From Pseudomonadota bacterium (GTDB lineage: Bacteria; Pseudomonadota; Alphaproteobacteria; Sphingomonadales; SMXR01), in contig JADFIA010000007.1 in the NCBI GenBank assembly GCA_022566895.1, positions 1-64,000 on the forward strand: a DNA stretch of 64,000 nucleotides, in the 5' to 3' direction. The position numbers and the translations under genes are program-made. The notes under the pieces were generated by a model, which saw only the letters and a program-made list of their open reading frames with translations, ran no database searches and was not told where the DNA came from. Positions 1-64,000 of the stretch are shown one piece after another; position 1 is the stretch's first letter, and the number at the start of each line of letters is the position of its first letter.

Positions 1-4
1 TCCA

Positions 5-703
5 ATGGGGCATGTAAGACAAATCGGCGTCATCACCGGCCTTGCCGTCGAGGCTCAGGTTTTAAGGCGGGCGGTTCGCCTTGAGCGGCTCGAAGACCGC
101 ATCTTCATCGCAGCCTGCGGCGGCCATAAGGAGCGCATCGAAGACCTGGCCAGGACGTTTGCCGAGCACGGGGCCGATACGCTCTTGAGCATCGGCCTGG
201 CCGGGGCGCTGTCCAGCGATCTCAAGACCTCGAGCCTCGTCGTGCCGCGGAAAATCGTTTTCGAGGGCGGACCCGAATTTCCGACCGACCCGGGGCTCGT
301 CGCTGTGATCGCCCAAGGCCTGGGGCCGCAGGTGGGGCACGGCGGCGATCTCTTGTGCGTCGCCAGCGAGGTCGCCAGCCGCGACGAAAAAAAGCGCCTT
401 GCCGCGGTTACGGGCGCCGTGGCCGTCGATATGGAATCGGGCCATCTGGCCCGGGCGGCACGCGAGATCGGCCTCGCCTTCGCGGTCCTGCGGATTGTAC
501 TCGATGAGGCGGCAGATTCCCTGCCGCACTCGACGCTTGGGCTGATGCGCCCGGACGGCACTACAGATCCGGTGAAACTATTTAAGAACCTGGCCAGGCG
601 GCCGGCCGATCTGCTGCCGCTGGTCGGGCTGATGGCCGATTTGATCGGTGCTCTAAATCGATTAAGCCGCGTCGCTCGCCAAGTCTTTCGCCAGTTTTTC
701 TGA
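5..703 (+). CDS. hpnG: HpnG-like hopanoid-associated phosphorylase/nucleosidase
   Basis: This 232-residue protein belongs to the purine nucleoside phosphorylase/MTA-SAH nucleosidase superfamily. Visible landmarks are the early TGLAVEA strand, the GLAGAL loop near residues 64-69 and VDMESGHLA near 141-149, where the glutamate normally contacts the ribose. In the hopanoid pathway HpnG releases adenine from adenosylhopane to give a (phospho)ribosylhopane, the step after HpnH. The call rests on the fold plus the adjoining hpnH. Its 3' end overlaps the end of convergent hpnH by 42 bp. The first ATG lies 5 bp into the window, so a start further upstream cannot be excluded, but the length suits the family. 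Confidence 0.85.
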   Translation: MGHVRQIGVITGLAVEAQVLRRAVRLERLEDRIFIAACGGHKERIEDLARTFAEHGADTLLSIGLAGALSSDLKTSSLVVPRKIVFEGGPEFPTDPGLVAVIAQGLGPQVGHGGDLLCVASEVASRDEKKRLAAVTGAVAVDMESGHLARAAREIGLAFAVLRIVLDEAADSLPHSTLGLMRPDGTTDPVKLFKNLARRPADLLPLVGLMADLIGALNRLSRVARQVFRQFF

Positions 704-1807
704 TTCGATTTCGGCGATCGCCTCTTCGACGTGTTTTTCGAAAATAAACTCGGCCGGGCGCTGGTTGGCGAGCGAAATCTCAGGCGCCATCGGACCGTCG
801 GTGCGGATCGGCCTGAGTTTGGTCATCAGGGCCTTGAACGGGTGGCGGACCGTTTCGTCCACCGCCGTCGGCTCGTAACCGCAATGGACCATGCAGTTGG
901 CGCATTTCTCATAATTGCCGGTGCCGTACAAATCCCAGTCAGTGGTGGTCATCAGCTCGTTAAAGCTCGCGGCATAGCCTTCGCCCAGCAGATAGCAGGG
1001 CCGCTGCCAACCGAAGATATTGCGGGTCGGGTTGCCCCATGGCTTGCAATGGTATTCCTGGTTGCCGGCCAGGAAATCGAGGTATAGCGTCGACTGGTTG
1101 AAGACCCACTTTTTGCCCTTGCCTAGCTTGAAGATATCGCGGAACAGTTGCTTGGTCTGGCGGCGGTTCAGGAAATGCTGCTGGTCGGGGGCCCGCTCGT
1201 AGGCATAGCCCGGCGAGATGGTCACGCCCTCGATCCCGAGGGTCATTGCGAAATCGAAAAACTCGGCCGTGCGATCAGCCCGCGCATTGTCGAACAGGGT
1301 CGCGTTGACGGTCACCCGGAAGCCGCGCTTGACCACTTCCTTGATCGCCGCGACGGCGCGCTCGAAAACACCCTCCTGGCAGACCGAGGCGTCGTGTTCT
1401 TCCTTGAGCCCGTCGAGATGGATTGAAAAGGTCAAATAGGTCGACGGGGTAAAGAGGTCCAACTTCTTGATCAGCAGAAGTGCATTGGTGCACAGATAGA
1501 CGAATTTCTTGCGCGCGATGATGCCGTCGACGATCGCCTTGATCTCCTTATGCAAAAGCGGCTCGCCGCCCGGAATCGAGACGATCGGGGCGCCGCAGTC
1601 GTCGACCGCCTCCAGGCACTCTTCGACGCTCAGGCGCTTGTTGAGGATCGGGGTCGGATAATCGATCTTGCCGCAGCCGGCGCAGGCCAGGTTGCAGCGG
1701 AACAACGGCTCGAGCATCAGCACCAAGGGATATTTGTCGTTGCCCTTCAGGCGTTGCTTGAGAATATAGCTGCCGACGCGCAGCTGCTGGATTAGCGGAA
1801 CGGACAA
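662..1807 (-). CDS. hpnH: HpnH adenosyl-hopene transferase (radical SAM)
   Basis: This is the radical SAM enzyme that joins the 5'-deoxyadenosyl group to diploptene, the first step of hopanoid side-chain extension. The cluster-binding motif CNLACAGC is at residues 38-45 (Cys38, Cys42, Cys45). It is followed by GGEPLLH for SAM binding and a C-terminal Cys-rich part (CANCMVHCGYEPTA) typical of HpnH. Length is 381 residues, normal for the family. The start is a TTG, chosen because the protein then begins MSVPLIQQLRVG as HpnH proteins do, with AAAGGG eight bases upstream. Its tail overlaps hpnG, the gene for the next enzymatic step. Confidence 0.95.
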   Translation of the reverse strand: MSVPLIQQLRVGSYILKQRLKGNDKYPLVLMLEPLFRCNLACAGCGKIDYPTPILNKRLSVEECLEAVDDCGAPIVSIPGGEPLLHKEIKAIVDGIIARKKFVYLCTNALLLIKKLDLFTPSTYLTFSIHLDGLKEEHDASVCQEGVFERAVAAIKEVVKRGFRVTVNATLFDNARADRTAEFFDFAMTLGIEGVTISPGYAYERAPDQQHFLNRRQTKQLFRDIFKLGKGKKWVFNQSTLYLDFLAGNQEYHCKPWGNPTRNIFGWQRPCYLLGEGYAASFNELMTTTDWDLYGTGNYEKCANCMVHCGYEPTAVDETVRHPFKALMTKLRPIRTDGPMAPEISLANQRPAEFIFEKHVEEAIAEIESEKLAKDLASDAA

Positions 1808-1883
1808 TTTCGGACCCTTTCACTCATATTTAGATGGTCGCTTCTGTTTACTGTTATGCCCGCCGGTTTCGCAAGTGTTCAAT

Positions 1884-4520
1884 TCAAAAATCTGTGTTTT
1901 CTTTTGCCTTTGCGCGACCCTCCCGCCAGGCCAGAAGGCCGGGCAGGATGACCAGAGCCGAGATCAGGGTCAGGGTGACCGATATGGTCAGCAATTCGCC
2001 CATGCTGGCGGTACCGCGGTGGGCCGATAATGCCAGGCTGCCGAACGAGCCGATGGTGGTCAGAGCGCTTAACAGCACGGCCCGCGGCGTGCTGGTTGCC
2101 AATAGCCCGCGCCCGGAACGCTCCTCGCGGGCCCTCAAGACCAGATGAATGCCGCTGTCGACCCCAAGACCGATCAACAGCGGCAACACGATCACATTGG
2201 CAAAATTGAACGGGATCGAAAAAAGGACCGTGGCCGCCGCGGTCATCAGGGCGGCCAGAAGGACCGGGATGGTGATAAAGGCGATGTCCGAGGGGCGCCT
2301 CAGAATCAACAGCAGGAAGCCGACGATCAAAATGGCCGCCCAGGTCGTGGCCTGGATCATCGAGCGGACGACGATCTCACCGGAGCGGGCGATCTGGACC
2401 GGCCGGCCGGTGGCCCGGGGGGCCGTGCGGCTGACCATCTCAACGAAATGCTTGAGGGCTGATTCGTCCGCTAGATCGGCGGTCGGGAAGATAGCCAGCC
2501 GCTGACGGCCATCGGCCGCTTGGTAGCGATCGCGCAGCCCCACAGGCAGATCATCGAGCGCTACGCCGGTCGCCCCGAGCCCCGAGGCCAGCTTGTCGAG
2601 GGTGGCCGGGAAAAACCTCAAGAGCGATATCTCGAGCGCCTTGAGCCGTACCGCATGGCCCGCATCGACGGCCAAAAGCGCCTCACCAAGCCGCGCCGCG
2701 CTGGCCGCCAACGGTGTTCCGGGCTGGCTTTTGCTCAGCCTCTCGAGATCGGCGATCAGCTCGGTGGTGGCCGGCCCGGCCGCCGCGATGGGGCTTGGCG
2801 TGACCGCCGGATCAGCCAGCAGCAGTGGGGTCATAAAGGTCGCAACATCGAACAGAATCTCGAGTTTTTCGTCCTGGTCGTCGGGCACGAAGCTGTGCAG
2901 ACTGACGACGCTGTCCACGACTTCAAGCGCCTCCAGACGCGCCTTGTAAGCGCCGATTTCTGACTCGGAATCGACCACCAGCTGGATCGCGTAGGGCGAG
3001 GATTTGCTGTCCTCCAACAATTCAAGATAGGCCTCGACCGATTCGGTGTTGGCCTCCTTGAGGCGGATGGGGTCGATCTCGAAGCGCACATCGGGCACCA
3101 GGATAAGCGCCGCCAGGCCGGCCACAACCCCGGCCAGGGCCACCGCGCGGCCGTGGCGTACGATCCAGCCGGCGCCGCGCCTGATTTGTTTTTTCGCCGC
3201 CGCCGGCTGCGCTTTCAGCGGCATCAGCGAAAGCAAGGCCGGCAGAAGGCTGAGCGATGTAAAAAGCGAGATGAACATGCCGGTCCCGGAGATCAGCCCC
3301 AATTGCGCCAGCCCGGCGTATCCGGTCGGCGTAAAAGCGAAAAAGGCCAGCGCTGTGGTGGGCGCGGCCAGGCTTAAAGGCCCGCCGACCGCCAGCGCCG
3401 CCGCATTCAGCGCCGCTTGGCTATCGGCAGTTTTTTGAGCTTCCTCGCGGTAGCGGAGCGAAAAGTGGATCGCAAAATCGATCCCCAGCCCGATGAACAG
3501 AACCGCAAAAGCAATCGAGATGATGTTCAGATATCCGATCGCGAAAATGGCAAAGGCAGCCGTCCAGACGAGCCCGGTAAGCAGCGTAATCAGCGAGGCC
3601 GCCACCAGCCGCAGCGAGCGGATACCGAAGCCCAACACGAGCGCCACCAGAACCAGGCTGACCGAGGCCGAGAGATACATGCCGTCGGAGACGCTTTTAA
3701 GCTCATCGGTCCCCAGCGCCATCTTGCCGGTGATCCTCAGGCGCAGACCGGGCGCCGATTGTTCGATCTCACGGGCCAGCGCGCGGGCCGCCAGGAGGGC
3801 CGGTTTGGCCGGCTGCAGCCGCGAGAAATCCGGCACCGGCCGGACCATCACCAAGCGCCGGCGGGCCTTGGACGGATCGTCGCCCTGATCGAACATCTCG
3901 GCCCAGCTCAGGTATTTTTCCTCGCCGCGCGCCAGGGCCAGCGTCACCTCGGCGATGCGGTCGAGAACCTCGGCCAGCTCGGCCGGCGTTTCCTGGTCTT
4001 CGGCCGCATCTTCGGCGGCCAGGGAGAGGACCTCGAAAAACCCGAAAAGGCTGGGATCCTCGGCCAGCGCCGCGAGGATCGGCTGAGCCCCGGCCAACTG
4101 GTCCGACAGCGCCACAAGTTCGTCAAGTTTGAGGAATAAAAAACCATTCTGGTCGAAAAAAGGACCGAATCCCGGGGCGTAGGCGTGACGAAACAGCTCC
4201 GGCCGGGCCTCGAGACCGGACAGGAGCTCTCGGCCCGCCAAGTCCGCCTCCTCGGGCGATGCGGCGTCGATGACGATCAAAAAGCTGTCGGCGAACTGCG
4301 GGAAGGTCTGGTTGAACTCCGCATAGACCCGGCGGAAGTCCAGCTCCGGATCGATCATCTTGTCGGTATCGGTGTTGATCGAGATGTTTTGGACCGTGTA
4401 GTAAAGGAGTGCCACGGTTATGACGATGGAAACACCAACCACCAGGCGGGCCGAGCGCAGAACCCAGCCGATCCAGCTAGCCAGCCACCTGGCCAGGATT
4501 TTTGTGCCAAATCTGATCAT
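1884..4520 (-). CDS. hpnN: HpnN hopanoid transporter, RND/MMPL superfamily
   Basis: This 878-residue inner-membrane RND-family protein is needed in other bacteria to move hopanoids to the outer membrane. There is one N-terminal membrane helix (about residues 14-44), a periplasmic domain, then a block of helices around residues 275-440, a second periplasmic domain from about 465, and a final helix block from about 720 to 865. Sterol-sensing/MMPL-type stretches such as LFIGLGIDFAIHFSLRYREE and LIGLGVDSGIHLVLRAREE mark the two repeats. It runs 77 bp behind hpnH on the same strand boundary and starts only 18 bp from the divergent hpnM, so the two genes share a very short control region. Confidence 0.92.
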   Translation of the reverse strand: MIRFGTKILARWLASWIGWVLRSARLVVGVSIVITVALLYYTVQNISINTDTDKMIDPELDFRRVYAEFNQTFPQFADSFLIVIDAASPEEADLAGRELLSGLEARPELFRHAYAPGFGPFFDQNGFLFLKLDELVALSDQLAGAQPILAALAEDPSLFGFFEVLSLAAEDAAEDQETPAELAEVLDRIAEVTLALARGEEKYLSWAEMFDQGDDPSKARRRLVMVRPVPDFSRLQPAKPALLAARALAREIEQSAPGLRLRITGKMALGTDELKSVSDGMYLSASVSLVLVALVLGFGIRSLRLVAASLITLLTGLVWTAAFAIFAIGYLNIISIAFAVLFIGLGIDFAIHFSLRYREEAQKTADSQAALNAAALAVGGPLSLAAPTTALAFFAFTPTGYAGLAQLGLISGTGMFISLFTSLSLLPALLSLMPLKAQPAAAKKQIRRGAGWIVRHGRAVALAGVVAGLAALILVPDVRFEIDPIRLKEANTESVEAYLELLEDSKSSPYAIQLVVDSESEIGAYKARLEALEVVDSVVSLHSFVPDDQDEKLEILFDVATFMTPLLLADPAVTPSPIAAAGPATTELIADLERLSKSQPGTPLAASAARLGEALLAVDAGHAVRLKALEISLLRFFPATLDKLASGLGATGVALDDLPVGLRDRYQAADGRQRLAIFPTADLADESALKHFVEMVSRTAPRATGRPVQIARSGEIVVRSMIQATTWAAILIVGFLLLILRRPSDIAFITIPVLLAALMTAAATVLFSIPFNFANVIVLPLLIGLGVDSGIHLVLRAREERSGRGLLATSTPRAVLLSALTTIGSFGSLALSAHRGTASMGELLTISVTLTLISALVILPGLLAWREGRAKAKENTDF

Positions 4521-4538
4521 TGCCGGAGTTGAACCAAA

Positions 4539-5177
4539 ATGAAGCCCAGATCTGTTTTTCCCAAATGGCTGCGGATCCTGGCCGGGATCCTGGTGCTGAT
4601 GGCAGTGGACCCGATTCGAGCCCAGGCGTCAACGGCTGGCGAGGTCATAGACGCCTTTCACGCCGCCCTCATCCACGTCATGCAGAAAGAAGACGAAATG
4701 GACTATGAGGCGCGGCGCCAGCATCTCGAACCCTTTGTGGCCGACGATTTCGATTCGACTTTCATGACCCGGGTCGCCTCCGGCCGTCATTGGAAGGGCT
4801 TTTCGGACGACCAGAAGACGGCGCTGACCAATGCCTTTCGGCGCTTGACCCTGGCCAATTACGCGGCCCGCTTCCATGGCTATTCTGGTCAGCGCTTCGA
4901 GACCCTGTCCGAAAAGGAGGTGCGCGGCGGCCGGTTGTTCGTGCGCACCCGGCTGGTCAAGGCCGACGGCGACGAGGTGCGGATCGACTATCTTATGCGG
5001 TCCCGGGAGGCCGGCTGGCTGATCATCGACGTCTATGTGGACGGTAAGTTCAGCGAGCTGGCGATGCGGCGCTCGGAATTTTCGCCGATCGTACGGGATA
5101 AGGGTTACGAGGGCCTTCTGGCCGTGATAAAAACCAAGGTGGCGGACCTTGAGGCGGGCGAGGACGTCGACGATTAA
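4539..5177 (+). CDS. hpnM: HpnM, MlaC/Ttg2D-family periplasmic lipid-binding protein
   Basis: This is a 212-residue exported protein of the MlaC/Ttg2D family, which binds lipids in the periplasm. HpnM is the hopanoid-cluster member, normally next to hpnN. A signal peptide is visible at residues 1-28 (basic start, hydrophobic core, cleavage near AQA-S). The body has the family pattern, with GRHWKGFSDDQKTAL at about 87-101, ANYAARFHGYSG at about 111-122 and the closing part DYLMRS, GWLIIDVYVDG and FSPIVRDKGYEGL. The start is 18 bp from hpnN in the opposite direction, with GGAG upstream. It leads the long plus-strand series that continues to astB. Confidence 0.88.
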   Translation: MKPRSVFPKWLRILAGILVLMAVDPIRAQASTAGEVIDAFHAALIHVMQKEDEMDYEARRQHLEPFVADDFDSTFMTRVASGRHWKGFSDDQKTALTNAFRRLTLANYAARFHGYSGQRFETLSEKEVRGGRLFVRTRLVKADGDEVRIDYLMRSREAGWLIIDVYVDGKFSELAMRRSEFSPIVRDKGYEGLLAVIKTKVADLEAGEDVDD

Positions 5178-5198
5178 CCCTGCCATCCGGGGGCCTTG

Positions 5199-6338
5199 GT
5201 GGCGTCATCTGAAGATCAAAGGAAAGCACGGCGGCGACTGTCGCACCCCTTGAGCGGGGCCGACCCGCTGACGCTTTTGAGGGTCTTGTTCGCCAACCGT
5301 GGAGTCAGCCCGGGTTCGCTGCCGCAAGTCACGCTGGCCATGCTGGCGAGTCTGTTGCGCCTGCCGTTTACGCTGGCCGACAGCGTTTGGGTGGCGGCCA
5401 GGCGCTCGAGCGTCGAGCCGATCACGCCGCCGATCTTTATCCTCGGCCATTGGCGCAGCGGCACCACCCATCTTTATAATATCATGAGCCGGGCCGAGCA
5501 TTTTCACACCGTCTCGCCGTTTGCCACCGCGCTGCCGTGGGATTTTCTAAGCCTGACCCGGCTGTTTGGGCCGGCTTTGGCCAAGGCCCTGCCCGAGGGC
5601 CGCTATATCGACAACATACCGGTGGCGCCGGACAGCCCGCAGGAAGACGAGATTGGGTTGGCCAACATGAGCCCGGTGTCCTTCTATCACGGCCTTTATT
5701 TCCCCCGGCGCTTCGCTGAGAACTTCGAGCGCGGCATTTATTTCGAGCGGCTCGGCGAACCGCAGATCGCCGCCTGGGAGCGGCGCCAGCGTTATTATTA
5801 TCTAAAGCTGCAGCTTGAGGCACCGGGCGCCCGGCTGGTCATAAAGAACCCGGTCTACACGGCCCGCCTGAAGCAGCTATTAAGGCTTTGGCCGGAAGCC
5901 AAATTCATTCACATTCACCGCAACCCCTACAAAATCTTTTTCTCCATGCGGAACTTTTACCACAAGCTGTTCGATCAGTTGGCGCTGCAAAAGCCGCCGC
6001 AGATCGATCTGGACGCGCATATTCTCGAGAGCTATTCGCGCATGATGCGAGCCTTGGAGAGCGACAGTGCCGGCCTGCCGGCCAACCGGTTTTATGAAAT
6101 GCGGTTCGCGGACCTGCAGGCCCAGCCGATGGAGCAGATGGCCCGCCTTTATGGGCAATTGGAGCTCGAGGGGTACGCCGCGGCGCGGCCCGAATATCTT
6201 AGCTATCTGGACAGCGTCCGCGGCTATAAAAAGAATGTCTATCTTTATCCGACCGCCGAGACAGCGCGGGTCGGCGTGGCCTGGGGCCATTTTATCGCAA
6301 AATGGGGCTATGGCGTGCCGAGCGCGGAGGGCCCATGA
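5199..6338 (+). CDS. PAPS-dependent sulfotransferase family protein
   Basis: This 379-residue protein is of the sulfotransferase family that transfers sulfate from PAPS to a hydroxyl or amine. The 5'-phosphosulfate loop is GHWRSGTTHLYNIM at about residues 83-96, and the 3'-phosphate strand and helix are IHIHRNPYKIFFSM at about 236-249. The substrate cannot be read from the sequence. It lies 21 bp after hpnM and overlaps the next gene by ATGA, so it is cotranscribed with hopanoid genes. A lipid (possibly a hopanoid) acceptor is an inference from context only. The start is GTG, five bases after a G-rich Shine-Dalgarno; a TTG three bases earlier is the alternative. Confidence 0.85.
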   Translation: MASSEDQRKARRRLSHPLSGADPLTLLRVLFANRGVSPGSLPQVTLAMLASLLRLPFTLADSVWVAARRSSVEPITPPIFILGHWRSGTTHLYNIMSRAEHFHTVSPFATALPWDFLSLTRLFGPALAKALPEGRYIDNIPVAPDSPQEDEIGLANMSPVSFYHGLYFPRRFAENFERGIYFERLGEPQIAAWERRQRYYYLKLQLEAPGARLVIKNPVYTARLKQLLRLWPEAKFIHIHRNPYKIFFSMRNFYHKLFDQLALQKPPQIDLDAHILESYSRMMRALESDSAGLPANRFYEMRFADLQAQPMEQMARLYGQLELEGYAAARPEYLSYLDSVRGYKKNVYLYPTAETARVGVAWGHFIAKWGYGVPSAEGP

Positions 6339-7501
6339 AGCGGATCCTGAAAATCCTCGCCGCGCTGGCCGTGGTTCTGGCCTTGGGGTTGGTCGTGCTG
6401 TTGCATCACCACGAGATCTTCGCACCGGCGGCCGGGCATCTTTCCTGCACCGTCCGGCTGTTGCGCATCGAAGGCTCGGGCGACCTGGTCGAAGGACCCG
6501 AGGATATCGTGGTCGATACAGGCCGCGGGGTGGCCTATATTTCGGCCTACAATCGCTTTCGGCTCAAAGCGGAGATATCGGCCGGCGGCCCGCTGACCAC
6601 AAAGGGCGGCATTTTTCGGCTCGACCTTGATGACCTTGCCGGTTCCGGCGAGATTACGGTCAGGGATCTATCGGCCTCCTTTGCCGCCCGGCAGCCGTTC
6701 CGGCCGCACGGCATCGCGCTTTATGCACCGGACGGCAGGGGCCAGGCGCTGTTCGTCATCAACCGCCGCCACATCATGGTGGAGGGCCAGCCGCGGATCG
6801 ATCCGACGGTCGAGATTTTCGATCTTGAAGGCCAGACAATAGAAGATCTGGGACCCCCGGTGGCGACCATCCGTGATCCCCTGATGTGCGGACCTAATGA
6901 TCTCGTGGCGCTCGATAACCGCCGCTTCCTGGTCTCGAACGATCACGGCGCCTGCACCCCCGGCGCCCAGTTTATCGAGGAGCTTCTGGGCTGGAAAGAT
7001 GCCTATGTGCTGGCCTTCGAGGGCGGCCGGCCGCGGGTCGTGGCCAGCCGTATCGGCTATGCCAACGGCCTGGCCCTGACCCCGAAGAGCGCCGGTCGGC
7101 AAAAGCTTTTGGTCTCGGCAACCCGCGACAAGGCGGTCCATATCTATGATCTCGAGGCTCTGCTGGCCGGGGACGGCAGCATCGAACCCGAGCGCAGCAT
7201 CGCATTGCCGGGCAGTCCCGATAATTTCAGCTGGGACGCCGAGGGCCGGCTCTATCTGGCGGTGTTCCCCAATATCTACCGTTTCGCGGCCTTTATGCGC
7301 GGCTGGTTCGGCATCGATACCGCACCGGGCGGCATGGTGCGCCTCGACTGGCGCTCGCCGGCCGAGCCGCCCTATCTTCATATATTCCCTGGCCAAACCT
7401 TGAACGGCGTTACCGTGGCGGCGCCCTACGGCGACTGGCTGATGGTGGCTTCGGGCTTTGACAACAAGCTGCTGGTCTGCCAAAGGGACGGCCATGCATA
7501 A
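6335..7501 (+). CDS. SMP-30/paraoxonase-like beta-propeller lactonase, membrane-anchored
   Basis: This 388-residue protein has one N-terminal hydrophobic segment (residues 4-24) and then a six-bladed-propeller-like domain resembling arylesterase/paraoxonase (PON) and SMP-30 lactonases. Recognisable elements include EGPEDIVVD, FRPHGIALYAPDGR, CGPNDLVALDNRRFLVSNDHG, YANGLAL and GSPDNFSWDAEGRLY, which hold the Asn/Asp/Glu residues that bind calcium in PON enzymes. The ATG overlaps the sulfotransferase stop as ATGA, better than an in-frame ATG 33 bases upstream inside that gene. Substrate unknown. It probably acts in the periplasm at the inner membrane, possibly on a lactone or a modified lipid. 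Confidence 0.75.
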   Translation: MKRILKILAALAVVLALGLVVLLHHHEIFAPAAGHLSCTVRLLRIEGSGDLVEGPEDIVVDTGRGVAYISAYNRFRLKAEISAGGPLTTKGGIFRLDLDDLAGSGEITVRDLSASFAARQPFRPHGIALYAPDGRGQALFVINRRHIMVEGQPRIDPTVEIFDLEGQTIEDLGPPVATIRDPLMCGPNDLVALDNRRFLVSNDHGACTPGAQFIEELLGWKDAYVLAFEGGRPRVVASRIGYANGLALTPKSAGRQKLLVSATRDKAVHIYDLEALLAGDGSIEPERSIALPGSPDNFSWDAEGRLYLAVFPNIYRFAAFMRGWFGIDTAPGGMVRLDWRSPAEPPYLHIFPGQTLNGVTVAAPYGDWLMVASGFDNKLLVCQRDGHA

Positions 7502-8498
7502 GATCGCCACAGCGCTGGTGACCGGCGGGGCCGGCTTTATCGGCCGCCATCTGGTGGCGGCGCTTTTGGCCCGCGGGACCAACGTCAAGGTGCTCGATCC
7601 GGCGGTCAGGGCGGCAGGATTCCCCAGCCAGGTCGAAACGATCGAGGGCTCGATCCTCGAGCCGGACGTGGTGCGTAGCGCCTTAAACGGTATCGATACA
7701 CTTTTTCACCTGGCCTCTTACGCCCATCTGTGGGCGCTGGACAAGCGCCTGTTCCGTCAGGTCAATGTGCTGGGCACCGAGATCGTGCTCGAAATGGCGG
7801 TGGCCAAGGAGGTGGAGCGCATCGTCCTGACCTCCACCGAGACCGTCTTGAGGGGTTGGCGCAACCGCTCGCCGGGGCTGATCCGCGAGGACGACGAACG
7901 GCCGCTGTTTGACATTCCCGGCCCCTATACCGATTCAAAACTCCTGCAGGAGGGGATCGGGCGCCTGGCCAGTGGCCAGGGCGGGCGGATCGTCACCGTC
8001 TATCCGACCGTGCCGATCGGCCCGGGCGATGTGAATATGACCGCGCCAACCGCCATGATCCGGGACTTCCTTACCGGCGCCGCCCCGGCCTATCTCGACA
8101 GCGTGTTCAATTTCGTCAACGTTCGGGACGTGGCGCTGGGCCACATTTACGCGGCCGAGAAGGGCGAAGTGGGCCGCGGCTACATATTGGGCGGCGAGAA
8201 TCTCGAAATGAGCCGGTTCCTGGAGCTTCTGGGCGCCGCCTCGGGCCGCCCGATGCCGACAAGGCGGGTGCCCTTCTGGCTGGCTTATCTGGCCGCCTAT
8301 TTCTCGGAGTTTGTGGCCAACCGGATCACCAAGCGGCGGCCAATGGCGCCCCTTGAGGGCGTGCGGCTGGCCCGCCACCCCAAAGCGGTCGACATTTCGC
8401 GGGCCCGCGCTGAAATTGGCTATACGCCGGGGCCGATCGCCGAAGCCTTGAAAGAAGCCGTCGACTGGCTGAGATCCGAGGGGCTGGTTGAGCCGTGA
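7494..8498 (+). CDS. hpnA: HpnA-like hopanoid-associated NAD-dependent epimerase/dehydratase
   Basis: This 334-residue extended SDR has the Rossmann nucleotide motif TGGAGFIGRHL near residues 8-18, the catalytic Ser/Thr region LTSTETVL and the YxxxK pair in PYTDSKLLQEG. Features shared with HpnA proteins are LFHLASYAHLWA, YPTVPIGPGDVNMTAPTAMI, a YILGGENL block and the end region EGVRLARHPKAVDISRARAEIGY. HpnA is found in many hopanoid clusters with an unproven sugar-epimerase role. The start ATG at 7494 overlaps the previous gene by 8 bp. The stop overlaps the next GTG, giving translational coupling on both sides. Confidence 0.82.
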   Translation: MHKIATALVTGGAGFIGRHLVAALLARGTNVKVLDPAVRAAGFPSQVETIEGSILEPDVVRSALNGIDTLFHLASYAHLWALDKRLFRQVNVLGTEIVLEMAVAKEVERIVLTSTETVLRGWRNRSPGLIREDDERPLFDIPGPYTDSKLLQEGIGRLASGQGGRIVTVYPTVPIGPGDVNMTAPTAMIRDFLTGAAPAYLDSVFNFVNVRDVALGHIYAAEKGEVGRGYILGGENLEMSRFLELLGAASGRPMPTRRVPFWLAYLAAYFSEFVANRITKRRPMAPLEGVRLARHPKAVDISRARAEIGYTPGPIAEALKEAVDWLRSEGLVEP

Positions 8499-9733
8499 CC
8501 ATGGACCCGGCAATAAAGGATGCTCTGGCCTGGATCGACGACCAGCACCGCTCCCTGGTCGAGCGCCTGGTCGCCTGGTCGGCCATCAATTCGGGTAGCC
8601 ATAACGGCGCAGGCCTGAAGGCCATGGGGGCCGAAGTGACGGCGGCTTTCCGGGTTTTGCAGGCCGACTATCAAGAGATCAAGACGGCGCCCGGCCGGCG
8701 GGTAGCCTCGGACGGCAGCCTCGAGCCGGTGGCGCACGGTCCCGTGCACCTGTTCTCAAAACGCCCGAGGGCCAAACGGCGGGTTCTGCTGACCGGCCAT
8801 CTGGACACGGTGTTTGCGGCCGATCATCCGTTTCAGGAGCCGAAATTTCTTGACGAAAATACCCTTAATGGCCCCGGCGCCGCCGACATGAAGGGCGGGC
8901 TTCTGGTCATGCTGACGGCGCTCCAGGCGCTTGAGAAAAGCGGCCTCGGCGAGCGGCTCGGCTACGATGTCCTGGTGAATTCGGACGAAGAGATCGGCTC
9001 GCACGGTTCGGCGCCGGTGCTTGTCGAGATGGCGGCAAAGGCGGATTTCGGCTTGACCTTCGAGCCGGCCCTGGCCGACGGCACACTGGCCGGGGCGCGC
9101 AAGGGCAGCGGTAATTTTACGCTTGTGGTGCGCGGCCGGGCGGCCCACGCCGGGCGCGATTTCGAGCACGGCCGCAACGCGGTAACAAAGCTGGCCGCCA
9201 TGATCGGCGAGCTGGACGAACTCAACGAAAAGCTCGACGGGGTGACGCTCAACGCCGCCCTGATCGAAGGGGGTAGCGCCATCAACGTGGTGCCCGATCT
9301 GGCGATCTGCCGGTTCAACGTGCGGGTCAGGGACGACCAAGGTGCGGCGGCGGTGGCCGGCGAGCTCGAGAAGCTGCTGGCGCGGCACCGCGGCCGGGAC
9401 GGGATATCCTGTGAGCTGCACGGCGGCTTCAGTCGGCCGCCCAAGCCGCTCTCGGCGGCCAACCGAAGACTCTTCGAAATTCTGGCCGGCGTCGGAGCCG
9501 AACTGGACCTCGAGATCAGCTGGCGGCCGACCGGCGGCTGTTGCGACGGTAATAATCTGGCCGCAGCCGGACTGCCCAACATCGACAGCCTCGGGGTCAG
9601 GGGCGGCCATATCCATTCGCAGCGTGAATACGCACTGGTTGACAGCCTTACGGAACGTGCCAAGTTAAGCGCCCTGATGCTGATGAAATATGCGGCCGGC
9701 GAATTTTCACTTGAAGACGAGGAGGCGAGCTGA
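8495..9733 (+). CDS. M20-family metallo-amidohydrolase next to astA (possible succinylglutamate desuccinylase substitute)
   Basis: This 412-residue zinc hydrolase of the M20 (ArgE/DapE/CPG2) family has its metal ligands visible: GHLDTVF (His102, Asp104), GPGAADMKGG (Asp131), SDEEIGS (Glu165 catalytic, Glu166), FEPA and a C-terminal GGHIHSQREY. A dimerisation domain lies around residues 205-320. These enzymes cleave amides of N-acylated amino acids. It directly precedes astA by 2 bp and overlaps hpnA by GTGA. The canonical desuccinylase AstE (an M14-type enzyme) and AstC are absent from the run. I infer that this enzyme may remove succinate from N-succinylglutamate; a carboxypeptidase G2-like role is the alternative. 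Confidence 0.82.
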   Translation: MTMDPAIKDALAWIDDQHRSLVERLVAWSAINSGSHNGAGLKAMGAEVTAAFRVLQADYQEIKTAPGRRVASDGSLEPVAHGPVHLFSKRPRAKRRVLLTGHLDTVFAADHPFQEPKFLDENTLNGPGAADMKGGLLVMLTALQALEKSGLGERLGYDVLVNSDEEIGSHGSAPVLVEMAAKADFGLTFEPALADGTLAGARKGSGNFTLVVRGRAAHAGRDFEHGRNAVTKLAAMIGELDELNEKLDGVTLNAALIEGGSAINVVPDLAICRFNVRVRDDQGAAAVAGELEKLLARHRGRDGISCELHGGFSRPPKPLSAANRRLFEILAGVGAELDLEISWRPTGGCCDGNNLAAAGLPNIDSLGVRGGHIHSQREYALVDSLTERAKLSALMLMKYAAGEFSLEDEEAS

Positions 9734-9735
9734 CG

Positions 9736-10770
9736 ATGCTGATTATTCGACCGGTTCAGTCCGGGGATCTTGAGGCGCTGGTTGATCTTGCCAGCCAGTC
9801 CGGCGGCGGCTTGACGACCCTGCCGACCTCGAAGCAGGCACTGTCCGAGCGCATCGCGCGATCCGGGCGCAGCTTCGGCGGCCAGGCCGGCAAGCCGGGC
9901 GAGGCGCTCTATTTTCTGGTCCTCGAAGAGACCGAAAAAGGCCAGCTCGTTGGGACCAGCGCCGTCTACGCGGAGGTCGGAGTCAAGGACCCCTTTTATA
10001 ACTACAAGCTTCTGCACCTGACCCAGATGTCGCACGATCCCGAGGTTCGGGTCGAATGTTCGCTCTTGACCCTGGCCAACGATTATGCCGGCTGCAGCGA
10101 ACTTGGGACCCTCTATTTGCGCCCCGACCATCGCAAGGCCGGCATCGGCCGCGTGCTCTCCAGGTCGCGCTATCTGCTGATCGGCGCCTGGCCCGAATTG
10201 TTTGCCGAAACGGTGATAGCGGAACTCAGGGGCTGGGTCGACCAGGCCGGAGAATCGCCCTTCTGGGACGCCATCGGCCGGCACTTCTTCCGCATGAGCT
10301 TTGCCGAGGCCGACAAGATCAACGGCCGGGGAAATTCGCAGTTTATCGCCGATATGATGCCCAAGTTTCCGATCTACACCAATCTCCTGTCGTCCGAGGC
10401 CCAGGAGGTGATCGGCAAGCCGCACGTCAATACCGCCGCGGCCATGCGTATTCTCGAAACCGAAGGGTTCAAATACCGGGGCGCCGTGGACATTTTCGAC
10501 GGCGGCCCGGTCCTCGAAGCGCGGCGCGATCAGATCAAGAGCGTGCGGGCCTACCGCGAAGCGACGCTTGGCGGTCTGGAGAAAGGCGACAACTGCCCGG
10601 AACTGTTGGTGGCCAATATCGATATAAAGAACTTCCGCGTCGCCGCGACGCCGGCCAGACTGGCCGCCGACGGCCAAAGCCTTTCCCTGCCAGCCGATAC
10701 GGCGGCGGCTCTGCGGCTCGAGAAAGGCGACAAGGTCGGCTATCTCGAGCCCAACGGGGTTGCGGCGTGA
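9736..10770 (+). CDS. astA: Arginine N-succinyltransferase
   Basis: This 344-residue protein is of the AstA family, a GNAT-related fold that transfers succinyl from succinyl-CoA to the alpha-amine of arginine, opening the AST pathway. Recognisable features are the N-terminal RPVQSGDLEALVDLASQSG, the GLTTLP segment, LYLRPDHRKAGIGRVLSRSR, which resembles the acyl-CoA loop, and the conserved FPIYTNLL and IGKPHVNTAAAM stretches. The order here is astA-astD-astB with overlaps, so the proteins are coupled at translation. Length matches the family. The GTG of astD overlaps the stop codon. Confidence 0.93.
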   Translation: MLIIRPVQSGDLEALVDLASQSGGGLTTLPTSKQALSERIARSGRSFGGQAGKPGEALYFLVLEETEKGQLVGTSAVYAEVGVKDPFYNYKLLHLTQMSHDPEVRVECSLLTLANDYAGCSELGTLYLRPDHRKAGIGRVLSRSRYLLIGAWPELFAETVIAELRGWVDQAGESPFWDAIGRHFFRMSFAEADKINGRGNSQFIADMMPKFPIYTNLLSSEAQEVIGKPHVNTAAAMRILETEGFKYRGAVDIFDGGPVLEARRDQIKSVRAYREATLGGLEKGDNCPELLVANIDIKNFRVAATPARLAADGQSLSLPADTAAALRLEKGDKVGYLEPNGVAA

Positions 10771-12239
10771 GCGAAAGCGGCAACCTGATTGACGGCGCCT
10801 GGGTCGCCGGCACCGGGGCCGCCTTTCAGTCCCTCGACCCGGCCACCGGCGAGGTGCTGTGGCAGGGCGCCGCCAGCACTGCCGGGGACGTCGAGGCGGC
10901 GCTTGCGGCGGCCCGCGCAGCCCTTGCCCAATGGAGCGGCCGGCCGTTCGAGGAGCGCCTCGAGGTACTCAGAGCGTTCGGAGCCGCAGCCACCAAACGC
11001 CAGGATGCGCTGGCCCGGGTGATCGGCCGCGAGACCGGAAAGGTCTACTGGGACGCGCTGGTCGAATCCAGCGCCCTGGCCTCAAAGCTCGACCATTCGC
11101 TCAAGGCCTATGAGGAGCGCACGCCGCAGCGCCATCAGACCTCGGGCGCCATCCGCAGCCGCCTGCAGCACCGGCCGCTCGGCGTCATGGCCGTTTTCGG
11201 GCCCTATAATTTCCCCGCCCACCTGCCGAACGGCCATATCATCCCGGCACTTCTGGCCGGCAATACAGTGGTTTTCAAACCGAGCGAACTGACCCCCTGG
11301 GCGGCCGAGGAAACGCTCAAGATATGGCTCGAGGCGGGGCTTCCCGAGGGCGTGATCAATCTGGTGCAAGGGGCCCGCGAGACCGGCCAGGCGCTGGTGC
11401 AAAGCCCCCAGATCGACGGGCTTTTGTTCACCGGCAGCGCCGCTACCGGGGCGGCCATATCGAGAACGCTGTCGGCCCGGCCGGAAGTCATGCTGGCCTT
11501 GGAATTGGGCGGCAACAATCCACTACTTGTCGATGGCACCGGCGACCCCCAGGCGGCGGCGCTTTTGACCATCCAGTCGGCCTTTGTCACCAGCGGCCAG
11601 CGCTGCACCTGCGCCCGCCGCCTGATCGTTCCGCAGGGTGCGGACGGCGATCGGTTTCTCGAAGTCCTGAGGGTGACCATGGGCGGCATCCGGGTCGGCG
11701 CCTGGGACGACGATCCGCCGCCGTTTATGGGACCACTGATCTCGGCTGGGGCGGCCAACGCCGTGGCCGCGGCCCAGAGCAGCCTCGAGCGGGCCGGCGG
11801 CCGCCCGATCGTCAGGCTCGAGCCGTTGGAGCGTGGACCGGCCTTCGTCTCGCCTGGACTGATCGACGTCAGCGCCATCAACGAGCGGCCCGACGAAGAG
11901 ATTTTCGGACCGCTTTTGCAGGTCATCAGGGTGGTGGATTTTGCCGCCGGGATCGAAGAGGCGAACAACACCCGCTATGGCCTCGCGGCCGGCATATTGA
12001 CCGAGGACCGGTCCCGTTACGAAAGCTTTTATAAAAGCGCCCGAGCCGGAGTCGTCAACTGGAACCGGCCGCTGACCGGGGCCAGCAGCGCCGCGCCCTT
12101 TGGCGGCTTCGGCCTGTCCGGCAATCACCGGCCGAGCGGCAGCTATGCGGCCGATTATTGCGCCTATCCGGTGGCCAGCCTTGAGGCGGCATCGGATCGC
12201 CTTGAAATGGCGGATGTGCCCAAGGGGATCGATCTGTGA
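10767..12239 (+). CDS. astD: N-succinylglutamate 5-semialdehyde dehydrogenase
   Basis: This 490-residue aldehyde dehydrogenase of the AstD family oxidises succinylglutamic semialdehyde to succinylglutamate with NAD. The motifs are in order: FGPYNFPAHLPNGHIIPALLA at the cofactor entrance, VFKPSE, the FTGS turn, ALELGGNNP with the general-base Glu, and TSGQRCTCARRL with the catalytic Cys. The start is the GTG that overlaps the astA stop by four bases, giving MSESGNLIDGAWVAG as family members begin. A much longer frame is open upstream, but it lies within astA and is not coding. It couples by overlap to astB. Confidence 0.94.
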   Translation: MSESGNLIDGAWVAGTGAAFQSLDPATGEVLWQGAASTAGDVEAALAAARAALAQWSGRPFEERLEVLRAFGAAATKRQDALARVIGRETGKVYWDALVESSALASKLDHSLKAYEERTPQRHQTSGAIRSRLQHRPLGVMAVFGPYNFPAHLPNGHIIPALLAGNTVVFKPSELTPWAAEETLKIWLEAGLPEGVINLVQGARETGQALVQSPQIDGLLFTGSAATGAAISRTLSARPEVMLALELGGNNPLLVDGTGDPQAAALLTIQSAFVTSGQRCTCARRLIVPQGADGDRFLEVLRVTMGGIRVGAWDDDPPPFMGPLISAGAANAVAAAQSSLERAGGRPIVRLEPLERGPAFVSPGLIDVSAINERPDEEIFGPLLQVIRVVDFAAGIEEANNTRYGLAAGILTEDRSRYESFYKSARAGVVNWNRPLTGASSAAPFGGFGLSGNHRPSGSYAADYCAYPVASLEAASDRLEMADVPKGIDL

Positions 12240-13576
12240 GCGCCATCGAAGCCAATTTTGACGGTCTGATCGGCCCAACCCACAATTACGCCGGCCTGAG
12301 CCATGGCAATATCGCCTCGGCCGATCACGCGCTCGAAGTCGCCAACCCCAAGGAAGCGGCGCTCCAGGGACTGGGCAAAATGCGGCGGCTGGCGGAGATG
12401 GGTTTTGTCCAGGGCTTGTTGCCGCCCCATGCGCGGCCGCACACGCCGACCCTTAAGCGGCTTGGATTTTCCGGCAGCGATCATCAGATGATCGTGCAGG
12501 CGGCCCGCCATCCGGAGGTCTTACGTAACGTTTATGCGGCCGCGGCCATGTGGACCGCCAACGCGGCCACGATCAGCCCGAGCGCCGATACCAAGGACGG
12601 CCGGCTGCATATCACGCCGGCCAACTTGACGACCATGTTCCACCGCTCGATCGAGCCGCCGACGACCAGCCGCATGCTTAAGGCAATCTTCCCGGACGAA
12701 AAGCTTTTCGCGCACCATGAACCGTTGCCGGCCGGGGCCCAGTTCGGCGACGAGGGGGCGGCCAATCACAGCCGTTTCTGCAGCCGCTATGGTGACCCCG
12801 GGGTTGAGCTGTTCGTCTACGGCCGCCAGGGGCTCGGCGGCGGCAAGGCGCCGAAAGTCTTTCCCGGCCGCCAGGCCTTGGAAGCCAGCCAGGCGATTGC
12901 CCACCTGCACAGGCTCGATCCGGCGCGCACTCTTTATGTGCAGCAGAACCCGGCGGCGATCGACGCCGGCGCTTTTCACAACGATGTGGTGGCGGTGGCC
13001 AACCGTAACGTCTTTTTCTATCACGAAGAGGCCTTCGAGGACCCCGATGAGCTGGAGGTGGCACTGCGCAGGGCCGGGGCGGGGTTCGATTTTGCTTTCG
13101 TAAGGGTGCCGAGCAACCAGGTTCCGGCCGCCGATGCGGTCGGATCGTACCTGTTCAACTCGCAGCTCCTCGATCGCCCGGGCAGCGGCGGCCACGAGAT
13201 GATGCTGATCCTGCCCGAAGAAGCCCGCGAGATCGACAGCACAAGAGCCTACCTCGAGGAACTGACCGCCGGGTCCGGGCCGATCACCAGAGCCGAGTTT
13301 CTGGACCTGCGGCAGAGCATGCGCAACGGCGGCGGGCCGGCCTGTCTGCGCCTGCGCGTCGTCCTCAGCGAGCCGGAGCTGTCGGCGGTACATAAAGGCG
13401 TGCTGCCGGATGAAGCGCAGTTCGAGCGCCTGGAGGACTGGGTCAAGACCCATTACCGCGACCGGCTTTTGCCCGATGACCTGGCCGACCCGTCGCTGAT
13501 GGGCGAGAGCTACCGGGCCCTCGACGAGCTGACGGAAATCCTTGGCCTCGGCAGCCTTTACCATTTTCAGCGCTAG
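12236..13576 (+). CDS. astB: N-succinylarginine dihydrolase
   Basis: This 446-residue AstB protein of the guanidine-modifying superfamily converts N-succinylarginine to N-succinylornithine, CO2 and ammonia. Diagnostic segments are the start NFDGLIGPTHNYAGLS, FLQ-like pieces replaced by MGFVQGLLPPHARP, MWTANAATISPS, EGAANHSRFC (active-site His), FHNDVVAVAN and the near-terminal GGGPACLRLRVVL carrying the catalytic Cys. Length is normal. The GTG start overlaps the astD stop. It is the last gene of the plus-strand run, and only 91 bases separate it from the next gene, which has its own strong ribosome-binding site. Confidence 0.95.
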   Translation: MSAIEANFDGLIGPTHNYAGLSHGNIASADHALEVANPKEAALQGLGKMRRLAEMGFVQGLLPPHARPHTPTLKRLGFSGSDHQMIVQAARHPEVLRNVYAAAAMWTANAATISPSADTKDGRLHITPANLTTMFHRSIEPPTTSRMLKAIFPDEKLFAHHEPLPAGAQFGDEGAANHSRFCSRYGDPGVELFVYGRQGLGGGKAPKVFPGRQALEASQAIAHLHRLDPARTLYVQQNPAAIDAGAFHNDVVAVANRNVFFYHEEAFEDPDELEVALRRAGAGFDFAFVRVPSNQVPAADAVGSYLFNSQLLDRPGSGGHEMMLILPEEAREIDSTRAYLEELTAGSGPITRAEFLDLRQSMRNGGGPACLRLRVVLSEPELSAVHKGVLPDEAQFERLEDWVKTHYRDRLLPDDLADPSLMGESYRALDELTEILGLGSLYHFQR

Positions 13577-13667
13577 CCGGCGTCGTCTTCATGTTTCCTC
13601 ATTTGCCCCGCGCTGGGGCCTCAAGTAGCCTGTGGCTATCGACGCTCGATAAAATGAGGAGACAGAC

Positions 13668-14453
13668 ATGCGGGCCATCTTCGCTGTGACGGCCGGCCTT
13701 GCCTTGGCCGGGGTGTTGAGCACCGCCAGCGCCCAGGAGCGCAAGAGCATTTTCGCCGATCCCCAGAATCTGCAGGTCCTGCCGGCCGATATCTCGACGG
13801 CCGAGCTTTCGCAGACCATGCGCGGCGTTGCGCTTGGGCTTGGGGTGCGCTGTCAGTACTGCCATGTGGGAGAGGCCGGTCAATCTCTGCGAGAATTTGA
13901 TTTTGCCGCCGACGTCAAGGAAACCAAAGCGATCGCCCGCCAGATGTTTCAAATGGTGGCGGACATCAATGCGCGCACCAGCGCCATCGCCAGCCAGATG
14001 GAGCGCCCGGCGACCGAGGTGCGCTGCGTCACCTGCCACCGCGGTCAGGCGCGCCCGCAACTGATCGAGGATGTCCTCAATCAGACCCTCGAGAGCGGCG
14101 ACGGGGCGGCTGCGGTCGAAAAATACAAGGCCCTGCGTGAGGAATTCTACGGCAGTCATACCTTCGATTTCTCGGAGCTGACGCTTACCATGTTCACCAG
14201 CGGCCTTCAGAGAGGCTCGAATATTGAGGCGGGGATCGCGCTTCAGGAGCTCAACCGCGAATATCATCCGGAAGTATGGAGAGTTCATATCTCTTTGGCC
14301 GAAGGCTACGAGACGGTTGGCGATCCTGAAAAGGCGCTTGAATCCTACCGTAAGACCTTGGAATTGAGACCGGGCTTCGCCCATGTGGAAGGCAAGATCA
14401 AGGCCATCGAAGAACAGATGAAGGCCGAGGAACCCGAATCAAAACCCGAGTAG
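13668..14453 (+). CDS. Diheme c-type cytochrome of the photosynthetic reaction-centre cytochrome family with C-terminal TPR
   Basis: This 261-residue exported cytochrome has a signal peptide (residues 1-22, cleavage after ASA) and two heme-binding motifs, CQYCH (62-66) and CVTCH (120-124). Methionines at 51, 93 and 96 could serve as distal ligands. The layout (NLQVLPADIS, MRGVALGLGVRCQYCH, then DFAADVKETKAIARQMFQMVADIN) matches the CytoC_RC family otherwise known as the tetraheme subunit of photosynthetic reaction centres; here only half is present. A TPR-like stretch covers about residues 195-252. GAGGAG precedes the ATG. It stands alone between astB and a terminator hairpin; its electron partner is unknown. 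Confidence 0.85.
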   Translation: MRAIFAVTAGLALAGVLSTASAQERKSIFADPQNLQVLPADISTAELSQTMRGVALGLGVRCQYCHVGEAGQSLREFDFAADVKETKAIARQMFQMVADINARTSAIASQMERPATEVRCVTCHRGQARPQLIEDVLNQTLESGDGAAAVEKYKALREEFYGSHTFDFSELTLTMFTSGLQRGSNIEAGIALQELNREYHPEVWRVHISLAEGYETVGDPEKALESYRKTLELRPGFAHVEGKIKAIEEQMKAEEPESKPE

Positions 14454-14487
14454 AGTGTCCGAATGGATTTGCCTGAATGGAATTGAT

Positions 14488-14511
14488 GGGGCGGCATCTT
14501 GGTGCCGCCCC
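14488..14511 (+). terminator. Terminator hairpin after the cytochrome gene
   Basis: A perfect 9-bp stem GGGGCGGCA / TGCCGCCCC with a six-base loop sits 34 bases after the cytochrome stop. The T-run (six Ts) comes only 13 bases after the stem, so it is not a textbook intrinsic terminator. It lies between two convergent genes and could end transcription from either side. Confidence 0.55.
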
Positions 14512-14528
14512 GATCCATTTCAGCTTTT

Positions 14529-16991
14529 TTATTCGTATCTCAAAGCCATGACCGGCGTGCGCCGCGCGATGCGCAGGGCGTGCGAGCCCACGGTCAGGGC
14601 CGCCAGGATCAGGCTGAAGATGCCGGCCACCATGAAGAAGATGAGAAATCCGGCTCCCTCGCCGATACGATCCGCGAAAAAATTGAGATACTGCTGCATG
14701 GCCAGATAAGCCAGCGGCCAGGCCAGAAGGTTGGCCAGAAACACCGGCTTTGAAAACTGCCAGACCAGCAATTGGGCAATCTGGGAGGTGGTGGCACCCA
14801 TGACCTTGCGGATGCCGATCTCCTTGGTGCGGGTCTCGGCGACGAAGGCGCTGAGGCCGAACAGGCCGGCGCAGGCAACCAAAAGGGCCAGGCCGGCAAA
14901 GCCCGCCACCGCCGTATTCATGCCCTGGAAAATTTTGAACAGAGCGTCGAACAGTTCATCCACCGAGGTGCGCTGTATGGGATAATCGGGGATGATCCGG
15001 CTCCAGACCTGGTCGATCTCGGCCACCGCCGCTTCCACGTTCCCTGTGGTCGGGCGAATCGTCAAATGGGAGAAGGCAGCCGGGCGCTGGACGAAAACCC
15101 ATGGCTTCATGTCGTTGAAAAAGCCCAGGAAATTGGCGTCTTCCATGACCCCGACGATGGTGTAGGAAGCCTGCCCCTCGAACCAATCAGAGAGCAGGGT
15201 CTGACCCAGAGCCATGGCCGGTGGGTCAAAACCAAGCCGCCGGGCGGCCAGGGCATTCATGATGATATTGACGCTGCCCTGCACTTCGCCGCCTTCTTCC
15301 TCGGGGTCAATCAGCAAATCGTTGGGGATGTCCGCTCTGAAATTCCTGCCTTCGAGCAGCTTGAGGCCGTAGGTGTCCAGATATTCCAGATCGACATACT
15401 TCATGTTCATGCCGACGCTGTCCTCGGCCACGCCACCGTCTTTCCAGAAACCCCTCCTATGGTGGTTTTGCTCGAAGGGAACCTGCGAGGAACCGGCCAC
15501 CGAGGCGACGCTGGGCAGGCGGGCGATTTCATCTTTCAGGGCGGTGTAGGATTCCTTGATGCCGTCCTGGTTCATCCTTTGAATGACGATCATATCCTCG
15601 TGGTGAAATCCGTAGTCCTGATCCCGCATATGACTGTTTTGCGCATAGATCACCAGCCCCGAGACGACCAGAAACACCGAAACGCCGAACTGGGTAACGA
15701 CCAGCGCCCGGCGCAGCAGTCCGGCCCGCTTGCCGGTCTTCATTTCGGCGGAAAGCGCTGTGGAACTGGGCAGGCGGGCCAGCAGAAACGCCGGGTAGCT
15801 GCCCGAAAGAAGACCCACAACTAGGGCCGTAGAGACCAGAAAGACAAGCGTTCCCAAATCCGTAAAGGGCGAGAAGGTTACACTCTTGTCCAAGGCCTGA
15901 TTGATCACCGGGACCAGATATTCGATCATCGCCAAAGCCAGGAACATGGCCAGGAGAGTCACTACAACCGCCTCGGTAAGAAACTGTGCAATAAGCTGCC
16001 GGGGTCTGGCGCCGAGGGTTTTGCGGATGCCCACCTCGCGGGCCCTTCCCATGGCCTGGGCCGTCGCCAGGTTGATAAAGTTAATAACCGCGACCACCAG
16101 GATCAGCCCACCCAGAATGCGCAGCACGGCCATGCCGGGGATGCCCGTAACCTGCCAGATCAGCAGATTCGCTTCCTTGACCGGGCGCAGAAAAAGATTG
16201 CTGATAAACTCTTTTCGCTTTTCGTCCGCGTGGCGCTGGTAAACAACATCGACCTTGTCGCTGACACCGGCTTTGGTTTCACCCTCGGCAAGCTTTATAT
16301 AGGTCCGGTCCGAGGTACTGAGGTCGAACCAAGTGCCTTCAATCGTTTCGTTCGATATCTGGGTGAGGGTCTGGGTCGAGGCCAGGATACCAAGCTTTGT
16401 GTCCTCGATGATGCTGAAAGAAAAATGACTGTTCGCAGGCAGATTGCGAATTACCGCGATCACCTCTACATCGGCCTTGGAGCTGAAGGTAAGGACCTTG
16501 CCCACCGCCGGCTCGTTGCCAAAAAAGCGCGCTGCGGCCTGCTCGGTCATGATCGCCGTATTGGGCCGCCTGAGGGCATCTTTCAGGTTGCCATCAACGG
16601 CCTCGAAGACAAAAATATCCAGGAATTCCGGATCGATGAACTGAACGTCCTGGTAAAACTGCAACTCACCCTGCCCGACCACAATCTCGCGGGCGTAGTA
16701 GCGGGCGATCACCGCGTCCGGGTTCTCCGCCCTATAAACCGGCGCAAAGGCGGAATTAACGCCGTTGATCTCGGGGACGCCGAATCCCGAGGCGGGATCG
16801 ATCTTCGAATAAACGACGTGGATGCGCTCAAAGTCCTTGAAAAAGGTGTCGTAGCTCTCCTCGTAGTCCGCGAAGATATTGGCCAGCACAAATCCCATCA
16901 GACCGATGGTCAGGCCGAACAGGTTGATGGCCAGGTGGGTCTTTTGCTTGATGATGTTGCGCAGGGCCACGGTGATGTAGTTTTTAAACAT
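14529..16991 (-). CDS. MacB/FtsX-type ABC transporter permease A (fourth of four)
   Basis: This 820-residue permease carries two copies of the MacB-periplasmic-core plus FtsX layout: an N-terminal helix (about 17-38), a periplasmic domain, three helices around 285-425, another helix near 430, a second periplasmic domain and three final helices around 690-810. Such proteins drive conformational work in the periplasm rather than classical transport. It is the most divergent of four paralogues in a row and ends with the shared C-terminal residues ALRYE. AAGGATG precedes the ATG. It is the last gene of the operon running from the adaptor at 26747, and its 3' end faces the cytochrome gene. Confidence 0.9.
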   Translation of the reverse strand: MFKNYITVALRNIIKQKTHLAINLFGLTIGLMGFVLANIFADYEESYDTFFKDFERIHVVYSKIDPASGFGVPEINGVNSAFAPVYRAENPDAVIARYYAREIVVGQGELQFYQDVQFIDPEFLDIFVFEAVDGNLKDALRRPNTAIMTEQAAARFFGNEPAVGKVLTFSSKADVEVIAVIRNLPANSHFSFSIIEDTKLGILASTQTLTQISNETIEGTWFDLSTSDRTYIKLAEGETKAGVSDKVDVVYQRHADEKRKEFISNLFLRPVKEANLLIWQVTGIPGMAVLRILGGLILVVAVINFINLATAQAMGRAREVGIRKTLGARPRQLIAQFLTEAVVVTLLAMFLALAMIEYLVPVINQALDKSVTFSPFTDLGTLVFLVSTALVVGLLSGSYPAFLLARLPSSTALSAEMKTGKRAGLLRRALVVTQFGVSVFLVVSGLVIYAQNSHMRDQDYGFHHEDMIVIQRMNQDGIKESYTALKDEIARLPSVASVAGSSQVPFEQNHHRRGFWKDGGVAEDSVGMNMKYVDLEYLDTYGLKLLEGRNFRADIPNDLLIDPEEEGGEVQGSVNIIMNALAARRLGFDPPAMALGQTLLSDWFEGQASYTIVGVMEDANFLGFFNDMKPWVFVQRPAAFSHLTIRPTTGNVEAAVAEIDQVWSRIIPDYPIQRTSVDELFDALFKIFQGMNTAVAGFAGLALLVACAGLFGLSAFVAETRTKEIGIRKVMGATTSQIAQLLVWQFSKPVFLANLLAWPLAYLAMQQYLNFFADRIGEGAGFLIFFMVAGIFSLILAALTVGSHALRIARRTPVMALRYE

Positions 16992-17028
16992 TGTTCATCC
17001 TTTTTCTTTTTCTTATTGCTTTCGTTTT

Positions 17029-19494
17029 CTATTCGTAACGCAGGGCCTCGATCGGGCTCGAGCGGGCGACGCGCAGGGCATGCCCGGCGGTTGTCACCCA
17101 GGCCACAAACAGTGCGGCCAGCCCGGCGCCGACGAAATATCGCGGTCCGAGTTCGATGGTGAAGGCAAAGCCGTCAAGCCAGTCCCTCATGAAATAAAAT
17201 GCCACCGGCCAGGCGATCAGATTGGCGATCAGCACCGGCTTTGAAAATTGCCAGACCAGAAGACCCACGATGTTGGAGACGCTGGCGCCCATCACCTTGC
17301 GCAGGCTGATCTCGCGGGTCCGCCTTTCCACGGTGAAGGCCGAGAGACCGAAAAGGCCCAGCGAGCCCACGAGGACGGCCAAGCCGGCAAAAATCGCCAG
17401 CATTTGGCCGCGGCTCTCGTCGGCCGCAAAAAGCGCAGTCAGATTTTGATCGAGCGATACACGGGAAATCGGGATCTGGGGTACCAAATCGTTCCACATG
17501 CGATCGATATCGGCCAGAAATCCCGGCAGATCAGACGACTTGAAGCGCACGGTAATCGGGCCGGTGTCGTCCCGTTCGACAATATAGACCGTGGCCGGAG
17601 CCGTGTTCCTGGCCAGCTCGAAATGGGCATTATGCACGACGCCGATGATCGTCAAATCGGTCTGATTGGCGCCCACCGTAATCACAACTTGGCCCAGGGC
17701 ATCTTCGGGGCTGGCAAAGCCAAGGCGTTTCACGCCGGCCATATTGATCACCGCTGAGGCGGCTGATTTTTGGGGCGAGCCGTCATCTTCCTGAAAAATA
17801 TCGACGCTGCGCGCCGGATCGAAGGACCGCCCGGCAATCAGTGAGATGCCGTAGGTTTTGAAAAAATCGAAGTCGACGGCCAGTTGCGACATGACGATCG
17901 ACTGATTGTCCGGCTCACCGGGCCGACGGACCGAGAAATGCACCCAGCCGCTGTCTCCCGGTACGACCCCGGAGCGGGTCACAGACAAAACGTCTGGATG
18001 GCGCCGTAGCTGTTCCACAAGGGTGTCAGCGACCGGCTTGACTTCGTTGCGGCGTATCCCGTACAGGACCAGCATATTCTGGCGGATAAAGCCCGGCTCG
18101 AAATTCCGGGCGTAGCTGGTCTGCGCGTATATGACCGAAGTGGCGATCACAAGCCCGATCGAAATCGCGAACTGGATCACCACCAGAACTGTTCTCAGGT
18201 TTTTTGAACCCTCGCCACCGCTTGTGGTGGCGCCCAAAATGCGGGTTGGGCGGAAGGCCGACAGCACCAAGGCCGGATGGGCGCCGGCCCCCATCCCGAC
18301 CACCACTAACAGGCCTAACAGACCAACTTGGACAACCGGGTCGCCGGCAAACTGGGCGGCCATCAGCTTTTGAGAAAATTCATTGTACCAAGGCAAAGCC
18401 AGCTCAACCAGAGCCAGCGCCAATAAGGTGGCGAAACCGGTGATCAGGAAGGCTTCGCTCTGAAACTGAACGAACAGCTCGCGGCGGCTGGCGCCAACGA
18501 TTTTGCGGATCGCAACCTCTTTGGCCCGGCGGCTGGCGCGGGCCGTCGAAAGGTTGATAAAATTAATGCAGGCCACGGCAAGTATGAGACCGGCAATCGA
18601 CCCAAAGGCGATCAGAGTGGCGACGCTGCCCCGCGGTTTGATCGTCCCCCTCTCGCCCCCGTACAGATGGATATCCCTTGTATTTACCAGCTTGGGTGCG
18701 AACAGCTCGGAGCCGGTCATATTCATGCGATCCGTAATGCTGGTCGGGAAATGCCGGTCCATAAAGGGGTTCAGGCGCTCTCCGACCGCCGTCAAATCCG
18801 TTCCCTGGCGGAACCGAATGTAGGTATAAAATGATATGCTGCCCCAGCGCTCGAGCTGGTTTTGGCCTTCATCGGTTAGGAAATCGGCCGGATTAATCCG
18901 TATCACCGCATCGAGAATGAAATGGGTGTTGTTTGGCAGATCCTTTGTGACCGCTGTAACGCGGTAGTCGCGGGCGACGTCATAGACGATGGTCAGGGTC
19001 TTGCCGAGCGGCGAGCCTTGGCCAAAATATTTGCGCGCCATGGTCTCGCTGAGGACCACCGAGTTCGGGTCGGCCAGGGCCGTTGCGGCGTTGCCTTCGA
19101 GGAAGGGCACGTCGAAGACCTCAAAGAGAGTTGCGTCTGCAAACATGAACGAATCCAGGAACGAGCGGTCGCCGGCTGTAACGCCGACCGGATCATAAAA
19201 AAGTCGGGTCGCCGTTTGCGCTTCCGGAAAATCGGTCAAAAAGGCGTCTTTGAGAGGCGGCATCGATTGCGAAGTTACGAAACGGTCGCGCCCCGGAATA
19301 TTGGCCATCATCTCGACCCGGTAAATATTTTCCGCGCCCGGCAGCCAGCCGTCGTAACTGACCTCGTCCCTTATGAAAATCAGGATCAGGATGCAGGCGG
19401 CCAGGCCAATCGCCAGGCCGAGTATATTAATGGCCGAGAAGAGCCGTTGCCTGGCCATGCTGCGGAGCGCTGCGACGAGGTAATTTTTAAACAT
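17029..19494 (-). CDS. MacB/FtsX-type ABC transporter permease B (third of four)
   Basis: This 821-residue paralogue of its neighbours has the same plan: an N-terminal helix in a stretch like INILGLAIGLAACILILIF, a MacB-type periplasmic core (about 40-250), an FtsX block of helices (280-425), a second core and a final FtsX block, ending SSPIEALRYE. AAGGAG lies before the ATG. It lies 37 bp upstream of permease A and 43 bp downstream of permease C, so all are one transcript. Its last 30 or so codons are close at the DNA level to those of permeases C and D, consistent with duplication or gene conversion. Confidence 0.9.
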   Translation of the reverse strand: MFKNYLVAALRSMARQRLFSAINILGLAIGLAACILILIFIRDEVSYDGWLPGAENIYRVEMMANIPGRDRFVTSQSMPPLKDAFLTDFPEAQTATRLFYDPVGVTAGDRSFLDSFMFADATLFEVFDVPFLEGNAATALADPNSVVLSETMARKYFGQGSPLGKTLTIVYDVARDYRVTAVTKDLPNNTHFILDAVIRINPADFLTDEGQNQLERWGSISFYTYIRFRQGTDLTAVGERLNPFMDRHFPTSITDRMNMTGSELFAPKLVNTRDIHLYGGERGTIKPRGSVATLIAFGSIAGLILAVACINFINLSTARASRRAKEVAIRKIVGASRRELFVQFQSEAFLITGFATLLALALVELALPWYNEFSQKLMAAQFAGDPVVQVGLLGLLVVVGMGAGAHPALVLSAFRPTRILGATTSGGEGSKNLRTVLVVIQFAISIGLVIATSVIYAQTSYARNFEPGFIRQNMLVLYGIRRNEVKPVADTLVEQLRRHPDVLSVTRSGVVPGDSGWVHFSVRRPGEPDNQSIVMSQLAVDFDFFKTYGISLIAGRSFDPARSVDIFQEDDGSPQKSAASAVINMAGVKRLGFASPEDALGQVVITVGANQTDLTIIGVVHNAHFELARNTAPATVYIVERDDTGPITVRFKSSDLPGFLADIDRMWNDLVPQIPISRVSLDQNLTALFAADESRGQMLAIFAGLAVLVGSLGLFGLSAFTVERRTREISLRKVMGASVSNIVGLLVWQFSKPVLIANLIAWPVAFYFMRDWLDGFAFTIELGPRYFVGAGLAALFVAWVTTAGHALRVARSSPIEALRYE

Positions 19495-19537
19495 CTCAGG
19501 TCTCCTTCCGGCGGCCGTTGGCCCTTCTTAACGGCCG

Positions 19538-22030
19538 CTATTCGTAACGCAGGGCCTCGATGGGGCTCGAGCGGGCGACCCTCGTTGCGTGGCCGGCGAC
19601 CGTCGCCCAGGCCACGAACAGCGCCATGGCGCCGGCGGCGACAAAAAGGAACATCACAAACTCAATGCTCAGCCGCAGCTCAAAGCCCCGCAGCCAATCC
19701 ATCATGAAATATCCGGCCACTGGCCAGGCCACGAGATTGGCAACCAGCACCGGCTTCGAGAATTGCCAGACCAGCAAGCGGACAATGTCGAGAACCGAGG
19801 CGCCCAGAATCTTGCGAATTCCAATCTCCTTGGTTCTGCGGTCGGCGGCATAGGATGCCAGCCCGAACAGACCTAGGCAGGCCACAAAAACGGCCAGCCC
19901 GGAAAAGGCCGCAAAGAGCGTGAATTGCATGTCTTCAACCGCGTACTGCTGGCGGATCGTCTCATTCATGAACTCATATAAAAAGGGCACAGAAGGCGCG
20001 TGTTTCTTCCAGATCGTCTCGATCTGGCCGATCAGCTGGTCGACATTCTCAGTCGGCCTGTAGGCGATAGTGAGACTGTTGAACCGGCCCGGCGCGTTAA
20101 CATAATAGGTCGGCTGGACGCCGTATTTGAATGAGCGGAAGCGAAAATCCGGAACCACGCCAACGATTTCGAACACGCCTTCATCGGCCCCGAACGGCGT
20201 CGACGAGAACAGCGCGCCGAGCGCATCTTGCGGGCGCTTGAAACCCAATTGCCGGGTCGCAGACTTGTTGACCACCGCGGTGGCCCGCGCTTGCACTTCT
20301 GGGTCCGTAGAGGCGATGAACTCATCGGTGCCGAACTCACGGGAAAACGTGCGGCCAAAGAGCGGAGCAATTCCGTACGTCTCCATGAACCCATATCCAA
20401 CGCTGGCGACATTGAGAATAATATCGCCGCCTTCTTGCCGACCAAGCACGCGCAACAGATCCGTATTCTCGAAATTGTCGGTCGGCACGTCTGATGAAAG
20501 GGCGGCTGAGGTCATGCCCGGCAGGGCCAGAATATCGTTGATCATGGCGTTCTGGTTGTCGGCCACACCGGAACGGCCAATACCTCTGAGGATCAGTCGA
20601 TTTTCTTGTTCAAATCCGAGACTGCTGTTCTTGACCAATGAGGTCTGGGAATAGATGACAGCGGTGGCGACCACGAGGCCGATTGATATGGCAAACTGGG
20701 CAACCACGAGAAACAGGCGGATGCCGCTTTGTCCCTCCGGGTCAGCGGACTGATTGGCCTTTAGTATCCGGGCCGGTCGAAATCCCGACAGTACGACGGC
20801 CGGATAGATGCCACTGATCACTCCAGTGACCAGGGCGACCGCCAAGAGCCCGGCCAGGATTGAAGGTTCGGCCGCTACATTAAGCGCCAGCTGGCGCTGC
20901 AAAAAATCATTGTAGAGCGGCAGGGCCAGCTCGACCAATGCCAGCGCTAGGACAAAACCGATGAGCGTCACGATGATTGATTCGCCGATGAACTGCGAAA
21001 TCAACTGTTTTCGCCGGGCCCCCAGAACTTTTCTAAGCGAGACTTCCCGCGCTCGCTGTATGGCCCGTGCGGAGGCCAGATTCATAAAATTGATACTTGC
21101 GATCGCCAGCACCATTGCGGCCACGGACAACAGGGCATAAAGCGTCGTGCGATCGCCCAGCGGTCGCATGTCGCCCATATCGGATGCTTGGTCGCGTGCC
21201 TCAAGATGGATATCCGCCGCGCTGATGAAGGAGATGCCATAAAATTCATCAACCGAGCTGAACGGTGCGTTTTCCGGGATGGATATGTTGGCGCGCAGCA
21301 GCCGCATGATTCCGGCCTCGAGATCCTCCAGCGAAAATCCTTCGGCCAGGGTGAAATAGGTATAGACGTTGACCGAGGTCCAAGACTCAAGCATCGAGCC
21401 CATATTTCGGAAGGCCTCCCGATTGATCAGCGTGATGATGTCGAGATCCAAATGACTGTTGCGGGGGATGTCGCGGATGACACCGGTCACGCGCACTTCA
21501 ATGTTTTGACCGGCCAGGCAACAGATGGTCAGGGTTTGGCCGATTGCCGGTTCGTGCCCAAAGTATTTACCTGCCATGGTCTGGGAAAGCACGACCGAAG
21601 AGAGGTCGGGCAAGGCGGTTTCCTTGGAGCCCTCGGCGAAGGGCAAATCGAAGACATCGAAGAAGTTGGGATCGACCATACTGATCGATTCCTGGAATAC
21701 GTCGTCGTCCTTGAGGACGGTGGGGCTGATTTGAAGGATGCGCGTGACCTGGGCGGCTTCGGGGACGTTGTCCGGTACCGAATAAGCAATTCGGCCCGAT
21801 GAGCGCACGGTCCTGAAAGCCGGCCGGCCCGGCATGGTGAAGGTCGAGTGCATACGATAGATGCCGTCGCTGTCCGGCAGCCAGCTGTCGTAGCTGACCT
21901 CGTCGCGTACGAACAGCAGGATCAGAATGCAGGCGGCCAGGCCGACGGCCAGTCCGCCGATGTTGATGAAGGAATAGAGCTTGTGCCGTACTAACTGTCT
22001 GGCGGCGGTAATGAGATAGTTCTTAAACAT
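19538..22030 (-). CDS. MacB/FtsX-type ABC transporter permease C (second of four)
   Basis: This 830-residue permease has the double MacB_PCD-FtsX architecture described for this operon. The start at 22030 is preferred because it gives MFKNYLITAARQ, matching the N-termini of the paralogues, and has GAGGAAA in place. The frame stays open 294 bases further upstream, but that part overlaps permease D and reads as non-native. The FtsX signatures ARAIQRAREVSLRKVLGAR and RRTKEIGIRKILGASVLDIV are present in the two halves. The segment coding for the first membrane helix is nearly identical to that of permease D. Confidence 0.9.
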   Translation of the reverse strand: MFKNYLITAARQLVRHKLYSFINIGGLAVGLAACILILLFVRDEVSYDSWLPDSDGIYRMHSTFTMPGRPAFRTVRSSGRIAYSVPDNVPEAAQVTRILQISPTVLKDDDVFQESISMVDPNFFDVFDLPFAEGSKETALPDLSSVVLSQTMAGKYFGHEPAIGQTLTICCLAGQNIEVRVTGVIRDIPRNSHLDLDIITLINREAFRNMGSMLESWTSVNVYTYFTLAEGFSLEDLEAGIMRLLRANISIPENAPFSSVDEFYGISFISAADIHLEARDQASDMGDMRPLGDRTTLYALLSVAAMVLAIASINFMNLASARAIQRAREVSLRKVLGARRKQLISQFIGESIIVTLIGFVLALALVELALPLYNDFLQRQLALNVAAEPSILAGLLAVALVTGVISGIYPAVVLSGFRPARILKANQSADPEGQSGIRLFLVVAQFAISIGLVVATAVIYSQTSLVKNSSLGFEQENRLILRGIGRSGVADNQNAMINDILALPGMTSAALSSDVPTDNFENTDLLRVLGRQEGGDIILNVASVGYGFMETYGIAPLFGRTFSREFGTDEFIASTDPEVQARATAVVNKSATRQLGFKRPQDALGALFSSTPFGADEGVFEIVGVVPDFRFRSFKYGVQPTYYVNAPGRFNSLTIAYRPTENVDQLIGQIETIWKKHAPSVPFLYEFMNETIRQQYAVEDMQFTLFAAFSGLAVFVACLGLFGLASYAADRRTKEIGIRKILGASVLDIVRLLVWQFSKPVLVANLVAWPVAGYFMMDWLRGFELRLSIEFVMFLFVAAGAMALFVAWATVAGHATRVARSSPIEALRYE
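21876..21985 (-). repeat. Near-identical 110-bp segment, copy in permease C
   Basis: This stretch encodes the first membrane helix and following residues of permease C. It differs from the corresponding stretch of permease D (24428-24537) at only 3 of 110 positions by direct alignment, and one copy is not longer than the other. The rest of the two genes is clearly more diverged, which points to gene conversion or a recent local exchange. Confidence 0.85.
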
Positions 22031-22092
22031 TGTTTTCCTCGCTTGCCGCGGTCGATTTGACGTGCCCTTCCCGGGTCCTTCTTTTTTGTCCT

Positions 22093-24582
22093 CTATTCGT
22101 AACGCAGGGCCTCGATGGGGCTCGAGCGGGCTACCCGCGCGGCGTGAGCGGCGACCGTGACCCAGGCCACCAACAGCGCCAACAGCCCGGCGGCCGCGGC
22201 CATGACCGGCAGCACCGAGAGGTCGAGGCGATAGATAAAGCCGTCGAGCCAGCCGCTCATGAAATAGAAGGCCACCGGCCAGGCGATCAGATTGGCGATC
22301 AGCACCGGCTTGGAGAACTGCCACAAGAGCATCTTGACGATATCACCGACCGAGGCGCCCATAATCTTCCTGAGGCCGATCTCCTTGGTCCGGCGATCGG
22401 CGGCGAAGGAGGCCAGCCCGTAAAGCCCCAGACAGGCCACCAGGACCGCGAACAGCGCGAAGCCGGCGAACATTCTGGCCCGCTCGGCCTCGCGGGTGTA
22501 CAGGCTGGCAATGCGCTCGTCGACAAACTCGCGGGCTATTGGCACCTCGGGCACCAGCTGGGCCCATAGGTTGTCGATGGCGGCCAGGGTTTCGGTAATC
22601 TGACCGCCCTCGAGCTCGAGGCTCAGGTAATCGAGGTTCCGGTTCTCGGTGACGAAGAAAATCATCGGCGCCACGTCGAAGCGCACCGATCGCATGTGCA
22701 TATCGGGGATCACGCCGACGATGCGCGCATTGGCGGTGCTGGTCTGGTTGCTTACCAGTCCGATCCTGACCCTCAGGACCTGACCGATGGCGTCTTCAGG
22801 GGTCAGGGCGCCGATGCGGCTGAGGCTCGATTGGTTGATGATGACGCCGATATTGATCACCTGATCAGGCGCGATATCGTCCCGCTGAGGCCGCAGGTCA
22901 CCGCGGAAATCCTCGCTGAACAGCCGGCCGGCCAGGGGCTCGACCCCGTAAAGTTCAAAAAAGCCGATACCGACCGACATTTGCTCGATCACCAGGGGCT
23001 CGCTGCCCTGACCCTGCGGCGGCTCAACGATGGTGTTGTTGTTGGAGCGCTGCGGGATCGAATCGCTGGCGTAGGCGACGCCTTTGACGCCCGGCAATTT
23101 AGCCATTTCAAGGCCGATGGTGGCGGCCTTGGCTTGAATCTGATCGTCTCGCAGACCCTGCAGGGTCAGCTTCTGGCTTTTGTCGAAGCCGAGATTCATC
23201 GACTGGGCGTAGATCATTTGCCCATAGACCACCCCGGTCGAAAGGATAAGGCCGATCGAAATCGCGAACTGCAGTACGACCAGACCGCTGCGCACCTTCG
23301 AGCCGCTGTCGGATGCCGACGTAGCGGAGTGCAGAACCCGGGCCGGGCGGAAGTTCGAGAGCACAAAGGCCGGGTAACTGCCGCTGATGACGCCGACAAG
23401 CACGATCAGGGCAACCAGACCGCCGGCCAACCAGGGGTCGGTGAACAGACTGAGCTCGAGCGTCTTGCCCAGAAAATCGTTGTACGCCGGCAGCGCCAGT
23501 TCGACCATCGCCACGGCGACCACAAGCGCCAGGATCGAGGTGACCGTGGCTTCACCCAAAAACTGTTTGATCAGTTGCCCGCGCCGCGCCCCCAGGACCT
23601 TGCGCATGCTCACCTCGCGGGCCCGTTGCAGGGCCCGGGCGGTGGCCAGGTTCATGAAATTGATGCAGGCGATCAACAGGATCAGCCCGGCCACGGCCGA
23701 GAAGATATAGACGGCAGCGATGCTGCCGGGCGGTTTCATGCCGCCGGCCTTGGTCGCATGCAGATGAATGTCGGGCACCGAAATGAAATCGAAGGCCAAG
23801 ATATCGCTGGGCGTATCGACGGGAAAGCCGGGAATTTGGATGACCGCGCTGGCGTCGACGAAATCCTTCGCCGCCGCGTTGATCTCGTCGACCGAGACGC
23901 CCGGCGCCGTCTTGATATAGGTATGGACGTTGGCGCTGAGCCAGCTCTCGGCTACCCAGGGCTGGTCGGTGTAGCGGTTCAAATCGAAATAGGCGATAAA
24001 ATCGATCACCAGATGGCTATTCGAGGGAATATCCTTGAATACGCCGACAACCTTGTAATCGGTCTCGTTATCGAAGGTGATGGTCTTGCCCACCGCCGGC
24101 TGGCGGCCGAAAAACTTCTCGGCCATCGCCTCCGAGAGGATCAGCGAGGTGCTGTCACGGACCGCGGCTTCGCGCTCGCCGACCACCATCGGCAAGGAGA
24201 ACAGTTCGAAGAAATTGTCGTCGACGTAGGTCACCCTCTCGTTGAAGGTGCGGTCGCCGGTCGACATGCTGTGGCCGGTCCGATAAATGCGCGCCGCTTC
24301 CTCGATCTTGCCCGCGAAATAGCTCAGCAGTGGATCGCGGGCCGGCCCCGGCGTGTTGACAAAGGCCAGCGGCGCCCGTCCCGGCGGATAGAAGGTGGCT
24401 TCCATGCGGTGCACGCGTTCGATCCCGGGCAGCCAGCTGTCGTAGCTGACCTCGTCGCGCACGAACAACAGGATCAGAATGCAGGCGGCCAGGCCGACGG
24501 CCAGTCCGCCAATGTTGATGAAGGAATAGAGCTTGTGTCTTGAAATGTGCCTGATGGCGGTTTTGATGTAGCTGCTCAGCAT
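22093..24582 (-). CDS. MacB/FtsX-type ABC transporter permease D (first of four)
   Basis: This 829-residue permease is the first of the four, following the ATPase gene by 94 bp. Its order is a membrane helix (about 20-40), a MacB-type periplasmic core, an FtsX helix block with ARALQRAREVSMRKVLGARR just before it, a second core and the last FtsX block after RRTKEIGLRKIMGASVGDIV. A strong GAGGAGGT lies before the ATG. The ATPase and adaptor upstream are single-copy, so the four permeases must share them, either as alternative homodimers or as mixed dimers. The substrate cannot be read; MacB-like pumps handle peptides, macrolides or lipids, and others remodel the cell wall. Confidence 0.91.
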   Translation of the reverse strand: MLSSYIKTAIRHISRHKLYSFINIGGLAVGLAACILILLFVRDEVSYDSWLPGIERVHRMEATFYPPGRAPLAFVNTPGPARDPLLSYFAGKIEEAARIYRTGHSMSTGDRTFNERVTYVDDNFFELFSLPMVVGEREAAVRDSTSLILSEAMAEKFFGRQPAVGKTITFDNETDYKVVGVFKDIPSNSHLVIDFIAYFDLNRYTDQPWVAESWLSANVHTYIKTAPGVSVDEINAAAKDFVDASAVIQIPGFPVDTPSDILAFDFISVPDIHLHATKAGGMKPPGSIAAVYIFSAVAGLILLIACINFMNLATARALQRAREVSMRKVLGARRGQLIKQFLGEATVTSILALVVAVAMVELALPAYNDFLGKTLELSLFTDPWLAGGLVALIVLVGVISGSYPAFVLSNFRPARVLHSATSASDSGSKVRSGLVVLQFAISIGLILSTGVVYGQMIYAQSMNLGFDKSQKLTLQGLRDDQIQAKAATIGLEMAKLPGVKGVAYASDSIPQRSNNNTIVEPPQGQGSEPLVIEQMSVGIGFFELYGVEPLAGRLFSEDFRGDLRPQRDDIAPDQVINIGVIINQSSLSRIGALTPEDAIGQVLRVRIGLVSNQTSTANARIVGVIPDMHMRSVRFDVAPMIFFVTENRNLDYLSLELEGGQITETLAAIDNLWAQLVPEVPIAREFVDERIASLYTREAERARMFAGFALFAVLVACLGLYGLASFAADRRTKEIGLRKIMGASVGDIVKMLLWQFSKPVLIANLIAWPVAFYFMSGWLDGFIYRLDLSVLPVMAAAAGLLALLVAWVTVAAHAARVARSSPIEALRYE
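24428..24537 (-). repeat. Near-identical 110-bp segment, copy in permease D
   Basis: This is the partner of the segment at 21876-21985, with three mismatches in 110 aligned bases. It encodes the first membrane helix region, including GGLAVGLAACILILLFVRD. It is coding sequence, not an independent mobile repeat. Confidence 0.85.
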
Positions 24583-24676
24583 GGGTTGGTACCTCCTCTG
24601 CGGTTGCCGCAGTTCTTATTATTGCTATGGTCCTGGCGTCGGCGGCCGGCAAAACGGCGGCGGCGCCCGGGCCCGA

Positions 24677-25366
24677 TTATTCGGCCGCCCGCAGACTTTC
24701 TGTGACCACGTGACCGTCAAACAGATTGATCGTGCGGCGGGCGTGTTCGGCATGGGTCGGCGAGTGCGTGACCATCAGGATCGTCGTGCCCTGCTTATTC
24801 AGCTCGTGCAGCATCGCCATCACTTCTTCGCCGTGCACCGAATCCAGGTTACCGGTCGGCTCATCGGCCAGGATCAGGTGCGGATTGGCGACCACCGCGC
24901 GGGCCACGGCGACCCGCTGTTGCTGACCGCCCGAGAGCTGCGACGGCATGTGACCGGCCCGATGGGCGATGCCCATGCGCTCCATCACCTCAACAACCCG
25001 TTGCCGGCGCTCCTTGGCCGAAACGTCGCTGTGATAGAGCAGCGCAAGTTCTATATTTTCCTGCACCGTCAGCTCGTCGATCAGGTTAAAGCTCTGGAAA
25101 ATAAAGCCGATGTTTTGCTTGCGAATGTCGGCCAGCTTGCTCTCGGAGTATCCGGCAATATCCTCGTCGAGGAAAAAGAAGTTCCCCGAGCTCGGATTAT
25201 CGAGCATGCCGATGATATTGAGGAGGGTCGATTTCCCGCAACCCGATGGCCCCATGACGGCCACGAATTCCCCTTTTTTGATCTCGATATTGACCTTGTT
25301 AAGGGCCGTGGTCTCGACCTCGTCGGTTTGGTAGATTTTGGTGATGTCATTCATTCTGATAAGCAT
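24677..25366 (-). CDS. ABC transporter ATP-binding protein, MacB/LolD type
   Basis: This 229-residue cytoplasmic ATPase powers the permeases encoded downstream. The Walker A motif GPSGCGKST is at about residues 39-47, the Q-loop is in FIFQSFNLI, the signature is LSGGQQQR, Walker B is LILADEPTGNLD and the switch His is in VTHSPTH. This pattern and size are those of the MacB/LolD/FtsE class that pairs with FtsX-type permeases. It follows the adaptor gene by 46 bp. It is the only ATPase in the operon, so four permeases depend on one nucleotide-binding protein. Confidence 0.94.
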   Translation of the reverse strand: MLIRMNDITKIYQTDEVETTALNKVNIEIKKGEFVAVMGPSGCGKSTLLNIIGMLDNPSSGNFFFLDEDIAGYSESKLADIRKQNIGFIFQSFNLIDELTVQENIELALLYHSDVSAKERRQRVVEVMERMGIAHRAGHMPSQLSGGQQQRVAVARAVVANPHLILADEPTGNLDSVHGEEVMAMLHELNKQGTTILMVTHSPTHAEHARRTINLFDGHVVTESLRAAE

Positions 25367-25412
25367 CGCGACAATCCTTTTTGGCTTGTTTTTGTTTTGG
25401 CTTGTGTTGGTC

Positions 25413-26747
25413 CTAGGAACTCAGCTCCAGCCGGTCCATGTCGATATAGTTGGTGTAGGGCGAAGTGATGACCTTCTCGCCCTTCTCCAGTCCCTCGAGC
25501 ACCTCGATGTAGCGCATGTTCCGCCGACCCAGGCGGATGTTGCGGCGGATCGCCTGGCTACCGTCGGAGGAGACCACGAAGATCCAGTTGCCGCCGGTAT
25601 CTTGGTAAAAGGCGCCGTTGGGGATTAACAAGGCAGCGCTGGGATCGCCCAGTTGCAGCCGGGTTTGCAGGGTTTGACCCCGCCGGATATTGGGTGGCGT
25701 CTGCCCTTGGAAAATCATGTCCACCTCGAACTGTCCGTTGCGGACCTGGGGGTAGACCTTGGAAATTTTGAGTTGGTAGCTGGTGCCGCCCAGGTTCATC
25801 TGGGCGGTCTGTTCGATATCGACCCGGCCGAGATAGAACTCGTCGATATTGGCCGACAGCTTGAAGCGCTCGGGATCGTCGATTTGTCCGATCCGCTCGC
25901 CCTGGCCCAGCGACTGGCCGATCTCGACATCGAAAGCGGTCAGCTTACCGGCCATCGGTGCCGTAACATTAAGGCCGTCGAGGTTGCCGCGGGCCACCAG
26001 GAGATTTCTCTCAAGCTGCTGGCCGGCCTGCCGCAGTTGGTTCATCTGGATTTTCTGCAGCCGCTCGTCGGTGGCCTGGCTCTCAAGCGTCACGGTGCGG
26101 CGGTTGATGAAATAGTCGTATTCGTCCTGGGCGTCTTCGAGCAGCCGCTTGGGTGTATGTCCGGCCGCGACCAGGGGCGTATAGCGGTCGACCAGACGCC
26201 CCAGGCGGATGATCTGATAATCGATCTCAACCAGGTTGCGCTTGTGATCGAGGCGGTTCTGCTCGAGCGCCAGCTCGATATTGCGCAGGTTATTCAATTG
26301 CTCGGTGACTTCGGCCTCGCGGCTGATGACGTCGAGCTGCAGGCCGGTGTTCGACAAATCGACCAGCCTCTGGTCCTTGGTGACAAAGGCTCCATCCTCG
26401 ACATAGATGGCCTCGACCCGGCCGCCTTCGATCGCATCGAGGAAGATCGTTTTCAATGGCGTCACCCGGCCGCGGACCGGAATAAAATCGTCAAACTGGC
26501 CGGATGTGACTTGGGAGACGACGATCCGCTGGCTGTCGACTTTGAGCGTCCGGCCGCCGCCGGGGCTGAAAATGGTCAGCATTGAAATCACCGCCACGAC
26601 CACGCCGCCGGCGATCAGGCCCGGTTTCAGGTATTTTTGATATTTTGACTTTTCGATCCGGCGGTCCATACCCGACTGGGATACGTCGCCCAAAGAAGAT
26701 TTACCCGGCTTGCGGTCCATGTTCATCGATGTAATTTCGGCCGTCAT
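25413..26747 (-). CDS. HlyD/MacA-type periplasmic adaptor (membrane fusion protein)
   Basis: This 444-residue adaptor is the first gene of the ABC operon. It has a cytoplasmic N-terminus of about 38 residues, one membrane helix (about 42-62), then a beta-barrel/lipoyl half, a long helical hairpin (about residues 135-260, rich in Leu, Gln, Glu and Arg), the second lipoyl half (VTAPMAGKLTAFDVEIGQSL) and a C-terminal membrane-proximal domain (VVSSDGSQAIRRNIRLGRRN). Such proteins link inner-membrane transporters to a TolC-like channel; none is encoded nearby. The predicted sigma-54 promoter lies about 60-75 bases upstream of its ATG. Confidence 0.9.
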   Translation of the reverse strand: MTAEITSMNMDRKPGKSSLGDVSQSGMDRRIEKSKYQKYLKPGLIAGGVVVAVISMLTIFSPGGGRTLKVDSQRIVVSQVTSGQFDDFIPVRGRVTPLKTIFLDAIEGGRVEAIYVEDGAFVTKDQRLVDLSNTGLQLDVISREAEVTEQLNNLRNIELALEQNRLDHKRNLVEIDYQIIRLGRLVDRYTPLVAAGHTPKRLLEDAQDEYDYFINRRTVTLESQATDERLQKIQMNQLRQAGQQLERNLLVARGNLDGLNVTAPMAGKLTAFDVEIGQSLGQGERIGQIDDPERFKLSANIDEFYLGRVDIEQTAQMNLGGTSYQLKISKVYPQVRNGQFEVDMIFQGQTPPNIRRGQTLQTRLQLGDPSAALLIPNGAFYQDTGGNWIFVVSSDGSQAIRRNIRLGRRNMRYIEVLEGLEKGEKVITSPYTNYIDMDRLELSS

Positions 26748-26808
26748 GGCTTTTTCTCAATTCTATTGTCTTATTGCGCCAAAATTGTGCGTTCTTTTCC
26801 TTATTAAG

Positions 26809-26824
26809 AGCAAAAGTGATGCCA
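26809..26824 (-). promoter_or_regulatory. Sigma-54 (-24/-12) promoter of the adaptor-ATPase-permease operon
   Basis: Read on the minus strand the sequence is TGGCAT-N5-TTGCT, matching the RpoN consensus TGGCAC-N5-TTGC(A/T) at every key base, including the invariant GG and GC with correct 10-bp spacing. It points at the adaptor gene, with an expected transcript start near 26798 and a leader of about 50 bases. A sigma-54 activator is encoded immediately on the other side, which makes a chance match unlikely. Confidence 0.82.
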
Positions 26825-26899
26825 ACCGGGCCGGATTTGGATTTATTGTTAAATTTCAACAGGTTGTTGCTATCCGATTGGCCCGGCCTAAATTAGAAG

Positions 26900-26936
26900 T
26901 GTACGTCAGCGCACATTTTGTGTACGTTTTCGAACA
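26900..26936. promoter_or_regulatory. Pair of 16-bp palindromes, candidate enhancer (UAS) for the NtrC-family regulator
   Basis: Two imperfect palindromes, TGTACGTCAGCGCACA (26900-26915) and TGTACGTTTTCGAACA (26921-26936), fit a shared consensus TGTNCG-N4-CGNACA. Their centres are 21 bp apart, two turns of the helix, so both would bind dimers on the same face. They lie about 100-140 bp upstream of the expected sigma-54 transcript start, the normal enhancer distance, and 32-68 bp before the regulator's own ATG, which would also allow autoregulation. Confidence 0.72.
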
Positions 26937-26967
26937 CTTTTTGACCGATTTTCCAAGGCTCCTGGCG

Positions 26968-28368
26968 ATGGATGGCAAGACCGGCAGTGTTTTGATCGTA
27001 GATGACGACGAGGATATCCTGGTCGCCGGGCAGATGCTCTTGAAGCGCCATTTCGAGACCGTGGCCACGGCCAACCGGCCCGAGCACATCCCCAAGCTTT
27101 ACCAGGGACGCAGCTTCGACGCGGTGCTTCTGGATATGAATTTCGGGGCCGGCGAAACCTCGGGTAGCGAAGGCCTCGAATGGCTAAAGAACATCCTCAA
27201 GCTGGATCCGGATGCGGTGGTCATCCTGATCACTGCCTATTCGACGGTCGACACCGCGGTCGAGGCCATGAAGCTGGGGGCGACCGATTTTATCGAGAAG
27301 CCGTGGCAGAACGAAAAGCTGATCGCGACCCTTAAAGCGGCCGTGCGGTTTCGCCAATCGCGCAACGAGGCCAAAGTCCTCAAACAGACCAACCGCGTGT
27401 TGGTCGAAGAGATCAGCCGCCCCAGCCAACCGATCCTCGGCACCTCGCCGGCTATCAAGCAGGTCTTGAACCTGATCGAACGGACGGCGCCGACCGATGC
27501 CAACGTTTTGATCCTCGGCGAAAACGGCACCGGCAAAGAGCTGGCGGCGCACGAAATTCACCGCCAGTCCGAGCGGGCCGATAAGGTCTTTTTGACGGTC
27601 GATCTGGGCTCGATCGCCGAAACGCTTTTTGAAAGCGAATTGTTCGGCCACAAAAAAGGCGCCTTTACCGACGCCCGCGAGGACCGGGTCGGACGCTTTG
27701 AGGCGGCTGACGGCGGCACCGTTTTCCTCGATGAGATCGGCAATATTCCGCTGCATCTCCAGGCCAAGCTTCTGGCCGTTCTCGAACAGCGCACGGTCAC
27801 CCCGGTCGGCTCTAATCAGGCGGTGCCCTTCGATGTGCGGATAATCAGCGCCACCAACGTGCCGGTGCACAAACTTTCCGACGAGTCGATTTTTCGCCAG
27901 GATCTTCTTTACCGGCTGAATACGGTCGAGGTGCATCTGCCGTTGCTCCGAGACCGCCGCGAGGATATCCCGAAGCTCGCCGACGCCTTCGTCAAGCAAT
28001 ACGCGCGCCGATACGGCCGCCCGGTCACCGGGGTCAGCCAGGCGGCGCTCGATCAGCTGACCGACTACACCTGGCCCGGCAATGTGCGGGCCCTGAGACA
28101 CGCGGTCGAACGCGCGGTCATTCTTTCCGAGAGCCAGGAACTGCAGCCCGAGGACTTCCAGCTGCGCCCGGCCAGCGGTCACCAGGCGGCCGCCGCGGCT
28201 GCTCAATTGGGCGCCGCCGGGGCCCAAGAAGTGACGCTCGAGGAAATGGAGCACCAGGTTATCGACAGGGTGCTGCGCCAACACAAGGGCAATATTTCAC
28301 GGGCCGCCAAGCAGCTCGGGATCACCCGCACCTCCTTGTACCGGAGGATGGAAAAATATGGTCTTTAG
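26968..28368 (+). CDS. Sigma-54-dependent response regulator, NtrC family
   Basis: This 466-residue protein has three domains: a receiver domain (1-125, acidic pocket DDDED at 12-16, phosphoacceptor Asp56, Lys111), an AAA+ ATPase domain (about 155-385, Walker A GENGTGKE at 184-191, Walker B VFLDEIGN at 252-259) and a Fis-type helix-turn-helix (about 437-460). The sigma-54 contact loop reads GAFTDA (231-236) instead of the commoner GAFTGA. The ATG at 26968 begins directly at the receiver domain; 86 further open codons upstream cross the control region and are rejected. It overlaps the kinase gene by 11 bp and should activate the divergent ABC operon. Confidence 0.93.
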   Translation: MDGKTGSVLIVDDDEDILVAGQMLLKRHFETVATANRPEHIPKLYQGRSFDAVLLDMNFGAGETSGSEGLEWLKNILKLDPDAVVILITAYSTVDTAVEAMKLGATDFIEKPWQNEKLIATLKAAVRFRQSRNEAKVLKQTNRVLVEEISRPSQPILGTSPAIKQVLNLIERTAPTDANVLILGENGTGKELAAHEIHRQSERADKVFLTVDLGSIAETLFESELFGHKKGAFTDAREDRVGRFEAADGGTVFLDEIGNIPLHLQAKLLAVLEQRTVTPVGSNQAVPFDVRIISATNVPVHKLSDESIFRQDLLYRLNTVEVHLPLLRDRREDIPKLADAFVKQYARRYGRPVTGVSQAALDQLTDYTWPGNVRALRHAVERAVILSESQELQPEDFQLRPASGHQAAAAAAQLGAAGAQEVTLEEMEHQVIDRVLRQHKGNISRAAKQLGITRTSLYRRMEKYGL

Positions 28369-29710
28369 GCATTTTACGTTCGACATCATCAAGCGGCTGA
28401 CGGCGCTGGTCCTGACCATGGCCGCCTTCGTCTATGTGGTCACCGAAAAATCCTTCTACATGTCGGCCACGCTGCTGGCGCTTTTTGCCATCGGCCAGGT
28501 CTATATGCTGTTTCGCCAGGTCGATCGCACCAACACCGAGTTGACGCGCTTTTTGAACGCCATCCGCTACGGTGATTTCCTGCAGTCGTTTTCGATCGAG
28601 CATCTGGGTTCGAGCTTTGCCGATCTCAACGAAGCCTTCGATGATATCATGGCGCGCTTCCGCAAGGCCCGGTCCGAAAAGGAAGTCCAGGCGCGCTACT
28701 TAAGCGCCCTTGTGGACCATGTGCCGGTGGCGCTTCTGGTGATCCACAGCGACGGCAAGATCGATCTGCTGAACAACGCCGCCCGCCGACTCCTGAACAC
28801 GCCGAATCTAGCTCCGGTCTCGGAGCTGCATCAATACGGGCCGGCCTTCCAGCGCGATATCGCCCAGACCAAGGCCGGCGAGAAAAAGCTGACGCGGCTG
28901 GTCGAAGACGAGCTCGAGCGCCACCTGGTCATGTCGACCACCCAGATCACGGTCGGCGGCGATGCCCAGCGCATCGTGGCGCTGCAAGATATCCAGAGCG
29001 AATTGGATGCCACCGAACTGACCGCCTGGCAGGATCTGGTGCGTGTGCTTTCGCACGAGATCATGAATTCGGTCACCCCGATCGCCTCGCTGGCCCGCAC
29101 AGCCAGCGATCTGGTGGACGAGATTTCGGACCCGGCGGTCGGCGACAAGATAAAGCCGGTCGATCTCAAGGATATCAGGGATTCGGTGCGCACGGTGGCG
29201 CGGCGCAGCGAGGGCCTGATGCATTTCGTGCAAAGCTACAAGCAGCTCACCCAAATGCCGCCGCCGAAGCTCTCGAAGACGAACCTCAAGGAGTATCTCG
29301 AGCGCCTCAAAACACTGATGCAGGCCGAATGGAAGGGGCAGGGGATCTCCTTCCAGCTCAGCGTTGAGGGCGACAATCTTGTGCTGATGGCCGATACGGA
29401 GCTTCTCGACCAGGTTCTGATCAACCTGTTGCGGAACGCCGCCCACGCGGTCGCCGACAGCAAGGTCAAACAGGTCCGGGTGCGCAGCCGCATGAACGAG
29501 CGCAGCCGTATCACCATCGACGTCGAGGACAGCGGCCCGGGCATCAAGCCCGAGCACGCCGAAAAGATTTTCCTGCCCTTCTTCACCACCAAGCCGGACG
29601 GTTCCGGGGTGGGTCTGTCGCTGGCCCGCCAGATCATGCTGGTGCACCGCGGCAATATCTCGGCCGGGCCGGGCGAGCTCGGCGGCGCCCGCTTTCGCCT
29701 GACCTTTTAG
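28358..29710 (+). CDS. Sensor histidine kinase, NtrY/NtrB-like
   Basis: This 450-residue membrane kinase has two helices at about 10-29 and 34-52 with almost no periplasmic loop between them, so it may sense within the membrane or from the cytoplasm. A HAMP-like linker is followed by a PAS domain (about 115-215), a phosphoacceptor helix with LSHEIMNSVTP (His233) and the ATPase domain, with an N-box LINLLRNAAHAV, DSGPGI and the SGVGLSLA loop. GGAGG inside the regulator gene precedes the ATG, and the genes overlap, so the pair is coupled. It presumably phosphorylates the upstream NtrC-type regulator. Confidence 0.93.
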   Translation: MVFRHFTFDIIKRLTALVLTMAAFVYVVTEKSFYMSATLLALFAIGQVYMLFRQVDRTNTELTRFLNAIRYGDFLQSFSIEHLGSSFADLNEAFDDIMARFRKARSEKEVQARYLSALVDHVPVALLVIHSDGKIDLLNNAARRLLNTPNLAPVSELHQYGPAFQRDIAQTKAGEKKLTRLVEDELERHLVMSTTQITVGGDAQRIVALQDIQSELDATELTAWQDLVRVLSHEIMNSVTPIASLARTASDLVDEISDPAVGDKIKPVDLKDIRDSVRTVARRSEGLMHFVQSYKQLTQMPPPKLSKTNLKEYLERLKTLMQAEWKGQGISFQLSVEGDNLVLMADTELLDQVLINLLRNAAHAVADSKVKQVRVRSRMNERSRITIDVEDSGPGIKPEHAEKIFLPFFTTKPDGSGVGLSLARQIMLVHRGNISAGPGELGGARFRLTF

Positions 29711-29803
29711 ACCATTCTCGGCTGGCCGGCCCCCGTCCTGGGGTCCTGGCTGGATACCCATTGGTGCTGGCTGGCTAGTCCCCTTAGCTTCGGCAGACGG
29801 TGC

Positions 29804-30229
29804 CTAACGCTGAAATTTTGTCGACAGGACGATCGAGGAATTGGTCCTCTCGACCCCCTCGAGCTGGCCGACGGCGTCGATGATCTGGTCGATCTCCTCG
29901 GTCGATTCAGCGGCGATGATCGCGATCAGGTCGTATTCGCCGCTGATCGCATGGAGCGAGCGCACACCGGCCTGCTTGACCAGGGCGGCGCTAACTTCGG
30001 CATTCTGCTTGGGGTAAACGGAGATCATCACATGGGCCCGGATTTGGCGCTGCTCGATTTCATAGGCCAGACGCAGGGTGTAGCCGCGGATGATCCCCTG
30101 CGCCTCGAGCCGCCCCATACGCGACTGCACGGTGGCCCGCGAGAGGCCGAGCTGCGTGGCCAGCGAGGTCGTGGTGGCGCGGGCGTTGGCCTGCAATAGG
30201 CGGATCAGTTCACGGTCCTTGCTGTCCAT
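29804..30229 (-). CDS. Lrp/AsnC-family transcriptional regulator
   Basis: This 141-residue regulator of the feast/famine type has an N-terminal winged helix-turn-helix (about 1-50, with RELIRLLQANARATTTSLA and LGLSRATVQSRMGRLE) and a C-terminal RAM ligand-binding domain (about 65-140, with GEYDLIAIIAAES). Such proteins bind amino acids and control their catabolism. It is divergent from the lysine-catabolism set, with 182 AT-rich bases between, so it probably responds to lysine or a breakdown product and controls those genes. No clear Shine-Dalgarno precedes the ATG. Confidence 0.93.
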   Translation of the reverse strand: MDSKDRELIRLLQANARATTTSLATQLGLSRATVQSRMGRLEAQGIIRGYTLRLAYEIEQRQIRAHVMISVYPKQNAEVSAALVKQAGVRSLHAISGEYDLIAIIAAESTEEIDQIIDAVGQLEGVERTNSSIVLSTKFQR

Positions 30230-30411
30230 AGCAATTTACCAAATCGTCAGAATAATTAGCATTATGGTCAATAATATACATAAAAATGATAAAAGTGCAC
30301 CTACAATTTGCAATTAAACTTGGATAATATGGTCCGCCGGCTCGCCGCTGAGGCCGGGAATCAACGATTTGAAAGACAAATTGGGAAGATCTCCAACCCC
30401 GGGAGGGCGAT
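30230..30411. promoter_or_regulatory. AT-rich divergent control region between lrp-like gene and lysine genes
   Basis: This 182-bp stretch is markedly AT-rich from about 30235 to 30335 compared with its surroundings and contains no open frame. It should hold both promoters and the binding sites of the Lrp-type regulator. I see several A/T tracts spaced across the region but no single convincing palindrome. GGAGG at its right edge is the ribosome-binding site of the dehydrogenase gene. Confidence 0.5.
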
Positions 30412-31500
30412 ATGACGGAAATCCTGCTTTTGGGTGGCGGCCGGATCGGCCAGACAATCGCCGCGTTTTTGGCCGGGTCCGGCGACTACCGGGTGACCGT
30501 GGCCGACCACGATAAGGACAATCTTAGGCCATTCGCCGGGCTCGAGAATATCGAATCTATGGTCCTCGATTTTGCCGATCCGGCGGCGCTTGGGGCGGCC
30601 ATGCAGGACAAATTTGCGGTCCTCTCGGCGGCCCCCTATCAGCTCAACCAGACCATCGCCACGGCGGCCAAGGCGGCCGCCATCCACTATCTCGATCTGA
30701 CCGAGGATGTGGCGAGCGCCCGCCACGTCAAGGGCCTGGCCGAGGGTTCGAAAACGGCTTTCATCCCGCAGTGCGGTTTGGCGCCGGGCTTCATTTCGAT
30801 CGTCGCCTACGATCTGACCAAGAACTTCGACGCGCTGCACGACGTACGCCTGCGGGTCGGAGCGCTGCCGCAATATCCGACCAACGCGCTCAAGTACAAT
30901 CTGACCTGGAGCACCGAAGGCCTGATCAATGAATATATCAATCCCTGCGAGGCCATCGTCGAAGGCGAGCGGCGCGAAATGCCGGCCCTCGGCGGCCGCG
31001 AGGAGTTTCTCCTCGACGGCATTGCTTACGAGGCCTTCAATACGTCGGGCGGCATCGGTACCCTGGGCGAGACGCTCAAGGGCAAGGTGCGCAACCTCAA
31101 TTACCGGACCATCCGCTATCCCGGCCACCGGGATCTGGTAAGGCTCCTGATCCGCGATCTGCGGCTCGGCCAACGGCCGGATCTCCTGAAGGAGATTTTC
31201 GAGCTGGCGCTGCCGATGACCTACCAGGACATGGTTGTCGTTTTCGCCACCGTGATCGGCAAGAAAGGCCAGCGTATCGAACAGGAGAGTTACGCCCGCC
31301 GCATCCACGCCCGCGAAATCGACGGTCGCCAGTGGACGGCGATCCAGATTACCACCGCCTCGGGCATATGCGCGGTATTGGATTTACTGGCCCAGGGCAA
31401 AATACGCGATCACGGCCTGGTCCGTCAGGAAGAGATCGATTTTAAAGATTTCATCACCAACCGATTTGGCGCAAACTACGCCTTTCCGGGGGACCGCTAG
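30412..31500 (+). CDS. Saccharopine dehydrogenase-family protein, probable lysine 6-dehydrogenase
   Basis: This 362-residue NAD(P)-dependent oxidoreductase has an N-terminal Rossmann motif LLLGGGRIGQTIAAFLA (residues 5-21), an acidic VADHD at the end of the second strand, and the catalytic-domain stretch CGLAPGFISIVAYDL typical of the LYS9/lysine 6-dehydrogenase family. These enzymes act at the epsilon-amine of lysine or on saccharopine, giving aminoadipate semialdehyde. The ALDH7-type gene two positions downstream would then oxidise that product to aminoadipate. GGAGG sits six bases before the ATG. Reductive dehydrogenases of related amino acids are the alternative. Confidence 0.8.
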   Translation: MTEILLLGGGRIGQTIAAFLAGSGDYRVTVADHDKDNLRPFAGLENIESMVLDFADPAALGAAMQDKFAVLSAAPYQLNQTIATAAKAAAIHYLDLTEDVASARHVKGLAEGSKTAFIPQCGLAPGFISIVAYDLTKNFDALHDVRLRVGALPQYPTNALKYNLTWSTEGLINEYINPCEAIVEGERREMPALGGREEFLLDGIAYEAFNTSGGIGTLGETLKGKVRNLNYRTIRYPGHRDLVRLLIRDLRLGQRPDLLKEIFELALPMTYQDMVVVFATVIGKKGQRIEQESYARRIHAREIDGRQWTAIQITTASGICAVLDLLAQGKIRDHGLVRQEEIDFKDFITNRFGANYAFPGDR

Positions 31501-31551
31501 GCGCGTTAGGGGCCGCAGGGCCCCGACCGGGCCAACGACAGGGCATTGCAA

Positions 31552-33237
31552 ATGGGCATCAAAACCAGCGCCGAAGCGCTTGTGGCGACACTTCTGGCGC
31601 ATGGCACCAGTCTGGCCTTCTGCGTGCCCGGCGAGAGCTATCTGGCGGTTCTCGATGCGCTTTACGATGTCGGCGATCGCCTGAAGCTGATCGCTTGCCG
31701 GCACGAAGCGGGAGCGGCCAATATGGCCGCGGCCTACGGCCGCATGACCGGTCGGCCCGGCATTTGTTTGGTTACCAGGGGCCCCGGAGCCACCCAGGCC
31801 AGTGTCGGCGTCCATACCGCCTTCCACACTTCGGTGCCGATGATCCTTTTCATCGGCCAGGTGCGGCGCCAACACCAAGGCCGCGAGGCCTTCCAGGAGG
31901 TCGACTTCGAAGCCATGTTCGCACCGATCGCCAAATCGGTGGTCACGCTCGATCGTCCCGAGGAAATCTCAGGGATCGTGGCGGCAGCTTTTCGCGATGC
32001 CATGAGCGATCGGCCGGGCCCGGTGGTCGTCGTGCTGCCCGAAGATGTGCTGCCCCTCGAGTTTAAAGGCCGGACGGTTAATCCTCTGACCATGTTGCGC
32101 CATGGACCCCAGCCTCACCAGGTCGAAGAGGCGGCTAGGATGCTCTCACAGGCCGCCCGGCCGCTGGTCATCGTCGGCGGTCATCTGTCGGAGCTCCATG
32201 GCTGGCAAGCCTTGGCCAAACTCGTCAAACAGGCAGAGATTCCGGTCGCCGCCTCGTTCCGCAGCCAGGACTATTTCGACAACCGGCACCCGAACTACGT
32301 CGGTGATCTCGGCTTCGGCAAGAACCCGGCACTCGTAGAACGGATCAGGGATGCCGACCTGATCCTGGCTTTGGGCAGCCGCCTCGGCGATATCACCACC
32401 GACGGCTATACGCTTCTTGTGCCGCCCGAACCGGACCAGAAATTGATCCATGTGCATGTTGACCCCAAGGAGTTGGGCCGGGTTTACAGGCCGCATCTTG
32501 CCATCCGTGCCGAGGCGCGGCTGTTTATTGAAGCCCTGGCCGGGGCCGGGATTGAGGGGGCCGAAAAGCGCCGCAACTGGCGCCGGGCCCTGCGCCGCGA
32601 CTACGAGATATGGATCGAGCCGCAGCCCAACCCGGGGAAAGTGCAGCTGGGAGAGATTTTCGCCAGCCTCAATGCCCTGCTGCCGGATGATGCCGTGGTC
32701 ACCAATGGAGCCGGCAATTATACCGGCTGGCTGCACCGCTACTACCAGCACCGGCAGCCGGGAACCCAGCTGGCGCCCAAGTCCGGGGCCATGGGCTTTG
32801 GTCTGCCGGCGGCGATCGCGGCCAAGTTGGCCGCCCCCGGTCGGGCCGTGGTGGCGGTGGCCGGCGACGGCTGTTTTTTGATGGCCGCTCCGGAACTGGC
32901 CACGGCGGTGCAATATGGGGCGCCGATCGTGGTCATGGTGATCAACAACTCGATGTACGGAACTATCCGCATGCACCAGGAACTTCACTATCCGGGCCGG
33001 GTATTGGGGACCGATCTCGAGAACCCGGACTTTGCAGCGCTGGCCCGCTCGTTCGGCGCCAACGGCGTAACCATCCGCCGAACACAAGAGTTTGGCCGCG
33101 CCTTCAAAGCCGCGCTCAAGGCCGACAAACCGACAGTTATGGACATAATCGTTGATCCCGATGCCATCAGTACCCAGATCACCCTATCGGATTTGCAGAA
33201 CACCCTGAGCGCCGCCCCGGCAGCAGCAAAGGAATGA
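31552..33237 (+). CDS. Thiamine pyrophosphate enzyme, acetolactate synthase large-subunit-like
   Basis: This 561-residue three-domain TPP enzyme has a PYR domain with the cofactor-activating Glu in CRHEAGAANMAAAYGR, a central domain with VIVGGH and ALGSRLGD, and a PP domain with the metal site GDGCFLMAAPELATAV and VVMVINNS. It resembles acetolactate synthase and related carboligases or decarboxylases, but no small regulatory subunit is nearby. Its position between the lysine dehydrogenase-like and ALDH7-type genes suggests a role with a 2-oxo acid in lysine breakdown; that is inference. The ATG at 31552 is used; a TTG six bases earlier is possible. Confidence 0.85.
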   Translation: MGIKTSAEALVATLLAHGTSLAFCVPGESYLAVLDALYDVGDRLKLIACRHEAGAANMAAAYGRMTGRPGICLVTRGPGATQASVGVHTAFHTSVPMILFIGQVRRQHQGREAFQEVDFEAMFAPIAKSVVTLDRPEEISGIVAAAFRDAMSDRPGPVVVVLPEDVLPLEFKGRTVNPLTMLRHGPQPHQVEEAARMLSQAARPLVIVGGHLSELHGWQALAKLVKQAEIPVAASFRSQDYFDNRHPNYVGDLGFGKNPALVERIRDADLILALGSRLGDITTDGYTLLVPPEPDQKLIHVHVDPKELGRVYRPHLAIRAEARLFIEALAGAGIEGAEKRRNWRRALRRDYEIWIEPQPNPGKVQLGEIFASLNALLPDDAVVTNGAGNYTGWLHRYYQHRQPGTQLAPKSGAMGFGLPAAIAAKLAAPGRAVVAVAGDGCFLMAAPELATAVQYGAPIVVMVINNSMYGTIRMHQELHYPGRVLGTDLENPDFAALARSFGANGVTIRRTQEFGRAFKAALKADKPTVMDIIVDPDAISTQITLSDLQNTLSAAPAAAKE

Positions 33238-33241
33238 GGTA

Positions 33242-34747
<1,506 letters not shown>

Positions 34748-34970
34748 AACCACCTCTGAAACATTTGATTTCGCACACAGCCGGATTGTCGTACAATCGT
34801 GACGCTGTTGTTTGGGCCCGATGGGGTCAAAACGCCACGGTAATCGGGCGTTTTGTCCGGGTCGAGAGGCGCTTCGCCTCATTTCCGGCCGGCGGCCCTT
34901 TACGGGGGGAATTCAAGGGGCCAAACTCGGCCTGCGGCTTACGCGCGGGGTGCGACGAGAAGGGTTCCTT

Positions 34971-37900
34971 ATGCGTTGGACAAAGATGAGTTTGGCCAAC
35001 CCGGCCGCTGTGGCCGTGGTTGCGCTGATCATTATTCTGTTAGGCCTGATGTCGCTTTTCCGGCTGCCGATGCAGCTGTTTCCCGACATCGACCGGCCGC
35101 AAATCACGATACAAACGACCTGGCGGGCGGCCGCACCGCGCGAGGTCGAAGCGGAGATCAACGAACCCCTGGAAGATGTCCTCCAAGGCATCCCCGGGGT
35201 TCAGGAGATGGTGACCAATGCCGGCTCCGGCAACAGTTTCGTCGGTCTGACCTTTGCCCTCGGGAGCGATATGAACAAGGCGATGCTCGAGGTGATCAGC
35301 CGCCTCAATCGCCTGCCGCCCCTGCCGGCCGATGCGGATCCGCCGGTCGTGCTTATGGGCGGCTTTACCGGCGACGCGGAATCGCTGATCTGGTTTTTCG
35401 TCCAGACCAAGGAAGGCAACGACGATCCGATCTCCGAATATCGCCGTTTTCTCGAAAAGACGGTCATGCCGCGCCTCGAGGCGGTCCCCGGCGTTGCCTC
35501 GGCCCAGGTATTCTGGGCCTCCGGGGTCGAAGAGTTGCAGATCATCTTCGATCCGCACAAGGCCGCCTCCCTGGGCATCGATCTGACCGATGTGGCGGCC
35601 AGAGCCGGCCGCGCAAACGATGTCTCCGGCGGCTTTGTCGACGTTGGCCGGCGCATGTACACCCTGCGCTTTTCCGGCCGCTATAGTCCGCAGGACCTCG
35701 GGGCGCTGATTCTCAATTGGCGGGACGGCCGGCCGATCACCCTCGGTGACATCGCCGAAATTAAGATCGGCAATGGCCGCCGCACCGGCCTGGCCTACCA
35801 GAATGGCCGGCCGGCGACCGCGGTGCAGCTCCTCAAAGAAACCGATGCCAACGTCCTGGCGACCCTCGCCGAGGTCAAACGGGTGGTGGCCGAGCTCAAC
35901 GCGACGGTGATGGCCGAAAAAGGGCTTCATATGGAGAAGTCTTTCGACCCCTCGGTGTTCATCCAACGGGCGATCAATCTTTTGACCGGCAATCTGGTTC
36001 TGGGGATCCTCATGGCGCTCGGCATTCTGTGGTGGTTCCTCAGGCAAATGCGGGCCACCCTGATTATTGCCCTGGCCATCCCGATCTCATTATTGGCCAC
36101 GGTCACGGTGCTGCTGCTGACCGGCCGCTCGGTCAATGCCATTTCGCTGGCCGGCATGGCCTTCGCCACCGGTATGGTTTTGGACGCCGCGATTGTGGTG
36201 CTTGAGAATATCGTGCGCCTGCGCGAAAAAGGCGAAACGCGGGAGCAGGCCTGCGACAAGGGCGCCAGCCAGGTCTGGGGGGCCCTATTGGCCTCGACCG
36301 CGACCACGGTGGCCATTTTTCTGCCGGTCATGTTCATCGAGGACGCCGCGGGCCAGCTGTTCGCCGATTTGGCACTGACCATCGCCGTCGCCGTTTCCTT
36401 TTCGCTTTTGATCGCGGTCACGGTACTGCCGACCGCGGCGGCGCACTGGATAAGAGACATGCCCCCTTCCGATTTCCATCGCCGGCGCTGGGACCGGGTG
36501 GCGGCTTGGGTTTTGCGGCTGACCGGAACCCGAATCAAAAGACTGGCCTGGATCGGCGGCCTGATCGCCGGTTCGATCGTCGCCACCGTCCTATTAAAGC
36601 CGGCTTTCGATTATCTGCCTCGGGTCCAGCGCGACGCCATCGATACCTTTCTGCGGTTCCCGGCCGGAGTCAGCCTCGACAGCGTTGATGAGGAGTTCGC
36701 CCAGGTCATCAACGCGCGGCTCGAGCCTTATTTAAAGGGCCAGAAAGAGCCGGCGCTGTTGAATTATTATATGATTGCCTTCCCCGGCTTTTTCAGTGAG
36801 CTGGCGGTCCGCGCCCTCGATCAAAGCCGGGTCGATGAGCTTATGGAAATCGTCAAGACGGAGATCATGCCGGGGTTTCCCGATCTCATCTGGTTTACCC
36901 GGCGCGGCGAGCTGTTCGGAGCATTCAACCAGTCGAGCAGCATCCAGATTCATATTCAGTCGGCCGACGATGCGGCCCGCACCAGGGCGGCGGTTCTCGG
37001 AGTGGATTTGATTACCAGCAAGTTCAAAGGCATTCAGACCTTCGCTTTCCCGGATCCGTCGGCGGCCACCCCCGAAATACGGATCCGCCCGAACGACCGC
37101 CGCATCGCCGAGGTCGGCTGGACCCGCAGCCAGTTGGCGATGGTCGTCCGGGCGCTCGGCGATGGCCTGTGGCTGGGCGAGTATTTCGACGGTGACGAGC
37201 GCCTGGACATTATCCTAAAGGCCCGCGGCTGGACGACGCCCGAGGAGCTTGAAAATCTGCCGCTGGCAACCCCCAGCGGCCAGATCGTGCCGCTCGGGGA
37301 ACTGGCGACGATCGAGCGAAATGTGGGCCCCGTGGGCATCCTTCGCCGCGAGGGCCGACGCACCACGACCCTGCAGTTCGCGCCACCGCCGGGTCTGGCG
37401 CTGGAAGAAATCATGGCGACGTTGCGCACCGAGGTGGAACCGCAATTGCGGGCCCTGTTGCCGGCCGACGGCAATATCGTCTACGGCGGCAGCGCCGACA
37501 GCTTTGACCGGGCCATCGGCTCCCTGGGTTCCAACTTCCTGTTGGCCCTGGTGCTTTTGTTCCTGATCATGGCCGCCCTGTTCCGCTCGCCCAAAGATGC
37601 GGCGATGGTCTTGATTTCGATCCCGCTGGCCACGGTCGGCGGTGTGGCGGCGCTGCGCATGTGGGGCCTGCCGATGGATCTGCTGACCATGATCGGTTTC
37701 ATCATTCTGCTCGGGCTCGTGGTCAACAACGCGATCCTGCTGGTGGTCCAGACCCGGCGCTCGCAAGAAGAGGGTCAGAGCCGCGAGCAGGCGGTCGAGA
37801 CGGCCCTGCGGCGGCGTCTGCGTCCGATCTTCATGAGCACCCTGACCAGCATTTTCGGCATGCTGCCGCTGATGCTGATGCCCGGTGAGGGCAGTGCGAT

Positions 37901-38084
37901 CTACCGGGGCATGGCCGCGGCCGTGGTCGGCGGCATGAGCGTCTCGGCCATATTTACCCTCATTCTGCTACCGAGCCTGCTGCGTTTGAACATCGGCGCC
38001 GAATTTTCGCGTCTGGCCGCTCACTTGCCTCAAGTTGGCGGCCTTTTGGCCCGCCGCAAGGGACACCGCGAGCCGGCGGAATAG
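34971..38084 (+). CDS. HAE1-type RND efflux transporter 1
   Basis: This 1037-residue inner-membrane RND pump has 12 membrane helices: one at about 10-30, blocks around 338-530 and 860-1010, and two large periplasmic domains between. The proton-relay helix reads GMVLDAAIVVLENIVRLRE, keeping one of the two Asp residues found in AcrB. The start ATG at 34971 has AGAAGG seven bases upstream and gives MRWTKMSLANPAAVAV, aligning with the second pump's start; the longer open frame upstream is not used. The 223 bp before it contain no gene; a TACAAT near 34792 may be part of a promoter. It lacks an adaptor of its own. Confidence 0.93.
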   Translation: MRWTKMSLANPAAVAVVALIIILLGLMSLFRLPMQLFPDIDRPQITIQTTWRAAAPREVEAEINEPLEDVLQGIPGVQEMVTNAGSGNSFVGLTFALGSDMNKAMLEVISRLNRLPPLPADADPPVVLMGGFTGDAESLIWFFVQTKEGNDDPISEYRRFLEKTVMPRLEAVPGVASAQVFWASGVEELQIIFDPHKAASLGIDLTDVAARAGRANDVSGGFVDVGRRMYTLRFSGRYSPQDLGALILNWRDGRPITLGDIAEIKIGNGRRTGLAYQNGRPATAVQLLKETDANVLATLAEVKRVVAELNATVMAEKGLHMEKSFDPSVFIQRAINLLTGNLVLGILMALGILWWFLRQMRATLIIALAIPISLLATVTVLLLTGRSVNAISLAGMAFATGMVLDAAIVVLENIVRLREKGETREQACDKGASQVWGALLASTATTVAIFLPVMFIEDAAGQLFADLALTIAVAVSFSLLIAVTVLPTAAAHWIRDMPPSDFHRRRWDRVAAWVLRLTGTRIKRLAWIGGLIAGSIVATVLLKPAFDYLPRVQRDAIDTFLRFPAGVSLDSVDEEFAQVINARLEPYLKGQKEPALLNYYMIAFPGFFSELAVRALDQSRVDELMEIVKTEIMPGFPDLIWFTRRGELFGAFNQSSSIQIHIQSADDAARTRAAVLGVDLITSKFKGIQTFAFPDPSAATPEIRIRPNDRRIAEVGWTRSQLAMVVRALGDGLWLGEYFDGDERLDIILKARGWTTPEELENLPLATPSGQIVPLGELATIERNVGPVGILRREGRRTTTLQFAPPPGLALEEIMATLRTEVEPQLRALLPADGNIVYGGSADSFDRAIGSLGSNFLLALVLLFLIMAALFRSPKDAAMVLISIPLATVGGVAALRMWGLPMDLLTMIGFIILLGLVVNNAILLVVQTRRSQEEGQSREQAVETALRRRLRPIFMSTLTSIFGMLPLMLMPGEGSAIYRGMAAAVVGGMSVSAIFTLILLPSLLRLNIGAEFSRLAAHLPQVGGLLARRKGHREPAE

Positions 38085-38195
38085 ATCCGCCGGCGGCGCA
38101 ATTCATCACCGGTTCATGCAGAATGTCCTAGCGTTGAGGCGTTCTACGGTCTATTTCTTGCCCGGAACGCGTTGAAATCCCTTAAGATCAGGCCC

Positions 38196-38627
38196 ATGAA
38201 ACGCTCAGCTCAAATCTGCCTGATGGCTTTCATCCTCATTCTTTCCCTGCCCCTGGCGGCGGCCGAGAACAAGCGTCCATACCCGGACCGGCTGAAGGAC
38301 TACCGGGCCACCGGCAACTTCCAGAACTGCGTTACCAGGTTCCAGATCGACGATATCGAGGTTTTGAACGACTACACGATCCTGTTTCACATGACCAACC
38401 GCAAAGTCTTCAAGAACGAGCTGCCGTACCGCTGCTTCCGCCTCGGGACCGAAAAGCGGTTCGCCTATACGCTCACCTCGTCGCTGCTGTGCGACGACGA
38501 TATTATCACCGTGTTCGGGACCGGTCCCCTGACCTCGAATTGCGGACTCGGTGAATTTGAGGAGCTCGAGGAAATCGAAGAAGCCGGAACGCCGGGCCCC
38601 GGCGGCATGTTGGTGGACCGCAGCTAA
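38196..38627 (+). CDS. Small secreted protein, possibly DUF6491 family
   Basis: This 143-residue protein has a clear signal peptide (basic start, hydrophobic core LMAFILILSLPLA, cleavage after AAA near residue 24). The mature part is short, beta-rich looking, with four cysteines (NCVTRF, YRCFRL, SLLCDD, SNCGLG) that could form two disulfides. The spacing of the cysteines and the CDDDIITVFG stretch recall the DUF6491 proteins, but I place it there from memory only. The ATG at 38196 is preferred over a TTG 24 bases upstream. It sits between two RND pumps, 111 bp after the first. Confidence 0.7.
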   Translation: MKRSAQICLMAFILILSLPLAAAENKRPYPDRLKDYRATGNFQNCVTRFQIDDIEVLNDYTILFHMTNRKVFKNELPYRCFRLGTEKRFAYTLTSSLLCDDDIITVFGTGPLTSNCGLGEFEELEEIEEAGTPGPGGMLVDRS

Positions 38628-38835
38628 GCAACTTCTTGCCTTACCCCAGCGTCCTCCGGCAGCCAATATCAGGTCTGAGGCGACGGACATTCGCCGTCTG
38701 GTGCGTATCTCCTTTGAAGTGCTCATAAACAAGCGCCCGGCCGGTTGGCCGCAGAATTCAGGCGGCTGACCGCAGAAGGGTTTCTTTCGCCCCACCGGCG
38801 TCTATGTATAGGCACGACAGTGAGGAGACAAAAAA

Positions 38836-41800
38836 ATGGACTGGACCCGCAAGAGCCTGGCCAATCCAGCTGCGGTCGCGGTTTTTGCCGTGATCATCTT
38901 GTTAATGGGCGTTATCACACTGTTTCGACTGCCGGTGCAGCTGTTTCCGGATATTGAGCAGCCCCAAATTACGATCCAGGCCAGCTGGCGAGCCGCTTCG
39001 CCCCGCGAAGTGGAATCCGAGATTGTCAAGCCCCTGGAGGAAGTTCTGCAGGGGATCCCGGGGGTGGAAAGCATGCTTGCCTTCGCCAACCGCGGCAACG
39101 CTTTCCTCATTCTTGAGTTCGCGCTTGAGACCGATATGAACAAGGCAACGCTCGAGGTCATCAGCCGCCTGAACCGGCTGCCGTCGATGCCGGCCGATTC
39201 GGATCCTCCGATCATTAATTTTTCAGGCTTCGGTGGCGGCGCGACCGATACGCTCATCTGGTTCTTCGCCCAGTCGGTAGGCGGCACGGCGGACGAGCAG
39301 GACCGGCAGCGCCGGTTCATGGAAGATGTGGTGGCGCCGAAACTCGAAGCGATCGAGGGCGTCTCGGTGGTCAATATTGTCAGCTGGAACGGCAGCGATG
39401 ACGAATTACGGATCACTTTCGATCCCTATCGCGCTGCCAACCTGGGCGTCAGCCTGACCGAGCTGGCGGCTCGCATCGGCAATGCCAACGACGTTTCGGG
39501 CGGTTTCGTCGATGTCGGTCGGCGGCAATATACGCTGCGCTTCGAGGGCCGCTATGCGCCCGACCAGTTGGCCGATCTGATCATCGACTGGCGGGACGGC
39601 CGCCCGGTGATGCTCGGCGATATCGCCACCATCGAGATCGGCCCGGGCCGGGTCGACGGGTTCGGCTATCAGAACGGCAATCCGGCTTTCGGCGTCCAGA
39701 TCCTCAAAGCCAATGGCGCCAACGTCCTCGAGACCCTCGATAGGGTCAAATCGAAAGTGGCCGAAATGAACCAGGGCGAGATCGGCGCGATCGGGCTGGA
39801 GCTGCAGAAATCCTTCGACCCGTCGGTCTTTATCCTACGGGCGATCAAGCTTTTGACCAACAATCTGCTGATCGGCGTGGTTCTGGCCATGGCCGTCCTG
39901 TGGTGGTTCCTGCGCCAGTCCAAGGCAACCCTGATCATCGCCATGACCATTCCGTTGTCTCTATTGGGCACCTTCGTGGTCCTCTATCTGGCCGGCCGCA
40001 GCGTCAATGTTATCTCACTGGCCGGCCTCGCCTTTGCCACCGGCATGGTCCTGGATGCGGCGATCGTGGTGCTTGAGAATATCGTACGCCTGCGCGAGCG
40101 AGGTCTAGCTGGCGATCAGGCCAGCGAGAAAGGCACCAAACAGGTCTGGGGCGCCCTGCTGGCCTCGACGGCGACCACCGTAGCGATCTTCGTGCCGGTC
40201 ATCTTCATCAAGGATGTCGAGGGGCAACTGTTCTCGGATCTGGCGCTGACCATTGCCATCGCGGTTACCATCTCGCTGGTCGTGGCGGTGACCGTGCTGC
40301 CGACGGCGGCCCGGGCCTGGATCAAAGATTTGCCGTCGACGGACAGTCATACCCACCGCTGGGACCGACTGGCCGACAAGATTGCCGGCCTGACCGACAG
40401 CCCGCGCAAGCGCGCCGGATGGGTCATGGGACTGTTATCGGTGCCGGTCGTGGCGACCCTGTTGCTGATGCCGACCCTGAATTATCTGCCGCCGGTCAAG
40501 CGGGATGCGGTCGACGCCTTTATACAGTTCCCGGCCGGCACGAACATGGCCCTGGCCGACGAAGAGGTGGCCAAGGTCATCGTGGCGCGGCTTCAGCCTT
40601 ATATGGACGGCGAGAAGGAGCCGGCGCTTCTGAATTATTATCTGTTCAGTTTCCAGGGCGGCAACGGTGCGGCGCTTGGTGTGCGGGCCAAAGACCAGGG
40701 TAAGGTCAAGGAACTGGAGAGAATCGTTCGTGATGAGATTCTGGCCGACTTGCCGGATATCCGGGCCTTCGCCTTCCAGGGCAATCTTTTTGGCAACTTC
40801 GGTGGAAATCTGAGCATCGATATTCACATTCAGTCGATCGACCAGGAAGGACTGAAGGAAGCGGCGGTGGCCGGGTTGCAGGCCATCCGTGCGACCTTCC
40901 CGAACGCCAGCGTCAATCCGCAGCCGGATCCGACGGTGGCGGCGCCGGAACTGCGGCTGACGCCCAATGACCGCCGGATCGCCGAGGTCGGCTGGACGCG
41001 GGCCGAAATTGCCAACATCGTCCGGGCCCTCGGCGACGGCCTATGGCTGGGCGAACATTTCGACGGCGACGGCCGGATGGATATTATCCTCAAGCCCGAC
41101 CGCTGGGCCGACCCGGAAGCCCTGGCCGCTATTCCGTTGGCTACGCCTAGCGGCGAGATCGTGCCTTTAGGCGAGCTGGTTCGGATTACCCGCGGCGTCG
41201 GTCCGGTGGCCGTGCGCCGGGTCGATGGCCGCCGCACGATCACCCTGCAGTTCAACCCACCTGACGGCATGGCTCTGGAAGAGGCGTTGAATATTCTGCA
41301 AGAGAAGGTCGAGCCGGAAATTCGGGCCGCCCTGCCGCCCGATGGCTCGATCATCTATGGCGGTAGCGCCGACGGCTTGAAGCGGGCCATCAACACGCTG
41401 GGTCTGAATTTCCTGTTGGCGCTCGGCCTTTTGTTCCTGATTATGGCGGCCCTGTTCCGCTCGGCCAAGGATTCGGCGCTGGTGGTCATCTCGATCCCGC
41501 TGGCTACGGTCGGCGGCGTGGTGGCCCTGCGGATCCTTAACGAGATCAGCTTCCAGCCGATGGATCTTTTGACCATGATCGGTTTCATCATTCTGCTGGG
41601 GCTGGTGGTCAACAACGCCATCCTGCTGGTCGTCCAGACGCGCCGCTCCGAGGCCGAAGGTGAAAGCCGAGAGCAGGCCGTACGAACGGCGCTGCGCCTG
41701 CGTTTGAGACCGATCTTCATGAGCACGCTGACGAGCATTTTCGGCATGGCGCCGCTGCTGCTCATTCCCGGTGAGGGCAGCGCAATTTATCGCGGCATGG

Positions 41801-41952
41801 CCGCGGCCATCGTTGGCGGCATGAGCGTTTCGACCCTGTTCACGCTGATTTTGTTGCCATCTCTGTTGCGCATGGATCTGAGCTTCGGCAGGTGGCGGGG
41901 CGCCAGGGTCCGGCCAACAGCGGCCTTGACGCAGCATCAAGCGGCAGAATAA
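38836..41952 (+). CDS. HAE1-type RND efflux transporter 2
   Basis: This 1038-residue paralogue of the pump encoded at 34971-38084 is collinear with it over the whole length. It has the same opening (MDWTRKSLANPAAVAVF), the same proton-relay helix GMVLDAAIVVLENIVRLRE and the same final helix block (LTMIGFIILLGLVVNNAILL). The two are tandem duplicates kept intact, perhaps forming a mixed trimer as MdtBC does or pumps for different substrates. GAGGAG lies before the ATG. The adaptor gene follows 21 bp later, so this pump and the adaptor form one unit. Confidence 0.93.
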   Translation: MDWTRKSLANPAAVAVFAVIILLMGVITLFRLPVQLFPDIEQPQITIQASWRAASPREVESEIVKPLEEVLQGIPGVESMLAFANRGNAFLILEFALETDMNKATLEVISRLNRLPSMPADSDPPIINFSGFGGGATDTLIWFFAQSVGGTADEQDRQRRFMEDVVAPKLEAIEGVSVVNIVSWNGSDDELRITFDPYRAANLGVSLTELAARIGNANDVSGGFVDVGRRQYTLRFEGRYAPDQLADLIIDWRDGRPVMLGDIATIEIGPGRVDGFGYQNGNPAFGVQILKANGANVLETLDRVKSKVAEMNQGEIGAIGLELQKSFDPSVFILRAIKLLTNNLLIGVVLAMAVLWWFLRQSKATLIIAMTIPLSLLGTFVVLYLAGRSVNVISLAGLAFATGMVLDAAIVVLENIVRLRERGLAGDQASEKGTKQVWGALLASTATTVAIFVPVIFIKDVEGQLFSDLALTIAIAVTISLVVAVTVLPTAARAWIKDLPSTDSHTHRWDRLADKIAGLTDSPRKRAGWVMGLLSVPVVATLLLMPTLNYLPPVKRDAVDAFIQFPAGTNMALADEEVAKVIVARLQPYMDGEKEPALLNYYLFSFQGGNGAALGVRAKDQGKVKELERIVRDEILADLPDIRAFAFQGNLFGNFGGNLSIDIHIQSIDQEGLKEAAVAGLQAIRATFPNASVNPQPDPTVAAPELRLTPNDRRIAEVGWTRAEIANIVRALGDGLWLGEHFDGDGRMDIILKPDRWADPEALAAIPLATPSGEIVPLGELVRITRGVGPVAVRRVDGRRTITLQFNPPDGMALEEALNILQEKVEPEIRAALPPDGSIIYGGSADGLKRAINTLGLNFLLALGLLFLIMAALFRSAKDSALVVISIPLATVGGVVALRILNEISFQPMDLLTMIGFIILLGLVVNNAILLVVQTRRSEAEGESREQAVRTALRLRLRPIFMSTLTSIFGMAPLLLIPGEGSAIYRGMAAAIVGGMSVSTLFTLILLPSLLRMDLSFGRWRGARVRPTAALTQHQAAE

Positions 41953-41973
41953 GCATTAAAGGAAATAATATTG

Positions 41974-43050
41974 ATGGAAAGTGCAATCATGACTTCGTGG
42001 CATCGCCCTACCGGGGCTGCGATTGTCGGCCTCGGCCTGATATTTGTCGCCTTGCCGGTCATGGCCCAGCAGGGCCCGCCGCCGGCCCGTGTTTCGACCG
42101 CTGAGGTGACGCTGCAGTTACTGTCGCCCGAGATTCAGGTCCCGGGCACCGTAATCAGCCAGAACGATTCGCGCATCTCGAGCGAAATCTCGGGCCGTAT
42201 CGTCTGGGTGGCCGAGGTCGGCACCGCGGTCAAGCAAGGCGATGTGTTGGCGCGCATCGAGGAAACCAACTTCGCGACCGCGCTGACCCAGGCCGAAGCC
42301 AATGTCAAGAGCCTCGAGGCCGATCTTCTTTACCGGACCCAGGACGTCAAGCGGCTTGAGGAACTTGCGGCGACCGGAAACACGCCGGTCAGACGCCTGG
42401 AAGAGGCCGTCTCGCAGCGCGTCATGGTCGAACAAAGCGTCATCCAGGGCAAAGCGGCCCTGAAGCGGGCCCAAAAGGATGTTGAGCGGACCCAGGTCCG
42501 CGCCCCGTTCCCCGGCCGCATTGTCGAACGGCTGTCGCAAATGGGCGAGTTTGCTTCGCCGGGCGCCCTTTTGGTGCGGCTGGTTGACACCCAGCATCTG
42601 GAAGTCCGCGCCCAGGCCCCGATCTCCAGCGCTCCGCACCTCAAAGAAGGCATGAAAGTCTCGATCAGCGGCCAAAACCGGCAAATCCAGGCCCCCTTGC
42701 GGGCCGTCATTCCGGTTGGCGACGAGATCTCGCGGATGATGGAAATTCGCCTCGAAGTCGATCCCGGCATCTGGGTGATCGGCAGCGCGGTCAGGGTCAG
42801 CCTGCCGTCGGCGGCCTCCCGGCAGGTCATTGCGGTGCCAAGAGATGCGCTGATTCTGCGGGCCAATACGACCTACGTTTACAGGATTAACGCCGAGAAC
42901 AAGGCCGAGCGGGTGGTTGTCTCGACCGGCATCGCCAGCGGCAGCCTGATCGAAATCTTAGGCTCGGTGGTGGCTGGCGACCGGGTGGTGGTGCGCGGCG
43001 GCGAACGCCTGAGAGAAGGCCAGGAAGTGATTGAGGGAGAGGCTTCCTAA
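41974..43050 (+). CDS. RND periplasmic adaptor (membrane fusion protein)
   Basis: This 358-residue adaptor has an N-terminal hydrophobic export signal (about residues 14-32, ending VMAQQ). The body has the standard order: a lipoyl half (SSEISGRIVWVAEVGTAVKQGD), a helical hairpin of about 85-165, the second lipoyl half (VRAPFPGRIVERLSQMGEF), a beta-barrel and a C-terminal membrane-proximal domain (VYRINAENKAERVVVSTGI). It couples an RND pump to an outer-membrane channel, which is not encoded here. Only one adaptor is present for two pumps. AAAGGA precedes the ATG at 41974; a TTG three bases earlier is less likely. Confidence 0.9.
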   Translation: MESAIMTSWHRPTGAAIVGLGLIFVALPVMAQQGPPPARVSTAEVTLQLLSPEIQVPGTVISQNDSRISSEISGRIVWVAEVGTAVKQGDVLARIEETNFATALTQAEANVKSLEADLLYRTQDVKRLEELAATGNTPVRRLEEAVSQRVMVEQSVIQGKAALKRAQKDVERTQVRAPFPGRIVERLSQMGEFASPGALLVRLVDTQHLEVRAQAPISSAPHLKEGMKVSISGQNRQIQAPLRAVIPVGDEISRMMEIRLEVDPGIWVIGSAVRVSLPSAASRQVIAVPRDALILRANTTYVYRINAENKAERVVVSTGIASGSLIEILGSVVAGDRVVVRGGERLREGQEVIEGEAS

Positions 43051-43075
43051 TTCACAAAGTCGATTCAACGGATTC

Positions 43076-43100
43076 TGCCGGCCCGGCAAAGGATTTTTTT
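43076..43100 (+). terminator. Possible intrinsic terminator after the RND operon
   Basis: A short stem TGCCG / CGGCA with a three-base loop is followed five bases later by a run of seven Ts, 26 bases after the adaptor stop. The stem is short, so this is a weak candidate. It separates the pump genes from the two-component genes. Confidence 0.4.
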
Positions 43101-43155
43101 GCCGCCCCTTGGCCATACTCGTCGGCCGGGCCATAATCATGGCCGGGGAGAGATA

Positions 43156-44241
43156 ATGGCCAGCAAGAGCATACAAGAACTGTTTGCCGACAAGGCCCGG
43201 GCTTTCTGGATTTTCCAGATCGCCGGCTGGCTCGGCTACGGCGTCATCCGGACCCTCAACGGATTGGCCCTCGGCGAGACGCCCGCCTACATCAAACCCT
43301 CGATCGTGGCCATGCTGGCCGGCTTCGTGCTGACCCTCGTCATGCGGCTGATTTACCGCTCGGTTCGCAGCAGTAGCCTGACCGTAATTGTGAGCGTGGG
43401 ACTGGCGGCCAGCGCTTTCATGTCGCTGGCCTTCTCGACCATCGAGACGATCGGCCACATCACCTTTTATGACCCCTTTGACGATCCCCGCGCCCTCGAA
43501 TTCTTCGGCAACGCAGCGATTGACCTTTACGTACTGCTGACCTGGACCGGGCTTTATTTTCTGATCAACTATTATCTGGTCCTGCAACAGGAAAAGGAAA
43601 AAGCACTTAAAGCCACGGCGATGGCGCACCAGGCGCAGCTCAAAATGCTGCGCTATCAGCTGAATCCGCATTTCCTGTTCAACACCCTTAACGCCATTTC
43701 GACCCTGGTTCTGGATAACGATTCAAAAGGCGCCAATACCATGTTGCGGCGCTTGAGCTCGTTCCTGCGCTATTCGCTGGTCAACCAGCCGACCCAGAAG
43801 GTGACGCTGGACCAGGAGATCCACGCCTTGATGCTTTATCTCGATATCGAAGTCGTGCGTTTCCAGGACCGTCTGAATATCGCCTGGGAGATCGAGGAAA
43901 ACGCCAGGCGGGCGATGATCCCGAGCCTGCTGTTGCAGCCGCTGATAGAAAATGCGCTTAAATACGCCATCGCGCCGTCCGAGGACGGCGGCACCATCAC
44001 GATCTCGGCCAAGCTTGAAAAGCGCCGCCTGATCATGCGGGTGCGCGACCAGGGGCCGGGCATCGGTGACGGCGTGGAAAAGATATCGCAAAGCTCAAGC
44101 GGCGTCGGGCTGGCCAATACCCGCGGCCGTCTGCAACAGATTTACGGCGACGATCACGCGTTCATTATGCATAACGTCAAGCCGAGCGGCCTTGAGGTTG
44201 CCATTTCGATCCCTTGTGAATTTGCCGAGGCGGAGCAATAA
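43156..44241 (+). CDS. LytS/YehU-type sensor histidine kinase
   Basis: This 361-residue membrane kinase has four N-terminal helices (about 17-35, 50-68, 75-95 and 118-140) and a short coiled link, then the LytS-type phosphoacceptor block YQLNPHFLFNTLNAIS (His near 180) and an ATPase domain with PLIENALKYA, RDQGPGI and GVGLANTRGRL. Kinases of this type pair with LytTR response regulators, and one starts 33 bp downstream. The ATG at 43156 follows GGGGAGA; the frame is open 57 bases further upstream without a better start. The membrane part has no recognisable ligand-binding domain. Confidence 0.93.
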   Translation: MASKSIQELFADKARAFWIFQIAGWLGYGVIRTLNGLALGETPAYIKPSIVAMLAGFVLTLVMRLIYRSVRSSSLTVIVSVGLAASAFMSLAFSTIETIGHITFYDPFDDPRALEFFGNAAIDLYVLLTWTGLYFLINYYLVLQQEKEKALKATAMAHQAQLKMLRYQLNPHFLFNTLNAISTLVLDNDSKGANTMLRRLSSFLRYSLVNQPTQKVTLDQEIHALMLYLDIEVVRFQDRLNIAWEIEENARRAMIPSLLLQPLIENALKYAIAPSEDGGTITISAKLEKRRLIMRVRDQGPGIGDGVEKISQSSSGVGLANTRGRLQQIYGDDHAFIMHNVKPSGLEVAISIPCEFAEAEQ

Positions 44242-44274
44242 TCCAAGCGCGCAACAAGAGGTGTTGTCAGGGCC

Positions 44275-45084
44275 ATGAAGAAAATCAGAACCGTTCTTAT
44301 CGATGACGAACCGCTGGCACTGCGGGGCCTGGAATTGCGGCTCGAGGGTTTCAAGGACATCGAGATCGTCGGCCAGTGCCGCAACGGCCGCGAGGCGATA
44401 ACCACGATCCGCGAGGAAAAGCCGGAGCTCATCTTCCTCGATATCCAGATGCCCGGGCTCGACGGCTTTGCGGTCATCAAGGCCCTGATCAGCACCTACA
44501 TGCCGATTATCGTCTTTGTTACCGCCTTCGACGAATTTGCCTTGAAGGCCTTCGAGGCGCACGCGCTCGATTATCTTCTAAAGCCGGTCGATGATGAGCG
44601 CCTGGCCCAGGCCGTCCAGAAGGTCCGGGAACAGCTCCGCCAAAGGGTGGCGGTCGAACAGAACGCCAGGGTTCTGGAACTGATCGAAGGGATGGAAGAT
44701 CCGCCCAAGGTCATCTTGGAAGCGGTCCTGGAAGAAGCCCCCGGGGCGCCGGGTTCGGCCTTCGAGAAACAGATCAGCATCAAGGACCGCGGTTTTATCA
44801 CCCGGGTCGAGGTTGGTGAGATCGATTATATCGACGCGGCCGGCGATTACATGTGCATCCACATCGGCCACAAGACCCATATCCTGAGGGCGACCATGAA
44901 GCACATGCAAAAGCGGCTCGACCCGGACCAGTTCCAGCGCGTCCACCGCTCGACGATTGTCAATCTCGAGCGGGTGCGCGAAGTGCATCCGCACTCCAAC
45001 GGCGAATATTTCCTGGTCCTCGGCGACGGCTCCGAGCTCAAGGTCAGCCGGTCCTATAAAGAGGTGATCGCCCGCTTCTTGTAA
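44275..45084 (+). CDS. LytTR-family response regulator
   Basis: This 269-residue regulator has a receiver domain (residues 1-120, acidic pair in LIDDEP, phosphoacceptor Asp in LIFLDIQMPGLDG near 61, Lys in LLKPVDDER) and a LytTR DNA-binding domain (about 165-269, with SIKDRGFITRVEV, IDYIDAAGDYMCIHIG and FQRVHRSTIVNLERVREV). LytTR proteins bind pairs of direct repeats upstream of membrane, efflux or virulence genes. Coming right after the RND pumps and the LytS-type kinase, it may control them, though no clear repeat pair was found. Its end is 5 bp from convergent rpmF. Confidence 0.94.
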   Translation: MKKIRTVLIDDEPLALRGLELRLEGFKDIEIVGQCRNGREAITTIREEKPELIFLDIQMPGLDGFAVIKALISTYMPIIVFVTAFDEFALKAFEAHALDYLLKPVDDERLAQAVQKVREQLRQRVAVEQNARVLELIEGMEDPPKVILEAVLEEAPGAPGSAFEKQISIKDRGFITRVEVGEIDYIDAAGDYMCIHIGHKTHILRATMKHMQKRLDPDQFQRVHRSTIVNLERVREVHPHSNGEYFLVLGDGSELKVSRSYKEVIARFL

Positions 45085-45089
45085 GCGGC

Positions 45090-45275
45090 CTAGAGGTCTT
45101 CCTTGGGCGCGATGACCTGGCGCCCGCGGTATTGGCCGGACTTGAGGTCGATATGATGGCGCCGCTTGAACTCACCGGTATGCTGGTCTTCCTGCACGTG
45201 GGTCGGTTTGAGCGTATCGTGCGAACGCCGCATGCCGCGCCGCGAACGCGAGACCTTTTTCTTCGGTACTGCCAT
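45090..45275 (-). CDS. rpmF: 50S ribosomal protein L32
   Basis: This 61-residue basic protein starts [20 protein letters not shown] and is clearly L32 of the alphaproteobacterial type, without the zinc-binding cysteines of some other lineages. It belongs to the large ribosomal subunit. The ATG at 45275 is fixed by the family start. A sigma-70-like promoter lies 53 bases upstream. No terminator hairpin is visible in the five bases between it and the convergent regulator gene. Confidence 0.97.
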
Positions 45276-45327
45276 TCTCAAATCCTTGTTGCCGCTTGCC
45301 GGCCGGCCCGAGCCGGCGACGCGGCGC

Positions 45328-45356
45328 AACATATGGAGGAAACTCCCGAAAATCAA
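45328..45356 (-). promoter_or_regulatory. Sigma-70 promoter of rpmF
   Basis: On the minus strand the boxes TTGATT and TATGTT are separated by exactly 17 bases, giving an expected start near 45321 and a leader of about 45 bases. It lies in a locally AT-rich island between rpmF and the divergent hydrolase gene. Confidence 0.7.
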
Positions 45357-45432
45357 GCCTTGTGATATAAACGGAACCGATTTTTGCGATTCGGCGCGGT
45401 AGCCGGTGCGGTTTGCCATTGAGGTCCCTTTT

Positions 45433-46479
45433 ATGACGATGAGAATGGCGACCAGCCAGGACACCGGTTTTACTCTATTGTGCCGCTCAAGCGGTCTTGA
45501 CGAAGGCCTGCTGCCGCCGTTCCGGGCCCGTTTCCCCTGGCTCGGGGCGCATCTACAGACGGCCCGCAACAACCTGGTGCTGCCGCGCGGCCCGGGTCGG
45601 GAGTTCGAACGAAAGGATCTCGTATTGCCGCTTCGCGCCGCCGCTTTGGGCAAGCTTACGGGGCGGCTCGAGGAGCCGGCGACGGCGCGGCCGGTGGGCT
45701 CAATCGTCATGCTTCACGGACTTGGCGGCGAGATCGACAGCACCTATATGCGACTTGCGGCCCGCTTCTTTCTCGAACGCGGCTACCGGGTCCTGCGCCT
45801 CAATATGCGCGGCGCGGCCACTTCGGCCCAATATTGCCAGACCCATTATCACGCCGGTCTGACGTCTGATATCGAAGATGTCATCGGGGCTCTGCCCGGC
45901 CAGGTCAGACGGCAGGGGCTTTACCTGGTTGGCTTTTCGCTGGGCGCCAATATCATCCTCAAACTGTTTGGTGAGGCCAGCCCGGTGCTTGACCAAATCC
46001 GGGCCGGGCTGGTGGTCTCGGCGCCCTTGGATCTCAGCCGGTCGCTGCGCGTCATCGATCGGCCGGGCAACTGGATTTATCGCCGCTATCTGGTGGCCAA
46101 ACTCCGCCAAACGCACCGTCTTGTGGGCCCGAGGATTGCCGGCCGCCCGGCGCAGCTGGGCGCCATTGCCGGTATCCGCGATTATGACGAGGCCGTGGTG
46201 GCGCCGATGCACGGCTTTCGCGACGCCGCCGATTATTACGCCAAATGCTCGGGCAAAAAATTCATTCCCGGCATCAGGACGCCGCTGCTTATTGTCCATG
46301 CGGCCAACGATCCGTGGGTCCCGGCGCCGATTTATAGAGACCAGGTCTGGCCCCAAAATGGCGCCATCACGGCCATCCTGACCGACGATGGCGGCCATAT
46401 GGGCTTCCACGCCGCCGGCAGCTCATATCCGTGGTATTTAAGGGCCGCCGCGCCGTTTTTCGCCGCTCAGGCCGAGTAG
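45433..46479 (+). CDS. YheT-family alpha/beta hydrolase
   Basis: This 348-residue serine hydrolase is of the YheT/EMB8 group. The oxyanion turn region is [11 protein letters not shown], the nucleophile elbow is GFSLGANI, the acid lies in HAANDPWVP and the His in [10 protein letters not shown]-terminal residues [18 protein letters not shown] match the family. The substrate is unknown, probably a lipid-like ester. The ATG at 45433 with GAGG eight bases upstream is chosen over a GTG 27 bases earlier. It is divergent from rpmF. Confidence 0.86.
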
Positions 46480-46534
46480 GTGTAGGTGTCGGCGATGGCC
46501 CCCAGATCATCGCTCATGGCCACGATCGAGGCCC

Positions 46535-47665
46535 CTATTCGCGCAGATCCTCGACCACGTCGGCCAGGCTGGCCAGGACCGCCCGGCCGAGATGACGGCA
46601 GCGCTCCGGCGACCAGCCGTACCGCGGGTCGGGCATATTGGCGTTATCCTTGAACGGCATCTCCAGGGTCATGGCCAGGCACTGAAACGTATGGGCCGTG
46701 TAATCGGTGCATTTGCGCAGGTCGGCGCTGTTCGGTTCGTCCAGCGGATAGCCGTGCTCGGTCTGAAAGTCGGGCGAGTGGCGCTTTAGCGCCTGCTTGA
46801 AATCCCCGCACAGCTTTAACAGCCGCTCGGAGACGTCCTGGATACCCTCGAAACCGGCGATGAAATTGTAGGGCAGGGCCTCGTCGCCGTGCACGTCCAT
46901 ATGAAAATCGACCCCGTTATCGGCCATCGCCTGGCGCACCAGGTAAACCTCCGGGCTGGCCTCGATCGACGGATCGTTCCATTCGCGGTTGAGGTTTTTG
47001 CCGGCCGCGTTGGTGCGCAGATGGCCGCGCCGCGAGCCATCGGGGTTCATATTGGGCACCACATAAAAGCGGCAGCGCTCGAGCAGCGCCTTGGCTACCG
47101 GGTCGTCCTGGTCCAGAAGCCGCTCCAAAAAGCCCTCCATCCACCACTCGGCCATAGATTCGCCGGGATGCTGGCGGGCGATGAACCAGATCGACAGGCG
47201 CTCGCCCTGGCCGTCGGCAATCTCCAGAAGGTCCATGTCCTGGCCGTCGAGGGTCTGGCCGAGCGCCGTCAAGGTGACCAGCGGCGAGGTCATCGCCTCG
47301 GCCAGGAGATCGGCGTGGCGCTCCATCGAATAGGGGGCGAAATAGGCGTAGTAGACGGCGTCCTCTTCGGGCGCGTGGCTGATGGTCAGCACGCCGTCCT
47401 TATACTCGGTATCGACGCGAAACCATTCGCCGCGGTCATAAGAGGCCACGGCGCGGTAATTTTCCCAGCCCGCCACGTAGGCACTGTCGCCGGCGTTGGT
47501 GATCCGCATGGTGCACCCCACGCCCTTGGCGCCGGTCAGCCGGAAATGAAACCATTGGTAAAAGTGCGATTCATTATCGATCCTGATTTCCAACTCGATA
47601 GCGTCTGCCGAATCGATCGATTTGACGATGATGTTCCCGGCATCGAAGCCGCTTGAAATTCGCAT
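46535..47665 (-). CDS. M14 zinc carboxypeptidase of the cytosolic carboxypeptidase (AGTPBP-like) group
   Basis: This 376-residue protein has two parts: an N-terminal beta-rich domain (about 1-115) as in cytosolic carboxypeptidases and an M14 catalytic domain (about 120-370). Zinc ligands are in ARQHPGESMAEWWMEG (His and Glu), with the third His in MDVHGDE. The substrate-carboxylate region is PNMNPDGSRRGHLR, and the catalytic Glu is in ALTLEMP-like AMTLEMPF. No signal peptide is seen, so it should be cytoplasmic. Eukaryotic relatives trim glutamates from tubulin; the bacterial substrate is not known. The ATG at 47665 (AGGGG upstream, MRISSGFDAGN) is preferred to one 51 bases earlier. Confidence 0.87.
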   Translation of the reverse strand: MRISSGFDAGNIIVKSIDSADAIELEIRIDNESHFYQWFHFRLTGAKGVGCTMRITNAGDSAYVAGWENYRAVASYDRGEWFRVDTEYKDGVLTISHAPEEDAVYYAYFAPYSMERHADLLAEAMTSPLVTLTALGQTLDGQDMDLLEIADGQGERLSIWFIARQHPGESMAEWWMEGFLERLLDQDDPVAKALLERCRFYVVPNMNPDGSRRGHLRTNAAGKNLNREWNDPSIEASPEVYLVRQAMADNGVDFHMDVHGDEALPYNFIAGFEGIQDVSERLLKLCGDFKQALKRHSPDFQTEHGYPLDEPNSADLRKCTDYTAHTFQCLAMTLEMPFKDNANMPDPRYGWSPERCRHLGRAVLASLADVVEDLRE

Positions 47666-47731
47666 ATTTATGCCCCTGATTTTCGCTCTGCTCTTAATTG
47701 GGTCCGAACGGACCAAGACTTTAGATCAAAG

Positions 47732-48313
47732 TTAGTCGACCGGCAATTCGACACGTATGGTCTCACCCGAGTTGCCGGGGAAATTCTCGAACAGGGCGGC
47801 CACCAGATAGGGCATCACGGCGCCCATATCGCCCCCCTGACCGCTGGTGACGCTGCGGCCTTCGAAAATCCGCTGGCCGGTCGCCGCATCCTCGATCACC
47901 AGATCGAGCCGGTAGGAATAATAAGTGCGGCGGCCGCCGCCGACATTAAACAGGCCCGAATAGCTGACCCCGACGTGGCGGCCATAATGACCCACACCAA
48001 TCCCGACTATCGGGCCGCTGCGCTCGGAGCCGATCTCGGCCAGGCCATAGCCCATCACCACCCGCAGATCCGGGGTCGCCTGGCCGGCCGCACTGTAGCC
48101 GTAGCGCTCCAGGTGGCGGCCCACGATATCGGCAAAGGAAGCAAACTCGAGCCCTTCAAGCCGTGGATCGGCCGCCACCACGGTGGCGCTCTGACCACCG
48201 ACCCGTGTGATCTGGTGAAAACGCGTCACCTCGGCCTCAAAACTTCTGGTGCAGCCGGCCAGCAGCAGCACAAGCGCGGCGAGGGAAAGGCTTGCGAAGC
48301 GGCTTGGTCGCAT
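47732..48313 (-). CDS. DUF4136-like lipoprotein
   Basis: This 193-residue predicted lipoprotein has a basic N-terminus, a hydrophobic stretch and a lipobox LLAGC with the modified Cys at residue 21. The mature domain has features seen in DUF4136 proteins: FHQI near the start, an internal HLERYGYSAAG, a Gly-rich centre (GIGVGHYG and FNVGGG) and YRLDLVIEDAATGQRIFEG near the end. The function is unknown. AAGGA stands before the ATG at 48313. It lies between an MFS transporter gene and the carboxypeptidase gene on the same strand, with gaps of 62 and 66 bp. Confidence 0.78.
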   Translation of the reverse strand: MRPSRFASLSLAALVLLLAGCTRSFEAEVTRFHQITRVGGQSATVVAADPRLEGLEFASFADIVGRHLERYGYSAAGQATPDLRVVMGYGLAEIGSERSGPIVGIGVGHYGRHVGVSYSGLFNVGGGRRTYYSYRLDLVIEDAATGQRIFEGRSVTSGQGGDMGAVMPYLVAALFENFPGNSGETIRVELPVD

Positions 48314-48375
48314 GATCTGTTCCTTAGTCTGCCCCTTGCGGCCCAAGCTTAACGCAGATCGCCGGCAAATGCACC

Positions 48376-49746
48376 TCAAGTGCTATTCGGCTGATCCTGC
48401 CAGGCTTCGGCCGCCTTGCGGGCCCGCAGGTAGGGCTTGAGGCAGAGCCACAGGAATCCGGTGGCCAGCGGGATGGCCAGGGCCGTGGTGGCGGCGATCG
48501 ACCAGCCGAGGCGCGCTTCGTCGGCAAACACAAAATCAGTAAATACAGCCACTACCGACGGCCCAAGGCCGAGGCCGATGAGGTTGATCACGAACAGATA
48601 CGAGGCGGTCACCAGGCCGCGCATCTGATTGGGCGTGATCGCCTGAAGGGCCGCCGCGCCGACCCCGTAAGGCACGCCGCTAAAGAACAAAGCGGCGGCG
48701 AGGAGCGAAAAAGCCATGGTCGGGTTCGGCATCAGCGGAAACAGCAAGGCCGGCAGAAACATCATCAGATTGCCGCCGATCGCCACCTTGATCTTGGCGC
48801 CGGCGTTGCCGCGCGCCTCCAGCCAGTCGGCCAGCCAACCGCCGGCCAAAAGTCCGGAGGTCGCGAAAACAAGCACCAAAAGACCGAACACATAGGCCAC
48901 GTCGGTGCGCGCCATATCGAAGGTGCGGATGAAAAACTCGGGCGTCCACGAGGCCGAAGCGTAGCCCACCAGCGCATGAAAAGCGAAGCCCAGAAACAGG
49001 GGCAGATAGAGCCTCCAGCGGCGGCCGATAAAGCCCAGGGCCTGTCTTAAGGTGATCTCGGCCGCGCCTTGGCCGCCCGCCCGGCGCATCAGGCCGCGTC
49101 GTTTCGGCTCGCGGACCGTAAGCATGACCAGGACGAACAATAGCCCGGGCAGGCCGACCGCGATGAAGGTCACCTGCCAGGCCTTGATCTGGCCCAAGAG
49201 CGGCAGTACCACCTCGCCGGCCTCGGCCACCAGGGCGATCACCGCGCCGCCGAGAATAAAGGCCAGCCCGGTGCCGAGATAGACCCCGGCGAAATAGAAG
49301 CTCAAGGCGCGGGCGTGCTTTTCCTTGGGAAAATAGTCGGCGATCATCGAATAGGCGGCCGGCGACAGGGTCGCTTCGCCGACCCCGACCCCAATGCGGG
49401 CCGCAAACAGCTGCGCGTATGTGCGTGCCAGGCCGCAGGTTACGGTCATCAGGCTCCACAGGAATATGCCGACCGAGATGATCGTGCGGCGGTTATAGCG
49501 GTCCACCAGGCGGCCGATCGGCAGACCCAACAGCGTGTAAAAAGAGGCAAAGGCGAGCCCCTGCAGCAGGCTGATCTCAAAATCAGAAAGGCCGAGATCT
49601 TCCTTGATCGGACCAACCAGCAACGAAATGATCTGCCGGTCGATGAACGAGAGCGTATAGGCGAGGGTCAGGATGACCACCACGTACCAGGCGTAGCCGG
49701 GCCGGTGCCAGTCGTTGCCGGCTTTGACTTCCGATAGCTCCTGCAT
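48376..49746 (-). CDS. MFS transporter, spinster-like
   Basis: This 456-residue 12-helix transporter of the major facilitator superfamily has the loop 2-3 motif A in GLPIGRLVDRYNRRTI. Loop elements such as FIDRQIISLLVGPIKEDLGLSD and ARIGVGVGEATLSPAAYSMI are typical of the spinster-like group common in sphingomonads and related bacteria. The substrate is not predictable. The start is the ATG at 49746. No regulator lies nearby. The 393 bp upstream hold the candidate RNA and promoters described for that region. Confidence 0.88.
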   Translation of the reverse strand: MQELSEVKAGNDWHRPGYAWYVVVILTLAYTLSFIDRQIISLLVGPIKEDLGLSDFEISLLQGLAFASFYTLLGLPIGRLVDRYNRRTIISVGIFLWSLMTVTCGLARTYAQLFAARIGVGVGEATLSPAAYSMIADYFPKEKHARALSFYFAGVYLGTGLAFILGGAVIALVAEAGEVVLPLLGQIKAWQVTFIAVGLPGLLFVLVMLTVREPKRRGLMRRAGGQGAAEITLRQALGFIGRRWRLYLPLFLGFAFHALVGYASASWTPEFFIRTFDMARTDVAYVFGLLVLVFATSGLLAGGWLADWLEARGNAGAKIKVAIGGNLMMFLPALLFPLMPNPTMAFSLLAAALFFSGVPYGVGAAALQAITPNQMRGLVTASYLFVINLIGLGLGPSVVAVFTDFVFADEARLGWSIAATTALAIPLATGFLWLCLKPYLRARKAAEAWQDQPNST

Positions 49747-49867
49747 TGAAAAGCAATCCCCTCTGCTGCCCGGACGCCCGGCGAAATCTGGCAGAGCCGC
49801 CGCTCAAAGTCTACGAAAGACTGCGCAGAAACCGGCCCGGTCCCCGCCGTATTTCGCCATTCGCCAA

Positions 49868-49896
49868 GTGACGCCGGGCCGGGAATGTGTTATCAT
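49868..49896 (+). promoter_or_regulatory. Possible sigma-70 promoter of a structured RNA
   Basis: GTGACG and TATCAT are separated by 17 bases, close to -35 and -10 consensus. The expected start near 49903 is exactly where the folded segment begins. Part of the 393-bp stretch without a protein gene. Confidence 0.4.
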
Positions 49897-49902
49897 TCGT
49901 CC

Positions 49903-50018
49903 GCTCATCACATATGGGCTTTTTGGCTCACACAGCCTCGGCTGCAAGTGAGATGATGACCGCCACTTCCTAGCGGCGGAGAGAAGGCGACCCTTACGGC
50001 CGGGGGCCGCCTTCTGCA
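49903..50018 (+). ncRNA. Candidate structured RNA upstream of rpmJ
   Basis: Three helices follow one another in about 115 bases: an outer stem TCATCA/TGATGA enclosing CTCAC/GTGAG and CAGC-CTCG-GCTG, then CCGC/GCGG, then an 11-bp stem with one mismatch, AGAAGGCGACC/GGCCGCCTTCT, at 49982-50016. I do not recognise it as 6S, SRP RNA, tmRNA or a riboswitch class I know. No T-run follows, so it may be a leader or a processed RNA rather than a free terminator-ended transcript. Between MFS start and rpmJ, no open frame is convincing. Confidence 0.35.
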
Positions 50019-50055
50019 TTGATGTCCAAGCTTTCGGATGCCTTTACCTGCCGTG

Positions 50056-50085
50056 TTGACAATCAGCGCCGTGATGCCCTATGTT
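50056..50085 (+). promoter_or_regulatory. Sigma-70 promoter of rpmJ
   Basis: A perfect TTGACA is followed after 18 bases by TATGTT. The expected start is near 50092, giving a leader of about 48 bases before the rpmJ ATG. It lies downstream of the folded segment, so rpmJ can be made independently of it. Confidence 0.72.
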
Positions 50086-50139
50086 CCGGCGCCGAACCGC
50101 CCCCTGCGGGCGGCTGGCGACTTTGAGAAGGCTGGCCCG

Positions 50140-50265
50140 ATGAAGGTACGGAACTCTTTGAAATCCCTGAAAGGACGGCATCGCGACTGTCGCGTGATTC
50201 GCCGTAAGGGTCGCACCTACGTCATCAACAAGACGAATCGCCGCTTCAAGGCCCGCCAGGGCTGA
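50140..50265 (+). CDS. rpmJ: 50S ribosomal protein L36
   Basis: This 41-residue very basic protein, [20 protein letters not shown] and onward, is L36 of the short alphaproteobacterial type. It keeps one Cys and lacks the full zinc-binding set of the E. coli form. The start is fixed by the family and by GAGAAGG eight bases upstream. The longer frame extending to 50038 is only leader. It converges on pyk with a three-base gap. Confidence 0.96.
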
Positions 50266-50268
50266 TCC

Positions 50269-51717
50269 TCATAATTTGTCTTTGCGCAATTCATCGCCGG
50301 TAATCCAGGCGATGTGCAGGGCGTTGGTCGAGCCGGGGGTGCCGAAGGGCACGCCGGCGGTAATCACTATCCGCTCGCCGGGGCCGGCCAGACCCTGCTT
50401 CAGGGCCATGCGCCGAGCCTTGCCGATCATCTCCTCGAACGAAGTGACGTCTTCGGTCTTGAGCGTCTGCAGCCCCCACACCAGGCACAGCTTGCGGGCC
50501 ACGTCGAGATTGGGGGTCAGGGCCAGGACCGGCGCCTCGGGCCGCTCGCGGGCCGCCCTCAGCGCGGTCGAGCCGCTGGTCGTGAAGGTGACGATCGCCG
50601 CCGCCTTGATGTTGCCGGTCACCAGCCGCGCGGCGGCCGTTATGGCGTCCTCGGCGGTGCCCGAGAGTAAGGCCGCCGCGGCCGGCTCGTCGGCCAGATA
50701 ATAGGGGTCCCGTTCGGCCTGCCGGGCCACCTTGTCCATCACCCTGACGGTCTCCACGGGATGTTTGCCGATCGCCGTTTCGGCCGACAGCATCACCGCG
50801 TCGGCGCCCTGGTATACCGCGTTGGCGACGTCCGAAACCTCGGCCCGGGTCGGCACCTGCGAGGTGACCATAGTCTCGAGCATTTGCGTGGCCACCACTA
50901 CCGGCTTGCCGAGCTGGCGTGCTTTCTTGATGATTTCGCGCTGGATGCTGGGCACGTCTTCAACATTCATCTCGACCCCGAGATCGCCGCGCGCCACCAT
51001 CGCTGCGTCAGCCATCTCGAGGATCTGATCCAGATGGGCCAGGGCCGAGGGTTTTTCGATCTTGGCCAACACCCCGGCCCGGCCCTGGATAAGTTTACGC
51101 GCCTCGGCCACATCGGCCGGCCGCTGCACGAACGACAGGGCCACCCAATCGACCCCCTCGGAGAGGGCAAAATCGAGATCCCGGCGGTCCTTTTCGGTCA
51201 GCGCCGCCAGCGGCAGAAACACCCCCGGTACGTTGACACCCTTGTGGTCGCTTAAAGTGCCGCCCAGCGTTATCCGGCATTCGGCCTTCTCGGGGCCCGC
51301 TTTTTCCACTTCGAGATGCAGCCGGCCGTCATCCAGAAGCACCTGGTCGCCGACCTTTAGCGCCTTGAACACCTCGACATGGGGCAAATTGACCCGCTTG
51401 GCGCTGCCCGGCTTGTCCGAAGAATCGAGCGTAAACGCCGCGCCGTCCTGCAGCTCGGCCGAGCCGCCCTTAAACTTTCCGAGGCGAATCTTCGGCCCCT
51501 GCAGATCGGCCATAATGGCGATCGGCCGGTCCACAGCCTCCTCGACCTTGCGGACATTGCGGATCAACTGGGTCTGCGCCTGCCGGTCGCCGTGGCTCAT
51601 ATTGATCCGAAATACGTCGGCTCCGGCCTCGTGCATGGCTTGGATAATCTCGGGCTCACGGCTCGCCGGGCCGAGAGTGGCAATGATGCGGGTTTTTCTG
51701 AGGTCGCAGCTGGCCAC
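50269..51717 (-). CDS. pyk: Pyruvate kinase
   Basis: This 482-residue enzyme transfers phosphate from phosphoenolpyruvate to ADP in glycolysis. The motifs are INMSHG, IMADLQGPKIRLGKF, DWVALSFVQRPADV, KIEKPSAL, MVARGDLGVE and the VVVATQMLETM-PTRAEVSDVANAV region, ending with SAETAIGKHPVE. The C-terminal allosteric domain (about 350-482) is present. The start is GTG at 51717 and gives the expected family N-terminus CDLRKTRIIATLGPAS. It is divergent from the N-formylglutamate amidohydrolase gene, a neighbourhood common in alphaproteobacteria. Confidence 0.96.
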   Translation of the reverse strand: MASCDLRKTRIIATLGPASREPEIIQAMHEAGADVFRINMSHGDRQAQTQLIRNVRKVEEAVDRPIAIMADLQGPKIRLGKFKGGSAELQDGAAFTLDSSDKPGSAKRVNLPHVEVFKALKVGDQVLLDDGRLHLEVEKAGPEKAECRITLGGTLSDHKGVNVPGVFLPLAALTEKDRRDLDFALSEGVDWVALSFVQRPADVAEARKLIQGRAGVLAKIEKPSALAHLDQILEMADAAMVARGDLGVEMNVEDVPSIQREIIKKARQLGKPVVVATQMLETMVTSQVPTRAEVSDVANAVYQGADAVMLSAETAIGKHPVETVRVMDKVARQAERDPYYLADEPAAAALLSGTAEDAITAAARLVTGNIKAAAIVTFTTSGSTALRAARERPEAPVLALTPNLDVARKLCLVWGLQTLKTEDVTSFEEMIGKARRMALKQGLAGPGERIVITAGVPFGTPGSTNALHIAWITGDELRKDKL

Positions 51718-51858
51718 GATTTTCTGTCCCGCTTTCGAGGGCGCTGCCCTCTGTTTTCCCCTTCGGATATGGTCTATGGTGCGCTGATTCCAAGCGGTCC
51801 GTCCAGTGGTTTCTGGCGCGCCGCGGCGGCGGAAATGGGCGATATTGAGGATTTTGCG

Positions 51859-52617
51859 ATGCCGGAGCCAACCGTTCTCAATCCCGATGCGGCGTCGCGC
51901 TTACTCCTGTTTATCGATCACGCGAGCAACCACGTGCCCGAGGAATTCGATGCCCTGGGGCTGCGGCAGGATGCCCTGGCCGAGCATATCGGCTGGGATA
52001 TCGGGGCGGCGACGCTGGCCCACGGGCTGGCCAAGCGCCTGACCCTGCCGACCGTGTTGGCGGCGGTCTCGCGGCTGGTGGTCGATACCAACCGCGATCC
52101 CTCGGATGCGCTGGCCGTCCCCGAATATTCAGACGGCATCCTGATCCCCGGTAATATGGGGCTGCCTTTCGAGCTGCGCCGCCAGCGCTTCGAACGCTAT
52201 CACCAGCCGTTTCACGACGCTTGCGGGCGCCTGATTATCGAGGCGCTGAGGCGCGGCGTCGAGCCGATGCTGATCGGCCTGCACAGCTTTACGCCGCAGA
52301 TGCGGGGCGAGGAACCGAGACCCTGGGAGGTCGGCGTTATGTGGGGCCACGACGACAAGCTGGCCGTACCGCTGGTCGAGTTTTTCAAGGGCCGCGGCCT
52401 CAACGTAGGCCAAAACGAACCCTATTCCGGCCAGCCGCCGGGCAGCGTCTTTTACACCATGGCCCGCCACGGCGCCGTCAACAAATTGCCGCACGCCCAG
52501 ATCGAAGTGCGCAACGACCAGATCGCCGATGCCGAGGGCATCGCCAAATGGACCGATCTTCTGGCCGACGCCTTGCGGCATCTCGACGGCGCGGTCAGCG
52601 CCGCGACCGGCCCTTGA
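51859..52617 (+). CDS. N-formylglutamate amidohydrolase family protein
   Basis: This 252-residue zinc amidohydrolase is of the FGase (HutG-like) family. Recognisable parts are LLFIDHASNHVPEEF, the metal-site region VSRLVVDTNRDPSD, ERYHQPFHDACG and LIGLHSFTPQM, with a final HAQIEVRNDQIAD. In histidine breakdown such enzymes hydrolyse N-formylglutamate, but isolated copies like this one have no known pathway here. The ATG at 51859 with TTGAGG upstream gives the normal start. In-frame ATGs at 51769 and 51835 would add 30 or 8 residues. A strong Shine-Dalgarno links it to the next gene. Confidence 0.88.
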   Translation: MPEPTVLNPDAASRLLLFIDHASNHVPEEFDALGLRQDALAEHIGWDIGAATLAHGLAKRLTLPTVLAAVSRLVVDTNRDPSDALAVPEYSDGILIPGNMGLPFELRRQRFERYHQPFHDACGRLIIEALRRGVEPMLIGLHSFTPQMRGEEPRPWEVGVMWGHDDKLAVPLVEFFKGRGLNVGQNEPYSGQPPGSVFYTMARHGAVNKLPHAQIEVRNDQIADAEGIAKWTDLLADALRHLDGAVSAATGP

Positions 52618-52628
52618 AGGAGAAGCCG

Positions 52629-52955
52629 ATGCAGACCACGACTTTGATCGATGAGGCTGGCCGGCGCGAGATTGAAGCGGCGGTGTTCCGGCGCCTGGTG
52701 GCCCATTTCCAGCACCGCACCGATGTCCAGAACATCGATCTGATGGGCTATAGCGGTTTTTGCCGCAACTGTCTGTCCAACTGGTACCAGGAGGCCGCCG
52801 AGGCCCAGGGGCTCGAACTGTCGAAGGACCAGGCCCGCCAGGCGGTCTACGGCATGCCCTACGCCGACTTCAAGGCCCGCTTCCAGAGCCCGGCGACGGA
52901 AGACCAGCTGCAGCGCATGGCCGACAGCGTGGCCAAAAACAAAGACCCTGATTAG
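52629..52955 (+). CDS. DUF1244 family protein
   Basis: This 108-residue cytoplasmic protein carries the DUF1244 core: FRRLVAHFQHRTDVQNIDLM, GFCRNCLSNWY and GLELSKDQARQAVYGMPYAD. The paired cysteines in CRNC may hold a metal or form a disulfide. The function is unknown. The ATG at 52629 is preceded by AAGGAG, and the gene follows the amidohydrolase by 11 bp, so they form an operon. This pairing beside pyk recurs in alphaproteobacteria as I recall. Its last four bases overlap the end of convergent murI. Confidence 0.92.
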   Translation: MQTTTLIDEAGRREIEAAVFRRLVAHFQHRTDVQNIDLMGYSGFCRNCLSNWYQEAAEAQGLELSKDQARQAVYGMPYADFKARFQSPATEDQLQRMADSVAKNKDPD

Positions 52956-53806
52956 GCCTTCTCGAATTCGATCTGGCGGCCGAGGAAGCGGCCGGCCAGG
53001 GCCGAGACGGCGGGGGGATGGCCAGTGGTTAAAAGCCGCACTTGGGCAGCGGCGCCTGCGGCGGCGCTGCCTTGGTGGGTGCGAAACTCCGGGTGGCGTG
53101 GGAGATAGTTTTCAAGCGAGGCGACGACGATGCGCGGCTGCGAGACGATCGTCGTGCCGGCCGGCAGGGCGGCCCGGAAGCGATCCTCGATCAGCGGGTA
53201 GTGGGTGCAGCCGAGGATGACGCCGTCGAAGGCTTGGAGCGCTTCGCGGGTCATCACTTCACCCACATAGCGATCGACAAGGGTCTGGATATCCTGGCCT
53301 GCGGCTCCAGCCTCGATTAGCCTGACCAGTCCCGGACAGGCTTGCTGGACGATACGAAACCAGGGCGCGCGCTTTTCGATCTCCTCCACATAGGCCCGGC
53401 TTCGCGTGGTGCATCGGGTGGCAAAGACCGCTACCGTCTGCCCAGGCTGGTTCGAAAGCCCCGGATTTTCCCGGTCCCATTCGAGCCCGGTCAGGGCTTC
53501 GACCATCGGCACCAGAATACCGAGGATCCGGCGCTCGGGGTAGGCGGTGGGCAGCCAGTTTTCCTGCAGGCTGCGCAAAGCCACGGCTGAAGCGGTGTTG
53601 CAGGCCAGGATCACCAGCCCGCAACCGTCGGCAAACAGGCGCGAGACGCCGCTCCGGGTAGCCGCCAAAATCTCGGGATTGCTCATACTACCGTACGGCG
53701 CCCGGGCGTGATCGCCGAGATAGATGAGCGGCTCGCCGGGCAATGCCTTTTGCACCGCATCGAGGATCGTCAGGCCCCCGGTTCCCGAATCAAAAAGACC
53801 AATCAT
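52952..53806 (-). CDS. murI: Glutamate racemase
   Basis: This 284-residue enzyme makes D-glutamate for peptidoglycan. The substrate loop is FDSGTGGLT at residues 5-13. The catalytic cysteines lie in ACNTAS and in GCTHYPLI. The YLGDHARAPYGS motif contacts the substrate. Length and motifs are complete. Its end overlaps DUF1244 by four bases on the other strand. Divergent from the cox subunit gene, with about 185 bp between starts. Confidence 0.95.
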   Translation of the reverse strand: MIGLFDSGTGGLTILDAVQKALPGEPLIYLGDHARAPYGSMSNPEILAATRSGVSRLFADGCGLVILACNTASAVALRSLQENWLPTAYPERRILGILVPMVEALTGLEWDRENPGLSNQPGQTVAVFATRCTTRSRAYVEEIEKRAPWFRIVQQACPGLVRLIEAGAAGQDIQTLVDRYVGEVMTREALQAFDGVILGCTHYPLIEDRFRAALPAGTTIVSQPRIVVASLENYLPRHPEFRTHQGSAAAGAAAQVRLLTTGHPPAVSALAGRFLGRQIEFEKA

Positions 53807-53991
53807 ACCCTGTGCACCGTCGCCAATTTCCGGCCCGACTATGGCCGATCACCCCCGGGGCCGGTCAAGCGCCGAATGACATTAATATGGCACCTCGATA
53901 CGGCACATCGCGGCTGTTGCACCCTCGGGCCGGGGGCGCTAAGGTCGGCTCCGGAATCGACCGGGCCGGTCACAGGCACCAGGGGAGCGGG

Positions 53992-54117
53992 ATGCCCGAA
54001 AACGACGAATTCGTCCAATCCAAGCACCATCAATACGCCGTTTTCACGCGGCTTGTGTTTTGGCTGATCGCCGGAACTTTCCTGACGCTGGCCGCCCTGG
54101 CGGTGATCTTTTTCTAG
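53992..54117 (+). CDS. aa3-type cytochrome c oxidase subunit IV (short alphaproteobacterial type)
   Basis: This 41-residue protein has a hydrophilic N-terminus (MPENDEFVQSKHHQYAVF) and one membrane helix. It resembles the tiny bacterial aa3 oxidase subunit IV found in Paracoccus and Rhodobacter, which packs at the edge of the oxidase complex but is dispensable. The ATG is preceded by AGGGGAG. Longer frames reach upstream to 53743 but cross the murI start. It ends 22 bp before pntAA, the usual position in many alphaproteobacteria. Confidence 0.82.
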   Translation: MPENDEFVQSKHHQYAVFTRLVFWLIAGTFLTLAALAVIFF

Positions 54118-54139
54118 AAGCCAACGAGGATCGACGATC

Positions 54140-55300
54140 GTGGCCATCAAAATCGCCGTCCTGAAGGAACGACAGCCCCACGAGGCGCGCGTGGCGGCGA
54201 CCCCGGATACGGTCAAAAAACTTATCGGGTTTGGCTTCGAGGTGAGCATCGAAAAAGGCGCCGGCAGCGGCGCCAGCCTGACCGACCAGGGGTTCAAGGC
54301 GGCCGGCGCGACGATCGCCGGCGAGGCCAAGGCGGCGCTTTCGGGGGCCGGCATGGTGCTTAAAGTCCAGTCGCCCTTAAGGGGCGGCGAGGGGGCCATC
54401 GACGAACTGGCACTGTTCGATAAGGGCGCCATCCTGATCTCGATCCTCAATCCCTTCGGCGACCGCGAGGGCATCGCAGCCTTGGCCGCGGCGGGAGTGG
54501 AGGCCTATGCCATGGAGTTGATGCCGCGCATCACCCGGGCCCAGTCGATGGACGTCCTGTCCTCGCAATCCAACCTGGCCGGCTACAAGGCGGTGCTCGA
54601 TGCGGCGGCGGAATACGGCCGCGTCTTTCCGATGATGATGACCGCCGCCGGCACCGTCGCTCCGGCCAGGGTTTTTGTCATGGGGGCCGGGGTGGCCGGC
54701 CTGCAGGCCATCGCCACGGCCCGGCGCCTGGGGGCCATCGTCTCGGCCACCGACGTGCGGCCGGTGGCCAAGGAGCAGGTCGAAAGCCTGGGCGCCAGTT
54801 TCGTGATGGTCGAATCGGACGAGACGCAAGAGGCCGAGACGGCCGGCGGCTACGCCAAGGAAATGAGCGATGAGTACAAACGCCGGCAAGCCGAACTGAT
54901 AGCGGCGCATATCACCAAGCAGGACATCGTGATCACCACCGCCCTGATCCCGGGCCGCCCGGCCCCGGTTCTGATCAGCGATAAGATGATCGCATCGATG
55001 AAGCCCGGCTCGGTGATCGTCGATCTGGCGGTCGAGCAGGGCGGCAACGTCAGCGCCTCGAGAGCCGGCGAGGTGGTCGAGGCGGGGCTCGTCAAGATCA
55101 TCGGGCACCTCAATGTGCCGGCCCGGCTGGCCGCCGATACCAGCGCTTTATACGCCCGCAATCTGTTGAATTTCGTCGAACTGCTGGCCGACCGGGAAAA
55201 TCCGGGCCGCCTGGCGATCGACTACCAGGACGAGATCGTGGCCGGGACGCTGGCCACCCGCGGCGGCGCGGTGGTGCACCCCTCGCTAAAGGAGAAATAG
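54140..55300 (+). CDS. pntAA: NAD(P) transhydrogenase subunit alpha, part 1 (domain I)
   Basis: This 386-residue soluble NAD(H)-binding domain of the proton-translocating transhydrogenase resembles alanine dehydrogenase. The start is MAIKIAVLKERQPHEARVAA, with ALELMPRITRAQSMD-like AMELMPRITRAQSMD, SSQSNLAGYKAV and the nucleotide loop MGAGVAGLQAIATARRLGA. Here the alpha chain is split: this part ends before the membrane segment, which is the next gene. The GTG start has GAGGA upstream. The complex makes NADPH from NADH with the proton gradient. Confidence 0.95.
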   Translation: MAIKIAVLKERQPHEARVAATPDTVKKLIGFGFEVSIEKGAGSGASLTDQGFKAAGATIAGEAKAALSGAGMVLKVQSPLRGGEGAIDELALFDKGAILISILNPFGDREGIAALAAAGVEAYAMELMPRITRAQSMDVLSSQSNLAGYKAVLDAAAEYGRVFPMMMTAAGTVAPARVFVMGAGVAGLQAIATARRLGAIVSATDVRPVAKEQVESLGASFVMVESDETQEAETAGGYAKEMSDEYKRRQAELIAAHITKQDIVITTALIPGRPAPVLISDKMIASMKPGSVIVDLAVEQGGNVSASRAGEVVEAGLVKIIGHLNVPARLAADTSALYARNLLNFVELLADRENPGRLAIDYQDEIVAGTLATRGGAVVHPSLKEK

Positions 55301-55302
55301 AC

Positions 55303-55629
55303 ATGGACACCTTGCTGGCGATCACCGAGTTCGGGGCCAAGGCCACGGCCGACCCCTTTGTGCAGCAGCTATCGATCTTCGTGCTGGCCATCTTTATCGG
55401 CTACTTCGTGGTCTGGTCGGTCACCCCGGCCTTGCACACACCGCTGATGTCGGTCACCAACGCCATCTCCAGCGTCATCATCGTCGGCGCCCTGCTGGCC
55501 GCCGGGGCGGCGGCCGGCGGCCTGGCCAAAACCCTGGGACTGGTGGCCATCGCGCTGGCTTCGGTGAATATATTCGGCGGCTTCGCGGTCACCCAGCGCA
55601 TGCTTTCGATGTACAAGAAGAAGAAATAG
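55303..55629 (+). CDS. pntAB: NAD(P) transhydrogenase subunit alpha, part 2 (membrane part)
   Basis: This 108-residue membrane protein has three helices: about 22-42, 48-70 and 76-96, with VVWSVTPALHTPLMSVTNAI in the first loop. It forms the first piece of the transhydrogenase proton channel (domain II). It starts two bases after pntAA, and the next gene begins nine bases after its stop. It ends in lysines, as family members do. Confidence 0.95.
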   Translation: MDTLLAITEFGAKATADPFVQQLSIFVLAIFIGYFVVWSVTPALHTPLMSVTNAISSVIIVGALLAAGAAAGGLAKTLGLVAIALASVNIFGGFAVTQRMLSMYKKKK

Positions 55630-55638
55630 GGGGCCGGG

Positions 55639-57057
55639 ATGAGCGCATTTCAGGCCAACGCCACGGCCATCGCCTATCTGATTTCGGCCGTCCTGTTCAT
55701 CTTCGCGCTGCGCGGCCTGTCGAGCCCGGAGAGCAGCCGCAAGGGCAATCTTCTGGGCATTCTGGGCATGGTGATTGCGATTGCCGCGACCGTGCTTTCG
55801 CCGCAGATCGTCACCTACGGCTGGATCATCGGCGCCGTGGCCCTCGGCGGCGGCATCGGCTATGTGATCGCCCGGCGGATCGCCATGACCGCGATGCCCC
55901 AGCTGGTGGCCGGCTTTCATTCGCTGGTCGGCATGGCCGCGGTGCTGGTGGCGGCGGCGGCCTTGCTTAATCCGTCGGCCTTCGGCATCACCGATGGGCT
56001 GGGCCGGATATTTCTCGCCAGCCGCATCGAAATGAGCCTCGGCGCGGCCATCGGCGCCATCACCTTCTCGGGCTCGGTGATCGCTTTTTTAAAGCTGCAG
56101 GGCCTGATGTCGGGCACGCCGATCCTGCTGCCGGCCCGGCATCCGATCAACCTGGCGCTGGCCATCGCCATCATCGGGCTGATCGTCGCCTTCGGGCTCT
56201 CCGAGGGCGCCGCAGCGGGCGGCGGCAATCTGTTGTGGTGGCTGATCGCGGCCAGCTTCGTGATCGGCTTTTTGTTGATCATCCCGATCGGCGGCGCCGA
56301 CATGCCGGTGGTCATCTCGATGCTGAATTCCTATTCGGGCTGGGCCGCGGCCGGCATCGGCTTTACGCTGCAGAACTCGGCCCTGATCGTCACCGGGGCT
56401 CTGGTCGGCTCGTCGGGGGCGATCCTGTCGTACATCATGTGCAAGGGCATGAACCGCTCGTTTATCTCGGTCATCGCCGGCGGCTTCGGGGGCGACGGCG
56501 GCGGCGGGCCCACAGGCCAGCGCCCAGAGCGGCCGCACAAAAAAGGCTCGGCCGACGACGCCGCCTTTATCTTGAAAAACGCCGGCTCGGTGATCGTCGT
56601 GCCGGGCTACGGCATGGCCGTGGCCCAGGCCCAGCACGCGGTGCGCGAGCTGGCCGATAGATTGAAATCGGCCGGGGTCAGCGTCAAATACGCCATCCAT
56701 CCGGTGGCCGGCCGCATGCCCGGCCATATGAACGTGCTGCTGGCCGAAGCCAATGTGCCCTATGACGAGGTGTTCGAGTTGGATGACATCAACAACGCCT
56801 TTTCGACCGCCGACGTGGCCTTTGTGATCGGCGCCAACGATGTCACAAATCCGGTCGCCAAGACCGACCCCGATAGCCCGATCTACGGCATGCCGATCCT
56901 CGATGTGGAGCGGGCCAAGACGATCCTGTTCGTCAAGCGCTCGTTGTCGCCCGGTTACGCCGGGGTGGATAATGAATTATTCTACCGCGACAATGTGATG
57001 ATGCTGTTCGGCGACGCCAAGAAGATGACCGAAGCGATCATCAAAACGCTGGATTAA
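55639..57057 (+). CDS. pntB: NAD(P) transhydrogenase subunit beta
   Basis: This 472-residue protein combines the rest of the proton channel (about nine helices, residues 5-265) and the NADP(H)-binding domain III (about 290-472). Known features are GFHSLVGMAAVLVA with a His in the channel, the domain III loop VPGYGMAVAQAQHAVREL, HPVAGRMPGHMNVLLAEA, FVIGANDVTNPVAK and the final VDNELFYRDNVMMLFGDAKK. The three genes pntAA-pntAB-pntB form one operon, as in Rhodospirillum. Confidence 0.96.
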   Translation: MSAFQANATAIAYLISAVLFIFALRGLSSPESSRKGNLLGILGMVIAIAATVLSPQIVTYGWIIGAVALGGGIGYVIARRIAMTAMPQLVAGFHSLVGMAAVLVAAAALLNPSAFGITDGLGRIFLASRIEMSLGAAIGAITFSGSVIAFLKLQGLMSGTPILLPARHPINLALAIAIIGLIVAFGLSEGAAAGGGNLLWWLIAASFVIGFLLIIPIGGADMPVVISMLNSYSGWAAAGIGFTLQNSALIVTGALVGSSGAILSYIMCKGMNRSFISVIAGGFGGDGGGGPTGQRPERPHKKGSADDAAFILKNAGSVIVVPGYGMAVAQAQHAVRELADRLKSAGVSVKYAIHPVAGRMPGHMNVLLAEANVPYDEVFELDDINNAFSTADVAFVIGANDVTNPVAKTDPDSPIYGMPILDVERAKTILFVKRSLSPGYAGVDNELFYRDNVMMLFGDAKKMTEAIIKTLD

Positions 57058-57079
57058 TCTCACGACAGGAGAACAGGCG

Positions 57080-57538
57080 ATGAAATTACTTAAGATATTA
57101 CTGATCGGGGCTGGTTTATCTACTTTGCCGATTGGCATGGCGTTGGCTGATGAGGAGCAGGCGCTTGGGGCGCCGTGCGTTGTCGAGGCTTATCTGCGGG
57201 CCCGTGAGGCGACGCTGCAGGCCGAAGCCAGCCCATCGGACGTCGACAGGCTCATCGCCCTGGTGGCGGCCGATATGGTTTACGAGCACCCGCGGGTGGG
57301 GATTACAATTACCGGCGCCGATGCTTTTCGCGACGGCCTGAGCGCTTTTTTAGGGGCCACCGACGACGGCCGTTACCAGGTCATCGATTACCTCGTCAGC
57401 GCCGGCACCGTGGCCATTTCCCTGAACCGTAAATTCAAGGTCCGCGACGGTGAAGAGTGGTTGCCGCGATCGGTCCGGCAGTTGATCGTCTTTGAGGTCA
57501 AAGACGGAAAAATTAGCCGGATTATCGATTATTGGTAG
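57080..57538 (+). CDS. Exported SnoaL/NTF2-like protein
   Basis: This 152-residue protein has a signal peptide (residues 1-23, cleavage after ALA) and a mature NTF2-like cone fold with YLRAREATLQ, a hydrophobic pocket region VAADMVYEHPRVGITI, GADAFRDGLSAFLG and the last strands QLIVFEVKDGKISRIIDYW. Fold members are enzymes or binding proteins; no catalytic pair can be assigned. It follows pntB by 22 bp with AGGAG before the ATG, possibly as part of that operon. Confidence 0.78.
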   Translation: MKLLKILLIGAGLSTLPIGMALADEEQALGAPCVVEAYLRAREATLQAEASPSDVDRLIALVAADMVYEHPRVGITITGADAFRDGLSAFLGATDDGRYQVIDYLVSAGTVAISLNRKFKVRDGEEWLPRSVRQLIVFEVKDGKISRIIDYW

Positions 57539-57598
57539 GCCCGTCAGGTGGCCTACGTGTGAGGCATTTGGTCGTCCTTTGAGGTCGCTTTGGGCGCC

Positions 57599-57913
57599 CT
57601 AGCGCCCCCGGGCGCCGAGGCGGGCGAAGCCCAGGATGAGGGCGAAGACGTGAAAGCCGATGATCCAGAAATTGATCTCCGGCCCGTCTTCAAACGCGAA
57701 GCCCTGGCCAAAAATATCGAAGATCAGAAACTGCTCCGAGGGGAACAGGGCGGCCAGAAAGTTATAGAGAATCACCCCGAAGGCGATCAGCACGGCGTCG
57801 GGAAAGGTCCAGGCCGCAAGCAAGCTCGAGACGACCGCAAAATAGATCGCCAGCTGCGGATCGAAGTCCGCATAACCGGCCAGGACGGCGGCAAAAACAG
57901 CGACGAATTTCAT
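57599..57913 (-). CDS. Small membrane protein, tandem paralogue 1
   Basis: This 104-residue membrane protein has three or four predicted helices. It shares with its two neighbours a pattern of an opening MKxxA-xxLAG, DF-x-P near residue 17, FPDAVLIAF in the second third and YN-xx-L, then FLIFD and a final helix with an aromatic-His pair. The ATG pair at 57913-57916 is preceded by GGAG; the inner one fits best. I do not recognise the family. It is the last of three genes on the minus strand and ends 60 bases from the SnoaL-like gene. Confidence 0.7.
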   Translation of the reverse strand: MKFVAVFAAVLAGYADFDPQLAIYFAVVSSLLAAWTFPDAVLIAFGVILYNFLAALFPSEQFLIFDIFGQGFAFEDGPEINFWIIGFHVFALILGFARLGARGR

Positions 57914-57983
57914 CATCCCACTCCGTCGTAGGGGGCTGGCCTGCGGCGCGCCCTTGGGCCGGCTCTTTGGCCACCGGGTCCGC

Positions 57984-58349
57984 TCACACGGGCGGCCCGA
58001 CCACACGATCCGTATGGCGTTTGAGGGCGTAAAGCAGCAGGCCCGCATGGCTGGCCAACAGCCAGTAATTGGTCTCGATCGCGACCTCGGCCCCGGCCTC
58101 TGCAATCGCCTCGGCCATCCCCTCGGCCATCGGCGTTCTTTCGGCCAGCAGATCCCCAAAGATAAAGCCGGGCGAGGGAAAGGCGGTGACCAGAAGATTA
58201 TAGACCAGGGTCGAAAAACTCAGCCACAGGGCGCCGGGCATCGCCCACACTGCCAGGCCGCCGGCCACAAGCCCCACCACGGGGCCGGTTTCGGGGACAA
58301 AATCACCGAGGCCGGCCAGAATAAAAGCCATCAAGGCGACGAGTTTCAT
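57984..58349 (-). CDS. Small membrane protein, tandem paralogue 2
   Basis: This 121-residue paralogue of its neighbours begins MKLVALMAFILAGLGDFVPE, followed by a helix, the shared MPGALWLSFSTLVYNLLV region and the FIFGDLL motif. An insertion of about 15 residues (ERTPMAEGMAEAIAEAG) extends the loop before the last helix, which ends in SHAGLLLYALKR. The ATG at 58349 was chosen because it aligns with paralogue 3; an upstream ATG nine codons earlier is possible. Function unknown. Confidence 0.7.
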   Translation of the reverse strand: MKLVALMAFILAGLGDFVPETGPVVGLVAGGLAVWAMPGALWLSFSTLVYNLLVTAFPSPGFIFGDLLAERTPMAEGMAEAIAEAGAEVAIETNYWLLASHAGLLLYALKRHTDRVVGPPV

Positions 58350-58418
58350 CGTTCGCACCGCAAAAGCCGCTCGCAATACTTCGGAAAACTCCGGTCCTGC
58401 TGCGGACCGCGGCCCGGT

Positions 58419-58751
58419 TCAGCCGCGTACCTGGTCCTGGGCGTCCCAGAAGCGCAAGATTCCAAGCACCAGAATCAGGAAATGAATGCCCACCTGCCAC
58501 GGAATTGGGTCGATATCGACCGTCTGGTCGATGGCGTTGCCCAGGTCCGCCAAATCGACAAAAATAAACTGCGGCGTGGGCACCGAAACGGCCAGGATAT
58601 TGTATCCAACCGCGATCGTCGAGAGGATCGGCGCGCCAGGAAAACTGAACGCCGCGAGGATGCTCGAGACGATGGCAAGCAGGTGCCCGGATCCGGGGCT
58701 GAGGTCACCGAAGATAGCCAATATGATGGCCGTTATTGCGATCGGTTTCAT
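58419..58751 (-). CDS. Small membrane protein, tandem paralogue 3
   Basis: This 110-residue protein starts MKPIAITAIILAIFGDLSPG and has three or four helices. The conserved features of the set are all present: GD near residue 16, FPGAPILSTIAVGYNILAV, FIFVDLADLG and a last helix with VGIHFLILVLGILRFW. It is the first gene of the minus-strand trio and starts 214 bases from the divergent EACC1-like gene, with GGAGG before its ATG. Three tandem copies suggest a hetero-oligomer or recent duplication. Function unknown. Confidence 0.72.
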   Translation of the reverse strand: MKPIAITAIILAIFGDLSPGSGHLLAIVSSILAAFSFPGAPILSTIAVGYNILAVSVPTPQFIFVDLADLGNAIDQTVDIDPIPWQVGIHFLILVLGILRFWDAQDQVRG

Positions 58752-58866
58752 AGCCCCTCCTTAACCCCAAGTCGTTAGCAAACCCTTAACACCGCCGCAG
58801 AGCTTAGCCCTATGCCATCCTAATTTGCAAGATCGCTTCCATAAGCGGTAAGTGGGACAAATTCGG

Positions 58867-58894
58867 GGAGTCCTATCTATGGAGTCATATCTAT
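58867..58894. repeat. Tandem 14-bp direct repeat upstream of the EACC1-like gene
   Basis: GGAGTCCTATCTAT and GGAGTCATATCTAT lie head to tail, differing at one base. They sit in an AT-rich 214-bp divergent region, 72 to 99 bases before the EACC1-like ATG. An operator or activator site is possible. A TATAAC follows at 58898 without a good -35 box. Confidence 0.6.
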
Positions 58895-58965
58895 TCATAT
58901 AACCCGTAAAAAGTGCTAACATCATACCGCTCGTACGGCGCCTGGCCGACTTAGGGGTTTAGCCA

Positions 58966-59307
58966 ATGGAGCAGACAGAATTCAAACTCCGGCTTCCAGA
59001 TTTGGAATTGGCCGAGGCAAACGTTGTCGCCTCGGCTCTGAAGGAGATCATGGAGGAAGCGGCCGATGATGTTTCGGTGGTGCGTCAAAAAGATGATCCC
59101 CGGACCATGGATATGGGCGCGACTTTGGCAATCATTCTCTCGGCGCCGGCGATTATCGAGGTCGTCAAGGGGATCGCGGCCTATTTCCTGGCCCGGCCGG
59201 ATCTGAAATCGTCGGTCGAGTTTGAAACCGAACACGGCCGCTTCAGTTTTCGGAATATATCGCCGGGCGACGCCCGCGAGATCGCAGAGATGTTGCTGAA
59301 AAAATAG
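58966..59307 (+). CDS. EACC1-like effector-associated small protein
   Basis: This 113-residue protein has a mixed alpha/beta N-terminal half, a hydrophobic helix segment GATLAIILSAPAIIEVVKGI at about 51-70, a short helix and a final beta region (VEFETEHGRFSFRNI). The arrangement MGA-hydrophobic helix-AAYFLARPD, then a paired-strand tail and a C-terminal helix, resembles EACC1 (effector-associated constant component 1), a small partner of effectors in predicted NTP-dependent conflict systems. I make this link from memory of the family, without a profile search. It precedes a caspase-like gene by 32 bp, which supports it. AGGGG lies before the ATG. Confidence 0.6.
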   Translation: MEQTEFKLRLPDLELAEANVVASALKEIMEEAADDVSVVRQKDDPRTMDMGATLAIILSAPAIIEVVKGIAAYFLARPDLKSSVEFETEHGRFSFRNISPGDAREIAEMLLKK

Positions 59308-59339
59308 ATCTCAGACACCGACGTTCGATGGAGTTGAAG

Positions 59340-60779
59340 ATGCTATCACGAGACTTTGACCCGGCAACCGCCGCCGCGGTGGTTTTGGGGGCCAGCCGGT
59401 TTGAAAGCGAGGACTTTCAGGATTCGGATGCGTTCCGAAACTCTGCCGACGGTATTCTCGATTATCTGGGCTCGGAGTTGAAACTGCCGCCGAGCCGCTG
59501 CCTCAATCTGTTTAACGATGATCGTTCGGCCCCAGACCAACTCAAAAAGATCGCCGGACATTTCTCCGATGCCGATCGACGTCTAAAATTGCAGAAGCGG
59601 AGGCTCTCGGACATTATCGTTTATTATGTCGGACACGGTGCCTTTGAGGGGAACCAGAACGATTATTTTCTGTCGATCCAAAAAACCAACGAGATTTCAC
59701 CCGGACAAAGCAGCATCCGGATTTATTCCCTGGCCAAGGCAATCAAATTGGGCGCCAGCCGGGCCCGCAGATATATTTTCCTCGACCGCTGTTTCGCTGG
59801 CGCGGCCAGCAAGCAGTTCCAGGGCGACGAGGTTCATGTGGCTCTTCAGAAAACCAAGAACGCTTTTCCAAAATCGGGAACTGCGCTATTTTGCGCCGCA
59901 AGCGCCCGCGATCCGGCCATGATTCCCGAAGGCGGCAGTATGACCATGTTCACCGATGGTCTTCTGGATTTCCTGTCCCGGGGATACCAGGAAGGCGGAC
60001 CTCTGCTGACGCTTGATGATCTGGCGCTTTGCCTGCCCGAGGTGATGCGTGAAAAGTTCGGCGACGAGTACGTGCGCCCGGAGCTGCATCTGCCGGATCA
60101 GCGTCACGGCAATCTGAACCACATCGGGATCTTTCCCAACCGGGCCAAAAAGCAAGAAAAGGTCAAACCGAAACCGGAGCCCATATCGCAGCCCTTAAAG
60201 AGGGCCAGCCGAGGCACGCCAAAGCCGCGGGTGCCACCCTCCCGTATCGTCGAGAAATCACCAAAGCGCCACCAGCAGACGCCTGACGCGGAGACCACTA
60301 CCACGGCCAAGAGGTATGTCGAGTCCGGTGGCAAGAACCCGCTGGCCGAGCAGGTCTGGCACACCCTGCCAAAAGACGTCAGGGACCTGGTTCTGGAATA
60401 CCAGAGGGAATCGCGATTTGACTGGATGGTAATTTCCGGCATCATCTTGCTGGCGCTCATAACCTACTTTGCGGTGCCCGGCGGCGCTTTAGAGGCCGCC
60501 TTTTCCCTGAGCGCCGTCATCTGGGCCATTGGGCTCCTGTGCATCGGCTTCGCGATCGCGGCCCGCTTCAGGCGCCGCAAACCGGCTCGCCTCACAGCTA
60601 TGGACCGGCATCCAGAGCCTTGGGAGCTCTTGGAGATCATGGAAAAACTGCGCGATCGCAAATCGATCCTGCTGTTTGGGCGTTTCAGTTTGAGAAGGTG
60701 GCATCTGTGGCTGATCGTTGTCCTTAGTCTTCCCGTCCATACGATTTTCTACTTGCTTCTACTGCTTGAATTTGGATAG
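59340..60779 (+). CDS. Membrane-anchored caspase-like (C14) protease
   Basis: This 479-residue protein has an N-terminal caspase/metacaspase fold (about 8-265), a Lys/Pro-rich linker (about 267-330), a helical region and three membrane helices (about 361-379, 385-407 and 455-476). The catalytic His is in YYVGHGAF (His99) and the Cys in FLDRCFAGAAS (Cys151), so the dyad is intact. The active-site strand IIVYYVGHG and FCAASARD match prokaryotic caspase homologues. The ATG at 59340 is chosen for GGAG six bases upstream; one at 59328 adds four residues. It is coupled to the EACC1-like gene. A role as a cell-death or defence effector is inferred. Confidence 0.82.
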   Translation: MLSRDFDPATAAAVVLGASRFESEDFQDSDAFRNSADGILDYLGSELKLPPSRCLNLFNDDRSAPDQLKKIAGHFSDADRRLKLQKRRLSDIIVYYVGHGAFEGNQNDYFLSIQKTNEISPGQSSIRIYSLAKAIKLGASRARRYIFLDRCFAGAASKQFQGDEVHVALQKTKNAFPKSGTALFCAASARDPAMIPEGGSMTMFTDGLLDFLSRGYQEGGPLLTLDDLALCLPEVMREKFGDEYVRPELHLPDQRHGNLNHIGIFPNRAKKQEKVKPKPEPISQPLKRASRGTPKPRVPPSRIVEKSPKRHQQTPDAETTTTAKRYVESGGKNPLAEQVWHTLPKDVRDLVLEYQRESRFDWMVISGIILLALITYFAVPGGALEAAFSLSAVIWAIGLLCIGFAIAARFRRRKPARLTAMDRHPEPWELLEIMEKLRDRKSILLFGRFSLRRWHLWLIVVLSLPVHTIFYLLLLLEFG

Positions 60780-60832
60780 CCACTCGGAACATCAAACTAG
60801 ATTTCTCGCGGCCGGAATCGATGGGCCCAGCG

Positions 60833-61438
60833 CTAGCGGTGCGACCAGTCGTCGCTGTCCGATTGCTGGCTGGGGGAATGGCCGAGCGCTTCTCCGTCGA
60901 GACCGATGCCGAGGCCCAGGACCATCCGGTTGGCATAGGCGAAATAGGCCGTGACCTGGTTGATCTCGAGAATCTCGCCGTCGGAAAAGCCGGCTTGGCG
61001 CAGGGCCGCGATGTCGGCTTCCTCGATGCGGTCTGGGTCGCGGGTCAGCTGGCCGGCATATTCGAGCGCCGCCAGGGCCGGGCCGGAAAAGGCCCGGCCG
61101 GGCCGCTCGTCTTCCAGCGACCGGCGGATGGCCGGGCCGCGCTCCGGGTCGTCCAGCAGCCGGCACAGCCCCGCGTAGTGATGCTCGACGCAATAGGCGC
61201 AGCCGTTCAGATAACTGACATAGACACCGATGGCCTCCAGCAGCCGCCGCGAGATCTTGTTGCCCGCATGATGGAGCACGGATTTGTAAAGCGCCATGTG
61301 CCCCTCGAGGGTATGCGGCCTCAAGGAATGGGCTGTGAGGATATTGTCGATCTGGCCGTCCGGACCCCTGACGCGGTCGTAGGTCTTCTTGAGACGGCCC
61401 TCGGCCGCTGGCGGCTCGATGGTTGCGATCCAGCTCAT
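60833..61438 (-). CDS. Peroxidase-related AhpD/carboxymuconolactone-decarboxylase-like protein
   Basis: This 201-residue protein of the AhpD-like fold starts MSWIATIEPPAAEGRLKKTY, typical of the peroxidase-related enzyme group. The redox pair is in NGCAYCVEHH (CxxC plus a nearby His). A C-terminal repeat of the fold carries GFSDGEILEINQVTAYFAYANRM. It is probably a small thiol peroxidase or reductase partner. The ATG at 61438 follows GGAGG; an ATG 27 bases upstream is less likely. It sits downstream of rpsU with a terminator between. Confidence 0.88.
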   Translation of the reverse strand: MSWIATIEPPAAEGRLKKTYDRVRGPDGQIDNILTAHSLRPHTLEGHMALYKSVLHHAGNKISRRLLEAIGVYVSYLNGCAYCVEHHYAGLCRLLDDPERGPAIRRSLEDERPGRAFSGPALAALEYAGQLTRDPDRIEEADIAALRQAGFSDGEILEINQVTAYFAYANRMVLGLGIGLDGEALGHSPSQQSDSDDWSHR

Positions 61439-61466
61439 GTGATCCCTCCTTCGGGCATTGCCCACT

Positions 61467-61495
61467 AAAAAAGCCGCCCGATCACGGGCGGCTTT
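61467..61495 (-). terminator. Intrinsic terminator of rpsU
   Basis: On the minus strand a GC-rich stem AAGCCGCCCG / CGGGCGGCTT with a four-base loop is followed at once by six Ts. It begins 22 bases after the rpsU stop and lies just before the AhpD-like gene's ribosome-binding site. Confidence 0.85.
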
Positions 61496-61516
61496 GCATC
61501 ATCGTCAAAGCAGATC

Positions 61517-61735
61517 TTATTTGCGCGGCAGGGCGCCGTCGCGTTCCAGGCGTTTGCGCTCCAGCTTGCGGGCCCGGCGGATGGCGGCGGCGAGTTCGCG
61601 GGCCCGGCGCTCGGACGGTTTTTCATAAAAGCGGCGCATTTTCATCTCGCGGTAAACGCCTTCGCGCTGCAGCTTTTTCTTTAAAGCCCGTAGCGCCTGG
61701 TCGACGTTGTTATCGCGCACAACAACCTGTATCAA
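61517..61735 (-). CDS. rpsU: 30S ribosomal protein S21
   Basis: This 72-residue protein, [20 protein letters not shown] and onward with a long basic tail ([15 protein letters not shown]), is S21 of the small subunit. The start is a TTG, with AAGGAG seven bases upstream, and this gives the expected family N-terminus. It has a strong terminator after it, so it is probably a single-gene transcript. Confidence 0.96.
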
Positions 61736-61921
61736 TCACCGACTCCTTCTTCCGGCTGGCCAAAAAAGAGCCCCAAAACGGGGGCCCCTGCTACCGGTCG
61801 CGGTTTCATACCAGATGCGAATTCGCTTGTGAAGGTCTTTTTTCGTGGAAATTGGCCGCCAAATGGCGCAATCCTAGACCCTTCGGCTTCATGGCTGAAG
61901 AAGCGGCAACCGGGAAACCCC

Positions 61922-62599
61922 ATGGCCAAAGCACGCAAAAAGACGCAAAAACCGGCCGATCGGACGCCGGACGAATGGCGTCACGATATCCTGGACGCGG
62001 TTATGGTCCATGTGCCGTTCGACGGCTGGTCCGGGAAATCACTGGCCGAGGCGCTCAAGGACTTGAATCTCGATCCGGGAATCGCCCGGCTGGCCTTTCC
62101 GGACGGCATCCGGGAGATCGTCGAAGCCTATCTCAAGAGAGTGGATCGGCAAATGATGGCGGCGCTTGAAGGGATTGATCCCGAATCCCTGTCCATCCGC
62201 CAGCGCATCGCCTGCGCCGTCAAGACCCGGCTCGAGCTGCACCAGGACCAGCGGCCGCTGGTCGAGCGCACGGTGGCCTATCTGGCCTTGCCGTTTAACG
62301 CCGATCTGTCGCTGTGCAGCCTGTGGCGGACCTCGGATCTGATCTGGCGCTGGGCCGGCGATACGGCCACCGACTACAATCACTATTCCAAGCGGGCCAT
62401 CCTCTCGGCCGTCTATTCGAGCACGCTGCTTTATTGGCTGAATGACGAATCGGTAGCGGCCGCCGACACCTGGGGCTTTCTCGACCGGCGGATCGAGAAC
62501 GTCATGCAATTCGAGAAATTAAAGGCCCGGCTGCGCAAAGCAGCCGAGAAAATGCCCAACCTGGCCCGCGAATTGGGCCGCCTGCGCTACGGGGAATAA
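61922..62599 (+). CDS. COQ9 family protein (ubiquinone biosynthesis)
   Basis: This 225-residue protein is of the COQ9 family, which binds lipid and helps the hydroxylation steps of ubiquinone synthesis. The region RHDILDAVMVHVPFDGWSGK begins the TetR-like helical fold, and the C-terminal half holds the COQ9 signature SLWRTSDLIWRWAGDTATDYNHYSKRAI-like block ending with TLLYWLNDES. COQ9 is restricted mainly to alphaproteobacteria and mitochondria. ATG at 61922; a longer frame begins 93 bases upstream. Convergent with purE (15-bp gap). Confidence 0.88.
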   Translation: MAKARKKTQKPADRTPDEWRHDILDAVMVHVPFDGWSGKSLAEALKDLNLDPGIARLAFPDGIREIVEAYLKRVDRQMMAALEGIDPESLSIRQRIACAVKTRLELHQDQRPLVERTVAYLALPFNADLSLCSLWRTSDLIWRWAGDTATDYNHYSKRAILSAVYSSTLLYWLNDESVAAADTWGFLDRRIENVMQFEKLKARLRKAAEKMPNLARELGRLRYGE

Positions 62600-62614
62600 A
62601 TCCCGATCTGGAGA

Positions 62615-63106
62615 TTATTCGTCCTCGGGGTCTTCGGGCAGGGCGGCGGCGGCGTCGGCGCGCCATTTGGCCAGCCGTTCGGCCAGCTCCGGGTCGGCAA
62701 GGGCGAGGATCTGGGCGGCCAGCAAGCCGGCGTTTTTGGCCCCCGCCGCGCCCAGGCCGAGCGAGCCCACGGGCACGCCCGGCGGCATCTGGACGATCGA
62801 TAAAAGCGCGTCCATACCCTTGAGGCTGCCCGATTCGATCGGCACCCCCAATACCGGACGGTTGGTCTGCGAGGCCACGACGCCCGGCAGATGGGCCGCC
62901 ATGCCGGCCCCGGCGATGAACACCTCGACCCCGGCCCCATGGGCCTCATCGATGAAATCCGCCAGCCGCCCGGGCTTGCGGTGGGCCGAGATGATCTTGC
63001 TGTTGCAGGCGATGCCCAATTCGCCGAGCACGTCGGCCGCCCGCTTCATGACCGACCAGTCCGACTGTGAACCCATAAGGATGGCAACCCGCGCCGTCTC
63101 GGACAT
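62615..63106 (-). CDS. purE: N5-carboxyaminoimidazole ribonucleotide mutase
   Basis: This 163-residue purine-synthesis enzyme is of the PurE class I type, which rearranges N5-CAIR to CAIR. It has MGSQSDWSVMKRAADVL at residues 11-27, the catalytic His in SAHRKP, GAGMAAHLPGVVA and GVPIESGSLKGMDALLSIVQ. The SDW-xx-M pattern indicates class I, which needs PurK. No purK adjoins it on this side: the next gene, coq9, is convergent. GGAGG precedes the ATG. Confidence 0.95.
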   Translation of the reverse strand: MSETARVAILMGSQSDWSVMKRAADVLGELGIACNSKIISAHRKPGRLADFIDEAHGAGVEVFIAGAGMAAHLPGVVASQTNRPVLGVPIESGSLKGMDALLSIVQMPPGVPVGSLGLGAAGAKNAGLLAAQILALADPELAERLAKWRADAAAALPEDPEDE

Positions 63107-63223
63107 GATACCTCCCTGGTGGCGTTTTCAAGCGGCCCCCCGGGCGCCCGAAAAAACGGCGATTATAGGGCCCCGCACGCCGGGCGCAAGGGCCACGCGC
63201 TTCGCGCGCCGATACCGCGAACC

Positions 63224-63421
63224 TCAGGCGATTATATCGGGCAGCAGCCGGTCCTTGATACGGCTGATCTCGTCCTTAAGAAACAGCTTCTTTTTCTTCA
63301 GGCGCTGCAATTGCAGCTGATCGGCGGCGCTGGTCCCGGACAGAGCCCGTATCGCATCGTCAAGATCACGATGTTCCTGCTTCAAGCCGATCAGAATGTC
63401 CTGAATATCGCTATCTTCCAC
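63224..63421 (-). CDS. YdcH/DUF465 family small coiled-coil protein
   Basis: This 65-residue protein is almost all helical, with KQEHRDLDDAIRALSG and LQLQRLKKKKLFLKDEISRI forming two halves of a hairpin, as in DUF465 (YdcH). The function is unknown. The start is GTG at 63421, without a strong Shine-Dalgarno. It is divergent from the TIGR02444 gene. Confidence 0.85.
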   Translation of the reverse strand: MEDSDIQDILIGLKQEHRDLDDAIRALSGTSAADQLQLQRLKKKKLFLKDEISRIKDRLLPDIIA

Positions 63422-63517
63422 GCGAAACGACCACTTACTCTTATGATTGGAGATTCGCGGCGATTATACCATATTGATGCTGAATTCACCACTTGGCGTA
63501 AGGAGTTGCGGCACATC

Positions 63518-64000
63518 ATGCACCAGGACGATACCGAATTATGGGCCTTTGTAACCGGTGTATACGCGGCTTCCGGGACTGAAAAGGTTTCATTGAAACT
63601 CCAGGATGAGTTTGGGGCCGATGTGGTGATGGTTCTGTTCCTGGTCTGGTTGGGCCTGGGCGGCAAACAGGTCAACTTACAGGAGATGGAGGCGCTGCGG
63701 GATATGGCCGTTCCCTGGCAGCAGGCGGTGATCGGACCCCAACGCCGGGTCCGCCGGCAACTGAAAAAACTCAAGGGCCGCAGAGCCGAGGAGAAGTATG
63801 CAGCGGCCAAATCGAGCGAGCTGGCGGCCGAGCGCCGCGAACTGGCGAGCCTCTTGAGCGCGGCGCTCGCCTGGGGCTTTGCCTTTGACCTCGGGGCCGG
63901 TTCAAAAGCGGCGGCCAAGGCCAATCTTCGAAGCTATTTCGAGACCGTTGACGCGCCGGGGCTGTGGCCGCGGGTCAGGGAGTCGGCCGACCTTATCGTC
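63518..64000 (+). CDS. TIGR02444 family protein (partial, runs off the window)
   Basis: The frame is open from 63518 to the window end, 161 codons. Segments DDTELWAFVTGVYAASG and SLKLQDEFGADVVMVLFLVW match the start of TIGR02444 proteins, small cytoplasmic proteins of unknown function. AAGGAG lies 12 bases upstream of this ATG, rather far; an in-frame ATG at 63443 would add 25 residues. The C-terminus is outside the window. Confidence 0.8.
   Translation, partial: MHQDDTELWAFVTGVYAASGTEKVSLKLQDEFGADVVMVLFLVWLGLGGKQVNLQEMEALRDMAVPWQQAVIGPQRRVRRQLKKLKGRRAEEKYAAAKSSELAAERRELASLLSAALAWGFAFDLGAGSKAAAKANLRSYFETVDAPGLWPRVRESADLIV

Follow-up and report, generated by a model that had tools for sequence, protein, structure and literature searches.

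An operon for an FtsX-type ABC exporter, within the 64,000-nucleotide stretch of DNA analysed here (the window), is preceded by a predicted sigma-54 promoter and two enhancer palindromes, and this paired signal very probably defines a regulon. Genome comparison bears out the predicted promoter, the enhancer sites, their geometry and the content of the regulon. Taken as a whole, a regulatory core of this kind joined to a shared exporter is the reading we favour with reasonable confidence.

A predicted sigma-54 promoter with tandem enhancer sites

Hallmarks of sigma-54 (RpoN) promoters are GG at -24, GC at -12 and binding sites for an activator some 80-150 bp upstream. The minus strand at 26824-26809 carries TGGCATCACTTTTGCT, that is TGGCAT-CACTT-TTGCT, which matches the consensus perfectly, has GG at -24 and GC at -12 with the correct spacing, and is oriented toward the adaptor gene, whose ATG lies at 26747. 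This is the element that the initial annotation had proposed, together with a transcript start near 26798; the element is confirmed, and taking the C at 26810 for position -12 predicts a start at the same place.

Two perfect TGTnCG-N4-CGnACA palindromes are located between this element and the divergent regulator gene. Read on the minus strand, the proximal copy (TGTGCGCTGACGTACA, 26915-26900) lies 91 bp upstream of the promoter element and the distal copy (TGTTCGAAAACGTACA, 26936-26921) 112 bp upstream, the two copies being 21 bp apart. An NtrC-type activator such as the divergent regulator would be expected to bind here; position and co-occurrence appear to link the sites to that regulator. 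Five perfect copies occur in the whole assembly. Apart from these two, there is one on contig C72, and two of the remaining three perfect sigma-54 elements are each accompanied by a copy at the right distance. The enhancer sites and the wider regulon had been missed in the initial annotation, and we judge them to be the more interesting part.

Counted alone, the 16-mer is near chance genome-wide. The perfect pattern TGGCAY-N5-TTGCW has a single match in the window, at 26809-26824, and four in the 2.15-Mb, 86%-complete assembly, which holds one rpoN gene; the reversed-pattern control gave three. Matches with up to two mismatches were fewer in the window (34) than in shuffled sequence (48). Scoring of the -24/-12 element by itself did not rise above chance, and it was dropped and replaced by conservation and enhancer sites.

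Homologous loci were retrieved from relatives of the same order using the adaptor protein alone, yielding 29 upstream regions. A scan of such loci had been suggested in the initial annotation, and the sigma-54 element was present at all 29, perfect at 26 and with one mismatch at three. Each locus also carries palindromes, two or three in number and spaced in helical phase. In shuffled upstream regions, 0.02 loci had a perfect element and 0.37 loci at least two palindromes. The element thus stands above chance because two perfect palindromes lie upstream of it and because the whole arrangement is kept at each homologous locus. In a larger set of 107 promoters, which is partly pattern-selected so that the unbiased evidence consists of the first 29 loci and the permease-selected loci, enhancer-promoter distances peak at 55, 68, 79, 88, 99 and 109, in steps of about 10.7 bp, and the mirror-image arrangement occurs once. 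Gammaproteobacterial homologues keep the tandem palindromes and have a weaker -12.

These observations bear on the simplest alternative, in which the 16-mer arose by chance and an ordinary promoter serves the operon. In its favour, the number of perfect matches in the genome, four, is close to the control count. It leaves the fixed geometry at 29/29 loci and the accompanying palindromes unaccounted for, however, and no good sigma-70-type promoter was found in the region; we consider it extremely improbable. The predicted promoter and its enhancer sites are almost certainly genuine, and the sequence comparisons give strong support to reading the element as a sigma-54 promoter that responds to the adjacent activator.

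The exporter operon and its divergent regulatory genes

Domain matches agree with the one adaptor, one ATPase and four permeases that had been annotated behind the promoter, all on the minus strand, and are sufficient to establish the fold class. The periplasmic adaptor (25413-26747) is of the HlyD/MacA type and DarC-like, with matches to HlyD_3 (2.1e-11), to the DarC model NF038010 (224.1 bits, cut-off 450) and to MacA structures (9e-12). The ABC ATPase (24677-25366) is of the DarD/MacB/LolD type and matches ABC_tran (1.5e-34) and the DarD model NF038007 (269.8 bits, cut-off 375). Each permease has two MacB_PCD plus FtsX repeats: permease 1 (829 aa, 22093-24582), permease 2 (829 aa, 19538-22027), permease 3 (821 aa, 17029-19494) and permease 4 (820 aa, 14529-16991). 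The listed open reading frame of permease 2 begins earlier, at 22324; homology and spacing favour a start at about 22027.

Because the intergenic gaps measure 37-94 nt, the gene order is conserved and no internal enhancer sites occur within the operon, a single transcript through the whole 12.2 kb is plausible. The earlier claim that the promoter drives the entire operon is upheld for the promoter itself, by its conservation at 29/29 loci, and is plausible only as regards a full-length transcript. In one relative (G001), an internal sigma-54/enhancer signal lies between permeases 1 and 2 (L043, ~4678-4779).

On the plus strand, a sigma-54-dependent response regulator (26968-28368; Sigma54_activat 7.5e-64) is followed by a sensor histidine kinase (28358-29710), in agreement with the divergent activator and dedicated two-component pair described in the initial annotation. 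The regulator has the receiver with its phospho-acceptor region, the sigma-54 AAA+ domain and the Fis-type helix-turn-helix of the NtrC type (bEBP). Its sigma-54 contact loop, canonically GAFTGA, reads GAFTDA in this activator and in most alphaproteobacterial relatives and GAFTGA in several. GAFTDA is among the variants expected to stay active in the D. vulgaris regulome (PMC4641369). In NorR, the corresponding change (G266D) relieves repression by the sensor domain, yet the protein still activates (PMC2941729). By analogy, GAFTDA may alter control rather than abolish activation.

The kinase has two transmembrane helices (residues 10-28 and 33-51) separated by a few residues, and a weak PAS match in its cytoplasmic part. 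This layout is that of intramembrane-sensing kinases, taken here as having two helices, an extracytoplasmic loop of less than about 25 residues and no other outside input domain. Two helices with a tiny loop were found in the kinases of every relative checked, and the layout is conserved across alpha- and gammaproteobacteria. The "envelope response" put forward in the initial annotation would fit a sensor of this type.

The divergent module of kinase-regulator and adaptor-ATPase-permease genes is kept in relatives, where the number of permeases varies from 1 to 5 or more; Emcibacter is among the relatives named in another collection. One genome has a second adaptor-ATPase copy without a kinase-regulator pair alongside (L061, relative G010). 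Beside the kinase in the window, at 30412-33237, are saccharopine-dehydrogenase-like and acetolactate-synthase-like genes, both kept there at two other loci (L038 and L055) and occurring singly at two more (L052 and L053); these neighbours probably belong to unrelated metabolism.

A regulon beyond the operon

The combined palindrome-promoter pattern was found in 47 of 251 genomes of the order, and its reversed control in none. It occurs in 27 of the 32 genomes with the adaptor and in 0 of the 29 without it (Fisher 2e-12). This distribution matters for a second alternative, in which the palindromes serve another regulator, such as a global protein of the NtrC family, and the neighbouring pair acts on different targets. 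Some homologous operons do have the signal without the pair alongside (L092 and L093); in nearly all other loci, however, the pair is adjacent and divergent, and the signal is absent from genomes that lack the adaptor module, so that we regard control by another protein as very unlikely, and continue with the adjacent regulator as the probable partner of these sites.

In relatives, the genes behind the sites comprise the exporter operon, about 30 orphan double-FtsX permeases, TolC/OEP genes in four genomes (L140, L143, L148 and L150), an S41 peptidase (L141), membrane-anchored M61-type metallopeptidases with HExxH (L190 and L196) and a short peptide. A TolC-type partner under the signal was not seen in the genome studied here. 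A search for tandem palindromes that did not require a promoter gave 15 additional sites; at each, a sigma-54-like element lay 99-111 bp away, followed by a permease or M61 peptidase gene. Conversely, among 22 further orphan permeases fetched by permease homology, 12 carry the signal. The ten that do not include the best ADOP matches, the sixth permease of this genome (contig C25) and the second genes of tandem pairs; therefore, not every such permease belongs to the regulon. In this genome, the signal stands 49 bp before an orphan 821-aa double-FtsX permease on contig C29 (L088:2660-5125), with no ABC ATPase in the 12 kb examined around it.

A short cationic peptide under the same signal

Within one group, four genomes have the signal in front of a 31-42-aa open reading frame of the form MxFLxxV...RRxRRY with a conserved CGACAGCGAGGA leader. 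A fifth locus was obtained by searching for the promoter-leader pattern, and a sixth peptide, MAFLNEVIRPDTTEKKKPAAASQTGFCRRRTRRYK, with a profile of the five (E 3.8e-8); the sixth locus, found by similarity alone, likewise shows a perfect sigma-54 element, with two palindromes at the distances seen elsewhere. The RRxRRY family thus has loci L158, L160, L161, L165, L181 and L255, all in relatives. Differences between two orthologues are distributed 18:5:4 over third, first and second codon positions (18 of 27 at the third), and such third-codon-biased change indicates that the peptide is translated; on these sequence grounds, we treat it as both translated and co-regulated. No occurrence was found beyond one genus-level group and none was seen in this genome, and no described family matching the peptide turned up in the searches.

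A related site lies on contig C75 of this genome (L089:6903-6918), where a perfect sigma-54 element and two palindromes are accompanied by the CGACAGCGAGGA leader. No clear open reading frame lies behind it and no ATG follows the leader; a frame of 22 residues that starts with GTG and ends in arginines is conceivable, though unsupported. A terminator-like hairpin at ~7105-7150 would limit the transcript to about 215 nt, so that it ends before a tRNA-Lys gene at 7257. The site is possibly a small RNA or a decayed peptide gene; a search of Rfam with this site and the peptide loci matched the tRNA alone.

The peptide raises a third alternative: the system might be a secretion apparatus chiefly for this self-made product, or for another natural product, as in darobactin export, with the peptidases serving as leader or maturation proteases. 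Such a role would agree with DarC, DarD and DarB of the darobactin exporter being the closest named families, with six genomes that carry a peptide gene behind such a promoter and enhancers (one identified from similarity alone), and with the signs of translation. It is difficult to reconcile with a peptide limited to one genus-level group when the exporter is widespread. Moreover, no modification enzymes stand beside the peptide gene in the stretches examined, neither a double-glycine nor a signal-type leader is evident in the peptide, and all Dar models score under their cut-offs. We consider self-product export unlikely.

Proposed mechanism

We propose instead that a single tripartite FtsX-type ABC exporter is the centre of a regulon, which the kinase-regulator pair (26968-29710) governs by way of RpoN. 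Upon a signal, the regulator would be phosphorylated, would bind the two palindromes, which lie some 9 and 11 turns of the helix upstream, and would drive open-complex formation at 26809-26824. Transcription from about 26798 would then proceed through the adaptor, the ATPase and the four double-FtsX permeases. Binding by the neighbouring regulator and co-transcription of the full operon are what we infer from the arrangement of sites and genes. Copies of the signal at other places in the chromosome would induce additional permeases that lack an ATPase of their own, one of them in this genome (contig C29). In relatives, they would also induce TolC-type channels, the short cationic peptide and peptidases of the membrane or periplasm.

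One ATPase and one adaptor would be common to interchangeable permeases, giving a family of MacB-like pumps. Sharing of the ATPase among permeases is somewhat favoured by the common signal. Other ABC ATPases could also power the orphan permeases. The fullest form of the proposal is a chromosome-wide, sigma-54-wired modular exporter, in which one adaptor-ATPase pair is combined with changeable, scattered orphan permeases, TolC, peptidases and the RRxRRY peptide, all co-induced by the intramembrane-sensing pair. We hold this form at slightly less than an even chance; if true, it accounts for orphan permeases that lack ATPases.

The pumps would act on amphipathic or peptide substrates at the inner membrane or in the periplasm, perhaps peptides or lipophilic compounds, and envelope or peptide stress, detected by the intramembrane-sensing kinase, would bring about induction. 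We advance this peptide/envelope-stress function tentatively. A closely matched prospect, also short of even, is detoxification or resistance, in which the permeases bind antimicrobial peptides or lipophilic toxins of competitors and the kinase senses flux, as in the Bce modules of Firmicutes, whose logic has been described (PMC3023708, PMC10314905). A two-helix kinase with a very short loop beside FtsX-type permeases, conserved in alpha- and gammaproteobacteria, points in this direction, as do the co-regulated peptidases and the number and diversity of permeases within one genome (as many as 24 in G060), which would suit many substrates. The comparison is weakened by the lack of a large BceB-type permease with ten helices and by a regulator of the NtrC rather than the OmpR type.

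Relation to known systems

The proposed exporter most resembles that of darobactin, DarB/DarC/DarD, which likewise has a separate adaptor, ATPase and long FtsX-type permease and provides the best NCBIfam matches for all three subunit kinds. The scores nevertheless fall far below the cut-offs, not only for NF038007 and NF038010 as given above but also for NF038008 (137 at best, cut-off 700), and the present operon differs in its four permeases, its sigma-54 two-component control and the absence of a darobactin gene cluster alongside.

MacAB-TolC shares the MacA-like adaptor, the MacB periplasmic core with FtsX domains and, in relatives, a co-controlled TolC-type channel. MacB has a fused N-terminal ATPase and one four-helix FtsX unit, whereas here the ATPase is a separate gene and the permeases are double-length, each with a pair of FtsX domains and a pair of core domains, and several accompany one ATPase. 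The acidobacterial duplicated orphan permeases (ADOP, TIGR03434) are also duplicated proteins of about 800 aa with many scattered orphans; the permeases described here score 250-317 bits against that model (273-302 for the four of the operon), under its cut-off of 622.3, and here the orphans carry the regulatory signal of one ATPase-adaptor operon.

With regard to regulation, the enterobacterial QseEF/GlrKR sigma-54 envelope regulon (glmY, rpoE) also combines a two-component sigma-54 activator with palindromic upstream sites, TGTC-N10-GACA in that case (PMC8745638), and serves envelope homeostasis (PMC6075780). The sites here are TGTnCG-N4-CGnACA, the targets are others and the kinase is of the intramembrane-sensing type. 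Bce-type modules (BceRS-BceAB) pair such a kinase with an FtsX-type ABC permease (PMC3023708, PMC10314905), but employ an OmpR-type regulator and a single ten-helix BceB permease, in contrast to the sigma-54 control, adaptor, TolC and many permeases found in the present family.

The initial annotation had not recognised a described system in this arrangement. That judgement needs qualification in one respect, as predicted sigma-54 promoters before FtsX-type permeases (COG0577) were reported in a 2025 survey for other classes, namely gammaproteobacteria, Opitutia and Bacteroidia; the part of that report considered here gives no enhancer sites, cognate regulator or orphan-permease regulon (PMC12316311). 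The text of PMC3162934 consulted makes no mention of ABC transporters, FtsX or MacB. In the literature searched, of which PMC12316311 comes closest, no published account was found of the enhancer code, the cognate intramembrane-sensing pair, the shared orphan-permease regulon or the peptide, and to this extent the judgement stands.

Implications

The predicted regulon adds a gram-negative, RpoN-driven counterpart of Bce-type sensing, and its DNA signature can be used for mapping the regulon in any genome. The accompanying peptides form a new small family, which would be either cargo or regulator. To our knowledge, no explanation has been given for the duplicated FtsX-type permeases without ATPases that are common in several phyla. 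A highly specific shared signal ties many such orphan permeases to one ATPase-adaptor operon, which offers a testable answer to what powers them.
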